Positions 1-64,000 of a stretch of 64,000 nt of DNA are shown here, piece by piece. The notes under the pieces are model-generated. The model saw only the letters and a program-made list of their open reading frames with translations, was not told the origin of the DNA and did no database searches. The stretch comes from Citrus sinensis. Its lineage: Eukaryota > Streptophyta > Magnoliopsida > Sapindales > Rutaceae. The DNA is taken from positions 48,153,501 through 48,217,500 of the forward strand of contig NC_068558.1 in NCBI RefSeq assembly GCF_022201045.2. The letters run 5' to 3'. How positions within the stretch are numbered: the stretch's first letter is position 1; each line of letters opens with the position of its first letter. The translations under genes and the position numbers were made by a program.

Positions 1-402
1 AGCTTAGGTATTCCCTAGATTAATTTGGAGAAAATTATAGGAGCTCAAAGTCAAAGGGGTCATATTATTTGTAACTCATCAGTTGCTAGTTTGCATGTTT
101 TTTCATTTAGCAAATTAGCACAATGAGTGGGGGCATATTGTGCGTAGATAAGGCGATTATACAAAAAGATATGTTTATGTACTCCCTTTTACCAATATAG
201 TGCAATTAAACAGAGATAGAATAAGGAGGAGATGATAATTTAATATTACAGAATTATTACTAATTAATATATCTTATTTAAGTTGTAGTCAGATTTTCTT
301 ATGAAGAATGGTTATCAAAATGTTCATCTTGATTTTAATTTGCATATAAATTGAGCTTGATTTTGCATAATCACAACTTCTCTTGTACTGTAATCTATTA
401 CC

Positions 403-404
403 AC

Positions 405-446
<42 letters not shown>
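403..446. repeat. (ATT)n microsatellite
   Basis: About fifteen uninterrupted ATT units are followed directly by a short (GATGAT) run. This is a simple-sequence repeat, probably length-variable. Confidence 0.95.
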
Positions 447-532
447 GATGATGATGTAAATGCTTATAATAAGAAATGGTATTTGAACAGACCCTAATTA
501 ACTACCCCTATTACCCGAAGAATATGTATTTA

Positions 533-551
533 GGGGGGGGGGGGGGGGGGG
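533..551. repeat. 19-base poly-G run
   Basis: An unbroken run of G is followed by CCC. In AT-rich plant DNA this is unusual. It could form G-quadruplex-like structures, or its length could be a sequencing or assembly artefact. Confidence 0.85.
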
Positions 552-1181
552 CCCTTATCCGAGTATTAGTAAAAAATTTTTTTTTCCCTTATTGAGTATA
601 ATGAAAGTGCTTATATCTCCAATCATTGATTGACAATTATAATGCGTTTACTAATCGGTAATCGAAATAGATTGGAATCGGAATAGACTATAATAAGAGT
701 GGAGAATAGAAACCAAAATAAATTATTTACTTTAGTTATATGAATTAAAATGGGCTGAATTGTATTTCCTTTGTTTTAGAATCAAAAGGAATTACTATAA
801 ATTATGAAAATGGCCTTACTTGATTATTATCATTATTTATTATAATAATTGTGATGATGACAATAATTATTATTCAAAATTATTGTTGTTGTTAACAATA
901 ATGACGATGATGATGATTGGAATACTAAGCAAGAGCGCCTAGTTATAATATAATTATCTTTAATTATTAAATAAATATAATTATAAGAAAAAAAATTAAT
1001 AAGGAATAGTATAAATTAAAAAAAATGCTAAGGTTACTTGATCAACTCTTGGTATTCAAATTATAATCATAACACTCTCTCATATTTATATTTTACATTT
1101 CTCTTACCTATTTGCATATTATATGACTTAGTTCTTAACTAACCACTCTATGAATAAATATGGAGATTATAGTACATAATG

Positions 1182-1326
1182 TGGGGTCCATCTATGTTGT
1201 AACTTTGGTGTGGTACCACAGTTGCTTTCAATCATTGGATCCAACAAATGCAACTGTACAACTGTGGATCCAATGACTGATTGCAACTGTGGTACCATAC
1301 CACAGTTGCAACATAGTTTTGCCCCA
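1182..1326. mobile_element. 145-bp foldback MITE
   Basis: The two halves form an imperfect palindrome over nearly the whole length. The left arm begins TGGGGTCCATCTATGTTG and the right arm, read in reverse complement, begins TGGGGCAAAACTATGTTG. Both arms contain GGTACCACAGTTGC and GGATCCAA. CATAATGTG is repeated at 1175-1183 and 1325-1333. This could be a 9-bp Mutator-type target duplication, or TAATG alone if the element begins at TGGGG. There is no coding capacity. Confidence 0.75.
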
Positions 1327-2604
1327 TAATGTGTTACAATCATATTATAGTGTTCATATTATCGTATTGGTGTGTCAACATTATGTCTAAATACCCACAT
1401 TGATCCAAAAGGAATCTAGATTTACAAATAAATATATAATGAAAATAATAAGTAGAAAATACAAACTAAAAACACGTAACAAAAAACAATAAACTTAAAA
1501 TTTACTCGAGACATTAATTAATTTAAAATTTTAAATATTGAGCTTACCCTTCACGTTAACTTAAAAAATTAATCACTTATATTGACAAGCCAGACAATCA
1601 TTTTATTTAATAAATTTATGGAATACAGTAAAAGAAAATGAGAAGAGAATAAATTTTCCCTCAATTCACTCCAAATTTACATCTAATTTCTCTACAAACT
1701 CACCTCTCAATTCTACCAGAAATTCTCAACAAATGCTCTACAAATTTCTCCCAGCCAAATCGCGAGACTCTTACTTTTATATGCAAAATTTGAGTTGATC
1801 AAGTGTGGGCATTTGCATTATATATATTTTTTGAACTTGCGATCATAACCTTTAGATGATCTTTACTAATACATCCAAGGTCTAAAATTGCAACCATTAT
1901 ACATCATTCAATTCAACAAATCAATTATTGCAAATGAAGTCAAATTAGGACCCTCCATTGGCTTATTTGTGAAGGTGGTTAAACTATTAGATTGATGAGT
2001 ATTAAACGTAGTGCAATAAGGTGCAAGTAATTTCAGACACGTAGCATGGTCTCAGTTGTTTGGAATTAATGTTGGCTTAAAAGGTTAGTAATTTTTCCAA
2101 AGGCTTTTGAGTATCTGAAATCTAAATTTCATGTTCATTTTTCCGATCCAAGCATCATGAATCTGGCAATTTACCTATAAAAAAAATCATACTTAAAAAG
2201 TAAACAAAAATAGACAATTCATAAAATGAGTTAGGGATTTATCAATATGATAAACTGTTAATATTATCAATATTGTAAGTAAAAAATGATAATTTTAATA
2301 TTTATTAAATATACACTTTATAGTGTTAATTATAATGAAATTTACATTCCTAAATTTCATTCGCATTCCTTCATATTTTGAGCAAATAAATACTATCAAT
2401 GATTCTCATTTTCGATTCTTCTTCATTCAACCACAGAAATAAACATTCCATTACTATAATACAATCACTGAGCATGAGTATATATTCATGGATGATTGAT
2501 AAACTTACCAACCGTGAATATACTTGCCTATGCAGGATCAAAATATTCAATGAGAAATACAAGAAATAACACTCAAAACACCATTAGACGACCGTTGACA
2601 TTAA

Positions 2605-3421
2605 GGTAGTGTTTACTTGCTGGAGTGGGAGTGTGGATTGTGGATTCCTCCCACTCCAGTGTTTACTTACTTTAAAAAAGAGGAGAGTGGGAGTGGGAAT
2701 CCGTGGGTCCCACTCAATTTTGGAGTGGGGAATGTGATTCCCACTCCCATGGGGGGAGGTGGGAGTGGGAATCCACTCCCCCCTCTTCCCATTTTATCCT
2801 TATAATTAAAATAAAAATAAATAAATAATATTTAATAAAATAAATAATATCATATTTATTAAAAATAATAATTATATCATATTTATTTTATTAAATTTAA
2901 TAAAATAAATATTATATTTAAATTAATAATATTAAACATTAATTTTAATAAATATTAATTAATTATTTAATTAATAATAATAAATATTTTATTCTAAAAA
3001 AATATTAATTTTGAACTATATTATCAATAATAATATTTCATTTGTGTTGCTATTATTAATAATTTTTATTCACATAATTTAAATTAAAATTAATAAAAAA
3101 ATTATGATTTACATAATTAAGAATATTAGTAATGATTATTAATTTATAAATATAATAAAATATTTATTTTATTTTCCAAATATATTTTTTATTAATTTTT
3201 TAATTACAAATTATAATTCTATACATAAGGATAAAATTATAATTTAAAAAAATTTACTCTCAATCCAAGACAAAGTAAACAAATAATTAGGATTCTGATT
3301 GACGATCCATACTTTCATTTAGTCTAAGTAAACACCATACTCCCACTCCCACTCCACACTTCTAATCCAAGAATTCCCACTCCTCAGGATTCCCACTCCA
3401 ATCCAAAAAGTAAACGCAGCA
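2605..3421. mobile_element. PIF/Harbinger (Tourist-like) MITE, 817 bp
   Basis: Terminal inverted repeats read GGTAGTGTTTACTT at the left and TGCTGCGTTTACTT in reverse complement at the right. They are flanked by TAA at 2602-2604 and 3422-3424, the 3-bp target typical of PIF/Harbinger elements. Sub-terminal GGAGTGGGAGTG motifs on the left mirror CACTCCCACTCC on the right. The core is extremely AT-rich and non-coding, so the element is non-autonomous. The 62-codon frame at its left end is G-rich repeat sequence, not a gene. Confidence 0.8.
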
Positions 3422-3811
3422 TAATTGCATTATAAATAATAAAATTCATCATCCACTATGTCAGTGTCACATAACAGTTGAAACTCCAATCCCTAACCCT
3501 AGTGTAATCTAAACGGGCTCTAGTTTAAAAATAAATAAATAAATAAAAGAATTATCATGATAAACAAATATTGATCCTAGAGCACCCAAAGTTTCTTTTC
3601 CAATAGAGTTCCCATTTAGAAAACGGTGCGCACAGCAGCAATCCAAACGATGTCGTAAAATGCCAGCCTTCGCCATTCGCTACCGTTAAACCCTATCGCA
3701 ATTCTAGCTTCTGCAGGGAAAATAAAAATCTTAAACCCTAAACTATAACAAGTAACAACCCTGCCTCTTAAAATGCTCAAGTGAGAAAGCTCGCCATTTC
3801 AGGATAATATT
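3422..3811 (+). promoter_or_regulatory. Promoter/5' UTR region of the DEAD-box helicase, with telo-box
   Basis: This is the sequence between the MITE and the helicase start codon. It contains AAACCCTAA (telo-box) at 3733-3741 and a related TAAACCCTA just before it. This motif is known to be common near the start of plant genes for translation and RNA metabolism. No transcription start was determined. Confidence 0.5.
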
Positions 3812-6800
3812 ATGCCCATTAAGCTATTCCCTAATCTACGCCTCCTCAATCCTCCCCTTTCAGCCACCCGTTTCCCTTCGATGAATTTGAAACCTTCTGT
3901 AAACTCTTCTCGGGCCATACCCGCTTTCCGCCGGATCTTCCCTTTCAAACTCAAATACCTAGGGCTTCCCACTCGCGTTAACTCCCAACAACAACAACAA
4001 CAACAACTCGGCCTGCGGAAATTATCGACTCGTCCGTTTCGACCCGCGGCCAGTTCTGAGTTTGGTCGTAGAGGTAGTAGAGCAGGAGAAATTCGCGGTT
4101 CTAAGAATTTAATTGATGACGAAGCGGAACTAAGTGATTGGGTCAGTGACTTACGGACCGACTCGTTTCATAGTAATAAACGTTTTAGTAAAGACGATGA
4201 CGTTTCAGATTTCAGAAAGGGATCTGGTAGAGAAAACAGAGGTTCTTATTCAATGAAAAGGAGAAGAAAGAGTGATTCGGACGACTCTTACGACTCTAGT
4301 AGGAGAGGTAATCGGAATTCGGTTAACTCATTTTCAAGGAATAATATTAGTAACAACACTTCAAGGTTTAGTAGGAGGTCTAATAGTGAATTGGAGGCTG
4401 GTAATGTGGGAAGAAAAACTCGTTTTTCGAATGATGATGAAAACGATGTGGGTGAAGAGAGGAGGAGAGGTATGAGTGGCATTAGGGATTTGCTTAGTGA
4501 GGAAGTTAGTGACAATGACGACGACGATGATGATAGTGTTTTGAGGAACAATGCTAGGAGTTTGATTGGATTAGATAAGGAAAATGGTGGGATGAGTGTG
4601 GCCATAAGTTCACCCGGCAAGCATGACTCCTTTATGAGTGAGAGCAGGTACGTTTTTTAAAAGCTTGGTTTTTGCTAAGTATGTATTTACTATAGCGGAG
4701 ACTTTCAGTAATTCTCAGTGACCAATGTTGTCTCCTGTTTCCATGCCTGCAGATTTGATCAATGTTCAATCTCTGCCTTGTCGCTGAAAGGAATCAAGGA
4801 TGCTGGTTATGAGAAAATGACCATAGTTCAGGAGGCAACACTTCCTGTTTTACTTAAAGGTTCACTTTTTTCTAATTTGTTTTGTAACTTCAGAGATCAG
4901 AATCTTCTTTGTTAATGTCAATTTTTGCTTCCTGAGGAATTGTTTATTGACATGATAACTGGTGATTGTTAGTAATTGCTGTGATTCTTGATGAATGACC
5001 ATCAACCTTGGTATTCGTATTTGGTTTTCTTGATTTTATTTTGTGCATTTTCGTAAAGATGATAGTCCTTATTCTGATTCTGTTTCCAGGTAAGGATGTT
5101 CTGGCTAAGGCTAAGACAGGCACTGGAAAAACTGTAGCATTTTTGGTAAGATATTTTATTCATTTATTTTTTTTAAAAGCCACAATTGCTTGCTAATCTC
5201 TAAACCGATGGAAGACTGTTTGAGGGATCCCCACCCTGGGCCACCCATAAGTCATTCACTTTTTGGTCCTTGCAGGTTCATTGATCATTTTGGACTTGCA
5301 CCTGGCTTTTCAAATGTTTGAGGCATCTTTATTTGAAAAATTACTGAAAACCACACAGTACCCTTAAAAAATAGGAAAATAGAAGTGTAGGGGTACAGTA
5401 ATTGTTTGGTCTTTCATATATATATATATATATATTAATTCTGAGTCTGTCCTTAATTTTTGGAGGGATTCATTGCTAGAAATTGAAAGCATTGCCATTT
5501 TACGAACTTTGATTGGCATTGTCCTCTCGAAATCTTTGAGAATCCTTTGAAGAATAATAAGATTGTCTTTGTTTACTACACTCAGATAGGAGATGAATGG
5601 AGTCATTCAATTTAGCTTATCTGAAGTTCTTTGTTTCAGCTTCCTTCTATTGAAGTGGTCATAAAATCTCCTCCGGTTGATCGTGACCAAAAGCGGCCCC
5701 CTATTCTTGTGCTTGTAATATGCCCTACCCGAGAGCTTGCAACTCAAGCTGCTACTGAAGCTAGTACTTTGTTGAAGTATCATCCATCTATTGGAGTTCA
5801 AGTTGTGATAGGAGGTACAAGACTTGCTTTAGAACAGAAGCGTATGCAAGCTAATCCTTGCCAGGTGACTTTCTTATCATCAGCATGGGATAGCCTTCAT
5901 GTTAAAATTTGACACCCTATCATATATTGTATCCTCATAGCATATCCAACAATCCAAATTTTTTATCTGTGCTATTGGTCAAAATTGTTTGAAACATTGT
6001 TGAGCTCTTGGAATGTCGTATAATGATACAACTTGTCTGAGACATTCTAGAACTCTTGGAATGTCATGCACTGAGAACAAAATGAGACACGTAGAATGTC
6101 TCAGCAGCTGGATGTATAGTTTCTCTCTTTTCAATCAACTTTTTTTTATTAATGAGGATTCCCAGTTGTGGACCAATCAGAAACTGGGTCCTCTACTGCA
6201 TATATGAATGTTGTTAGTACACCTGCTAATATCTGCACAGGAGATAGTTGGGCCATGTTTGTGTTTTCACGCATTCAAAACTCACAGATTCTTGTCGCTA
6301 CACCTGGAAGGCTCAGAGACCATATTGAGAACACTGCAGGATTTGCAACAAGGCTGATGGGTGTGAAAGTCTTAGTACTTGATGAAGCTGATCATTTATT
6401 GGACATGGGATTTCGTAAAGACATTGAGAAGATAATTGCTGCTGTTCCAAAACAACGACAAACACTCCTCTTTTCTGCTACTGTTCCTGAAGAGGTTTAC
6501 TTTTTATATTCTGGTTGTTTTGGTATGCCTAAAAAATTTAAAGAAAATACTAAAAGGTGATTTATGGTATGAAGGTCCGTCAAATTTGTCATATAGCTTT
6601 GAAAAGAGATCATGAATTTATCAATACCGTTGAAGAGGGAAGTGAGGAAACACATGAGCAGGTATGCTTTTTGATGACTCTGCCCAATAAATTTTGAATT
6701 TTCTTGGTAACTCAATTATTAAAATTTTGATGATTTTTCAGGTCAGACAGATGCATTTAGTTGCCCCACTAGATCTACACTTCCCTCTTCTATATGTTCT

Positions 6801-8116
6801 TCTGAGAGAGCATGTTGCTGATAACCCTGAATATAAGGTATACATTTAGCCATGGGTCCATTATCCATGTAATTGTACCTGTTCTGGTTCTTGTGAAATA
6901 TGATTTACCATTATAAATATATTCTATATCTAAATATTTCTGTTTAGTATTAAGAATGATATATTTTTTTTCAGCTTTCAAGTGTTGCTGAAAATTACAT
7001 TTTTTTTTTTTTGGTTCGGTTTCTCTCTTTTGACAAAATTCCAATTGATTTCTCCAGGTGCTTGTATTCTGCACAACTGCTATGGTAACCAGAATGGTTG
7101 CTGATCTTCTTGGTGAGCTGAAGTTGAATGTTAGAGAGATACATTCTAGAAAGCCACAGAGTTATAGAACTAGGGTTTCTGATGAATTCCGGAAGTCAAA
7201 GGGTCTGATACTTGTGACTTCTGATGTATCTGCGCGTGGGGTTGATTATCCTGATGTTACCCTTGTCATTCAGGTAATGGGAAATGGTCTACTTGTTTTT
7301 CCATGTCACATCTTTGAGATTATGAGCAGCATAGTGACGAATCCCCCTATTCCCTTCTTTCTTGCTTGTCAACCTTGTAAAACCGTAGGATTTCTTCTCA
7401 ATTTTTCCAGAGAAAGATTAGATACTCTGTTTATAAATTTATTTTACAGCATTTGGATGTTTCTAGTGTTCTGGATATCCACACAAAATGTGCAACTTTA
7501 TTTCATTATGGTTATAATATTATGCAATTATTGTCTGCAATTTCAGGTTGGCTTGCCATCTGATAGAGAACAATATATCCATCGACTTGGTAGAACTGGA
7601 CGTAAGGGTAAAGAAGGGCAAGGCATATTGCTACTTGCACCTTGGGAGGAATTCTTTTTATCTACCATCAAGGATTTGCCAATATTGAAAGCTCCTGTAC
7701 CTTCAGTTGATCCGGACACAAAGAAGAAGGTGAAGTAAAATGCTCCTCTTTGGCTTTTCTATCCATAGTGTCTCTTTAATGACGGTGAATTAAAAATAAA
7801 ATAAGAGTGAAAGTATAATTTTATGTATTGGCAAGTAAATAGCAGAAAAATTTTTATTCTCAGAAAAGTAGTAACATAAATTCAACAGGTGGAACGTGCA
7901 CTCTCACATGTGGAGATGAAGAACAAAGAAGCAGCATACCAGGCCTGGCTTGGTTATTATAATTCCAACAAGAAAGTGGGACGGGATAAGTATAAGCTTG
8001 TGGAGCTTGCAAATGAATATAGCCGAAGCATGGGGCTTGATAATCCTCCAGCCATTCCCAAGCTTGTTCTAGGCAAGATGGGCCTTAGGAATATCCCTGG
8101 TTTGCGTTCTAAATAG
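3812..8116 (+). CDS. DEAD-box ATP-dependent RNA helicase, RH26/RH31-like
   Basis: ATP-driven RNA unwinding enzyme of the plant RH25/26/31 group. Ten exons join in frame to 746 residues: 3812-4647, 4753-4859, 5090-5145, 5640-5864, 6288-6494, 6575-6661, 6742-6837, 7058-7273, 7547-7729, 7889-8116; every intron is GT-AG. Exon 1 gives a basic, Ser/Arg-rich N-terminus with a Gln run and an acidic patch, which may include an organelle transit peptide (inference). The helicase core then follows in canonical order: Q motif (FDQCSISALSLKGI, about 280-305), motif I AKTGTGKT (322-329), Ia PTRELA (362-367), Ib TPGR (413-416), DEAD (440-443), SAT (471-473), ARGVD (597-601) and HRLGRTGR (622-629). All catalytic residues are present. 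The family is certain; the exact orthologue number is not. It converges on the nucleotidyltransferase gene. Confidence 0.93.
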
Positions 8117-9004
8117 AGTGGGTTTTCTTATTAGGGAATTCCATCATATTTACAAATCACTTCCATCTCTGTGGACAGACGATTGGGAAAAGAAAATTTC
8201 ATCCCCAAACCATCTAATTTCAACATTTATTTATTATATTTCTGCGCGTTGGAGCCAAACCATCTAATGAAGAGAACCTCATACGGTAAAAAGGGACAGA
8301 GATTTCCCAGTTGCAAGAAACAGCTCTCTTGAATTAAGGCAACAATAATCACATGCAAAATAACAAATATCAGCCGATCATCTTTCAAGCTTGAAGCAAT
8401 CAACTACAACAGACATCAACAGAGACAAGCTACTACATCTAACTTCATCTTCTTGATGGGTATATTGTTACACAGTCCGTTTTTAAATGAAGGTTCATGG
8501 TAGAAATCTACTACACTGAGCGTTATCCTTTATGAATCGAAAAGCTACCATATCCTGTGAAATAAAATCATGAAGTAACAAAAACTATGACCCGATTAAT
8601 TCCTAAACTTCTGAACCTGAGTGTATTTCAGTGGAGTTACAAGTGTGTGGAATCCTAATATGAAAACCTAATTACCGAGTACGTGCAGCCCAATCAGTCT
8701 GTTACATCCTTCAAAACAAAGCAGTTTAGACAATGTGCTGCATAGTCACCACTCCCTGAGGGCTTCATAGTGTACATACATGCACGAAGTAGCATGATTG
8801 GGTAGTTTTCAAGGAGAAACCTTAAAAGGATTGGTCACATTGGAAAACCATATCTCCCTTGCATGCCTGAGGGCAGAGAAGAAAATCGACGAGTCTTCTC
8901 ATCAAAGTTTTCACCCACCATTTTCTCCCTCGTTTTGAAGCTCAAGATGAAAACCCACATCTTTCCATTGATAATTCCTCCGGGCCGCTGATCTGGCAAT
9001 AAAA
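8117..9004. other. Region between two convergent genes (3' UTRs)
   Basis: This holds the 3' UTR of the helicase on + and the 3' UTR of the nucleotidyltransferase gene on -. No open frame of interest is seen, except a possible alternative end of the minus-strand gene (see findings). Confidence 0.5.
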
Positions 9005-12000
9005 TCAAAGCCCCCTGTTAAGGCAACAAACCAACAGCCATTACAAAACAATCCCAATCAAGAAAAAAAATCGAAATGAAAAAACTGAATAACAAGCAAA
9101 TATATATTTACTTCTAAAGTAATTTCATAAACAATTAAACACAACCTGCCAAATTGATAAATGAGCAACCGCTGGCTGTTTTGCACAGCTCAATATTATT
9201 GTAAGCAGGCAAGGCTTATGGATATTGCAGCTTACTAGCACCGTTGTGAATCAGAAATTGGCGTGTGGACCATTGCTCATGAGCAAAGGTCACTATTGAA
9301 GCCAATTACATTAATCTATATCTTGAAGGAACAAAATGACCAACTACCTCTGAACATGGGAAGAAGGATGATCTGGTGAAGACTGTTGACCCAAGGTACC
9401 ATGATACCTTTGATCTTCAACTGTTCCACTTGATCGGCTTCCCTCACTAAGCTGTGACGCTTCATTCACACCTGAGAAACCCACCGGTCCAAGAGAGCCA
9501 AACTCGAGTTGTTCAGTGGGAGAAGCATATGCAGCATTATGATCATAAGGATAAAACATGACAACAGGGGGAATAGCAGGTCCATTTGATGACGCCCCAC
9601 TGGGGTTCATAGCTGATAGCGGATACATGCCATATGCCACATTTGGGGAACCACTGTGTGTGGAGCTGGAGCGCAATGGACCATTTTGAGAGTGATATGG
9701 GGGGAATGTGTCATGTCTCTGAGAACTCCAAGGCCTCTCAGACCGATTCTCACTCGCTGCCAACCGGTCTGGCCTTGAGCTTGATTTCTCAACTTGGTTG
9801 CGATTGTGGCGCCCAGAAGCTCGTGACTTTGAATTAACGTTCCAGTTCCCTTCTCTCTCACCATGGTGGTCACTCCTATCGTGGCTATAATTCCCCCTTC
9901 TTGAACTTGTAGAATGCCGGTCCTTTGGAGAAACCTTCTAAAAGAAAAGAAAACAAAAACATTGATCAATGATAAATAGCATTGTAAATATCTAAATGCT
10001 AAATGAGAAAAGATGCTCAGTAAGGTCACTAATGAAACGTAAACGAACTGAGAACACACCAACACTAATGGCCAGGCTTGGCTGCTTTCTAGATTCCTGA
10101 CCGTCACTTATATTAAAAAAAAAAAGGAAAGCAGCATTCAATACACATGAAAAAACCCAGAACTGAATGTTGCAAATTTGACAAAATCATATGTAACATT
10201 ACAACTCTTCTCTACTTCACCCTTTCACTTGTGGCACCAGTATACATTCTCTAGACCACATGACACACAATATCAAGGCCACAATGCAAATGAATCAGTC
10301 TTTGGCAACCAATAACTTAATCCAGATACACAAACTCGGATGTGGGACTGCCTTTCACCAAGGTTCTAATCAGTGCCCAACTCGGATGTGGGACTGCCTT
10401 TCACCAAGGTTCTAATCAGTGCCCAACCCGAAATATGATTCAGGAACAAGAAGCAATATGCTTCTATAAAGAAAAATTCTAATCCAATCGAATGCGTGTA
10501 TAGACAACATTTTTGGCAAACGATGGGCGATAGATAAAGGTGAAACAAAGCAATACCATTGTATGCTAACAAAAACACAGAAGCACAGTGCAAACATAAT
10601 TAAATAGAGAAGCCAAATGAAACGAAACAGCCACGCAGAAAGAAGTCTTGCAAATGCATCTTACAGGATTGGGAAGGTAAGTCCCAGTCCCAGCACGATA
10701 TCTTGGCATTTCATCAATGTACCGTTGGTAAACACCAGCAGGCCCGTTAGAAGCAGACTGGAGAGGAGTAACAGGAGCAAGATGGGGCCCATAACTGATG
10801 AGCTGGGTAAAAAGATTCATGTTGGCTGAAAGTGGTCTTCCAGGACCATCCCATGGAAAACGGCCCTGTAGATAGACAGGTGGCACCATCATAGGTGAAG
10901 GATATATAAGAGGTGAAGATAATCGTGGGTTTTGGCAAAACCGGCCATATTGTAAATTTTGCCAATGGCTAAGAAAGTCACTGTTGAGAATGTCAGACTT
11001 GTGCTCCAATGGTTCGACACGAGCAGACCTTCTCATAGAACTTGAAGTACTTGACGCCTCTGACTGATCAAGTCCCTCAGACAAATCAAACTTTTGACCA
11101 GAATCACTGCTTCCCAGGCCCTCTTCCCCACTAAAATGGCTTGTTGATGCATCAGAGGTTCCTGACTCAGTTGGGAAGTTGTATATTGGAAGCATCGTAA
11201 AAAAGGGAACAGGTGGACCTGTGGGATAAAAGGTCAAGGGAACAACCTCTGAATTGTCCGCGGACCTTTGTCGAGCACCATGACCTAAGAGGACAGGAGC
11301 AATCGGAATCACTGATTCTGACCCACTTGTCTGAGCTTCTTCAGATCCGGGCATTTGATGCCTTGGAATATGTAAAGGAGCAAGGGATTGAAGTCCTACA
11401 CTCCTGTCTGGTATTTCAGACCCCATGGTTGGAAGCAGATTCCATTCTTTGTTGTCTTCATCAGCCTGAACAGAAGAATGTTCTGACACACTACTACCTT
11501 TTCCATACACTGGAGAAGCAGTAGAAGCCATTTTTCTACCCCTTTTTTCTTTAGCTGGTTTTGAGACCTTTGCCGATGATCCTTCCCAAGAACTCTCAGA
11601 ATTGGTTTTACTTCTCACAGAACTTGTATGTGAAGCAGGCATAGATCTTGAGCTGGCAGATCTGTCATCAAAGTAAACCTCGTTACCTCTACTATCTAGA
11701 TAATGGAAAGAATCTTCATGATCTTCCCTCATTGACTCCCCGGCATCTTTGTTGAATTTATGTGGAGCTCTTCTAGCACTGCCAGAGGCACCTATCTGAG
11801 ATGAAGGAAGAAGGTTATAACCAGCTGAAGTTGATTGCTGCTTATCGTCAGACCGAAGCATCTCAAAATTTCCATTCTCAAGATCAAATCCGCCACCAGA
11901 ACCCCGGTTCTGCTGATGCCAGTAATCATTATCACCCTCCATAGGGTTCGTTTCCACAGGACCAAAATTTTCATTACCGCGTTCAAGTGAATCTTCCGGG

Positions 12001-15000
12001 CTTGAGGTCAATCCAACACCAGGAAAAAAATGGGTTATAGGTGAGGAAACCAAACTTTGGGGAAACTGCATGTTGGCACCCGATGCAGTCTCAATGAAGG
12101 GAAGATTGGTGGGAACCATTCCACCCAAATTTCTCTGAGAATATCCCATTGAAGTTAGAATTGAATGTGGTAGAGGAAGAGGTAAGTGACCAGAAGCTAA
12201 ATTCAGTGGAATGCGGACCTGTCCATTAAAACCATGAGCCATGGAAGATGCCATCAAGTTCACAAGATCTTGCTCTTCCTGTTGCATCCCTTGTGTCCCT
12301 GCAACAGAAGAAAATTCTTCACTCATAGCACCCAAGACCAGATCATCACCGTAACTATTAAACACACTGTTTGAATCAGCAGTAGCATCAAAGCTCTGAC
12401 AGGATGCAGTGTGACTAACAGATGAAGGATTGCCAGTTGAAGATCTAATGTCATGGCTTGCCAAAATATCAGATTCCAAGTTCTTCCTTCTACTATTCTC
12501 CAACTTTGAAGAAGACATCTGGCATTTTACACTTTCTGGGGGTTTCTTAGGCCGCCCTTGGGAGGTAACTTCACCATACGTGTCTGTAAGCTCGGGGCTA
12601 GAGCGTGTCCGTGCAAACAGATATCTACCCTTAATGTCACCAATCATTGTATCAGGTTTAAAACTTCTGTTACCTTTATCATTATTTGCATTCTGATTAA
12701 TACTAGCATCCCTTCTACCCTGATCAAAAGCCCTGGTGCTATTCAAGTTACCATAGTTTTTTTGGGTTTGTGTATGAGAAACTGTGGAAACAGAACTGAC
12801 CCTAAAAGTACTTTCAACAGGACTATTAATATGCTGAGATGAAGCACTACCATGCGATCTGTCAACTTGAGATTCACAACCAATGGAAATCTCATTTCTT
12901 TTGCCACCTAAACCTGAATTGTTGTGGAGATTCTCAGGCTCATGTTGATGGTCTCGATTTGACAATCGCAAGCGCCACAAGTCATTCCTTGGTGCATCCG
13001 GACGAACACCGCTACCATGTCTATCCCAGGTATTCATAAAAAACTGATTTACTTCATAATATAAGTCCTCATTGGGACAATCAAGTAACCTTGCCAGCCT
13101 TTTAGCCCCAAATGCAAATGCACTGCGTATCCTAAAGAAGTTACCTGGCCAATTTATATAGACAGAAGGAAACAAATTACAAAATTTCAGATAGTAGAAA
13201 ATCAGACCAAGAATTACAAGCACATCAAAAGCACTACAATCTCATAGCCGATACTCCATATTTGTGCAACAATATATTGAACTCAGACCATATAAATGTA
13301 TTTGTGCATGCTTATAAGTCTATGCTCCATACCATTTGCTTCACAGATGCAGTGAATTTTGCCAAAATGTGTGAAGGTTATCGACGGCTACACTAAAAAT
13401 AGGATCATACAAAGAATATAAAAGATGTTTTGAGGTAAAAATAGATTATTTGAAGGTTATTAACAACTACAGTGGACTCATTTAGAATTCCATCCCAAAG
13501 AAAAAGTGAAGCCAACGAAGTCACAAACACAAAACACTTGTAAACAAATAATCTTCATCATAATGCCTATTATGCCCTCTACATTTATTACAAATATTTA
13601 AATATGGAAACTCCATAGTTAATATAAACATATCCAGGATCATCTGAGCGTGACCCCTTGGGCGTAGCTCTGCTGGCCGCGTATGCATTTTGCACCCATG
13701 GTTGCCCAAGTTTGAATGATAATATGGAAAGGGTTGATGTGGATAAGGTTCTCATCCCCATCCAAACCTTCTAAAATTTTTTAAAATAAATTACTGTGTG
13801 TATTCCATGTATTTATTCTGCTCATGGTTTTATTTTATTTGTTAAAAGTAAGCATCACCACAATAAGTGTGGGAGGGTTAGAAAAAGTCACAGGTAACTT
13901 CTTGGACAATGCCCTTCTTGAGAATAAATGAACTACAAGATACCAGATGCATAAAGTGAATCAATGGAGACCAACAGAGGAGTTCACCTAGTAAAGAAGT
14001 GAAATTTTCTATTGTGAAGAAAAATTAAGAAAGTAACCAAGCAAAAACATAGTAAAATGTCATTGATAGCATACGATCATAAAAAGGTTAGCATATATGA
14101 AGCCACAACTAAACTAAAATATAACCTTCTTATGCTAACGGACATTGGAGCCCAAGCAGGCTACAAAAAAGAACCACATGAAGACAGTTCAAATTGCCAC
14201 TGGAAAATGGTAGGTAAGAAATAAAAATAAGCAAAACATTAAAAAATAGGAACAGGCAATGTTTCATAGAATTACAAAGACCATTCAAAAAAAAAAAGAA
14301 AGACATTAATTCAAAATAAAATTAATAGTATCACATTCACCATGCCAGAGGAATGAACAGATGATATCACAGTATCGCAACAAATAATAAGCCCACAAAA
14401 GAAATAGAACTGTAGTATATAGTTTGTCAATGCACCTTTACTAACACTGCGCCCAAGGTTGTTGTTTACACGCAAAGGATCGATGACATTAAAATGTTTT
14501 GAAACAAAGGGTTGGCCCTGATTTTCTTGGCCACCAGGAAAAACAGCATATGTAGAACTACAAGCATCAAGAAACAATTTGCTAAGAAGTAACACTCCAC
14601 CATCTTTTCGAGGAGGTTCCGCTGTAAAACAGACCAAGAGGAAACATCAAGCTTGACGATCACTTATGCGAGGATCAAAATTAGAATTTTCAAGCAAAAT
14701 ATCTATACCCGTTACATCTGGAAGCGAACTGATGGGTACAGGACCCCAAAGGCTTAGACAGAAGTTGTCCCAGTCAAACTTGCTAAAAAACTCCAGAAAA
14801 CGATAAAGGACCTACAAGTGGAAAGAAAAAAACTATCAGCCTACTAAAAGGACAAATGTATGAAAATAGTGAGAAAATGTTCACATAGCCACCTCAAGCG
14901 GACCAGCAAAAGAATTGTTGAAAACATGAAATATGTAAAGAACCAATGTCTCCAAGGCATATGTTGATATAAGTCCATGGTGAGCACCCAATATTCGGCT

Positions 15001-16346
15001 TTCATAATAACACCAAGCCTTTATCAGTATAATGCTGCGCTTGAAAAGATGATTCTGATTTATCATATGATCAACCTATTTAAGCAGAAAAAAACAGTTA
15101 GCAAATAAACATAATCAGCATAATGGATTACAATTTGAAAAGGAAACGTTCAATGGCAAAGTTTGAAGGATGCACCACGGACCTCCTCAAGGAAACAAAG
15201 AGTGCATAACCCACCAAGCTGGTTAAATGATATGTCTACCACAATATTTTCGACAAGGCACTTTATTATCTTTACCTACAAATAATAACAGAAAAAGAAT
15301 GTTAAATTCAGTACAAAACAAAAAACTTGAGGCAAAATGGGCTTATATAGGTTACATTAGAATTTATGCAGAAAATCCACAAACAAGAATTTAGATAACC
15401 ATAATAATAGTAACGGTTTAGTGGACAACCAAGCATCTTCTCAGATGAATAAATCACCACAATCAGTCACAACGAATAGCATTGCAACTCTGAAACTAAA
15501 CTTTCAGGGGATAAATCCAAACTTATCTCCAGTTAAAATAAATCACAAGTTTGAAATTTGTAAAACTATATCAGATGGAAATTTTGCATCAAATAATACA
15601 GGGCATGAATGGAAGATTATGAGCCACAATCTTTAGAAAACTAAGGTACGATGAAACTCACTTCTGCCTGAATGTACTGAACCTCCTTGACACGGAATTC
15701 AGCATGCTCATTCTTCTCTTCGTTTTCCAACATATCACGCACCTGATGAGCCCATGTGTCTTTCAAAGTTTGATTATCACTAAAAGCTGTTAAGTCAATG
15801 TCCCCATCTGGTAAATAGGTCTTAAGGGGTACAGACCCAAAAGTAAAAACCTGTACACGAAAATAATCACTAGTGAATAATAACATAAAATAAATGAAAA
15901 TGCAAAAGCTTAAATGATGCCAATTTGTTCAACATCCCATCACATTCACTAAATATAGGATGATTGCAACTATTTATGCCTGTGTTTTGACTAATAAGTT
16001 AAACCGGGATATACAACATTAACAAAATTCAACATAATACATGTTCATTTGGTCGAATCAATAAAGCAACGCAACATAAACAAATTCTCACATATATGTA
16101 AAAGTTGGCAACCTGACAAGGAACGCATTTGCTAATGAGGCGCTGAACATAATCTGCAACAGCATTGCGGCGTTCTTCGGAAAAGGGGTTGGGCTGAATG
16201 CAGGCAATAAGCTCTGCAGTTCTCTCCTCTGCCTTCAACCATCGTTCCGGGTCAAGTGCTCGGATCACTGAACCCGCTTCATTGGGCAATAACCCGTTTA
16301 ATAATAGCCCACTTGGTGGCTCTCTCCGCCCTTCATGCTCTCCCAT
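9005..16346 (-). CDS. Nucleotidyltransferase / PAP-OAS1 substrate-binding domain protein (copy 1, full length)
   Basis: Large plant protein of the poly(A)-polymerase/2'-5'-oligoadenylate-synthetase fold, similar to Arabidopsis AT3G61690; its biochemical role is not established. Nine exons in transcript order: 16346-16113, 15850-15662, 15275-15183, 15075-14893, 14811-14709, 14621-14436, 13144-10665, 9937-9348, 9014-9005. They join in frame to about 1355 residues. Residues 79-98 hold the nucleotidyltransferase signature FGSVPLKTYLPDGDIDL, with G83-S84 and the metal-binding pair D95/D97. The helical PAP/OAS1 substrate-binding part follows (exons 3-6). A long Ser/Gly/Asn-rich, probably disordered C-terminal half is encoded by exons 7-8. 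The last exon is the weakest call: the acceptor at 9015 gives R-G-L-stop. A 5' UTR was not defined. Most of this gene is inside copy 1 of the tandem duplication; only exon 7's end and exons 8-9 lie outside it. Confidence 0.88.
10335..10426. repeat. Two tandem copies of a 46-bp unit in an intron
   Basis: The unit starting CTCGGATGTGGGACTGCC occurs at 10335-10380 and again, essentially identical, at 10381-10426. It lies in the intron between exons 7 and 8 of the nucleotidyltransferase gene. The CCCACATCCGAG motif (on -) is reminiscent of motifs in plant dispersed repeats; that link is inference. Confidence 0.85.
13645..13805 (+). mobile_element. tRNA-derived SINE-like sequence in intron 6 (copy 1)
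   Basis: Sequence GGGCGTAGCTCTGCTGG at 13660-13676 matches an A box (TAGCTCTGCTGG). About 33 bp further on, GTTTGAATG at 13710-13718 resembles a degenerate B box. The intervening GCGTATGCATTTTGCACCCATGG is tRNA-like. No clear target duplication was found, so limits are approximate. The counterpart in the duplicated gene is at about 20813-20920. Confidence 0.5.
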
Positions 16347-18052
16347 GCAATCCCTTTAATTTTCGCTTTGCTAATCTTTACCCAAAATGTCACCGCCACC
16401 ACCACCACAACTACTAAAACAACTTGCCGATCAAACTAAGTTTCTCGAATTCAAAGTCTATCAGTTTTGTTTTTATGCTTGAGTTTCAATTATTATTAAC
16501 CTTTTTCTTAAGTAATAGTAAGAAGAATTTTAGGTTTTGACATTTATATAACCTAAAGAAGAATACAAAATTGTAAATTTATAACAAACTGAATATATTA
16601 GTAAAGAAAAAGGATATGCTGAAACCCTGAAGATAAAAATAAGAAGCAGATTAGTGATACAGATTGGTTGAGATTTATCAAAACCTAAGGAGAATGTTTT
16701 GAAGTTGGAAGCGTCGGCGAATCAACGATGGAAAGTATAAAGATAGTTGTGAGGAGGAAGAGGGACCAAATAGCAAATGTAAAAGAGGGGATTGGGGCAT
16801 TAAATTAAATGGTGGATAGATTGAGGGGCGGATCAAAATTAGGTTTCGGGAAGAAAGACAGAAAGAGAGGGCGTGTTTGGTCACAGGAATTTGGAATTGC
16901 TTTGTGGAGGCGAGGTTTTGACGATGAGGAAGTTTGTGCATTCGAGGGTTTCTAATTTATTTTTTTATTTTTAAATAATGAAAAAATATATTTGAGAAAT
17001 AGAAACAGAGAGAGAAAGAAAGAGGGAGGATGATAGAATCTGGGAAAGGAACACGGAGAGAGAGCAAGAGGGAGACAGGGCAGACGTAATAAAAAATAAA
17101 TTAAATTAAAAAATTTTTGAATTTTTTTTCTCTTACCGTTCTTTCCATTTTCCTTTTTTTATTTAAGAAGATTTTCGTTTTTATTTTTATTATTCGCCGC
17201 TGCCGTTTTGTACTTTTCCTTAATGAGTTGGGCTAGCCAATTGAAATTATGCAGGCCCATATAAGTGTTGGGCCCAATTTCTGTTGCAGGCAATTGAAGC
17301 AGGCCGCAGTAGTGATGGCAAACTACATATATAAAATAAAAAAACACTACAAGTCCACATAAAATAATATGGATTCCAATATATATATATATATAATTTA
17401 TTTTTTACTTTAGTTTCATTTATGTTTTTTAATTAATTCTATTATGTTTTTCATTTAACTTATATATTTTTATTTAATTTTAATTTAGTAAATAATTTAA
17501 TTAAAAAATAATGCGATATCCTTTTTTCGGCCGGATCCGGATTCGAATTTGGATATGTACGGATTCTATAATTTAGCATATGGATCCACATTTTTTAATA
17601 TGCGGATCCAAATTTTTCCATATCTGAATGTTCCAAATCTTTGCGAATTCAGACTGTACCCCGATATTTTTACCGTCCCCAGGCCGCAGCCTCATTGCCT
17701 TTATATACTTTTTTGTCATTTTAAAGCCATAAATTTATTTCAGCTGTCTGCGTTTATAAAAATCCACAATAAATCATATGATAAGAAATTTTGAAAATTT
17801 AGATTTTGTTTATATTCTCTCACGGGAATCATATCATCTGAATAACATAAGTTCATTTAAAACTTCGAACTGGATCAATTAATTTAAATAAATTGGATTG
17901 TATTTAATAGGATTTTAAATCAAATAATTATTTTTAATTACCATTTCGATTATGAAAATAAACAAACAATTAATGGATGGTGCAGTATCTTGATTGAAAT
18001 GCCTTGAAGGTTTCTTGTTCTCCTTTTTCTGGAAATAGCACTTTTGTTTTTC
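16347..18052 (-). promoter_or_regulatory. 5' flank/promoter of nucleotidyltransferase copy 1; also the 3' flank of copy 2
   Basis: No protein-like frame was found. The stretch includes a purine-rich segment (GAGAGAGAAAGAAAGAGG) around 16999-17080, an (AT)n run near 17380 and AT-rich DNA. It must supply the promoter of copy 1. Because of the duplication it also lies directly downstream of the truncated copy 2 gene. It holds the empty sites of the two insertions found in copy 2, near 17775 and 17928-17937. Confidence 0.6.
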
Positions 18053-21000
18053 TCACTCTAAATTGCTAATTACAAGAAGATTGTGAAACCGGCCATATTG
18101 TAAATTTTGCCAATGGCTAGGAAAGTCACTGTTGAGAATGTCAAACTTGTGCTCCAATGGTTCGACATGAGCAGACCTTCTCATAGAAATTGAAGTACTT
18201 GACGCCTCTGACTGATCAAGTCCCTCAGACATATCAAACTTTTGACCTGAATCACTGCTTCCCAGGCCCTCTTCCCCACTAAAATGGCTTGTTGATGCAT
18301 CAGAGGTTCCTGACTCAGTTGGGAAGTTGTACATTGGAAGCATCGTAAAAAAGCTAACAGGTGGACCTGTGGGATAAAAGGTCCAGGGAACAACCTCTGA
18401 ATTGTCCGGGGACCTTTGTCGAGCACCATGACCTAAGAGGACAGGAGCAATCGGAATCACTGATTCTGACCCACTTGTCTGAGCTTCTTCAGATCCGGGC
18501 ATTTGATGCCTTGGAATATGTAAAGGAGCAAGGGATTGAAGTCCTACACTCCTGTCTGGTATTTCAGACCCCATGGTTGGAAGCAGATTCCATTCTTTGT
18601 TGTCTTCATCAGCCTGAACAGAAGAATTTTCTGACACACTACTACCTTTTCCATACACTGGAGAAGCAGTAGAAGCCATTTTTCTACCCCTTTCTTCTTT
18701 AGCTGGTTTTGAGACCTTTGCCGATGATCCTTCCCAAGAACTCTCAGAATTGGTTTTACTTTTCACAGAACTTGTATGTGAAGCAGGCATAGATCTTGAA
18801 CTGGCAGATCTGTCATCAAAGTAAACCTCGTTACCTCTACTATCTAGATAATGGAAAGAATCTTCATGATCTTCCCTCATTGACTCCCTGGCATCTTTGT
18901 TGAATTTATGTGGAGCTCTTCTAGCACTGCCAGAGGCACCTATCTGAGATGAAGGAAGAAGGTTATAACCAGCTGAAGTTGATTGCTGCTTATCGTCAGA
19001 CTGAAGCATCTCAAAATTTCCATTCTCAAGATCAAATCCGCCACCAGAACCCCGGTCCTGCTGATGCCAGTAATCATTATCACCCTCCATAGGGTTCGTT
19101 TCCACAGGACCAAAATTTTCATTACCGCGTTCAAGTGAATCTTCCGAGCTTGAGGTCAATCCAACACCAGGAAAAAAATGGGTTAATGGTGAGGAAACCA
19201 AACTTTGGGGAAACTGCATGTTGGCACCCGATGCAGTCTCAATGAAGGGAAGATTGGTGGGAACCATTCCACCCAAATTTCTCTGAGAATATCCCATTGA
19301 AGTTAGAATTGAATGTGGTAGAGGAAGAGGTAAGTGACCAGAAGCTAAATTCAGTGGAATGTGGACCTGTCCATTAAAACCATGAGCCATGGAAGATGCC
19401 ATCAAGTTCACAAGATCTTGCTCTTCCTGTTGCATCCCTTGTGTCCCTGCAACAGAAGAAAATTCTTCACTCATAGCACCCAAGACCAGATCATCACCGT
19501 AACTATTAAACACACTGTTTGAATCAGCAGTAGCATCAAAGCTCTGACAGGATGCAGTGTGACTAACAGATGAAGGATTGTCAGTTGAAGATCTAATGTC
19601 ATGGCTTGCCAAAATATCAGATTCCAAGTTCTTCCTTCTACTATTCTCCAACTTTGAAGAAGACATCTGGCATTTTACACTTTCTGGGGGTTTCTTAGGC
19701 CGCCCTTGGGAGGTAACTTCACCATACGTGTCTGTAAGCTCGGGGCTAGAGCGTGTCCGTGCAAACAGATATCTACCCTTAATGTCACCAATCATTGTAT
19801 CAGGTTTAAAACTTCTGTTACCTTTATCATTATTTGCATTCTGATTAATACTAGCATCCCTTCTACCCTGATCAAAAGCCCTGGTGCTATTCAAGTTACC
19901 ATAGTTCTTTTGGGTTTGTGTACGAGAAACTGTGGAAACAGAACTGACCCTAAAAGTACTTTCAACAGGACTATTAATATGCTGAGATGAAGCACTACCA
20001 TGCGATCTGTCAACTTGAGATTCACAACCAATGGAAATCTCATTTCTTTTGCCACCTAAACCTGAATTGTTGTGGAGATTCTCAGGCTCATGTTGATGGT
20101 CTCGATTTGACAATCGCAAGCGCCACAAGTCATTCCTTGGTGCATCCGGACGAATGCCGCTACCATGTCTATCCCGGGTATTCATAAAAAACTGATTTAC
20201 TTCATTATATAAGTCCTCATTGGGACAATCAAGTAACCTTGCCAGCCCTTTAGCCCTAAATGTAAATGCCGTGCGTATCCTAAAGAAGTTACCTGGCCAA
20301 TTTATATAGACAGAAGGAAACAAATTACAAAATTTCAGATAGTAGAAAATCAGACCAAGAATTACAAGCACATGAAAAGCACTACAATCTCATAGCCGAT
20401 ACTCCATATTTGTGCACCAATATATTGAACTCAGACCATATAAATGTATTTGTGCAAGCTTATAAGTATATGTTCCATACCATTTGCTTCACAGATGCAG
20501 TGAATTTTGCCAAAATGTGTGAAGGTTATCGACGGCTACACTAAAAATAGGATCATACAAAGAATATAAAAGATGTTTTGAGGTAAAAATAGATTATTTG
20601 AAGGTTATTAACAACTACAGTGGACTCATTTAGAATTCCATCCCAAAGAAAAAGTGAAGCCAATGAAGTCACAAACACAAAACACTTGTAAACAAATAAA
20701 TTATATTATAAAAGGTTATCTTCATCATAATGCCTATTAAGCCCTTTACATTTATTAAAAATATTTAAATATAGAAACCCCATAGTTAATATAAACATAT
20801 CTAGGATCATCTGAGCGTGACACCTTGGGCGTAGCTCTGCTGGCCGCGTATGCACTTTGCACCCACGGTCACCCAACTTTGAATGATAATATGGAAAGGG
20901 TTGATGCGGGTAAGGTTCTCATCCCCATGTATTTATTCTGCTCTTGGTTTTATTTCATTTGTTAAAAGTAAGCACCACCACAATAAGTGTGGGAGGGTTA

Positions 21001-23462
21001 GAAAAAGTCACAGGTAACTTCTTAGACAATGCCCTTCTCGAGAATAAATCAACTACAAGATACCAGATGCATAAAGTGAATCAATGGAGACCAACACAGG
21101 AGTTCACCTAGTAAAGAAGTGAAATTTTCTATTGTGAAGAAAAATTAAGAAAGTAACCAAGCAAAAACAGATTAAGATGCCATTCATAGCATACAATCAT
21201 AAAAAGGTTAGGCATATATGAAGCCACAACTAAACTAAAATATAACCTGCTTATGCTAACCGACATTGGAGCCCAAGCAGGCTACAAAAAAGAACCACAT
21301 GAAGACAGTTCAAATTGCCACTGGAAAATGGTAGGTAAGAAATAAAAATAAGCAAAACATTAAAAAATAGGAACAGGCAATGTTTCATAGAATTACAAAG
21401 ACCATTCAAAAAAAAAAAGAAAGACATTAATTCAAAATAAAATTAATAGTATCACATTCACCATGCCAGAGGAATGAACAGAAGTGATCACAGTATCGCA
21501 ACAAATAATAAGCCCACAAAAGAAATAGAACTGTAGTATATAGTTTGTCAATGCACCTTTACTAACACTGCGCCCAAGGTTGTTGTTTACACGCAAAGGA
21601 TCGATGACATTAAAATGTTTTGAAACAAAGGGTTGGCCCTGATTTTCTTGGCCACCAGGAAAATCAGCATATGCATACCTACAAGAATCAAGAAACGATT
21701 TGCTAAGAAGTAACACTCCACCATCTTTTCGAGGAGGTTCCGCTGTAAAACAGACCAAGGGGAAACATCAAGCTTGATGATCACTTATGCGAGGATCAAA
21801 ATTAGAATTTTCAAGCAAAATATCTATACCCGTTACATCTGGAAGCAAACTGATGGGTACAGGACCCCAAAGGCTTAGACAGAAGTTGTCCCAGTCAAAC
21901 TTGCTAAAAAACTCTAGAAAACGATAAAGGACCTACGAGTGGAAAGATAAAAACTATCAGACTACTAAAAGTACAAATGTATGAAAATAGTGAGAAAATG
22001 TTCACATAGCCACCTCAAGCGGACCAGCAAAAGAACCATTGAAAACATGAAATATGTAAAGAACCAATGTGACCAAGGCATAAGATGATATTAGTCCATG
22101 GTGACCACCCAATATTCGGCTTTCATAATAACACCAAGCCTTTATCAGTATAATGCTGCGCTTGAAAAGATGATTCTCATTTATCAAATGATCAACCTAT
22201 TTAAGCAGAGAAAAACAATTAGCAAATAAACATAATCATCATAATGGATTACAATTTGAAAAGGAAACGTTCAATGGCAAAGTTGATGCACCACGGACCT
22301 CATCAAGGAAACAAAGAGTGCATAACCCACCAAGCTGGTTAAATGCTATGTCTACAACAAAATTATCGACAAGGCACTTTATTATCTTTACCTACAAATA
22401 ATAACAGAAAAAGAATGTTAAATTCAGTACAAAACAAAAAACTTGAGGCAAAATGGGCTTATATAGGTTACATTAGAATTTATGCAGAAAATCCACAAAT
22501 AAGAATTTAGATAACCATAATAACAGTAACGGTTTAGTGGACAATCAAGCATCTTCTCAGATAAATAAATCACCACAATCAGTCACAACGAATAGCATTG
22601 CAACTCTGAAACTAAAATTTCAGGGGATAAATCCAAACTTATCTCCAGTTAAAATAAATCACAAGTTTGAAATTTGTAAAACTACATCAGACGGAAATTT
22701 TCCATCAAATAATACAGGGCATGAATGGAAGACTATGAGCCACAATCTTTAGAAAACCAGGGTACGATGAAACTCACTTCTGCCTGAATGTACTGAACCT
22801 CCTTGACACGGAATTCAGCATGCTCATTCTTCTCTTCATTTTCCAACATATCATGCACCAGATGAGCCCATGTGTCCTTCAAAGTTTGATCATCACTAAA
22901 AGCTCCTAAGTCAATGTCCCTATCTGGTAAATAGGTCTTAAGGGGTACAGACCCAAAAGTAAAAACCTGTACACAAAAATAATCACTAGTGAATAATAAC
23001 ATAAAATAAATGAAAATGCAAAAGCTTAAATGATGCCAATTTGTTCAACACCCCATCACATTCACTAAATATAGGATGATTGCAACTATTTATGCCTGTG
23101 TTTTGACTAATAAGTTAAACCGGGATATACAACATTAACAAAACTCAACATAATACATGTTCATTGGGTCGAATCAATAAAGCAACGCAGCATAAACAAA
23201 TTCTCACACATATGTAAAAGTTGGCAACCTGACAAGGAAAGCATTGGATAATGAGGCGCCGAACATAAGCTGCAACAGCATTGCGGCGTTCTTCGGAAAA
23301 GGGGTCGGGCTGAATGCGGGCAATAAGCTCTGCAGTTATCTCCTCTGCCTTCAACCATCGTCCCGGGTCAAGTGGTCGGATCACTGAACCTGCTTCATTG
23401 GGCAATAACCCGTTTAATAATAGCCCACTTGGTGGCTCTCTCCGCCCTTCATGCTCTCCCAT
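18053..23462 (-). CDS. Nucleotidyltransferase / PAP-OAS1-type protein, duplicated copy with truncated C-terminus
   Basis: Tandem paralogue of the gene at 9005-16346. Seven exons in transcript order: 23462-23229, 22966-22778, 22391-22299, 22196-22014, 21932-21830, 21742-21557, 20292-18053. Exons 1-6 have exactly the lengths of copy 1 and all join in frame, giving about 1075 residues with no premature stop. The duplication breakpoint cuts exon 7: after the shared YGRF the frame runs into former 5'-flank DNA, adding HNLLVISNLE before TGA. The last ~280 residues (end of exon 7, exons 8-9) and the native 3' UTR are lost. The signature reads FGSVPLKTYLPDRDIDL: the Gly just before the DxD is Arg in this copy, while D95/D97 remain. 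Whether it is expressed, or is a young pseudogene, cannot be told from sequence. Confidence 0.8.
20813..20920 (+). mobile_element. SINE-like sequence in intron 6 (copy 2, deleted tail)
   Basis: Duplicate of the element at about 13645-13805, with the same A-box-like segment. Relative to copy 1, 47 bp (13762-13808) is missing, and copies of CCAT flank the missing segment in copy 1. Confidence 0.45.
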
Positions 23463-24904
23463 GCAATCCCTTTAATTTTCGCTTTGCTAATCTTTACCCA
23501 AAATGTCACCGCCACCGCCACCACAACTACTAAAACAACTTGCCGATCAAACTAAGTTTCTCGAATTCAAAGTCTATCAGTTTTGTTTTTATGCTTGAGT
23601 TTCAATTATTATTAACCTTTTTCTTAAGTAATAGTAAGAAGAATTTTAGGTTTTGACATTTATATAACCTAAAGAAGAATACAAAATTGTAAATTTATAA
23701 CAAACTGAATATATTAGTAAAGAAAAAGGATATGCTGAAACCCTGAAGATAAAAATAAGAAGCAGATTAGTGATACAGATTGGTTGAGATTTATCAAAAC
23801 CTAAGGAGAATGTTTTGGAAGTTGGAAGCGTCGGCGAATCAACGATGGAAAGTATAAAGATAGTTGTGAGGAGGAAGAGGGACCAAATAGCAAATGTAAG
23901 AGAGGGGATTGGGGCATTAAATTAAATGGTGGATAGATTGAGGGGCGGATCAAAATTAGGTTTCGGGAAGAAAGACAGAAAGAGGGCGTGTTTGGTCACA
24001 GGAATTTGGAATTGCTTTGTGGAGGCGAGGTTTTGACGATGAGGAAGTTTGTGCATTCGAGGGTTTCTAATTTATTTTTTTATTTTTAAATAATGAAAAA
24101 ATATATTTGAGAAATAGAAACAGAGAGAGAAAGAAAGAGGGAGGATGATAGAATCTGGGGAAGGAACACGGAGAGAGAGCGAGGAGGAGACAGGGCAGAC
24201 GTAATAAAAAAATAAATTAAATTAAAAAAAAATTTGAATTTTTTTTCTCTCACCGTTCTTTCCAATTTCCGTTTTTTCTTTAAGAAGATTTTCGTTTTTA
24301 TTTTTATTATTTGCCGCTGCCGTTTTGTACTTTTCTTTAACGAGTTCGGCTAGCCAATTGAAATTATGCAGGCCCATATAAGTGTTGGGCCCAATTTCTG
24401 TTGCAGGCAATTGAAGCAGGGCGCAGTAGTGATGGCAAAATACATAAATAAAATTATAAAAACACTACAAATCCACATAAAATAATATGGATCCAATATA
24501 TATATATATATATATATATAATTTTTTTTTTACTTTAGTTTCACTTATGTTTTTTAATTAATTCTATTATGTTTTTCATTTAACTTATACATTTTTCATT
24601 TAAATTTAATTTTGTAAATAATTTAATTAAAAAATAATGCAATATCCTTTTTTCGGTTGGATCTGAAATCGAATCGAGATTCGTACGGATTCTACAATTT
24701 AGCATCTAGATTCACATTTTTTAATGTGCGGATTCGAACTTTTCCGTATCTAAATGTTCCAGATCTTTACAGATTTAGGTTGTACCCCAATTTTTTTGTC
24801 GTCCCTAGGTCGCAGCCTCATTGTCTTTATGTACTTTTTTTGTCATTTTAGAGCAATAAATTTATTTCAGCTGTCTGCATTTATAAAAATCCATAATAAA
24901 TCAT
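23463..24904 (-). promoter_or_regulatory. 5' flank/promoter of nucleotidyltransferase copy 2
   Basis: Closely similar to 16347-17775. The purine-rich segment around 24115-24190 and an (AT)n run near 24498-24522 are conserved. There is no protein-coding frame. The inserted Mutator-like element begins about 2.0 kb upstream of the start codon, so the proximal promoter is intact. Confidence 0.55.
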
Positions 24905-24919
24905 ATGATGGGAAATTTT

Positions 24920-25342
24920 TTTTTTTTTTTGAAATGGAAGAATTTTCATTAACCAAAAGAATTACAGATGATTCAATAACCACAGAGGTGGAATGATGTT
25001 CCACTCCTGGGGACCTGACAAAGAACTTACTGCTCGTGCCATAGAGTGAGCAGCAAAGTTCGCAGACCTACGCACAAACGAGAATTGTACTTCTCCTATA
25101 GAGTCAACAAGAGCCCGACAATCTTCGATAATTAGCCCAAACCCATTTGGACCTGCAAACTCCTCAGCCAAAGCTCGAAATACTTGTAAACAGTCCATTT
25201 CTATAATAACACAAGGAAACTGCATCCCTTTAATCCAGCTGAGAGCTTCTCGAACGCCAAGTGCTTCTGCCTCCCGTGCTCCAAAACTTCCTGTCATCCC
25301 AGCACCCCTGAGCTGCCAAAAAGCAACCTCCAAAAAGCAACA
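24920..25342 (-). mobile_element. 5'-truncated LINE insertion (RNase H-like 3' end)
   Basis: A 423-bp insertion absent from the paralogous site in copy 1. It is flanked by 15-bp direct repeats ATGATGGGAAATTTT (24905-24919 and 25343-25357). A poly-T run at its left end is the poly-A tail of an element inserted on the minus strand. The minus frame 25333-24962 encodes about 120 residues of an RNase H-like (RVT_3) domain, with the features AREAEALGVREAL, IEMDCLQVFRAL and FVRRSANFAAHSMA. This domain sits at the 3' end of many plant L1-type LINEs. The reverse transcriptase is missing, as expected from 5' truncation. Confidence 0.88.
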
Positions 25343-25699
25343 ATGATGGGAAATTTTAAAAATTTAGATTTTGTTTATATTCTCTCAAGGGAATCATATC
25401 ATCGGAATAACATAAGTTCATTTAAAACTTCGAACTGGATCAATTAATTTAAATAAAATTAGATTGTATTTAATAGGAATTTAAATCAAATAATTATTTT
25501 TAAGAAAAATTCTATAGTACCGTAATAAAAATTACGGTATTAATGCCGTAATTACTGTACACCGTTGGATTAAATCAACAGTATGCAATAACTATAACAT
25601 AATAAAAAAATTTGTAAATTTTTTTCATTAACCGGTTGTTAACCGGCTAAACATTTATTTAAAAAAATTAACTGGTTAAAATTTTCAAAATTATATACA

Positions 25700-26650
25700 T
25701 ATATATATATATTTTAAAACCGAATCTACAAAAATCCAAATAGAATCTCATAATTCGAATCTACAAAAATCCAAATAGAATCTCATAATTCGAAGGGCAC
25801 AACATCGAGTCTAAGAAATTGCAGCACGCCGGATCTTGTATTTTCGAAGCGATTGGGCTTGCTGGCTAACCCAAATTTTGTTTTCCTCAATCGTTCCTCT
25901 TTTCCTGCCAATCATCGCTTTGAAAACTGCCTGAAGCCAAAAAGAAGCGAGAAATAAGAAGCTCTACAACGGTTCATGTTGGTGAAGGGGCTGAGTTTGT
26001 GTTCCTGCCCATCACCGATTTGAAATCTGCTTGCAGCAAAACAGAAGCGGATTTGAAATTTGCCCATCGCCAAGGCGTTCCTCTTTAAATCCATCACTAA
26101 ATACCAATAGATTATTTAATCGGACAAGAAGAAGCTCTACAACAACTTGGTTGAGGAGAACCAGGCTGTGTTCGTATTCGTGAAGGGGTTTCGGAACAAC
26201 GATACCGGCTGGGCATCAGTGATTCAGGAGGTAAACTCTTCTTAAGACTTTTTTTAACCCTTTTTAAAGTTTTTTAAGTGGATTTTTTTATAATTTTTGG
26301 ATACTGGGCATCTGGATTGGTTGTGGTATTTTGTTTGGTTTCCAAGAGAATTAAGGGATAAAGAAATTTTGATGAGATTTGACAGTGCCTGAAGCGGAGT
26401 ACCAGGTGTTGATCATAAGTTGTTGCTGCTGCCCTCAATCTTATTGATTGGAAGAGAAGGCAAGGCAAGTTCCAGCCACTGATTCCCCTCCACCGCGTTT
26501 GCATTGTTGTTAATTCCACCAAGTAAGCCTATTTTTGGTATATTTGTTTGTTTGCTACAAATAATTTCAACATAAAATTTAATAGAATTGTTTTGTGTCA
26601 CTTGGGTTAATGAAGAAATAGAAACTGAACCTTAATTTGGTGCGATGTAT
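25700..26650 (+). other. Gene-like, possibly captured segment inside the Mutator-like element
   Basis: This part is less AT-rich than the rest of the element. It contains a 36-codon open stretch at 26123-26230 that ends in a good donor (CAGGAG|GTAAACT); translated it includes KKLYNNLVEENQAVF and FRNNDTGWASVIQE. A further exon-like block may lie near 26385-26460. The frame has a stop just upstream and no recognised family. Mutator-like elements often carry captured gene pieces; that this is one is inference. The direct repeat CGAATCTACAAAAATCC occurs twice around 25722-25775. Confidence 0.3.
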
Positions 26651-26929
26651 AGGTTTGGACGAAATTAAAAGTAAATTTCGTTAATTGTTGTGCCCTTGAT
26701 TTTGTATTCTCATGTGCATTGATTTTGGTTGGAAGTTTAATAGAATACGAGGTTCATCAACTGCAAATAATTTCAATATCAATGAATTTCATCAACTCTT
26801 AGTTCAATAGAAAGTGAATTATTGTTTATACAAATAAATTTACCAGTTAGAATGAGTTCCACTGTGGTAATGAAGGGAAAATTAAGTCTAGAGTTAGCCT
26901 AGAGAAGCATGTTTGAAACGTAGGGATGA

Positions 26930-27690
26930 TTTGCTGCTGTATTTGGGATGATTTGCTGTTGTTCTTGGGTTAAATTTTTCTGGTGTTTTGGGCTTCATTT
27001 GCTGCTGATTTTGGGTTAAATTTTTTGCTGTTTCTGGGTAAATTAGCTGCTGTTTTTAGTCTAATTTTTTGCTGTTTTTGGATCAATTTACTGCTATTTT
27101 TGGGTTATATTTTCTGCTGTTTGGAGGTAAATTTTTCTGGTGTTTTGGGCTTCATTTGCTACTGTTTTTGTGTTAAATTTTCCGCTGTTTCTCGGTAAAT
27201 TTGCTGCTGTTTTTCAGTTAAATTTTTTGCTGTTTCTGGATAAATTTACTGCTGTTTTTGGGTTAAATTTTCTGCTGTTTTGTGGTTAAATTTTCTGCTG
27301 TTTTGGGCCTCATTTGCTGCTGTTTTTGTGTTAAATTTTCTGCTACTTCTGGGTAAATTTGCTGCTTTTTTTCAATTAAATTTTCTGCTGTTTCTAGATA
27401 AATTTACTGCTATTTTTGGGTTAAATTTTCTGCTGCTTCTGGGTAAATTTGCTGCTGTTTTTCAATTAATTTTTCTGCTGTTTCTGGATAAATTTACTGC
27501 TGTTTTTGGGTAAAATTTTCGAGTGTTTTGGGCTTCAGTTGCTGCTATTTCTGTGTTAAAATTCTGCTGGTTTTGGGTTAATTTGCTGCCGTATTTCAGT
27601 TAAATTTTTTTTCTGTTTTTGGATAAATTTACTACTACTTTTGGGTTAATTTTTTTGCTGTTTCCGGATATATTTGCTGTTGTTTTTGTG
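26930..27690. repeat. Minisatellite, 45-bp period made of two ~22-bp half units
   Basis: About 16 imperfect units alternate TTTTTGGGTTAAATTTTCTGCTG with TTTCTGGATAAATTTACTGCTG. The + strand is rich in T and G with almost no C other than in CTGCTG. The 45-bp period is 15 codons, so a + frame stays open with a repeated FLLFLDKFTAIFGLN-like peptide. This is judged a by-product of the repeat, not a gene. Confidence 0.85.
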
Positions 27691-28004
27691 TATGGAGCTG
27701 GCCGGAAAATGGTCATGATGCATTTTGAATGGAGAAGGATGGGGATTGATAGTAAAAGTTGCTTGTGTTGTTCCTGCTGCTACTTGCTTCATTTGAGCTT
27801 CTACAATCCATTGATAATAGAGGGAAGAAGAAAGAGATGATGAGAAAGTAGATTTTATCTCAAGTTTATTTAGTTAAGTTGGATGGATTTTATCTCAACT
27901 CATTAAAAAGTAGATCAGGTTAGAATTTCACTAACCCTATCAAACCCAACTCATGCCCACCCTTATATCATTCTATCTAAATCATAAAATGCCAATAATC
28001 AACG

Positions 28005-31000
28005 TTAGAGTGGTAAATTGGTCTACAAAATTTAAAAAAAAATAAAAAATAGAAAAAAAACTAGTAAATTAATGTTGGAGTTGTAAATTATAAGAAAAAA
28101 TTGTAAACAAAACAAAAACTTAGAAAAATGACATAAAACTTGTAAATTGACATTAAGTGTGAAATGAAACAAAAAATATGTAAATCATACATAAAACTAG
28201 TAAATTAATGAAAAATTTGGTAAATTAATATTAGAGTTGAAAATTGTAAGAAGAACTTGTAAACAAAACAAAAACTTAGAAAAATGACATATAACTAGTA
28301 AATTGACATTAATTGTGAAATGAAACAAAAAATATGTAAATCACACATAAAATTAGTAAATTAATGAAAAAATGAGTAAATTAATGTTGGAGTTGTAAAT
28401 TGCAAGAAGAACTTGTAAACAAAATAAAAATTTAGAAAAATGACATAGAACTTGTAAATTGACATTAAGTGTGAAATGAAACAATAAATTTGTAAATCAC
28501 ACATAAAACTAGTAAATTAATGGAAAAATGAGTAAATTAATGTTGGAGTTGTAAATTGCAAGAAGAACTTGTAAACAAAACAAAAACTTAGAAAAATGAC
28601 ATAGAACTTGTAAATTGACATTAAGTGTGAAATAAAACAATAAATTTGTAAATCACACATAAAACTAGTAAATTAATGGAAAAATTGGTAAATTAATGTT
28701 AGAGTTGTAAATTGCAAGAAAAACTTGTAAACAAAAAAAAATTTTAGAAAAATGACATAGAACTTGCCAATTGACATTAAGTGTGAAATAAAAAATTAAA
28801 TTTGTAAATCACACATAAAACTAGTAAATTAATGGAAAAATGAGTAAATTAATGTTGGAGTTGTAAATTGCAAGAAGAACTTGTAAACAAAACAAAAACT
28901 TAGAAAAATGACATAGAACTTGCAAATTGATATTAAGTATGAAATGAAACAAAAAATATGTAAATCACACATAAAACTAGTAAATTAATGGAAAAATTGG
29001 TAAATTAATGTTAGAGTTGTAAATTGTAAGAAGAACTTGTAAACAAAACAAAAACTTAGAAAAATGACATACAACTAGTAAATTGACATTAATTGTGAAA
29101 TGAAACAAAAAAACATGTAAATCACACCTAAAACTAGTAAATTGATGGAAAAATTGGTAAATTAATGTTGGAGTTGTAAATTGTAAGAAGAACTTGTAAA
29201 CAAAACAAAAACTTAGAAAAATGACATAGAACTTGTAAATTGACATTAAGTGTGAAATGAAACAAAAAATATGTAAATGACACCTAAAACTAGTAAATTG
29301 ATGGAAAAATTGGTAAATTAATGTTGTAGTTGTAAATTGCAAGAAGAACTTGTATACAAAACAAAAACTTAGAAAAATGACATAGAACTTGTAAATTGAC
29401 ATTAAGTGTGAAATGAAACAATAAATGTGTAAATCACACATAAAACTAGTAAATTGATGGAAAAATGAGTAAATTAATGTTGGAGTTGTAAATTGCAAGA
29501 AGAACTTGTAAACAAAACAAAAACTTAGAAAAATGACATAGACCTTGTAAATTGACATTAAGTGTGAAATGAAACAATAAATTTGTAAATCACACATAAA
29601 ACCAGTAAATTAATGAAAAAATGAGTAAATTAATGTTGGAGTTGTAAATTGCAAGAAGAACTTGTAAACAAAACAAAAACTTAGAAAAATGACATAGAAC
29701 TCGCAAATTGACATTAAGTGTGAAATGAAACAATAAATTTGTAAATCACACATAAAACCGGTAAATTAATGAAAAAATGAGTAAATTAATGTTGGAGTTG
29801 TAAATTGTAAGAAGAACTTGTAAACAAAACAAACTTAGAAAAATGACATAGAACTAGTAAATTGACATTAAGTGTGAAATGAAACAATAAATATGTAAAT
29901 CACACATAAAACTAGTAAATTGATGGAAAAATGAGTAAATTAATGTTGGAGTTGTAAATTGCAAGAAGAACTTGTAAACAAAACAAAAACTTAGAAAAAT
30001 GACATAGAACTTGTAAATTGACATTAAGTGTGAAATGAAACAATTAATTTGTAAATCACACATAAAACTAGTAAATTAATGGAAAAATGAGTAAATTAAT
30101 ATTGGAGTTGTAAATTGTAAGAAGAACTTGTAAACAAAACAAAATTAGAAAAATGACATAGAGCTAATAAATTGACATTAAGTGTGAAATGAAACAAAAA
30201 ATATGTAAATCACACATAAAACTAGTAAATTGATGGAAAAATGAGTAAATTAATGTTGGAGTTGTAAATTGCAAGAAGAACTTGTAAACAAAACAAAAAC
30301 TTAGAAAAATGACATAGAACTTGTAAATTGACATTAAGTGTGAAATGAAACAATTAATTTGTAAATCACACATAAAACTAGTAAATTAATGGAAAAATGA
30401 GTAAATTAATATTGGAGTTGTAAATTGTAAGAAGAACTTGTAAACAAAACAAAATTAGAAAAATGACATAGAGCTAATAAATTGACATTAAGTGTGAAAT
30501 GAAACAAAAAATATGTAAATCACACATAAAACTAGTAAATTGATGGAAAATTGAGTAAATTAATGTTAGAGTTGTAAATTGTAAGAAGAACTTGTAAACA
30601 AAACAAAAACTTAGAAAAATGACATAGAACTTGTAAATTGACATCAAGTGTGAAATGAAACAATAAATTTGTAAATCACACATAAAACTAGTAAATTAAT
30701 GGAAAAATGAGTAAATTAATGTTGGAGTTGTAAATTGCAAGAAGAACTTGTAAACAAAACAAAAACTTAGAAAAATGACATAGAACTTGTAAATTGACAT
30801 TAAGTGTGAAATAAAACAATAAATTTGTAAATCACACATAAAACTAGTAAATTAATGGAAAAATTGGTAAATTAATGTTAGAGTTGTAAATTGCAAGAAA
30901 AACTTGTAAACAAAAAAAAAATTTAGAAAAATGACATAGAACTTGCCAATTGACATTAAGTGTGAAATAAAAAATTAAATTTGTAAATCACACATAAAAC

Positions 31001-33655
31001 TAGTAAATTAATGGAAAAATGAGTAAATTAATGTTGGAGTTGTAAATTGCAAGAAAAACTTGTAAACAAAAAAAAATTTTAGAAAAATGACATAAAACTT
31101 GCCAATTGACATTAAGTGTGAAATAAAAAATTAAATTTGTAAATCACACATAAAACTAGTAAATTAATGGAAAAATGAGTAAATTAATGTTGGAGTTGTA
31201 AATTGCAAGAAGAACTTGTAAACAAAACAAAAACTTAGAAAAATGACATAGAACTTGCAAATTGATATTAAGTATGAAATGAAACAAAAAATATGTAAAT
31301 CACACATAAAACTAGTAAATTAATGGAAAAATTGGTAAATTAATGTTAGAGTTGTAAATTGTAAGAAGAACTTGTAAACAAAACAAAAACTTAGAAAAAT
31401 GACATACAACTAGTAAATTGACATTAATTGTGAAATGAAACAAAAAAATATGTAAATGACACCTAAAACTAGTAAATTGATGGAAAAATTGGTAAATTAA
31501 TGTTGTAGTTGTAAATTGCAAGAAGAACTTGTATACAAAACAAAAACTTAGAAAAATGACATAGAACTTGTAAATTGACATTAAGTGTGAAATGAAACAA
31601 TAAATGTGTAAATCACACATAAAATTAGTAAATTGATGGAAAAATGAGTAAATTAATGTTGGAGTTGTAAATTGCAAGAAGAACTTGTAAACAAAACAAA
31701 AACTTAGAAAAATGACATAGAACTTGTAAATTGACATTAAGTGTGAAATGAAATAATAAATGTGTAAATCACACATAAAACCAGATGGAAAAATGAGTAA
31801 ATTAATGTTGGAGTTGTAAATTGCAAGAAGAACTTGTAAACAAAACAAAAACTTAGAAAAATGACATAGAACTTGTAAATTGACATTAAGTGTGAAATGA
31901 AACAATAAATTTGTAAATCACACATAAAACCAGTAAATTAATGAAAAAATGAGTAAATTAATGTTGGAGTTGTAAATTGCAAGAAGAACTTGTAAACAAA
32001 ACAAAAACTTAGAAAAATGACATAGAACTCGCAAATTGACATTAAGTGTGAAATGAAACAATAAATTTGTAAATCACACATAAAACCGGTAAATTAATGA
32101 AAAAATGAGTAAATTAATGTTGGAGTTGTAAATTGTAAGAAGAACTTGTAAACAAAACAAACTTAGAAAAATGACATAGAACTAGTAAATTGACATTAAG
32201 TGTGAAATGAAACAATAAATATGTAAATCACACATAAAACTAGTAAATTGATGGAAAAATGAGTAAATTAATGTTGGAGTTGTAAATTGCAAGAAGAACT
32301 TGTAAACAAAACAAAAACTTAGAAAAATGACATAGAACTTGTAAATTGACATTAAGTGTGAAATGAAACAATTAATTTGTAAATCACACATAAAACTAGT
32401 AAATTAATGGAAAAATGAGTAAATTAATATTGGAGTTGTAAATTGTAAGAAGAACTTGTAAACAAAACAAAATTAGAAAAATGACATAGAGCTAATAAAT
32501 TGACATTAAGTGTGAAATGAAACAAAAAATATGTAAATCACACATAAAACTAGTAAATTGATGGAAAATTGAGTAAATTAATGTTAGAGTTGTAAATTGG
32601 AAGAAGAACTTGTAAACAAAACAAAAACTTAGAAAAATGACATAGAACTTGTAAATTGACATTAAGTGTGAAATGAAACAATAAATTTGTAAATCACACA
32701 TAAAACTAGTAAATTAATGAAAAAAATTGGTAAATTAATGTTGGAGTTGTAAATTGTAAGAAGAACTTGTAAACAAAATAAAAACTTAGAAAAATGACAT
32801 ACAACTAGTAAATTGACATTAAGTGTGAAATGAAACAAAAAGTGTGTAAATCACACATAAAACTAGTAAATTGATGGAAAACTGAGTAAATTAATGTTGG
32901 AGTTGTAAAATGCAAGAAGAACTTGTAAACAAAACAAAAACTTAGAAAAATGACATACAACTAGTAAATTGACATTAATTGTGAAATGAAACAAAAAATG
33001 TGTAAATCACACATAAAACTAGTAAATTGATGGAAAAATGAGTAAATTAATGTTGGAGTTGTAAAATGCAAGAAGAATTTGTAAACAAAACAAAAACTTA
33101 GAAAAATGACATACAACTAGTAAATTGACATTAATTGTGAAATGAAACAAAAAATGTGTAAATCACACATAAAACTAGTAAATTAATGGAAAAATTGGTA
33201 AATTAATGTTAGAGTTGTAAATTGTAAGAAGAACTTGTAAACAAAACAAAAACTTATAAAAATGACATACAACTAGTAAATTGACATTAATTGTGAAATG
33301 AAACAAAAAATGTGTAAATCACACATAAAATTAGTAAATTGATGGAAAAATGAATAAATTAATATTGGAGTTGTAAATTGTAAGAAGAACTTGTAAACAA
33401 AACCAAAATTTAGAAAAATTACATAGAACTTGTAAATTGACATTAAGTGTTAAATAAAACAAAAAATTTGTAAACCACACATACAACTAGTAAATTAATG
33501 GAAAAATAGGTAAATTAATGTTAGAGTTGTAAATTGTAAGAAGAATTTGTAAACAGAACAAAAACTTGTAAATGTTACATATAACTTGTAAATCAACATT
33601 AACTTGTAAAAGTTTCATAAAACTTGTAAATCACACATAAAATTAGTAAATGTAA
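28005..33655. repeat. 156-bp AT-rich tandem satellite, ~36 copies
   Basis: Monomer starts marked by GAAATGAAAC or GAAATAAAAC fall at 28161, 28317, 28473, 28629 and 28785, an exact 156-bp step, and the array continues to about 33655. Each monomer contains GTAAATCACACATAAAACTAGTAAATT, GTAAATTAATGTTGGAGTTG, AAGAAGAACTTGTAAACAAAAC and TTAGAAAAATGACATA blocks. Shorter TAAATT-centred sub-repeats suggest an older short unit. Edge monomers are degenerate and the centre is homogeneous, as expected of unequal exchange. Multiples of about 310 bp and 2.2-2.3 kb are repeated at a higher level. The 52-codon period keeps minus frames open up to 206 codons; these are not considered genes. Confidence 0.95.
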
Positions 33656-33967
33656 CCTGAAACTTGAACAAAAAAGAGTAATTACCTGCTATTTAGGTAA
33701 CAGGTTACTTATTTATTTAGAATTAATGGTAGAGATTTTTTATTCAAATCTAACGGTCCACGTCCATTACGACATCAATGCCGTAAATTTAGCTACGGCA
33801 TTATAGAATGACCCTTATTTTTAATTACCATTTCGATTATGAAAATAAACAAACAATTAATGGATGGTGCAGTATCTTAATTGAAATGCCTTGAAGGTTT
33901 CTTGTTGTCCTTTTTTTTTTTGGTTTTTCTCACTCTAAATTGGTAATTACAAGAAGATTGTGAAACC

Positions 33968-35325
33968 AACACAGCAATTAAACGCTAAATTCTTGATCAA
34001 CCTCTTCATCCCTAAAAGTGTAATTGATCAGTTTTCGTTTTTCTGGATTCTTTCATAAATCTCTATAACCTTACAGATTCGGTAGAATGCTCCATATGTT
34101 ATGGGATACCAGATAATAGAAGCCAAATTCATCAATTCATCTAGTTCTATTGCATCCACTCAAATCAATCTGTTGAATATATATATATATATAATGTTAG
34201 AGGCTGCACTAAACAAATTTGATTGTTTAGCCTCTGGCCTCTACTACAACTGTGATAATTTTTGTTTGTTAGTTATTTTCATGATGGGGGCCAAATAATA
34301 AAGAAGCTGTTCAATAGTTTCTTATTATGATTGATGTCGGGAAATAATGACATTCTAATGAGAATCGGTCAGCAGTAGTGAACACACACAGATGAGTAAG
34401 AAGTTTAGCAGATGTACATAATACATACACACACACAATAGCACTGGTGGAATTGCAAAGCCCTCCTCCATTCATGCTAATTAATGAGCTACCTTCAAAA
34501 AATTAAAAGGGCTTCGAACGCGGGTCATAACCTCCTTGGTCATTTTGTTGCTCGGCTGGTGAGCTGGGAGACTGCGGAGAGATGGTGAATTCAGCACACA
34601 CACCATGCATAGCAGATTCTTCTGCTTAATTTCTGGCTTTGCAAAAGACCAACCCTGTATGTTGTTCAGGCACCACGCACAACTTTCAAGTGATATATTG
34701 TTGGAGTCATCATGTTCTCTCGCTCCCTGGATTTTTACCATATGAACTGTAGACTTTAGGATCCCCTAAAGGGGATTCCAGAATAGGTATGCACATTTTC
34801 TCTTCTTAGTCAAAATTTAAACATACTTGTTTATAATAAAAAATTTATCATCGTTTAATTTATTTCTTCATTGTCTTACAATTATTTTGAATTTTATAAA
34901 ACAAAAATAATTGTGCCGTAAATTAAGGTTTAAAGAGGGAAGGTTCATAATTAGAAGGAGTGAAGAATTTAATTTAGTTAAATTAGTAATTGCCTTTGAA
35001 TGTCATTTAATAGCATTGAAACTATAATTAAAAAAATGGTGTTTCTATATAGATTTTATAACGGGTGTGAAAAGCATTACCCAAACTATGGTAAGTTCAA
35101 GTTTTTCGAAATAAGGAAACGGATTGAATGCGTGAAGGAGGATTGGACAGGGGCAATTCTAAAAACGAATCCGGGGTACGAAGAAATAAGGGGCAGGTTG
35201 AATCGGCAATGGCGCTGCTCTCTGATGGGCTCATAGAAAAGCCCACCATCGATGGCCATTATTGACTTGACAACGGAGGCATAAACGCCTCCACAAGACC
35301 ACAGCCTAAAAAGCACTAGCAAAAA
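33968..35325. other. Intergenic DNA right of the duplication
   Basis: Single-copy sequence. An 86-codon minus frame at 34741-34481 starts with ATG but resembles no family I know. Short overlapping frames at 35000-35322 likewise have no recognisable product. TTAGGATCCCCTAAAGGGGATTCC at about 34754-34777 is a short palindrome. No gene is called. Confidence 0.5.
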
Positions 35326-35509
35326 ACCAACGAGGTGTAGGTTCAGCTGGCGCCGGCTGAACCGTTTAAGTGGTTTGATTGAGTTTGTTTCTCAGTTCGA
35401 GTTCTTTGAGAGTCGCTCTCGTTGGGAGGGTTTTATTGGCACCCAACCCAAATCTAGAGCAGTCGGAACTCAATGTGATCGCCGGATACTGAATGGTTAA
35501 GACAAAAAA
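35326..35509 (+). mobile_element. tRNA-derived SINE with 18-bp target duplication
   Basis: A 184-bp insertion flanked by AAAAAGCACTAGCAAAAA at 35308-35325 and 35510-35527 and ending in a poly-A tail. An A-box-like TAGGTTCAGCTGG lies at 35338-35350 and a B-box-like GTTCGAGTTCT at 35395-35405, with spacing right for an internal RNA polymerase III promoter. The target duplication is perfect, so insertion is probably recent. Confidence 0.85.
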
Positions 35510-35527
35510 AAAAAGCACTAGCAAAAA

Positions 35528-38500
35528 GATCTTACGCTTATCCTAACACAATTCTCATTTCATTTCAGCCAAGTGCCGTGTGCCCACCTAACAGAGCATG
35601 TGCAGTCTCAAATCGGAAACTTTCTTGATGTTTGAATGATGCGGTCCGCTATAAACCCAATCATAAAACGACAAATGGTCATCAGTCATCATAAATATAT
35701 TTGATGTAACTTAACTAGTTTGAAACTTTGCAGTAGATTTAATGCCACAGCATTGGGCTTCTATGTGGTCCTAAAATTTGTCACCTTGCGCATCAGATAA
35801 GCTTGTTATTTTTGCAAAAGAAGATACTTGTAACTTTTTGTTTTTTGTTTTCGGTAAAATTCTCATTTAATCTATTTATTTTTAGGTTAATTAATCTTTA
35901 AAAAAAATACTCCGAGACATACCTTTAATAATTATGTTATATTTTTATCTCTATTTTTTATTTTTCTAATAATATTGGGGACATAATAAAAAAATAAAAT
36001 GTTAATCAAATATTAATAATAAAAAATTACATACATTGTTATTTTACTTTTAGAATTAATTTAGTAAATTAAATTTTTTTATTAATATTTTTAAGGTTAT
36101 AACAAGGATATTATTGTAAAATTAAATAAAAAATACGACAAAACTATAACATAATTAATAACAAAGATATTTTAAAATATAATTTAAAATATAAAAATTA
36201 AATAAAAATTTAAAAAAATATAAAAAGTAAACTAACAACTTTCCTTGGTTTGTGTGTTTGCATGCGCAATTGGGCCAGTCTTGGAACATTAATGCCTTCT
36301 GGAAATTTTCTTTTGTCCGTAGCAAAAAGTCACATTGAAGAATTGACATATCATAGTTATGGCGTTATGGTAACGATTAAAATAAAATTGATGTCGGTCA
36401 ACCAAGGGTTGTTGATAATTGATAATCCATATCAATCGAATGTCCATTTATACGCCTACTAATTAACCAACTAATTGATCTATATTTGGACAATACCGTA
36501 TCATGCATGCAAGGCTGCACTTTAAATCATTATATTCCTTTGGTTGTGCTTTCAGATTTGGAGCATTGCTTTGGGCTTCATTGGAATTAAGAAACAAATT
36601 TTACCAAATATGCTAAATCAAATATCAGTTAATTGTTTAAAAATGGTTTATCTTTTTTTTTTTTTTTTGGTATATGAGAACATATAGTTGATGATGAAAA
36701 AGCTTAAAGGTTCAAACTTTTTCAAGTAATCTAATTATGTCGATAAAAAATTTGAATTATTGAACAAAATTTATCCAACAAAATATCTAGCCATTTTGTA
36801 TTCTTATAGAACATTTGTGTCGTGTCTTCCTTTAATAGAACATTCTGCATCGATGGCCTTTGCTTGTAAAGAATCTAATTTGGGACAATCGAGATAATGC
36901 AATTGGACGTCCAATCCCCGGGCACCACATTCTTATACAACTTTAATTTTACTTTATGCAATTTAGTTGGTCCAGATGCCAACTCCATATACTTTCAAAA
37001 GGCAAAATATTTGGTTCCTTTCTCATCTTATTGGGTGGGGGTAATACTACACTTATTGCCATTTTTTTTTACATTAATTTATATTTTATCAAAATAAATT
37101 AATCAATAATTATTTATGAATAAATTAACCAATAATTATCTTTCTAAAAGAACTAATATTTATTGTGTCTTTGCAATAATCTTGCTAAGTATTATTTTAT
37201 AAATTAATTAACACCCGCTAGCTTTAAACAATATTTAATACCCTCACAACAATCTTATTAGTATTATTTATAAGCAAATTAATTTATAAAATTAATCCTA
37301 AACTTAAAATAATAACAAAAAAATTTGCACTATTTTTTATTTTACTTTTAAGACCGATTTGATAAATCAATTTTTTTTCATTAATATCCTAGAATATTAT
37401 TGTAAGAGTTTTATTCTAAAAATAAAGAAAAAAACAAGGGAGCAAATGTAACATATTTAAAAGTAATAGCGTTTAAATGTATTTTTAAAAATATACAGAT
37501 TAAGTGGGTACTTAAGTCAAAATATAAAGACTAATGAGTATTTACTTTATTGGATGCATGTTCATTTTACGATTGTCACATTGTAGCTCAAAAAAATGAA
37601 AAATCACATACATATATGAAACAAGAGAAAAAGAACACTAATGGCTCATTCAGTATTCTTTTCAATTTGTATTTTCATAATACAAAAATGAGAATGAGAA
37701 TAGTATTTTACAGTCGTTATGTTCTGAAGTTGAATACGCATGTGATATTATTTTTTATATCCTCTATTTAAAAAATAAAAATAATTGGTACTATTTTCTA
37801 TATCCTAGACTTGATAAAAAAAAAAAAAAGTAATACACGTTCAGTAGTCAGTTGAAAATGATAAGCACAGTGAGTTTATGTTTGGTAGTTTTATTTTCAA
37901 AATCATTTTTTTACTAAACATAAAAGTTATAACTGTAATTAAAATGGCTATATAAGAAAAAATATAACATAATATTGTTTTGTTTAATCTCTCTAAATAA
38001 TAAATAAATTTTTAGATAAAAATATATTTACCATAAATAAATTAGCATGAAATTTTAAAATAGGTGGTATATCTTCAATAAATTAGCATTAATAAAAATG
38101 TCATAATTTGATTAAAGTTGCCCTATATTAAATATTTTTCAGATTCATTCAAATAACTTAGTATTTGTAGTTGCCTAAATTAATGTTTGCAAGTCATCAT
38201 TTTCAACTATTCCTGCTGTTTGTAACACAATATGGCTGACATACTTTCAATCACGAATATCCCAAAACCCAAAGCACTCCCTCACGTGCTCTTAAAAAAA
38301 TAAAACACAAATATTCAAATAATATGCTGGACTCGAGATATAAATCTAATTTTCCCACTTAGGAGAAATTTCAAGAGAATAAAAAATAAAAAATCAATAT
38401 TTTAGTGTTTATCTATAAATACTAGTTCAAATCTACATGAACAATGATTTCATAATATTTTTTAATAAGAAAAGAAAATACAAATGGTGGGCTGGTCAGA

Positions 38501-38774
38501 AAAAATAATAAAAAATGAAAAATAGGAAAAAATAAGAAGAAAAAATTATTTGGAAAATGGTGGAATGGAGTGATTTTCTAGATAAGGAAGAATGAAGATA
38601 AAAGATAAGAGGCGGGGAAGGATGTCTGCGAGTGAGAGAACCAACTGATAAATGAAGAAGAAAAAGTTGGTGAGAGAAGGAAGAAAGTAGAAACTACAAT
38701 TGTTAATTGGAAAATATATTTTATAATTTATTTCATAAAATATTTAAAATATGTTTAACTTATTTTTTTAATTA
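35528..38774. other. Intergenic AT-rich DNA, no gene recognised
   Basis: No frame has protein-like character. Long A/T-rich stretches (for example 35850-36240 and 37040-37500) look like decayed repeats, but I could not define ends. Confidence 0.6.
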
Positions 38775-39586
38775 AAAAAATTATCATTGCACCAGCTTTA
38801 TTTTATCTTATGTTCATTCAACCACTACAAAATTTTAACATGTACTTTACACTATTTTTTTTTCACATTTGTATCAACTAGCCACTTTTCCATTAACACT
38901 ATTAAATAATTTTAATAAAATGATAATTTTATCCCCAAATAATTTAAAAGACTATTTTATCTTATAAAAATTTTTAAAATTAAAAATTATAATCATAAAA
39001 ATATCCCTAAATTTAATAAAAAATAAATCCCAAATAGAGGTGCTCAACTGATTTTTACTAAATTTAGATTTTACAAAATTTTAATAATTATTTTTATTAA
39101 AAATTATAATTTTATAAAATTTTAATATAAATAAATGAATTTATTTATTAAAAAGTGATAAGTTTGTAAAATTTAATGAAAATAACTGAATTTATTTCTT
39201 AAAGGAATAAATCCTAAAATTTTAATAATTTAGGGGATTTTTATTAAATCCCAAAATTTTACAATTATTTTTATAATTATAATTTTATATTAAAATAATT
39301 TTTATTAAAAATAAAAATTATAATTTTGGGATTTATTTTTATTAAATTTAGGGATATTTTTATCATTATATTTTATTATTTTTTAAAGTTTTTATAAATA
39401 AAATGGTCTTTTAATTTATTTGGGGGTAAAATTATCATTTTATTAAAATTATTTAATATTGTTAATGCAAAAGTGGCTAGTTGATACAAATATGAAAAAA
39501 AAAATGTGGTGCAAAGTAAATGTTAAAATTTTATAGTATTTGGATGAACATAAGACAAAATAAATGTGGTGCAATGATAATTTTCC
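38775..39586. mobile_element. 812-bp foldback element (Mutator-type MITE)
   Basis: The two halves are inverted repeats over about 270 bp or more with roughly 90% agreement by eye: left ATTATCATTGCACC and TTATGTTCATTCAACCACTA, right reverse complement ATTATCATTGCACC and TTATGTTCATCCAAATACTA. Further in, TTTGTATCAACTAGCCACTT and AAATATCCCTAAATTTAAT also match. TTTTAATTA is present at 38766-38774 and 39587-39595, a likely 9-bp target duplication. No protein is encoded. The transcript would fold into one very long hairpin. Confidence 0.8.
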
Positions 39587-39734
39587 TTTTAATTATAACC
39601 GTTAGGTGGGCAATAAAAGCCTTTGGCGGAGAATATTTTTTCATATCTATAAAAGTAATTATGAGGTTTAATTTTATTTTTTAATTTTAAAATAATTGAG
39701 TGGAGGTAGTATTTTTTTTTTTACTTCCTTGGAT

Positions 39735-40612
39735 TAGGGATGGCAATGGGCACCGCCCGCAGCGGGTTTGCCATTACCAAACCCAAACCCGCACAAAATT
39801 TAAATTACCAAACCCACCCGCAACCCGCAGCGGGTTTTAATTTTTTTAAAAAAACCCACCCGCAGCGGGTTTTAACAATTACCAAACCCGCAATGGTATC
39901 CGGCGGATTTTTTGCGGGTTTCCATATTTAAAATCACAAATATTTAATATATAAATTTATAATAATAACCTCAAGTTCCATATAACATATTCAATTTTAT
40001 ATTTAAACAATGTAAATGAAAAATTAAAATTTCCACATTAATTCAACACAAATTCTCAAATTTAAGTATAAATTATACAAATCTATTTAAAAAACACAAA
40101 CTAATATCTAAAAATAATAATTACATTTCATATTATCATTTAAAACAAGATCAAAGAGAATATATTTATTTTATTCACCACCATAAGCACCCATCTAACA
40201 CAATGCCTAAAATAATAATTAAGATTAATATTTTCAAATACTAATTCGAAGGGAAATGCCTTTAGTTTTCTTTAGGTTATGACTTTAGAATAAGAGATGA
40301 GCCATATACACACATACACAACTTTGAGCCTTTTACTATTTGGTAATTTGATTAATTACATTATTTTCTTTATATATTTTTATATTTAAATTAAATTAAA
40401 AATATTTGAAAAAAATTATTACGGGTTTGGTGGATATCCATGCGGGTATCCACCGGATATAAGGTTAATACCAAACCCACCCGCATCCATATGCAGGTTT
40501 TAATTTATAATACTAAACCCGCCCGCAACGGATAAAATTACCCGCAACGGGCGGGTTTTGGCGGGTGGGTTTGGGCGGATTTGCGGGTTTGCGGGTACAA
40601 TTGCCATCCCTA
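39735..40612. mobile_element. hAT-type non-autonomous element, 878 bp
   Basis: The ends TAGGGATGGCAAT and ATTGCCATCCCTA are perfect 13-bp inverted repeats. They are flanked by CCTTGGAT (39727-39734) and CCTTAGAT (40613-40620), an 8-bp target duplication with one change, typical of hAT. Sub-terminal CCCGC/GCGGG clusters (for example CCCGCAGCGGGTTT) repeat many times at both ends. The AT-rich core has no transposase. Confidence 0.88.
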
Positions 40613-42120
40613 CCTTAGATATTAGAGTGCCATATATCCCTCAAATATTAGAGTGTTATACAAGATTTAGTAGATTTAACGTGAATGATTAGTTTTAATA
40701 ATTATTTGATTGTAAATATCAGTAGTAACATCGTATAATTCAAAAAAAAAAAATAGTTGGACTCTATTTTATATGTTTTACCATGCATATTTTAGAAACT
40801 GTCCACCGAACATATATCACATTAGAATTTTGAAAATAAAAATGAAAATAGGTGTTATGAAATAATATCAAACGGGCCTTAAAACTCTAAATTTTACCTA
40901 CTAATACTCAATGAAATAGAGATATAAATATCATTTTGGTATTATTATCATTACTATTTTTGTTTATTTAGCAGCATTGAATATATCAATGAATCATATT
41001 TTTTAGGATATACGCAATGATAAAATAATTTTGAAGAAGTGAATGATTGAAGGTGTTTTATTTATTCATTTCTGTTTGTACTGGTATTACAATCAATTAT
41101 AGAAAAAACTAAATTTGTATGCCCACTCAAACGTTGCGTTCTACCTGGTGCATCATGTATCATGTTCTATTACTTGTTAATAAAGAAATACGAACTACTT
41201 TAAAATTTACTTCACAAAATCAGTTTATTTCATCCCTCACCCCCCCCCCCAACCCAATATTGAGTCAAAAAGATTTATTTTTTCTGTTGGGTGGCTGTAA
41301 TGCAATCGATTAAATCCAGGGTAGTTTTGATGTTAACGTTCGCAGCTCGGAGGTTTGAAGACTATTCGCAATTGGATATTCGATGAGAGATCTGGAAATG
41401 CCATTGGCGTTTCATGTTATATGATGCGCAAGTGAACTTAACATCATTATGTGCACTCGAGAGAATATAATATTAGAAAAATGATTCGAAATGGCAAATG
41501 AAGTTAAAAAAATTGGCAGTGTTTGTGGAATGGCCTTTTCGTGGAGAAATTGGAAGGGAATCGAACAATGAACATGGCACAAAGAGACAAAACTTTCAAC
41601 TCGTTCACTGTGCACAAATAGTCTTTTGTCAATTCAGCATCACATGATGCTCCTTTGCCTTTAAGACCTAGCAAACTTTTTCATGCCAACCCTAACTGTA
41701 TCTGACTGCTCTAGTGCTGCCCAATTAATTTTTAAGAAATATTTTTTTAAATAATGTTAGAAATTTTAATTTGTATGTTAATTAGAGTATGTAACATTCA
41801 TTTGTAAAATGATGTAATAGTAATTTTATTGATTAAGAATTTTATCATTCAAAAAATGAATGATACACATAAATGTTGAAATTATTAACATTATTATTAT
41901 TTTTTTGGTTGTGAATATATTAATGGTGAAAGGAATCTAGAATAATCTCCCACGCAAAAATAAGATTAGATTTATTCAAGAATGTAAAACTAATTATATC
42001 TATTAACAATTTCATGGAACATATAATTCTTCTTTTCTAAAAACAAATTTGTATTCTTGTTTTTTTTTTTTTAATTTCAAAAACATTGACGAAAATAAAG
42101 TTTTAACAAGAATATAATTA

Positions 42121-42310
42121 ACAAGGCTCCTGCTCAGTGATAACTAGTGGTGCTGATTCGAGTCCTTCATGTGGGAAACTCAACATATTTTTCCTGTCAC
42201 CCGTTGTGGTTAAAAGTAGATATCTCACTAAATACGCGAGTAGATATCTTGCAAATAGTTTATGTTGATTTTCGATTATGACCTTGGTAAACTTCTACCA
42301 TAAGCGTATC
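42121..42310 (+). mobile_element. Possible SINE remnant
   Basis: GATTCGAGTCC at 42155-42165 is close to the B-box consensus, and CTGCTCAGTGATAAC at 42130-42144 could be a degenerate A box. No tail or target duplication was identified, so this is tentative. Confidence 0.3.
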
Positions 42311-43553
42311 AATACAAATTTCTAGTGGATCCCAAGTTGTAATATATATCTAGCTTTATAACAATTTAAAAAGAAAAACAAGAACATTGAGAAATGATTA
42401 AACGTTGCCCATGCTAAAATAATAAATCATTATGCCACGAATATTTACCCTTTAGGTTAGGTTAGATTAGATTATACTAGATATATAATCTTATATTTTG
42501 TTTCATATAGTATCGGATATGACTATGTTAAATTTACTCTAACAAAACTAAAATAACTATTTAAATAATATTATTTTTTAGAATTGCTGAATTTTAATAT
42601 TCAATATTCGATATGATTGTAAATAAATAATTGAATAATTCCTATGTTTAATATTGCATACTAGTTAAAATAAATTTTTGCATTAAAATTTTGACGTTTA
42701 ATCTTAAATTTAAAACAAGTTAAAAATAAATTATTGAATAAAATTTTGATAGTAGTAGTAAATTTAGATTAAAATAATTTGTCTTACCTAAAACCGGTGC
42801 AAAAATGAGAATTAATAATCCTGTAAACATTGGACCAAAATTTGGACTAATTTATTAGTCTTGACAACCAAATATAACTCTAGATCGGATTAATTTTTTT
42901 ATCCTTTTAAATTAGTCTAATCCCACCTTTTATCTAACATCCAAACATACCCTAAATTAGTATTTTGGCCACACAAATTTTAATGTCTATTATCATGTTG
43001 TTTGGACTGTGTTATACTAGAATCATGAAAGAGAATTCTAATTGCTATCTGATTGTAAATATCAGTAAAATTATAAGTGTAATATATCAATATTTCAAAA
43101 AAATAAAAAATAAATACAAGATAAATTCCACATCTACTTGTAAATTTAATAGATTTTTGAGTTGATATTGGATAAACGTTTAGTGAACTATAGACAATGC
43201 TATAAATGTACGAATGTATGCTCTTCAACTCCCAATTGTTATGTGATTGTAAAATTTTAAAAATAAAAAAAATTAATTTGTTATTATTGTTTTTAAAGCT
43301 ACATCTGCACAACGTATCTTTTATATTTGCATTGAATTCGGGGCCACGATAAGATGAAGGGGAGAAGTGTAGAATCAAGAAAAATTTTGGCCACCTAATC
43401 TTAAAGATTAGGTTCGAATTTGTTCCCTCAGATGCTATTCATAAAAATATGAATTTCTGCAGTAAATGACAAAGCAATTTTTCTTTTAGGGTCGGTGGAC
43501 GAGTGATGGAGATTTAATCATAAAAAAATGTGGCGATGAATTGATCTTTTCCT

Positions 43554-43560
43554 ACGTGGC
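43554..43560 (+). promoter_or_regulatory. ABRE-like ACGTGGC upstream of the PYL gene
   Basis: ACGTGGC is the core recognised by bZIP factors of the abscisic-acid response. It lies about 0.9 kb before the PYL start codon. A single site is weak evidence of regulation. Confidence 0.35.
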
Positions 43561-44404
43561 CCAATGAAAATAAACTTTCCATCGTTATCGTGGACGCGAC
43601 ACTTGGACCAGTCGACACCGTTTAGGTATCTCTAATTAAATTATCATTTTTTTTAAATAGAAAAGAAAATTGAAAATCCAAACTTAAAGCGGCCCATATG
43701 AAGTGATGTGAGAGAGCAAGCATTGCACTATCTGCTATCTGCAACTCTGACATGCACGGCGCATACATGAAAGCAGTTACAACATTTCTTTTTTTTTTTT
43801 TTAATAATATTAAAAAAGTAAGATTACTTGCAGGACATTTATGTCATTACACTCCAATAGTTATCTTCCAATTTAAAAAATTTCAAGAATGTGATATGTT
43901 TATGTGACAGTCATCCGAACATCACCGCCACTTCACATAAATTGACTTTCTATGGAAAATACTCTCACTATTCAGCATTGACTAAAAAAGGATTAAAAAA
44001 GGGAAAAAGGGAAAACAAGGCCACTAACATGACTTAGTGCTTATCACTGAAATCTGAACAAAGATTGGACTGTAACAAGAAGAAGGATACCCACCCGGTG
44101 ACGATTACAAAATAAATTAAAAGAAAATAATGAAAATGGAGAGGATAAGTCATAAGTAAAATGTTTTATTGGGCAGTGGACCCACAAGAAACACGCTTAG
44201 AGGTTAAGGACAATTTAAAAATAAAATTTGTCGGTGGATTTATGGATTTTTGATAGACAGCCAGTGCCAAAGCCAACCCAAAGACCAAGCTAAGGCTGTA
44301 GTCTACGCAAAATCTGCAGCAGGTGCTAGAAGGCTTATCTTTTTTTATCTTACTTGCTCTTGAGGGTTGTCCGCTGTGTGCTCGGTTTACGTATTGGAGA
44401 TTTC

Positions 44405-44432
44405 AGAGAGAGCGAGAGGGAGAGAGAGAGAG
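44405..44432. repeat. GA-rich tract in the PYL 5' leader
   Basis: GAGAGAGCGAGAGGGAGAGAGAGAGAGA lies 28-55 bp before the ATG. GA tracts are common in plant 5' leaders. No ATG precedes the start codon in the preceding ~100 bases. Confidence 0.7.
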
Positions 44433-44459
44433 ATTTGTGCGTGTCTCTGTCTGATCAAA

Positions 44460-45948
44460 ATGAACGGTGTTGATGCGTATGGTGTGATGGAGGCGCAGTA
44501 CATACGGAGGCATCATAGGCACGAGCCCAGAGAGAATCAGTGTACCTCTGCCCTGGTCAAGCACATCAGAGCTCCTGTTCATCTCGTAAATAAACTTTCT
44601 GTTTACCTTCCGATCAATTCTTTCAGTTTCTTTTACTGGCTTAACTGACACCGTTTGATTTGGTTGACTTTGTTGCATGGCCTCTTTATTCTGAATTAGA
44701 GACAGATCTGAATAATAATTGGAAATTGAATTGTGATTTGGTTCAGTTTACTACATCCGACAAGTCTGCTTCGCTTTTTCTCAATTATGGAATTTCAAAT
44801 GGTGTATTTGCAGGCTTCTCAAAAAAAAAAAAAAACGGTGTATTGTCAGGGATTTTTTAAATTTTATTTTGAACTTGATAAACTTTCTTCTGATGAAGTT
44901 TACTGAAAATTTCACGTATCTTTTTTCCGCTTGGTTACCAAGAAAATGCATGACCGAAAAGCCTTTTTTTTTACTAAAAAATTTTCATCATTTACCAGCA
45001 TGTTACGAATTAAAAGAATAAACAAAAGTTAAGTCACTTTTTTCTAAGATCGCCTTCTATTTTAAACCTTTGATATTTTGTTCGGTTTTTTTGTTTTTTT
45101 ATTTTGTTTTTGTGGACTAATAGTGTGGTTAATTGATCAGGTATGGTCTTTGGTAAGGCGATTTGATCAGCCACAGAAGTACAAGCCATTCGTTAGCAGG
45201 TGTGTGGTTAATGGGGACCTTGGAATTGGTAGTGTTAGAGAAGTGAATGTCAAATCTGGGCTTCCTGCGACCACCAGCACTGAAAGGCTGGAACTTCTTG
45301 ACGATGAAGAGCACATCCTCGGAATCAAAATTGTTGGCGGTGATCACAGGCTTAGGGTATAATACTTTTACTCCCAGCTCTTCTCATTTTCTATAGGTTC
45401 CGTTGTATCTACTACTTATTTGTGCAAGTGTCTTTGTTAGTTCAATTAAGGCTCAAATAGTCAAATTTAGTGTAGCCGAAGCCTGAATTGTCGTTAAAGG
45501 AAAATATTTCTTGTAATTTTGGCTTGGCGGGTTATGAGTATGTACTACTATGTAGACTCTTATGAATTGTGATTATTGTTTATAGAGTAGAAATAACAAT
45601 AAATTTCCGCTTCTAAGGTTGTTGGAGGGAACTATTTTGTAAAACACACCCTTTAATTGTTGGCAGGTCATGATTTTTTAAAATGTTTCCCTTACTAACG
45701 AGCTTTCTTATCGTTTGTTAAATTTACAGAACTACTCTTCGATCATGACTGTCCATCCGGAGATCATCGACGGGAGACCTGGGACGCTGGTAATTGAGTC
45801 ATTTGTAGTAGATGTTCCAGAAGGAAACACAAAGGATGAGACATGCTACTTTGTTCAGGCCTTGATCAGGTGCAATCTCAAATCTCTGGCTGATGTCTCT
45901 GAGAGGATGGCGGTGCAGGACCGAACTGAACCAATCAACCAATTCTGA
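44460..45948 (+). CDS. PYL9: Abscisic acid receptor, PYR/PYL/RCAR family (PYL7/8/9 group)
   Basis: Soluble START-fold receptor that binds abscisic acid and then inhibits clade-A PP2C phosphatases, releasing SnRK2 signalling. Three exons (44460-44585, 45141-45356, 45730-45948) join in frame to 186 residues, the usual size. Visible landmarks are the gate loop SGLPA (81-85), the latch HRL (111-113) in GGDHRL, the ABA-contacting Lys in QKYKPF (57), and the C-terminal helix LIRCNLKSLADVSERMA. The sequence is closest in memory to PYL9 and PYL8 (monomeric subfamily). Its position beside a PPR gene and WTF1 matches Arabidopsis PYL7 (AT4G01026), so the symbol denotes the subgroup. It is intact, with all functional loops present. 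Confidence 0.95.
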
Positions 45949-47292
45949 TGGGAGAACTACGGTGTGCATGACATGATGGTTCTAGATTCCCAGAATCTTT
46001 TTAGGGATTTTCTTGGCAGAAGTTTTGAACACCATGCTAGCTTGTGCCTTTCCATCTTGTGGGAGACCCTTTACACTTTCTGCCTGCTTTTGCTTCCGTT
46101 TGTTTTCTGTTTCAACACTGCCCTTTCCATCCATTTAGTACCAAAATATAGGTTCTTTCGGTAAAGTTTCCATGAATTCCAAGGATCCCAGTGTTTTTGC
46201 TTTTACAGTTTTTTTCCCTCTCTTTTCCCCTTTCGGTGCGTGGTGTTATGTTATATATTATACATGTATCTGTAAATATTTTATGTTTATTTAACAAGTA
46301 GTTGGTGCCTTGCACCAGTGGCTTGCTTCTTGTAGTTCCAGCTTCTAGGTACAGGAAGGATTCAGCAGAGACCCCAAGGTGGCAGTAGAGCTTTGTTGCT
46401 TGTTTTGTACATATTCTTGTCTTTCTCAGTGAATTACTGCTTGCCTTTTGTTTTTCCGTGTGTTCTGCTGCTCTTTCAATTACTTACTTAAACAGCGGTG
46501 TTATTTTATCTTTGTATGGAAAATATCGCAGGTTTTTTCGGTGTACCTTTGGTTGACTTTGACTCGTGTGTAATTAATTTAAGGACTATCAGACGGTTGC
46601 AATTGTTGCTGATGCAAGATTGTTAAAATTAGCAATTGTTGCAATTTTAGTATGCGACCGTACGATAAATTTGTAAATTAACGGACCCTTGATGGCTCAA
46701 TGAATAGATTCATCGTAGATTGTGATGAGTAATAAAGCAACGTTATTGATGAGGATATGATGAATTACCCTTTTCCAAAGTGCGGAAGCGGAAGGTTTGT
46801 TGGTCATTGTTGGCGTGTGACCCAAGAAGTGGGAGAAAAGGACAAAGAGGTCTGTGACATCGGGTAAAAAGAGAAGACTGAAAATTGAAAATCCTCATTA
46901 GGAAGGCCTAGGAAACTGCCCTCCAAGAGGCTGGAGTTGCATGCCGAAGTATTGTCGTTAGATGGTAAATGGAATGATTGAGAGAATACGATGGCGCAAT
47001 AACTCCTGGGCATTTTATAGAAGCTAACCAAAAGTAGTAACTTGAGAACACGCTATAAAGCAGGGATGGAGTATGAACTTACATCAATACATCACTTCTA
47101 TTCCAGCCAATACAGTTTGTGGCACATAAATTAGAAGTCAGTGAGTTTTTCGGATCTGATCGGTAACTGTGTTATCTTTCATCCTAGAGTCTATCATCTA
47201 AAACGCATACAAACACACAATTATGCTATTTTTCCACTAACGTTTACATCTTTAGCCTAGAATCAGAAAAAAGCCAGTTACACGAACGCCAG
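45949..47292. other. 3' flank of PYL and of the PPR gene
   Basis: Convergent 3' region. The first few hundred bases are probably the PYL 3' UTR. Short frames here (for example on the minus strand near 46804-47031) have no recognisable product. Confidence 0.5.
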
Positions 47293-50109
47293 TTATTGCC
47301 AGCAATCATTGCAGGAGCACTCACCTTCTCTAAAATGATGGAAGCGAGCACCATCACGGAGGAAAATCTCTCGGCCTCGTACCAACGACATGTATTTCGC
47401 TGCAGTATGGCAATCAGAGCAAACTCTTGTGTTCTTAATCACCCTGATTGGTGCTCTGCTTTTTGTCTTCATCAGTCCATACACGATAGCTAATTTCTCT
47501 GTATGACTCAACAGCACCTTCCCCTTTTCTTCTTCGTCGATGTCTTGATATACACACCTGGTGTCTGGCACATAACCAAGTTTCTTCATTTCAGAAACCA
47601 AATGATATAACTCAAAATATATTTCTCCCGTTGCTGGATGTGGCGCTCCTTCGGCAGAGAACACGTGAACTATCTGATCGATTTGAATCCAGCTCCATAC
47701 GAGTACACTTTTAACTCCTACCTCATCCATCGAATGTCTAAGACGTTCAACATCCTCCCATCTATTTGACATAGCAAGCAAGTTCATCATTAAATTGTAA
47801 TTAGCAGAATTACATGGCTCTAACTTGAAAAGTCTCCTTGATGCAATTTCTGCATACTCCAAGTGTCCATGGATTCGACAAGATCCCAGAAGGGCACCCC
47901 AGATGGTAGCATCTGGCTTGAATGGCATTGTTCTAATGAAGTCCCAAGCTTCATCAAGATAACCAGCTTTTCCAAGAAGATCCACCATGCACGAGTAGTG
48001 CTCTATGGTTGGTATTATGTTATAATCTGTGCTCATACTGTCAAAATACTTCCACCCTTCTTCAACTAAACCAGAGTTCTTACAAGCAGCGAGGAGAGCC
48101 GTGAAGGTTATAGCATCTGGTTGGAAACCCGTTTCAAGCAATTCATGAAAAAGTAAAATTGCCTCTTTTCCATTGCCATAAATGGCAAACCCCATGATCA
48201 TGCAATTCCAAGATGCTAATGTTTTGTTTGCACTCTTTCTGAAAACCTCACGAGCACTTTTCAAATTGCCGGATTTACTGTACATGTCAATTAGCCCTGT
48301 GGCCACATATGCATCTTCGATGAAACCGTTTTTCAGACAAAGGCAGTGTATCTCTTTACCATTCTGCGGCAAACCTAGGCCTCCACAAGTTCGAAGTAAG
48401 CTGGACATAGTTGTAGAGTTGGGCTTGATATCTTCTTGTTGCATTTGGATGAAAAATTTAAGAGATTCCCTATAATTTTCATTTTGCAAACTGCCAGATA
48501 TTAAAGAGGTCCATGTAACCACATTAGGATAGATTCCTGAATTTTTCATATGATGAATGATGGCCAAAGCTTCCTTACTCTGGCCCCAAATTGAATAACC
48601 AGATACCAGACTGTTCCAAGAAACTAAGTCAGGTTTAATTTCTTCCTCCTCCATCTGATTCAACATTTTTTTGGCATTGACTAAAAGGCCCTTGAAACAA
48701 TAACCTGATATTAGGGAGTTCCAAGCTACAATATTCCTGTTCTTCATATTATCAAAAACTTCCTGAGCATTTTGTAAGCAATCATTCTTTACGTACATAT
48801 CCATCAATGAAGTTCCAACATATAAATCATAGTCAAGTCCATTTCTTAAAATATAGCCATGACTCTCTCTCCCATATTTCAAGAGCCTCAATTCAGTAAC
48901 TGCCTGAAGAACAACACTGACAGAACTACCATTTGGCCTGAATCCTAAACTCTGCATTCCACGCAAAAGTGTCAGGACATTTTGGTAAGAGCCATGAGTG
49001 AAATGACCTGACAAAAGGCAATTCCAGGTTATTATATCTGGTTGTATTCTGGATGAATTCATTTTATTGAAAAGGGACCAAGCGACATCCACATAACCAA
49101 GTCCAGTGTAACTCGAGATCATCGAGTTCCATGAAGATAAATTATGATCCTTCATCGAATCAAAAACTCTCGTTGCCAGTTCAAGTTTGTTGTTTCTAGA
49201 GTACATGCTAATCAGGCAATTGCATACCGACAAATTTGATTCCAATGCAGATTTTAAAACATACCCATGAATTTGCTTTCCTTCATGAAAAGCTCCCACT
49301 TTTGCACAAGCTTGTAGCATCTTCACAATTGTTCTGCTAATAGCTTTTGCTGACGAAAACTGCATTTCTCGAAACAATTTAATGGCATTTTCCCATTTCT
49401 CATTCCTCAAGTTTACCATGATTATCTCGTTCCACAATAGATCATCTTCAAGATCTGACACTTCACTGAATAATTTATTAGCACTTTCTACATCCCGACA
49501 CTTCCCATAAAAATTCATCAATGCACACTTCAAATGCACATCAAAATCAAAACCTCTCTTGATCAGACTGGCGTGAACTTCCACACCCAGCCAAAATGCC
49601 ATTAGTTTTGTGCAAAGCTTCAAAATTATAGTAAGAATTCTACTACGAAAAATTACACCCTTACCATGCAACTCTCCCCAAACCTCAAGAAGTTCTTGCA
49701 CTTCCCCGCCAAAACTCTCATAATCTTCCAAAAAAGAACTCCAATCTGCATAACTCCTCGAAAAATACAGAAAGAAAGCTTTTGCAGCTGACGTAAAATC
49801 ACCAAATTCCAAGTAATGAAAAATCAAACTTTTAACCATGTCATCAGAATTCCAAATCTTTCCCATTTTTATCATCTGGGCATGCTTAGATTTAACTGAA
49901 CTCAGACATCTGAACTTATTTGTTTCATTCAAGAAACAAAAACCTGAGGAAATACAAGAGAGTTGAGCTTGTTTGGCAAGGGTATCTGTGGGAGGAAGAG
50001 CAAGAGAAGTTGGTGAATTAGTTATGGAATTTGGCTTGTGAGAGTGCCGATTTTGATTGATGGATGTTCTAGTGTTGAAGTGGTGATAAATTGAATGTAA
50101 TTTGGGCAT
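47293..50109 (-). CDS. Pentatricopeptide repeat protein, PLS class with E and DYW domains
   Basis: Organelle RNA-binding protein of the C-to-U editing class, matching Arabidopsis AT4G01030 by order and type. It is a single exon. I chose the ATG at 50109 (938 residues, MPKLHSIYHHFN); the frame is open a further 91 codons, but that part looks like leader. From about residue 170 a series of PPR motifs repeats (WNSLISGY, WNSMISSYTGLG, WTSLISGSLQ), followed by the E region (HYSCMVDLLGKAGYLDEAWDFI). The C-terminal deaminase-like DYW domain keeps the zinc and catalytic signature HTEKLA (H869, E871) and CSDCH (897-901). It ends CSCNDCWQ instead of the usual CSCGDYW. The target organelle and RNA site are unknown. 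Confidence 0.92.
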   Translation of the reverse strand: MPKLHSIYHHFNTRTSINQNRHSHKPNSITNSPTSLALPPTDTLAKQAQLSCISSGFCFLNETNKFRCLSSVKSKHAQMIKMGKIWNSDDMVKSLIFHYLEFGDFTSAAKAFFLYFSRSYADWSSFLEDYESFGGEVQELLEVWGELHGKGVIFRSRILTIILKLCTKLMAFWLGVEVHASLIKRGFDFDVHLKCALMNFYGKCRDVESANKLFSEVSDLEDDLLWNEIIMVNLRNEKWENAIKLFREMQFSSAKAISRTIVKMLQACAKVGAFHEGKQIHGYVLKSALESNLSVCNCLISMYSRNNKLELATRVFDSMKDHNLSSWNSMISSYTGLGYVDVAWSLFNKMNSSRIQPDIITWNCLLSGHFTHGSYQNVLTLLRGMQSLGFRPNGSSVSVVLQAVTELRLLKYGRESHGYILRNGLDYDLYVGTSLMDMYVKNDCLQNAQEVFDNMKNRNIVAWNSLISGYCFKGLLVNAKKMLNQMEEEEIKPDLVSWNSLVSGYSIWGQSKEALAIIHHMKNSGIYPNVVTWTSLISGSLQNENYRESLKFFIQMQQEDIKPNSTTMSSLLRTCGGLGLPQNGKEIHCLCLKNGFIEDAYVATGLIDMYSKSGNLKSAREVFRKSANKTLASWNCMIMGFAIYGNGKEAILLFHELLETGFQPDAITFTALLAACKNSGLVEEGWKYFDSMSTDYNIIPTIEHYSCMVDLLGKAGYLDEAWDFIRTMPFKPDATIWGALLGSCRIHGHLEYAEIASRRLFKLEPCNSANYNLMMNLLAMSNRWEDVERLRHSMDEVGVKSVLVWSWIQIDQIVHVFSAEGAPHPATGEIYFELYHLVSEMKKLGYVPDTRCVYQDIDEEEKGKVLLSHTEKLAIVYGLMKTKSRAPIRVIKNTRVCSDCHTAAKYMSLVRGREIFLRDGARFHHFREGECSCNDCWQ

Positions 50110-52336
50110 GACGATGGCGGTATTTTGTCGGGTAAGCTGTGAAGAACCAACACAGCCTATGTAATATAATAACAAGGCGAAGAAGCTCTCACTTCCCACT
50201 GACAGTACAGACACCGCTTTGAAATTTGTAACTTCACATTTTCTTTGTTGATTTTGTGGATGAGGTCTATCCTGAGATTTCGTGCCCTGAAACGGCTCGT
50301 TTTCGCCTCCCACCTGAAACGCACCGTTTAATCGTTCGAACATTAAACGTGGAATGATTATTATGTTGATGTGTATCGTCATTACATTACGCGCATGGTA
50401 ACATAATGCGTTTCGTATGATTGATATTCATTAAAATTGGCCAAAAAATAAAAAATAAAAAATCCCCACTTTACGGATTTCAAAAAGTAATCAAATAGTT
50501 TAATGGAGATTTGAAAGCAAAAGTACAAATTATCCTTTCGGCTTTCAAGTTTTTGTTTGCGAGGAGGCCATCACCAAGATGGGGATGCAAAGGTAAAGAG
50601 CCTGTTTGCTCTTCAAACCTAACAGTGCTGTATAATAATGTAGAGCAGGCAACTCAAAGTTTGTTTCCACCCCAACGAAGGCCCCCAAGCCTAGTTTGCC
50701 TACACATTTTGGTGGCATGGCAATTTTGGAAGCCCTTGAGGGGTAGTCAACAACCAGTGACTTGAAGTTGAAGTTGAGGGCCATGCTCATCGGATTGCCT
50801 CATTAACTCAGCCTCAGCTTCTTACCATTTATAGCCACCACTAAGAATATGTTGTTGGAGAAATTCTTTTTATCAAATAGTCTCAGAGACAAAATATAAA
50901 AAGTAAATATCCGTCAGTCAACATCAACATTCAACAAGAGTGAAGCAGCTACATATTCATTCATAATCTCATTGAGTCCGCGCAAAAACCATTCCAAATA
51001 TCCATATCCAATGGAGCATTACACAAGTTGGAAGGACTGATCTATTTCTTATCCATTCATCAATTTGTCAATCAAGGTTCTTATGATTGCTCTATTTTCT
51101 CTAGCTCTTGAAACATTTTCTTGATTTCATCATGCATCTTACAGAATACCGAGGTCAACCGAAAAAAAAAAAACACCAGAGGCTTATTTAAAACGACTAT
51201 ATTTTATGAACAAATTTAACCGACAGTTAAATGATTACAAATATTCCATGCAAATGATTACAATGAAGCCAGAGACTCTTCTATTCGCACTTTTGTGTTG
51301 AAATATTTTTTATTCGTTGGTGACATGGTAAGGGTCAAAAGCACATTCTTGACTCTAGCTCTGAGCTAGCACACTCTTAACTCTAGCCATGACGTAGCCC
51401 GCTGTAAGCGTGTTGTGTTTGTTGTATATTTAATTAACACGTGTGGAAGCAAAATAAATAAACAAACACCGCTGCACTTCCCACACCAAGGTATCAAGTA
51501 ATATCACAATGATGCCACGGAAAAATTGGATCTTGAAAATCATGAATTTACAACACTCATCCAATGAAAATCTATACGCTAATCTCAAATGACAAAAGGC
51601 CACAGTTTGGAATAACTTTTCTTCCCAATAAAAATGGCTCTACTTTGTTCTGAAAAAGACATATTCGGAACTGATAATGTGTTCTTCTATCCTCCTGTAT
51701 CTATATGTTATAACAACCCACTAACTGACAATTGCAATGGTTGCATAATCTGAAAAGGCTATCACAAAATGCAATACACATTACACTAGAATACCCAAAA
51801 CACAGTGCCCTAAAATAGAAGAGTCAGTTTATCTTTTAAAGTCTATTAGTTTAAGGTCTATTATTACTTCCACAAACATCTTGATTGCATAGGAAGTTTT
51901 CTCAAAATACAATGACTCGAAATCATGAGGCTTGTTCAGCCATTTCACCATAAGTTTTTAGATCATGACAAATTTCATATCTATGATAAATCCATTAGCT
52001 CTCTCCCAGGAAAAAGTACAGTTCCTAGTCAACCATTTGTAGAACATTCCACTTGCAATAGTCTGTCTAGCTCTGAAAGACAACTAATGTTTTCACTATA
52101 TTAACAAAAAGCATTAACTATTACACATCAGAAACATAATACATGATTTATCATTCCCCTTTAGCTGGCAGTTTCCCATATTGATTTAGTTGATGATTAG
52201 GTTTCAGGCCTTACATTTTTGAAGACCGATGGCAAATACCATTGATACTCTGAAAGCATCAGCCAAGACAAATGATGACAGCTTTTATACCTCTAGTTTG
52301 GGACCTTCAGCACATAGAGACAATTTGCACCTTCTT
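50110..52336. other. Intergenic region between the PPR gene and WTF1
   Basis: This contains the PPR gene's 5' flank, a small hypothetical frame (listed separately), and about 1.5 kb of AT-rich DNA in which no gene was recognised. Confidence 0.5.
50545..50790 (-). CDS. Small hypothetical ORF, 81 residues
   Basis: An ATG-started frame beginning MSMALNFNFKSLVVDYPS. I do not recognise the sequence. Base composition is less AT-rich than the neighbouring DNA, and a + frame overlaps it, so coding is doubtful. It could be a decayed gene fragment. Confidence 0.2.
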   Translation of the reverse strand: MSMALNFNFKSLVVDYPSRASKIAMPPKCVGKLGLGAFVGVETNFELPALHYYTALLGLKSKQALYLCIPILVMASSQTKT

Positions 52337-53911
52337 TTACCAGCGTTCTCTTGGCCTACCATCAGGAAACACAGGGGCTAGCACCTTTTCTTTTTTCTTC
52401 ACAGAGCTATCTACCAGTTTAGCTGATTTGTTTTCTCCAATCTTTACAGTTCCATAATCTTCATCAAAATCTGGAGGCATATCATCATCTTCATCACTCC
52501 AATCATCTTCATTGCCATCATCAACATCATCAAACTGACCATCAGTCATATAATCATCAATTGACCAGTCCTCTCCATCCTCACCACTTCCCTCTTCTGG
52601 TTCATCAGTCCTGTCAGAGTAGTGATCATCTTTCTGGGGAGCACCTCTCTTTGGAAATCTAGGAACAGAGACAAGCGCGCGGAATTTCTCTTTGATAACC
52701 AACAGTCGATCCTTATCTATCAATTGGGAATCACGGTAAGCTTCCCTGAGGAAAACTGAATCTCTATCCCCTTTCAAGGAGACATAGAACATATCAGGGT
52801 GCCTTATCAGCATTCCCCTTACTTGCTGAGAGAACCTAAACTCCTCTCTGAAATGAGTAAGGTGATCCACAAGAGTTTTCTTCTCAACAGTGAGGCTCAA
52901 AATCTCATGAACAATTCCACAAGCATGCTTTTCTTTCTCTGGTGTTCCTGGCCTTAATCCTGAAAAATCTGAATAAGGGGATATATATGGCATATCTCTA
53001 AACTGACAAATTCTTCTCGTTTCACCCTTGGAAAGATTAAGACCCTTTGGAAGCTTCACTCTATTGAACTTAAGTGGTCTATCAATAATCAAATCTTTTT
53101 CTTTCAACTCTCTGATTCGATTTTCCTCCGCAGCTAATTCTGCAGCTGATACAGCAAGCTGGGGGTCCCAATGTGTTAATTCTAACGCAGGGCCTCTCTC
53201 AGTTGCAACAACACGGAAATATTGGGGGTACCTATGACAAATTGTGTCACGAAACTCAAGCGGTAGCCCAAGATCAGTCTTTAAATGGGCAATTTTCTCC
53301 AACAAAATCCGCTTCTCTAGTGACATCATCAACAATTTCCTCAATTTAGTAACCAACAAATCTTCCATTTCATTCCTAACCTTCACCTCTTCTAAGTAGA
53401 GCCTTTCAGCTTCTGGTGTCAATTTGAACCGCAATGAATAAACCCCTTCTTCTATGATTTCGAACACAGCAGGGAACTTCCTCAACAAGGCAATAAACCT
53501 ACGCTTTTTTGTGAGACCCAAATCTCTTCTGAACCTACCCAATTGCTTAAGGGACATAATTCTATCAGGTTGACTTACTAAAATCTTCCTAATCTTTGAC
53601 ACCAATTTGAGCTTCTTGTCCCTTTGAATCACATTATCAAAGGGAAGCTCTTTCCTTCTCTTCACAGAAGCTCTAACTGGAGCAACGGGTATGTGAGGTT
53701 TGTTAACATTACCCGGAGAACCGAATCTTTTGTGTAAAACCAAACCTTTACCCCAAAACTGAGACTTTTCAACTTGCGTTGTTGAGGCTGAGAGGTGGGA
53801 TTTTACATAAAGTTTGGGCTTTTCAAGGAAGGGAGATTTGTAAGAGAGGAATAAGGGAAAGGATGGAGACGGTGTGGCTTTAGCGGAAGAAAGAAACAGT
53901 ATGGGCTCCAT
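52337..53911 (-). CDS. WTF1: PORR-domain chloroplast RNA splicing factor WTF1
   Basis: Plant organelle RNA recognition (PORR, formerly DUF860) protein. In Arabidopsis and maize WTF1 binds group II intron RNA in chloroplasts and works with RNC1 in splicing. It is a single exon of 524 residues. Residues 1-80 form a Ser/Lys-rich transit-peptide-like start. The PORR region spans about 90-415 and shows RDKKLKLVSKIRKILVSQP, then LKQLGRFRRDLGLTKK, LLRKFPAVFEI, FRDTICHRYPQYFRVV and MLIRHPDMFYVSLKGDRDSV. From about residue 437 the tail is strongly acidic (DEPEEGSGEDGEDW, DDGNEDDWSDEDDDMPPDF). The gene order PPR-WTF1-GH18-TROL matches Arabidopsis AT4G01037 and its neighbours, which supports orthology. 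It is intact. Confidence 0.94.
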   Translation of the reverse strand: MEPILFLSSAKATPSPSFPLFLSYKSPFLEKPKLYVKSHLSASTTQVEKSQFWGKGLVLHKRFGSPGNVNKPHIPVAPVRASVKRRKELPFDNVIQRDKKLKLVSKIRKILVSQPDRIMSLKQLGRFRRDLGLTKKRRFIALLRKFPAVFEIIEEGVYSLRFKLTPEAERLYLEEVKVRNEMEDLLVTKLRKLLMMSLEKRILLEKIAHLKTDLGLPLEFRDTICHRYPQYFRVVATERGPALELTHWDPQLAVSAAELAAEENRIRELKEKDLIIDRPLKFNRVKLPKGLNLSKGETRRICQFRDMPYISPYSDFSGLRPGTPEKEKHACGIVHEILSLTVEKKTLVDHLTHFREEFRFSQQVRGMLIRHPDMFYVSLKGDRDSVFLREAYRDSQLIDKDRLLVIKEKFRALVSVPRFPKRGAPQKDDHYSDRTDEPEEGSGEDGEDWSIDDYMTDGQFDDVDDGNEDDWSDEDDDMPPDFDEDYGTVKIGENKSAKLVDSSVKKKEKVLAPVFPDGRPRERW

Positions 53912-54533
53912 TTTTCAAGTTTACTGTAAATAAGGGTAAATAAAAAGGGCAACTCCAAGCTCATAAACAGAGACAGAGGAATTACCTGCCTTCTTTGGTC
54001 TCAGTTTGGAGGCCGAAGCTCGTTCTGTGAAGTGAAATGAATAAATAATTTGATTAGGGTTTATGAACAAAAACCCTTTGCAGTGCAAAGACTGATATTT
54101 CTGTTGGCAATGAACGAAGAATTGAGGATATCGTCACTTGTCTTGTCTGCACTTCAATATACTTGTGAAAAATATCAAGGCTATAATTGTCTTTAATGCC
54201 AAAAAAGTTACAACAACGGTTCGGTCCTTGTACTCTTGATAATATTTTATAATATTAAGCTTAAATATTCGAGTTTCTCAATAAAGACTTAGTTTTGATT
54301 TTTAGTTAATCGATAGACAATAAATAGAGTCCGTATAACTGGTTTTCGTCCGGGCGCTCTATTTTATGGAGCTGGCTAAGTTAAGATTCTGTAACTTACA
54401 AATCCAACTGTAGCCAACTCTTATTGCCTGCATTTGCACGGTTTTTCTCTCTCCTCAGGACACGTGTGCTGCTTCCATTGGGTGTGTACGTTACAGATTC
54501 TGTAACGTAGATTGGTCCCTATTATATATATAT
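53912..54533. promoter_or_regulatory. WTF1 promoter side of a divergent intergenic region
   Basis: On the minus strand AAACCCTAA (telo-box) lies at 54054-54062, about 150 bp upstream of the WTF1 ATG. CACGTG (G-box) is at 54461-54466. TACGTTACAG / CTGTAACGTA at 54487-54509 is a perfect 10-bp inverted repeat with a 3-bp loop. Confidence 0.4.
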
Positions 54534-55786
54534 GAGTGCTGCTATGTATCGAGAGGGACGAGAGAAACGGCAGCAGTTGCTGCCGTTTCGCCTCTCGTTC
54601 ATCTCACTCGTTAAAACATTAAAAAAATAAAAAAAAAATTTTGAATAAAGAAATGGCATGTGAAATCTAGCAGGCTTTCACTTTCCTGAACTTTCACTTT
54701 CCTCTCTCACGCAAATCACTATCTTCTCAACTGTTCACGGCCTCCTCCCTCTCCAGCCAGCCTTTCACGAACTGCTCACGACCATTAAAATGAAACATTT
54801 AACACAAATAGAAGTGATGACAAGATGTATCGGCTCATTTTTTAAATACGAAAATCAATTGAAAATTAAATGAAGTCTTAATAAATCAACCTAGGGTTAC
54901 TGATGAGCAAAAAAATATTAGAGTTGGATGATCTGCTTTGTCTATAATTATTGATGAGTAACAACAAAGTTTAAAATTTTTAGATGTCACGTCGCCACAC
55001 ATAACTATAAAAGCCTTCCTTATGAGAGCCTAATAATTCAAGTTCGCCCATTTTACACCCACCTGAAAATCAATCGTAAGCGCTGCCTAGTTACTTATAC
55101 ATTGGGATCATCCATATGGTGGCAGCTTATGACATGCATATCTATTTAATTATCTGCTTCTCTTGTAATTAATGGCTATATATCACCACCTGCTTCCTTT
55201 TCAATATTGCTTCTTTAATTCTCTTGTCATTGCGAATCCTTGCCTCTGCAAGTGTTTATAGTTTACAATTCCAATCCTGAAACTGGAAAACCAAATCCTG
55301 AAGGCTATGCTTACAGTTCCAAAACGAAAAACAAAACCAACTGATAATGGTCGAGTTTCCAAATCAAAACCTGAGGATGGCACTTCTGGATACCACCTTG
55401 ATAAATCCAAATCCGAGACTGAAACTACAACTTAGCATATTACATGTGGCCGTTTTAATGAAAAAAAAAAAGGTATGTACTTTAATTTGTTCTACAATCC
55501 GAAATATTTTTGCCGGAAGCCGTGAGGGAGAGAGGATGTCGACCAGTTGAGAAGATGGTGATATTTGCGTGAGATAATGATGATTTGCGTGAGGGAGAGA
55601 GGAAAGTCAGAGCTGGAGATCAATTGATAAGTTTTCCCTTTGCACGCAATGATAAAACACTCTTTCTTTATTCATTCTTTTATTATTTTAATGTTTTAGG
55701 TAGCGAGAGGAACAAGAAGCAAAACAACAACAGAGAATGCCGTTTCTCTCGCATTATCTAGTTCCTCTCGCTCCCTAGCATTTTCC
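54534..55786. mobile_element. Mutator-type MITE, ~1.25 kb, between WTF1 and the GH18 gene
   Basis: Imperfect terminal inverted repeats longer than 100 bp are seen. The left end has TCGAGAGGGACGAGAGAAACGG and the right end, in reverse complement, GCGAGAGGAAC then CGAGAGAAACGG. Further in, both have CCTCTCG followed by TTAAAACATTAAAA or TAAAACATTAAAA. The flanks are TATATATAT on both sides, compatible with a 9-bp target duplication but low in complexity. An 11-bp-arm palindrome (AAACGGCAGCA/TGCTGCCGTTT) sits at 54565-54588. No transposase is present. Confidence 0.7.
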
Positions 55787-55817
<31 letters not shown>

Positions 55818-56129
55818 ATGAATAAATTTAAGACCCCTGGTTGGGCGGTTAGTGTCCTTTGACCCCAAGCGTTTTAATGTCAATAGGTTTTTATTTTTTA
55901 ACGACCAGTTTAATGCAAATGAGTACTTCCGTCCTTAATTGAGTGATCATATAATATTAGGGATCCGTGTGGGAACCCAAAACCAAAAGAATGAAACGAC
56001 ATGTCGAAGTAATGACAAGTGAAAATCAGACCCGTCGTAAGTATAATCTGTTTACAAACGCTATGAAGGAAGCTCTTTTCCATCCAAATCCCTCTACCTT
56101 TTGAATTGGCCGTTAGACAAAACACAGAA
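55787..56129 (+). promoter_or_regulatory. 5' flank of the GH18 gene
   Basis: A short (TA)n/(TG)n run at about 55787-55818 is followed by roughly 300 bp of unique sequence before the ATG. No motif stands out. Confidence 0.4.
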
Positions 56130-58859
56130 ATGGCGAAAAGGAGAGACCGCCGAGTTGCACCGAGCCCGGGCCGTCCTAAAAACCGAGTCGAATCGGCTGC
56201 TCGATTAGACCAGTTCAGCGACTCAGCTTCCGATCGCAAGCTCATCACCATTTTCGTTATCTTCTTCATCGTGATTCCCACCGTGTCCGTACTCTTATAC
56301 TGTACCAAATACTCTACACGCGCCAACCGTTCGGCGACTCACATGCATCAGCGAGGACTCGTCAAAACTGATGTGAATTACCAAGAAATCCTCACGGTGA
56401 GTACTGCTTGTATTCTACTCTTATGAGTTATGATGTATTCTACTGTTATCTTATTTATAATCTCCTATATGAAACGCTGTGTTAATTGAAATTTTACCGA
56501 GTATTTCAGGAGAATTCAAAGGTTTCAGAGAATGCGTCCCATCGGTATTACACGTATCCCGTATTGGCCTATATTACTCCATGGTCAGTTCACTAAACGG
56601 CTTCATTTAGATTTTGATGTTTAATTACTGTGGTTTCAAATTGTCTGAGCTTATTGTGTTTGGTTGTTAATATGATGTTCCTTGCAGGAATTCTAAGGGC
56701 TATGAACTGGCCAAGATGTTCAATTCTAAATTTACACACTTATCACCTGTTTGGTATGATCTCAAGAGGTATGTCCATCTGATACCTATTATCGACCTGG
56801 CACTGACTGTGCTTGTTTTAAGACTATCACTGGATTTTCTGAATGCCTAAGAATTGTGGCTAAATTTCCTTAATTTTAAAAGTATAAACAGAGTTGACAG
56901 TATGAGAGGGGGGGGGGGGGGTGCTTCTGCTGTCTCTAGACTTAATTGATGCTGGCATCTCAAACTACAGAAGGGGTTTTTTAATATGTGTGTGCTGTAT
57001 GTAGTAAAGTTGGGAACATAACAATTCTGTGTTTCATAGACTGTTGTATGACTTTCTGTTGCCAGCCAGGGAACTAGCTTAATCCTGGAAGGAAGACATA
57101 ATGCAGATGCAGGATGGCTTTTGGAGCTTAGAAAAGGAGATGCCCTGGTAATAGAATTGGCCGAGTGTTCTGTCTTTTTTTTTTTTTTTAACTTTTCCCC
57201 TTTGGCAGTTGGAACATATGAAACTTACAGCTAAAGAAGGTACTTAAAATTGGTTGGTTTAATCATGCAATTAGACATCCATTTTTAAACATTCTCATAC
57301 GAATGTCATTAGATTCATTTATCGTTTATGGGAAACATTGTCTCTCTCTCAATATCTAGATCATGGTTAGGTAGCTATTAATTTTTGACAAACCTGCATG
57401 GATTATTTAAATCTTGTGAAGTTCTACTGTTTTGATGTGTTAGGTGTTACCCAGAGTGGTTCTGGAAGCATTTCCAAAGGAGCTTCTCAGAAAGAAGAAA
57501 CTGAGGGACAAAGCCATTGACCTTATATTAACAGAGTGCAAGTAGGCTGCCAGTTCCTATATTTCTTTTTACTTCCTCTCCAATTTAGGGGTGTGATAGG
57601 AAATTGATTTGGTGATTATATTTCTATAATGATACGCCGGGTTCTTAACAATAGATCATTTTTATGTTGTTTAACCTCTCATTCTTATCATTAGAAGTGT
57701 TGTTATTCCGTGTGAATTGAGGACTTTGATCCCCTGGTCTCTACAATTATAAATGGACATGATTGGTTTTTGTGCCAGTGGGGTGTCCTCTATCATCAGT
57801 GATCTGAGTATTTGCTTTTGATTAGTTTGAGAAAAAAAAACATGTATTTAGTTGTTTATACACTGAGATCTGTGTGGATCCTCCCCTTTTGGAAACAGGG
57901 AAATGGAATATGATGGTATAGTGCTAGAGTCTTGGTCCACGTGGACAGCTTATGGCATTTTGCATGATCCAGAATTGCGGAATATGGTAACTGTTTACTA
58001 ATGTATAAAACTTTTTTTTTCTTTAATATTTGAACAGTTTGGAGATTTCCATAATTAGTTTCTGGACTCTTACTGCTCAACTTTGTAATCCACCCAACCT
58101 TGCTCATCTGATCAGTGATATCTGAAAGTGACAAATCCTCTTCTTTTGAAAACTCAGGCACTAGAGTTTATAAAACAACTTGGAAATGCGCTGCACAGTG
58201 TGAACTCAGTGAGAAACAGGAAGCAACATTTGCAGTTGGTCTATGTCATAGGTCCACCACATTCAGAGAAGTTCCAACCACATGACTTTGGGCCAGTGGA
58301 TCTGCAGAGCTTGAGTGATGCCGTAGATGGTTTCTCATTAATGACTTATGACTTCTCAGGTCCCCATAACCCTGGTCCTAATGCTCCACTGAAGTGGATA
58401 AGTTTTACCCTGCAGCTGCTCCTTGGTAGCCCTGGCATTGGCACTCGTAGCTTAGCTAGGAAGATATTTCTTGGCATCAATTTCTATGGAAATGATTTTG
58501 TCCTTTCAGAAGGTATGCTGTTTTTTTTTTGGCCCCATTTTTTGGAGATTGGTTTCTTTGTAAAGTAGCCATAGAGAGGCTCTCGTTCATATAATGGAAT
58601 TGCAGCATCAGGTGGTGGAGCCATCACTGGAAGGGAGTACCTCAACTTATTGCAGAAGCACAAGCCTGCACTCCAGTGGGAAAAGAACAGTGGGGAGCAC
58701 TTCTTCTTCTTCTCTGATGAAAATCAAGTCAAGCATGCTGTGTTTTACCCTTCATTAATATCAATTTCCATGCGACTAGAGGAAGCTAAGTTATGGGGAA
58801 CTGGCATTGCCATCTGGGAAATTGGGCAAGGTTTGGATTACTTTTTTGATCTACTGTAA
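56130..58859 (+). CDS. Membrane-anchored GH18-family protein, chitinase domain-containing protein 1 (CHID1)-like
   Basis: Glycoside hydrolase family 18 fold protein, as Arabidopsis AT4G01040; substrate unknown. Eight exons (56130-56396, 56510-56583, 56688-56768, 57066-57147, 57444-57541, 57899-57986, 58158-58512, 58606-58859) join in frame to 432 residues. A basic N-terminus (KRRDRR) precedes one membrane segment at about 38-58 ([18 protein letters not shown]), predicting a type II anchor with the barrel on the luminal side. The barrel starts at [15 protein letters not shown]-like [10 protein letters not shown] and FSLMTYDFS are typical GH18 strands. The active-site strand reads YDGIVLESW (205-213) and not the classical DGxDxDxE, so chitinase activity is doubtful. 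The ATG at 56130 was chosen because the open frame upstream of it contains no ATG. Confidence 0.92.
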
Positions 58860-59390
58860 CACCAACTACTACGGTTCTTCTTCTAACACTGTAAGTATAA
58901 TTTTAGGTATTCCTTTATATTTTTATCTTTCCAGTAAAAAAGGTAACTAACATTTGAAAGACTCCTTATAAAATCTACATTTAGGCATGGGCTCTGTAAA
59001 TGCCACCTAGACTATTGGCCAGCTGTAGCATTTTCTTTCCTCTGTCATCGGAGAAATGAGTTCTGAGTTGTAGGCATGTAAAATTAGGCTTTAATTTTAA
59101 GGGTAATTATCCGACAACTTTTTATTTTTTTACTTTTTAAAAAATATACATTTTTTTTTAGAGAATCCCACCTAATGTTTACAAAATGTGTCATTATTCT
59201 ATTGATAAATGTGTCATTATTTTATTGCGATTTAGACTAACAGAACATTGATAAAATGACAGACTATTTTACCTCTTAATGTAAAACTACAATTTCAAAA
59301 TGACCAAAAAAAAAAAAAGTTAGAAGACTTCGGTTTTTCTTTGCAATTTAGGTGTTAAATAATAAATGAAACAAAATAATCAGTTTTATA
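58860..59390. other. 3' flank of the GH18 gene
   Basis: Probable 3' UTR followed by AT-rich sequence with poly-A/T runs. No gene was recognised. Confidence 0.5.
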
Positions 59391-60068
59391 ATGCAACAAG
59401 ATAATCAAATTTACAATTCAATTCAATCTTCCAAAATCGAACGAATCACCAGAATCATCAACGACCATCCCTTTTCTGATCAACCACTGCACCCAAAACT
59501 CTTCCAATGCATCCTAGAAACAACTTCCCTTTCCTCAACTCTCATTGGGAACGTTCTAGGCCACCTCTTAGCCGCTCACTCGAATGGCTTTAAAGCCCTC
59601 AGATTCTTCAAATTCATCCTTCAACAACCCCAGTCCACTCCAACCTCTCGAGCTTTTGAAAAGAACCTTCACATCCTCGCACGTATGCGCCATTTCGATC
59701 AAGCTTGGGAGCTAATGACACAAGTGCAACGCACTCACCCTTCGCTGCGCGCACTCAAGTCCATGAGCATCATGCTGTCAATAAATCCGAGATTTCAATC
59801 CTATGAAGAAACCCTCGATGCACTTGACAGGATGGAGAGGGAAGTTTTTGTAGGGATAAGGAAATTCCATAGCGAAGAGTTTAATGCACTTCTTCAAGCA
59901 TATTGCACTCAAAAGGAAATGAAAGAGGCAAGGCCAGTGTTTGTAGAATTGTTCTTGCGCTTTGCTTCCAACAACAAAACTATGAGCATTTTGCTCCCGG
60001 GGTTGAAGGAATCTGGGGATGTAACGGCAATGAAGATATTTTACCATGAAATGGTACTTCGAGGATAA
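59391..60068 (+). pseudogene. Truncated PPR protein gene copy (At3g61360-like N-terminal half)
   Basis: An intronless frame of 225 residues. It resembles the N-terminal part of the plant PPR protein typified by Arabidopsis At3g61360: SKIERITRIINDHPF, FEKNLHILARMRHFDQAWELM, EEFNALLQAYCTQKEMKEAR and LLPGLKESGDVTAMKIFYHEM are all seen. The family is about 500 residues long, and here the frame stops right after MVLRG, where the remaining PPR motifs should follow. Downstream frames show no continuation, and a MITE begins 71 bp later. It is best read as a 3'-truncated duplicate of a gene elsewhere in the genome. Because the parent family is usually intronless, DNA-based and RNA-based copying cannot be distinguished. 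It might still be transcribed. Confidence 0.75.
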
Positions 60069-60138
60069 TCGATTTCCTTCCCTCTTCGCCCAGCTCAAAT
60101 TTGATGAGCCGGGTGGACGGATGATAGTTATAATCTAA

Positions 60139-60758
60139 GGTAGTATTTGTTTTTTAACTTAATGACTTAAAGTGATTTAATTTAATTAATTATGTTAATT
60201 AGAGTTGTTTGTTTTTATAATTTAATGAGACTTTTTAGATAATTTTGACTTAATAAAATAAGTTAATTTTTTTGACTTTTTACTTAATGGAGAAATCTCA
60301 ATTAAGTCAATTACTTGCTAATGTCAAAAATATCCTTGCTTTATAATTTATTTTTCATGTCTATCCCAAAACTCACCTATAGACATTTACCCCACATAAA
60401 AATATCTATGTTTTTTCTTTCTTATATTATATATGATAAAATTTGAAATTTATGGTATTTTATATATTAAAATTCTAAAATAATTATGTATTCACTTGAA
60501 TATAGTTTTACTTATAAATGTTAAAATATTATGGTATTTAATATATTATTTATTTGACATTCAAATTTAATAAGGATACAAATATAAAAGTATATATTTT
60601 CAACTTTTTAAGTTGAAAAAAACAAACAACTTAATACTTATTTTCTGAGATTCAGATGAAAAAATAAATATATTATTTAGATTCAAATATTCAGATCTAT
60701 TCAAAATTTAAATTAATTCAAATTTATTCAGATTTCAAACAAAAAAACAAACGCTACT
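60139..60758. mobile_element. PIF/Harbinger-type MITE, 620 bp
   Basis: The left end GGTAGTATTTGTTTTTT and right end (reverse complement) AGTAGCGTTTGTTTTTT are inverted repeats, flanked by TAA at 60136-60138 and 60759-60761. The ends resemble those of the MITE at 2605-3421 (GGTAGTGTTTACTT), so both probably belong to the same superfamily. AT-rich and non-coding. Confidence 0.7.
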
Positions 60759-60761
60759 TAA

Positions 60762-61347
60762 GTAAATTTGGACAAAAGAAAGAAATTGCAGTGGGCTGGG
60801 CCCATTCCTATTTTCTATTTTTCATTTATTTCGACAAGCATTCGACGTACTCTTTTTTCTTTTTTCTTTTTTTTTCCGGGTAAGAAATATTTGAAGTAAC
60901 GTTCTTCTTTGAAGAAGCAATGTATATAAAATAAAATCTTTTTAAAGAGGTGACGGAATTTATTTTAACTTGTACTTATGCGCTGTACATGTACTGCTGA
61001 GAAGGAGTTTCTAAAACTTTCTTCGGAAAATTTCTCAGCCACACAATCAGATGAAATCATTTTACCCGAAAAACATGATCGCAAACTTATCATCTTGATT
61101 TGCCACGTGTCATTCAGTGGGTGGAAAAGATCTCGTATCTCGTTCCACGTGAGCACTTCTTCGCCACTGTAAGTACGTCGGCCAAATTGGACCAACTGAA
61201 GGCTGAAGCTAAAGATTGTGATTCTCTGGCCTTTGCTTGCTCACCTCTCCATCACATCCTGAAAAGAAAACAAATTCTACATAGCATGCTGGCTCAAGCA
61301 TTTCCATCAATTCTTTGAGAGGCCAAAAGATCATATAAAATTATGCC
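60762..61347 (+). promoter_or_regulatory. TROL promoter region with two G-boxes
   Basis: Two CACGTG elements (61104-61109 in GCCACGTGTC, and 61146-61151 in TCCACGTGAG) lie 42 bp apart and about 200-240 bp before the ATG. G-boxes bind bZIP and bHLH (HY5, PIF) factors and are frequent in light-regulated photosynthesis genes, which fits the product. Small frames across this region are not considered genes. Confidence 0.55.
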
Positions 61348-64000
61348 ATGGAGGCCCTCAATCCAGCGGGCTTGATACCTTTATCGGTTCTTTGTGACAG
61401 AAGATCAGAACCCAGAAAAATTCAATCACTTTCCACGGCTTCTTTACCCAAACTCGCAACTTCTGCTTCTAATAAAACCACCCAACAAAATTTTCTAGAG
61501 TGTTTTGCAAAGAGTGTGCATGGCGGTTTAGTGCTGTTATCTTCAGTTCTTGGTACTGGTTTAGCTCAAGCTTTAACATATGAAGAAGCGCTGCAGCAGT
61601 CAGCAGGCTCTTCAGCATCTGATGTTGATGCAAGTGGATTTATTGACAGCGTAATCAGTTTTGGAACAGAGAATCCTTTAGCTATAGCTGGTGGTGTCAC
61701 CATTTTGGCTGTTCCATTAGTTTTGTCTCAGGTTCTGAACAAGCCTAAGTCATGGGGTGTTGAGTCTGCAAGGAATGCTTATGCAAAGTTGGGTGACGAT
61801 GCGAGTGCCCAGTTGCTTGATATAAGAGCTCCCGTGGAATTTCGGCAAGTAGGTAGTCCTGATGTCCGGGGTTTGGGGAAGAGGCCGGTTTCGATTGTTT
61901 ACAAAGGTGACGATAAGCCGGGCTTCTTGAAGAAGCTGTCTTTGAAGTTCAAGGAACCAGAAAATACTACATTGTTCATTCTAGACAAGTAAGCTTCAGA
62001 ACCCAGTTGTTCTCTTACCAGTGATTAGTTAAAAAGTCAAAGAGGAAGAGAGGGATTAATGGTAGAAAAATATTCACATTATTTATGAAATGTAAATCTT
62101 TTTAGAAATAAGTGACTAGAGGGTATACGATAGAGTGTGTTATAATCCATTTGCTGTCAAGATTAGACTTAAAGTTCTGTTTTGTTTTGGAATTCAATGA
62201 ACCAGCAAGCTTGAAGGTCTGCATAGTTGGGATTATCTGTGTAGTACAAATAGAAATGCTGGATGAGACAATGCTATATTAGTAATTCTAGAGGCTATTA
62301 CATTTGTTGTCAAGTTGAAATGATTCTTGTAACATAGCCTGCAAATGAAGTCTATAAACTTAAAATAACATCCATTTCGTTGCTTAAATAAGTTGTGCAA
62401 AATCTCATGAAACCATTGAGTGCTAGCATGATTGATAAAATAAGGAAACACAAATCCAAATTCCCAGCCACCAAGTGGTTTGAAGCAGACCAAGTTCTAC
62501 TCACAAACCTCAAAAGTACATTTCAGAAACCGCGAGCCTGTGGTTGTGGTCCTGAAAACTTCCTAATGGATGCACTCCCATTAATGATACAAGTGTCCTC
62601 TTATTGAGAGTCCAGCGACAGAGCCACATGGGGACCAATGGGCTGATTATATTTTTTTCTGAAAACCATTTTCAGCTAAAAATTCTATTTGCCCCAGATA
62701 AAATTTTTTATTTGTCCCTGCTGGCTTTGAAGAATATCAGAGAAAGGAGGCTCAAAATTTTATTTCATCACCAAGATCACTTATTATGAATGTGTTAAAT
62801 CCAAAACTAATTTAAGAAACGCATGAGGAAAATCAAATTCTTGAAATAAATTAAATTTGCACGCTCTGGGTTCAAAGTCTGGCTTTGCCGCTGAATGAAA
62901 TGGTTTGTGTTGATGCATAGCTGTAGCAACTTTATGTGCTATACATTTTCTTTGTCCTTACTTTCTTTGTCATTTTGAAAATTGACATGCAAAGTTAATC
63001 CTGCTTATCCTGTGATGAAAGCCAGATTTGATGGGAACTCTGAACTGGTTGCTGAGTTGGTCACCATAAATGGATTCAAAAATGCATACACTATAAAAGA
63101 TGGAGCAGAAGGACCTCGTGGATGGATGGTATATGCTGTTCCTGCAATCTTATTCTTTTTTCTGTTGAATATCATTTAAAAAGTGAGAGATCTACGGAAA
63201 TATTGCAGAACAGTGGTCTTCCTTGGATACCGCCAAAGAAAGCATTGGGTCTTGACCTGAGCAATTTGACAGAAACTATCAGTGGTGCAATTGGAGTACG
63301 TATTGCATTATTTCTATTTACTACAGCACTTTAGTTTTTAATTTTAATACACCTGATGGGAACTTCCTTTTTCTTTGAATTCGAAAAGCCTATTTATCCT
63401 CTAACTTTGAACTGGTATTTTTAACCCATGTAAAGAAAATATGAACAGAATTTAATGTAATTACCATAAATAATTTCTGTTCAAATACCCTCAAGGGTAA
63501 AATTGACATATTCGGTTATGAAATTCTTGCGACAGGTTTACTAGCTCATTTTCCTGATTTTGTAATGATGTGGGAACACTTGACTATTAATGTGCAGGAG
63601 GGCTCGGAGGGCTTTTCTGTTACCCTTGCAATTGCTGCAGCTGCAGGATTGGGTGTTTTGGCATTTTCAGAGGTTGGTTGAGTCCTTCGCATATTAGTTT
63701 TTTCAGGCTCCTTTCGTTCAATATCAGCTTTATGATGTGAAATTTAAGACTCAGAGTTCTGCTATATCTTTGCCAGATAGAAACGATATTGCAAATTCTA
63801 GGCTCAGCTGCTCTTGTTCAATTTGCTAGCAAGAAGCTCCTGTTTGCAGAGGTAAATCGCTGACACTTTTCTAGAGTAACAGACTTGATCCCATAACGGC
63901 ACAATATTACTCAAACCTCATCGTTTTCAGATCCTAAATGGTTTAAGTTCACTCTCCTTCACTGATTTATGTTTCAGGATCGGAAACAAACACTACAACA
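61348..64000 (+). CDS. TROL: Thylakoid rhodanese-like protein TROL (partial, continues past the window)
   Basis: Thylakoid membrane protein that anchors ferredoxin-NADP+ reductase and so influences where photosynthetic electrons go (known for Arabidopsis AT4G01050). Exons seen: 61348-61988, 63026-63128, 63209-63295, 63598-63672, 63777-63851, and 63978 to the window end, all in frame. Residues 1-55 are transit-peptide-like. [17 protein letters not shown] (59-75) looks like a second, lumen-targeting signal with an A-Q-A site. A membrane segment follows at about 110-131. The rhodanese-like domain follows ([22 protein letters not shown]). Its active-site loop reads LDKFDGNSE, with Asp where active rhodaneses have Cys. 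A second hydrophobic part begins in exon 4 ([16 protein letters not shown]). The reductase-binding C-terminus lies outside the window. Confidence 0.94.

What the first reader, a model, noticed from the sequence alone, without database searches (positions are those of the whole stretch)
25504..33814. An 8.3-kb Mutator-like element that carries a 156-bp satellite as cargo, with its empty site preserved in the tandem paralogue
The sequence shows matching ends (GAAAAATTCTATAGTACCGT against GGGTCATTCTATAATGCCGT) and a TATTTTTAA target duplication. The same target is intact and single in the duplicated block at 17928-17937. So gene-like DNA, a 45-bp minisatellite and ~5.6 kb of satellite moved, or were built up, inside one transposon. 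Elements that disperse satellite seeds are known in general, but a nearly whole-cargo satellite in a MULE-type element with proof of the empty site is unusual, and I do not recognise this family.
Basis: partly seen in the sequence, partly recalled or inferred. Interest (0 to 1): 0.85.

Follow-up and report, generated by a model that had tools for sequence, protein, structure and literature searches.

The report
Satellite-bearing FAR1-type MULE transposon family
A cut-and-paste plant transposon in which a long tandem-repeat array is a standing part of the element, carried from site to site with it and changing length in place, which gives a clear look at how satellite DNA can arise inside a mobile element.

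Summary
Window 25504-33814 (8,311 bp) is a Mutator-like (MULE) insertion with imperfect ~70-bp inverted ends and a 10-bp duplication, TTATTTTTAA; the same site is empty at 17928-17937. A 156-bp array fills 67% of it. The window's genome holds a family of such elements. In the 21 loci read as long stretches (the best right-end matches) the array always sits beside the right end, and 20 of 26 end pairs show a target duplication of at least 8/9 bp, against 29 of 648 mismatched pairs. Long relatives encode a FAR1-type MULE transposase (one 746-codon frame) and a second protein with homologues weakly like DUF1985/PMD; the window copy lacks both. So the satellite is not cargo but an inherited subterminal module, each monomer about eight ~20-bp units, five of which keep a conserved GTAAA core. 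A sister copy of the same insertion (C3) and a close copy at another site (C5) have nearly the same monomer order, while the window array has about 14 more monomers from a recent block duplication: it travelled whole, then most simply grew in place. What the array does is inferred. Similar arrays are known in other DNA transposons (Jozin CACTA, Tetris): a new variant of a known kind.

The parts
25494..25503 (+). left copy of the 10-bp target-site duplication TTATTTTTAA
25504..33814 (+). whole element: non-autonomous FAR1-type MULE derivative, 8,311 bp
25504..25573 (+). left terminal inverted repeat, imperfect, about 70 bp
   Evidence: 26 left-end matches in the genome with the window query, 43 with a relative's left end
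25721..26928 (+). left internal region ('gene-like DNA'); no open frame of 120 codons or more
26929..27688 (+). 22/45-bp minisatellite, shared with other members
27689..28055 (+). spacer before the array; parts of it found in 12 of 21 loci. In the long C5 relative both genes lie between the minisatellite and this segment
28056..33651 (+). 156-bp tandem array, about 36 copies, each about eight 19.5-bp units, several with a GTAAA core
28511..32551 (+). part of the array that holds two copies of a block of monomers (about 28511-30223 and 30690-32551) present once in the two closest relatives
33651..33814 (+). conserved right end of 164 bp including the right terminal inverted repeat
   Evidence: 40 scored matches at 88-100%; interior 36-mer 50 matches, control 0
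33815..33824 (+). right copy of the target-site duplication
17928..17937 (+). empty target site in the tandem paralogue

Best explanation
Window 25504-33814 is a non-autonomous deletion derivative of a FAR1-type MULE family. The family's right subterminal region carries an inherited tandem array of 156-bp monomers, each made of about eight ~20-bp units. Shown: MULE-type ends with 9-10-bp duplications; a FAR1 + MULE-domain transposase in long members; the array joined to the right end at constant distance in the loci read; nearly collinear monomer order between copies at different sites; different array lengths at the same insertion, the longer one holding a block duplication. Inferred: the window array is the one that changed (gain, not loss in the others); the transposase of long members moved this copy in trans by cut and paste; lengths change by unequal exchange or replication slippage. 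More speculative: the GTAAA-core units are a binding platform for an element-encoded protein, so the array is kept by selection, as tandem repeats are thought to be in VANDAL elements.
For: Right end: 40 scored matches of 98 candidates; terminal 22-mer 136 matches at up to 3 mismatches, reversed control 0. Target duplications: 20 of 26 pairs at 8/9 or better versus 29 of 648 mismatched pairs. Array in 21 of 21 loci read as long stretches; full monomers 6-34 per locus, 342 in 20 loci. Transposase: MULE domain E 9.4e-27, FAR1 E 6.8e-18, inside the element C3:30200767-30223605, whose own duplication is AAATTTATA. Order and block duplication. Core GTAAA 98.7% against 93.5% elsewhere; the true placement is the best of 156 rotations.
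Against: Six of 26 pairs do not reach 8/9, two of them with apparently exchanged flanks. Two of 40 array clusters had no family end in the listings. The 20 fetched loci were the top right-end matches, so they are not a random sample. One of five more distant ends read has no repeat units (L088). The window copy encodes no transposase. The three closest copies are almost equidistant (7, 9 and 7 differences in about 2,310 bases), so gain in the window rests on parsimony and on the likeness of the two blocks; a loss in a common ancestor of the other two is not excluded. Array length in one assembly can be wrong. The core motif was chosen after seeing the repeat. Gene 1 itself has no Pfam match, its homologues only hits below cut-off, and it is not among the 150 listed loci of a DUF1985 search.
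Confidence: 0.86

Rival explanations
1. The array is a passive passenger: a subterminal minisatellite that expands and contracts by slippage and unequal exchange, with no role in transposition or silencing.
For: Array size varies widely (6-34 full monomers). Block duplication is a normal outcome of unequal exchange. Nearest neighbours are mostly in the same element or close group, 246 of 342 against 10.8% by chance, as expected of local turnover.
Against: None of the 21 loci read lacks monomers (L038 has only two hits, none of them a full monomer), and a 1.07-kb mini-copy keeps four monomers (L053). The GTAAA core is more conserved than the rest. Two related ends sharing only about 50 terminal bases keep the same ~20-bp unit, in the other orientation (L086, L087).
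Confidence: 0.5
2. The array is a functional platform: its units bind the transposase or the gene-1 protein, as VANC binds tandem motifs in Arabidopsis VANDAL elements, to counter silencing or help transposition.
For: VANC targets often form tandem repeats in non-coding parts of VANDALs and VANC carries DUF1985 (PMC5735166, passages). Gene 1 or pieces of it lie in long family members and homologues hit DUF1985 or PMD weakly. Core conservation; monomers kept in deletion derivatives.
Against: DUF1985 likeness is below the curated cut-off in 3 of 4 homologues tried and absent in the fourth, and absent for the family's own gene 1. The transposase is FAR1-type. No binding or methylation data.
Confidence: 0.35
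3. Chance insertion of a MULE next to, or into, an unrelated pre-existing satellite array.
For: None found in these calls.
Against: The empty paralogous site has no array; the array lies inside the duplication; array and right end are linked at 33 of 40 clusters and 21 of 21 loci.
Confidence: 0.01
4. The longer array in the window is an assembly error rather than a real difference.
For: Two other copies hold runs of N (L023, L037; seen as X), so these elements are hard to assemble (or the stretches are withheld).
Against: The two blocks are not identical throughout: 8 of 11 monomer pairs differ by at most 1.3%, three by 4-8%, and one copy has an extra monomer, which a simple mis-join would not make.
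Confidence: 0.12

Closest known systems
Jozin CACTA-like element of Chenopodium quinoa (PMC8978399; passages and section 10 seen)
   Same: DNA transposon of 16.5 kb with a 5,550-bp array of 32.5 monomers of 171 bp near the 3' end, in several copies
   Different: Other superfamily; the authors speak of additions to the element; here the array is in 21 of 21 loci read, and monomer order is followed between copies
Tetris foldback element of Drosophila virilis (PMC4079207; abstract and outline seen)
   Same: Transposon with internal ~220-bp tandem repeats that became kb-size satellite arrays
   Different: Repeats are in both inverted ends; animal element; here one end only
VANDAL elements and VANC (PMC5735166; passages seen)
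   Same: Tandem repeats in non-coding parts with fast gain and loss; a second protein with DUF1985 and DUF287. That VANDALs are MULEs is recalled
   Different: Here FAR1-type transposase; DUF1985 likeness weak; repeat core GTAAA rather than YAGTATTAY; binding untested
CitMule of clementine (PMC4334395; passages seen)
   Same: Citrus MULE with FAR1, SWIM and MULE domains, 9-bp A/T-rich duplications, short degenerate inverted ends

Membership tests
Mutator-like elements (MULE superfamily) | 9-11-bp target-site duplication | tested here: met
   10 bp in the window; 20 of 26 pairs at 8/9 or better, control 29 of 648
Mutator-like elements (MULE superfamily) | inverted terminal repeats (may be short or degenerate) | tested here: met
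   70 bp imperfect, score 27 versus shuffle maximum 4 of 1,000
Mutator-like elements (MULE superfamily) | MULE transposase domain in autonomous members | tested here: met
   PF10551 E 9.4e-27 in a 746-codon frame inside a family member; no open frame of 120 codons outside the array in the window copy
FAR1/Jittery-type MULEs | FAR1 DNA-binding domain before the MULE domain, SWIM after it | tested here: met
   FAR1 46-136 E 6.8e-18, MULE 258-351; SWIM at 549-564 only E 0.066, below cut-off. No tree was built, so Jittery kinship is untested
CitMule | same terminal sequences | not testable with these tools
   ends were not in the passages seen (figure and supplement)
CitMule | about 6.9 kb, no tandem array reported | tested here: not met
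   members here span about 1.1 to 22.8 kb and carry monomers
VANDAL | non-FAR1 (VANA-type) transposase (recalled) | tested here: not met
   FAR1 domain found
VANDAL | VANC protein with DUF1985 and DUF287 | tested here: inconclusive
   gene 1 itself no hit; DUF1985 E 0.064-0.12 in 3 of 4 homologues; gene 1 not among 150 listed DUF1985 loci
VANDAL | tandem motif repeats bound by VANC | tested here: inconclusive
   tandem motif present; binding not testable here
Foldback elements (Tetris type) | long inverted ends built of tandem repeats on both sides | tested here: not met
   monomers only in one orientation in the 21 stretches, beside the right end; 10 of these stretches reach the left end

The most novel reading that the evidence does not exclude
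A FAR1-type MULE lineage has independently built a VANDAL/VANC-like system: a satellite-size array of GTAAA units serves as a dense docking platform for an element-encoded second protein (gene 1) or the transposase, so that array growth is selected and a satellite DNA family arises as a by-product of transposon counter-defence.
Probability: 0.25. Interest if true: 0.8.

Novelty: new variant of a known kind. Interest (0 to 1): 0.52.

Why it matters
It gives a worked case of a satellite forming in a transposon with the steps separable: a ~20-bp unit, an eight-unit 156-bp monomer, spread by transposition with order kept, then a length change at one insertion whose empty site and sister copy are both known. 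It makes testable whether such arrays are passive or serve the transposon, and the arrays may be useful length-polymorphic markers.

Tried and rejected
Rejected: chance insertion beside an array; foldback element; membership of VANDAL. Pfam gave nothing for the family's own gene 1; homologues gave only hits below cut-off; a DUF1985 search of the genome scored 150 of 332 candidates, and none of the listed loci is gene 1. phmmer of the transposase against solved structures gave none at E 0.01. A first BLAST attempt to show the block duplication printed nothing; monomer-by-monomer alignment replaced it. The conservation test against the window's own consensus (2 of 156 rotations as good) was repeated with an element-weighted majority base (1 of 156). 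On re-check the C5 copy proved not to be a clear outgroup, so 'gain in the window' is now called the simpler reading and confidence was lowered from 0.88 to 0.86. Paper searches; I saw no paper in their listings on a satellite array in a FAR1-type MULE, but listings are capped and the library is partial. PMC6377768 (clementine repeats; passages) names four major satellites, whose monomer sequences I did not see, so identity with this one is untested. Dropped before the count of 26 pairs: L048/L049 (both ends damaged), L052/L063 (not a convincing pair), L059 (no partner). L032 counts as a miss, though 14 flanking bases are identical on its two sides. The 40 clusters come from the rows that one search showed (about 150 of 410 matches); the ends used come, whose listings are partly cut. 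Part of the printout was cut; its counts were repeated.

Full report
What is there. Window 25504-33814 is flanked by TTATTTTTAA on both sides, and the paralogous block has this decamer once, at 17928-17937, with aligned flanks. The outer 70 bp are an imperfect inverted pair (score 27, best of 1,000 shuffles 4). Inside lie, left to right: left end, about 1.2 kb without an open frame of 120 codons, a 22/45-bp minisatellite (26929-27688), a 367-bp spacer, the 156-bp array (28056-33651, about 36 copies) and a 164-bp right end.

It is a family. The window lies in a 299.7-Mb genome of 11 contigs. The right end gave 40 scored matches of 98 candidates at 88-100% identity. The terminal 22-mer gave 136 matches at up to 3 mismatches with 0 for the reversed control (some of these are left ends and some belong to relatives), and an interior 36-mer gave 50 with 0 for its control. 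Left ends gave 26 and 43 matches with two queries. For 26 end pairs, 20 have a duplication of at least 8 of 9 bases, 12 of them exact at the junction (the window and L019 being one event); mismatched pairs reach 8/9 in 29 of 648 cases. The six misses are L032 (14 identical bases on both sides, out of the test's register), L053, the two 7/9 pairs L050/L061 and L058/L068, and L041/L023 and L042/L024, whose flanks look exchanged. Three further candidates were dropped before the count (see Tried and rejected).

The array belongs to the family. I read 20 of the 39 other right-end loci as 10-kb stretches, the best-scoring ones. With the window these are 21 loci: all have the right end and all have monomers beside it in one orientation. 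In 19 of the 20 with full monomers the last one ends 312-315 bp from the terminus; L036 differs. Full monomers number 6 to 34 per locus, 342 in all; L038 has none full. Of 40 array clusters in the shown rows, 33 have a right end within 3 kb on the same strand, 31 a left end within 25 kb, 26 both, and 2 neither; chance for a right end is about 0.0007 per cluster. A 1.07-kb mini-copy (L053) is little more than two ends and four monomers, although its flanks show no duplication.

How the array evolved. The monomer consensus has a 19.5-bp sub-period (mean identity 0.484; shuffles 0.371, s.d. 0.015; 0 of 500 reach it), and the tail just before the right end is a plain ~20-bp repeat (33561-33666). 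So a ~20-bp unit probably came first and an eight-unit block became the 156-bp monomer. Of five more distant ends read, L084 and L085 carry diverged units in the same orientation, L086 and L087 carry the ~20-bp unit in the opposite orientation while sharing only about 50 terminal bases with the window's right end, and L088 has none. Nearest neighbours of monomers are in the same element or close group for 246 of 342 (chance 10.8%), and the mean difference is 6.8% within elements and 8.9% between groups.

Transposed whole, then changed in length. L019 (C3:49.53 Mb) has the window's own duplication and flanks: its left 3.4 kb is 99.7% identical to window 21481-24919 and its right 300 bp is identical, so it is a duplicate (or a misplaced second haplotype) of the same insertion. 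L020 (C5:1.60 Mb) is almost the same element at another site, with duplication ATATAGGTAC. By anchor count L019 and L020 have 20 and 19 monomers, in nearly the order of window monomers 0-12, 15 and 28-33 (a few have their best match elsewhere), whereas the window has 34; its monomers 2-12 recur at 16-27, 8 of 11 pairs differing by at most 1.3% and three by 4-8%. The mean over all window pairs is 10.5%, inflated by one double-length monomer. Outside the array the three copies differ at 7, 9 and 7 of about 2,310 bases, so L020 is not a clear outgroup. Gain of about 14 monomers in the window is the simplest reading (two of three copies are short, and the two blocks are very alike); loss in a common ancestor of L019 and L020 is not excluded. 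Order kept between two sites shows that the array moved with the transposon.

Genes. The element at C3:30200767-30223605 (22.8 kb, duplication AAATTTATA on both sides) contains an open frame of 746 codons with FAR1 (E 6.8e-18) and MULE (E 9.4e-27) domains and a sub-threshold SWIM. Other members hold parts of this gene; in the C5:21.3-Mb element the 358-codon frame has FAR1 but no MULE domain. A second gene lies between minisatellite and transposase in that C5 element. By coordinates, gene-1 matches lie in six other family members, two of them only short pieces (C6:7.29 Mb, C4:6.25 Mb) and several with stops. It has no Pfam hit itself; three of four homologues have weak hits to DUF1985, two to PMD and two to DUF7745, all below cut-off. 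The window copy has neither gene, so it must have been moved in trans; that is inference.

What the array does. The GTAAA core, five exact copies in the majority monomer, is 98.7% conserved against 93.5% elsewhere, and no other rotation of the mask does as well (1 of 156); none of the 16 positions under 80% lies in it. I chose the motif after seeing the repeat. With monomers kept in every locus read, this mildly favours a role. VANC proteins of Arabidopsis VANDALs bind motifs amplified as tandem repeats and carry DUF1985 (PMC5735166, passages): a parallel, not a membership. A passive array remains at least as likely.

Known kinds. Jozin CACTA elements carry a 5.5-kb array of 171-bp monomers near the 3' end (PMC8978399, section 10) and Tetris gave rise to satellite arrays (PMC4079207, abstract). 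CitMule (PMC4334395, passages) is a Citrus FAR1-type MULE without a reported array in the text searched. In the listings I saw no paper on a satellite array in a FAR1-type MULE. Hence: new variant of a known kind.

Noticed in passing
window 24919-25343: 424-bp insert absent from the tandem paralogue and from L019; poly-T at one end, RNase H-like domain on the minus strand (RVT_3, E 9e-12), GATGGGAAATTTT on both sides: probably a truncated LINE that arrived after the segmental duplication.
   Followed up: partly
L023 and L024 (C4:6.25 Mb and C4:5.96 Mb): The left flank of one copy and the right flank of the other share the 9 bases TGCAATTCA; the reciprocal pair does not match. Recombination between inverted copies (about 290-kb inversion) or a scaffold mis-join; L023 holds about 5 kb of N.
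   Followed up: partly
L086, L087 (C6:9.73 Mb, C8:13.46 Mb): Ends of related elements with the same ~20-bp unit in opposite orientation to the terminus; their other ends were not read.
   Followed up: partly
C9:5944603 (+) and C9:5946822 (-): Two right ends face each other about 2.2 kb apart.
   Followed up: no
window 10938-17792 and 18086-24919: Tandem paralogous blocks, 95.6-97.4% identical; long minus-strand frames without Pfam match at 10566-13223 and 18053-20371 (885 and 772 codons).
   Followed up: no
L022:233-1105 and L026:5539-6015: Cytochrome P450 and NB-ARC coding fragments; by coordinates the first lies inside its element and overlaps the start of the minisatellite match, so it may be captured; the left end of the second element was not found.
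   Followed up: no
and loci, e.g. C1:16.23 Mb, C5:25.82 Mb: Relatives of gene 1 and of the FAR1 transposase lie 3-6 kb apart on opposite strands at several loci: perhaps other two-gene FAR1-type MULE families.
   Followed up: no
C4:19391872-19401900: Seven DUF1985 hits at a regular 1,607-bp spacing: a tandem array.
   Followed up: no
L032 (C9:22.58 Mb): 14 identical flanking bases (ATATAAATTCCACC) on both sides of the element instead of 9-10.
   Followed up: no
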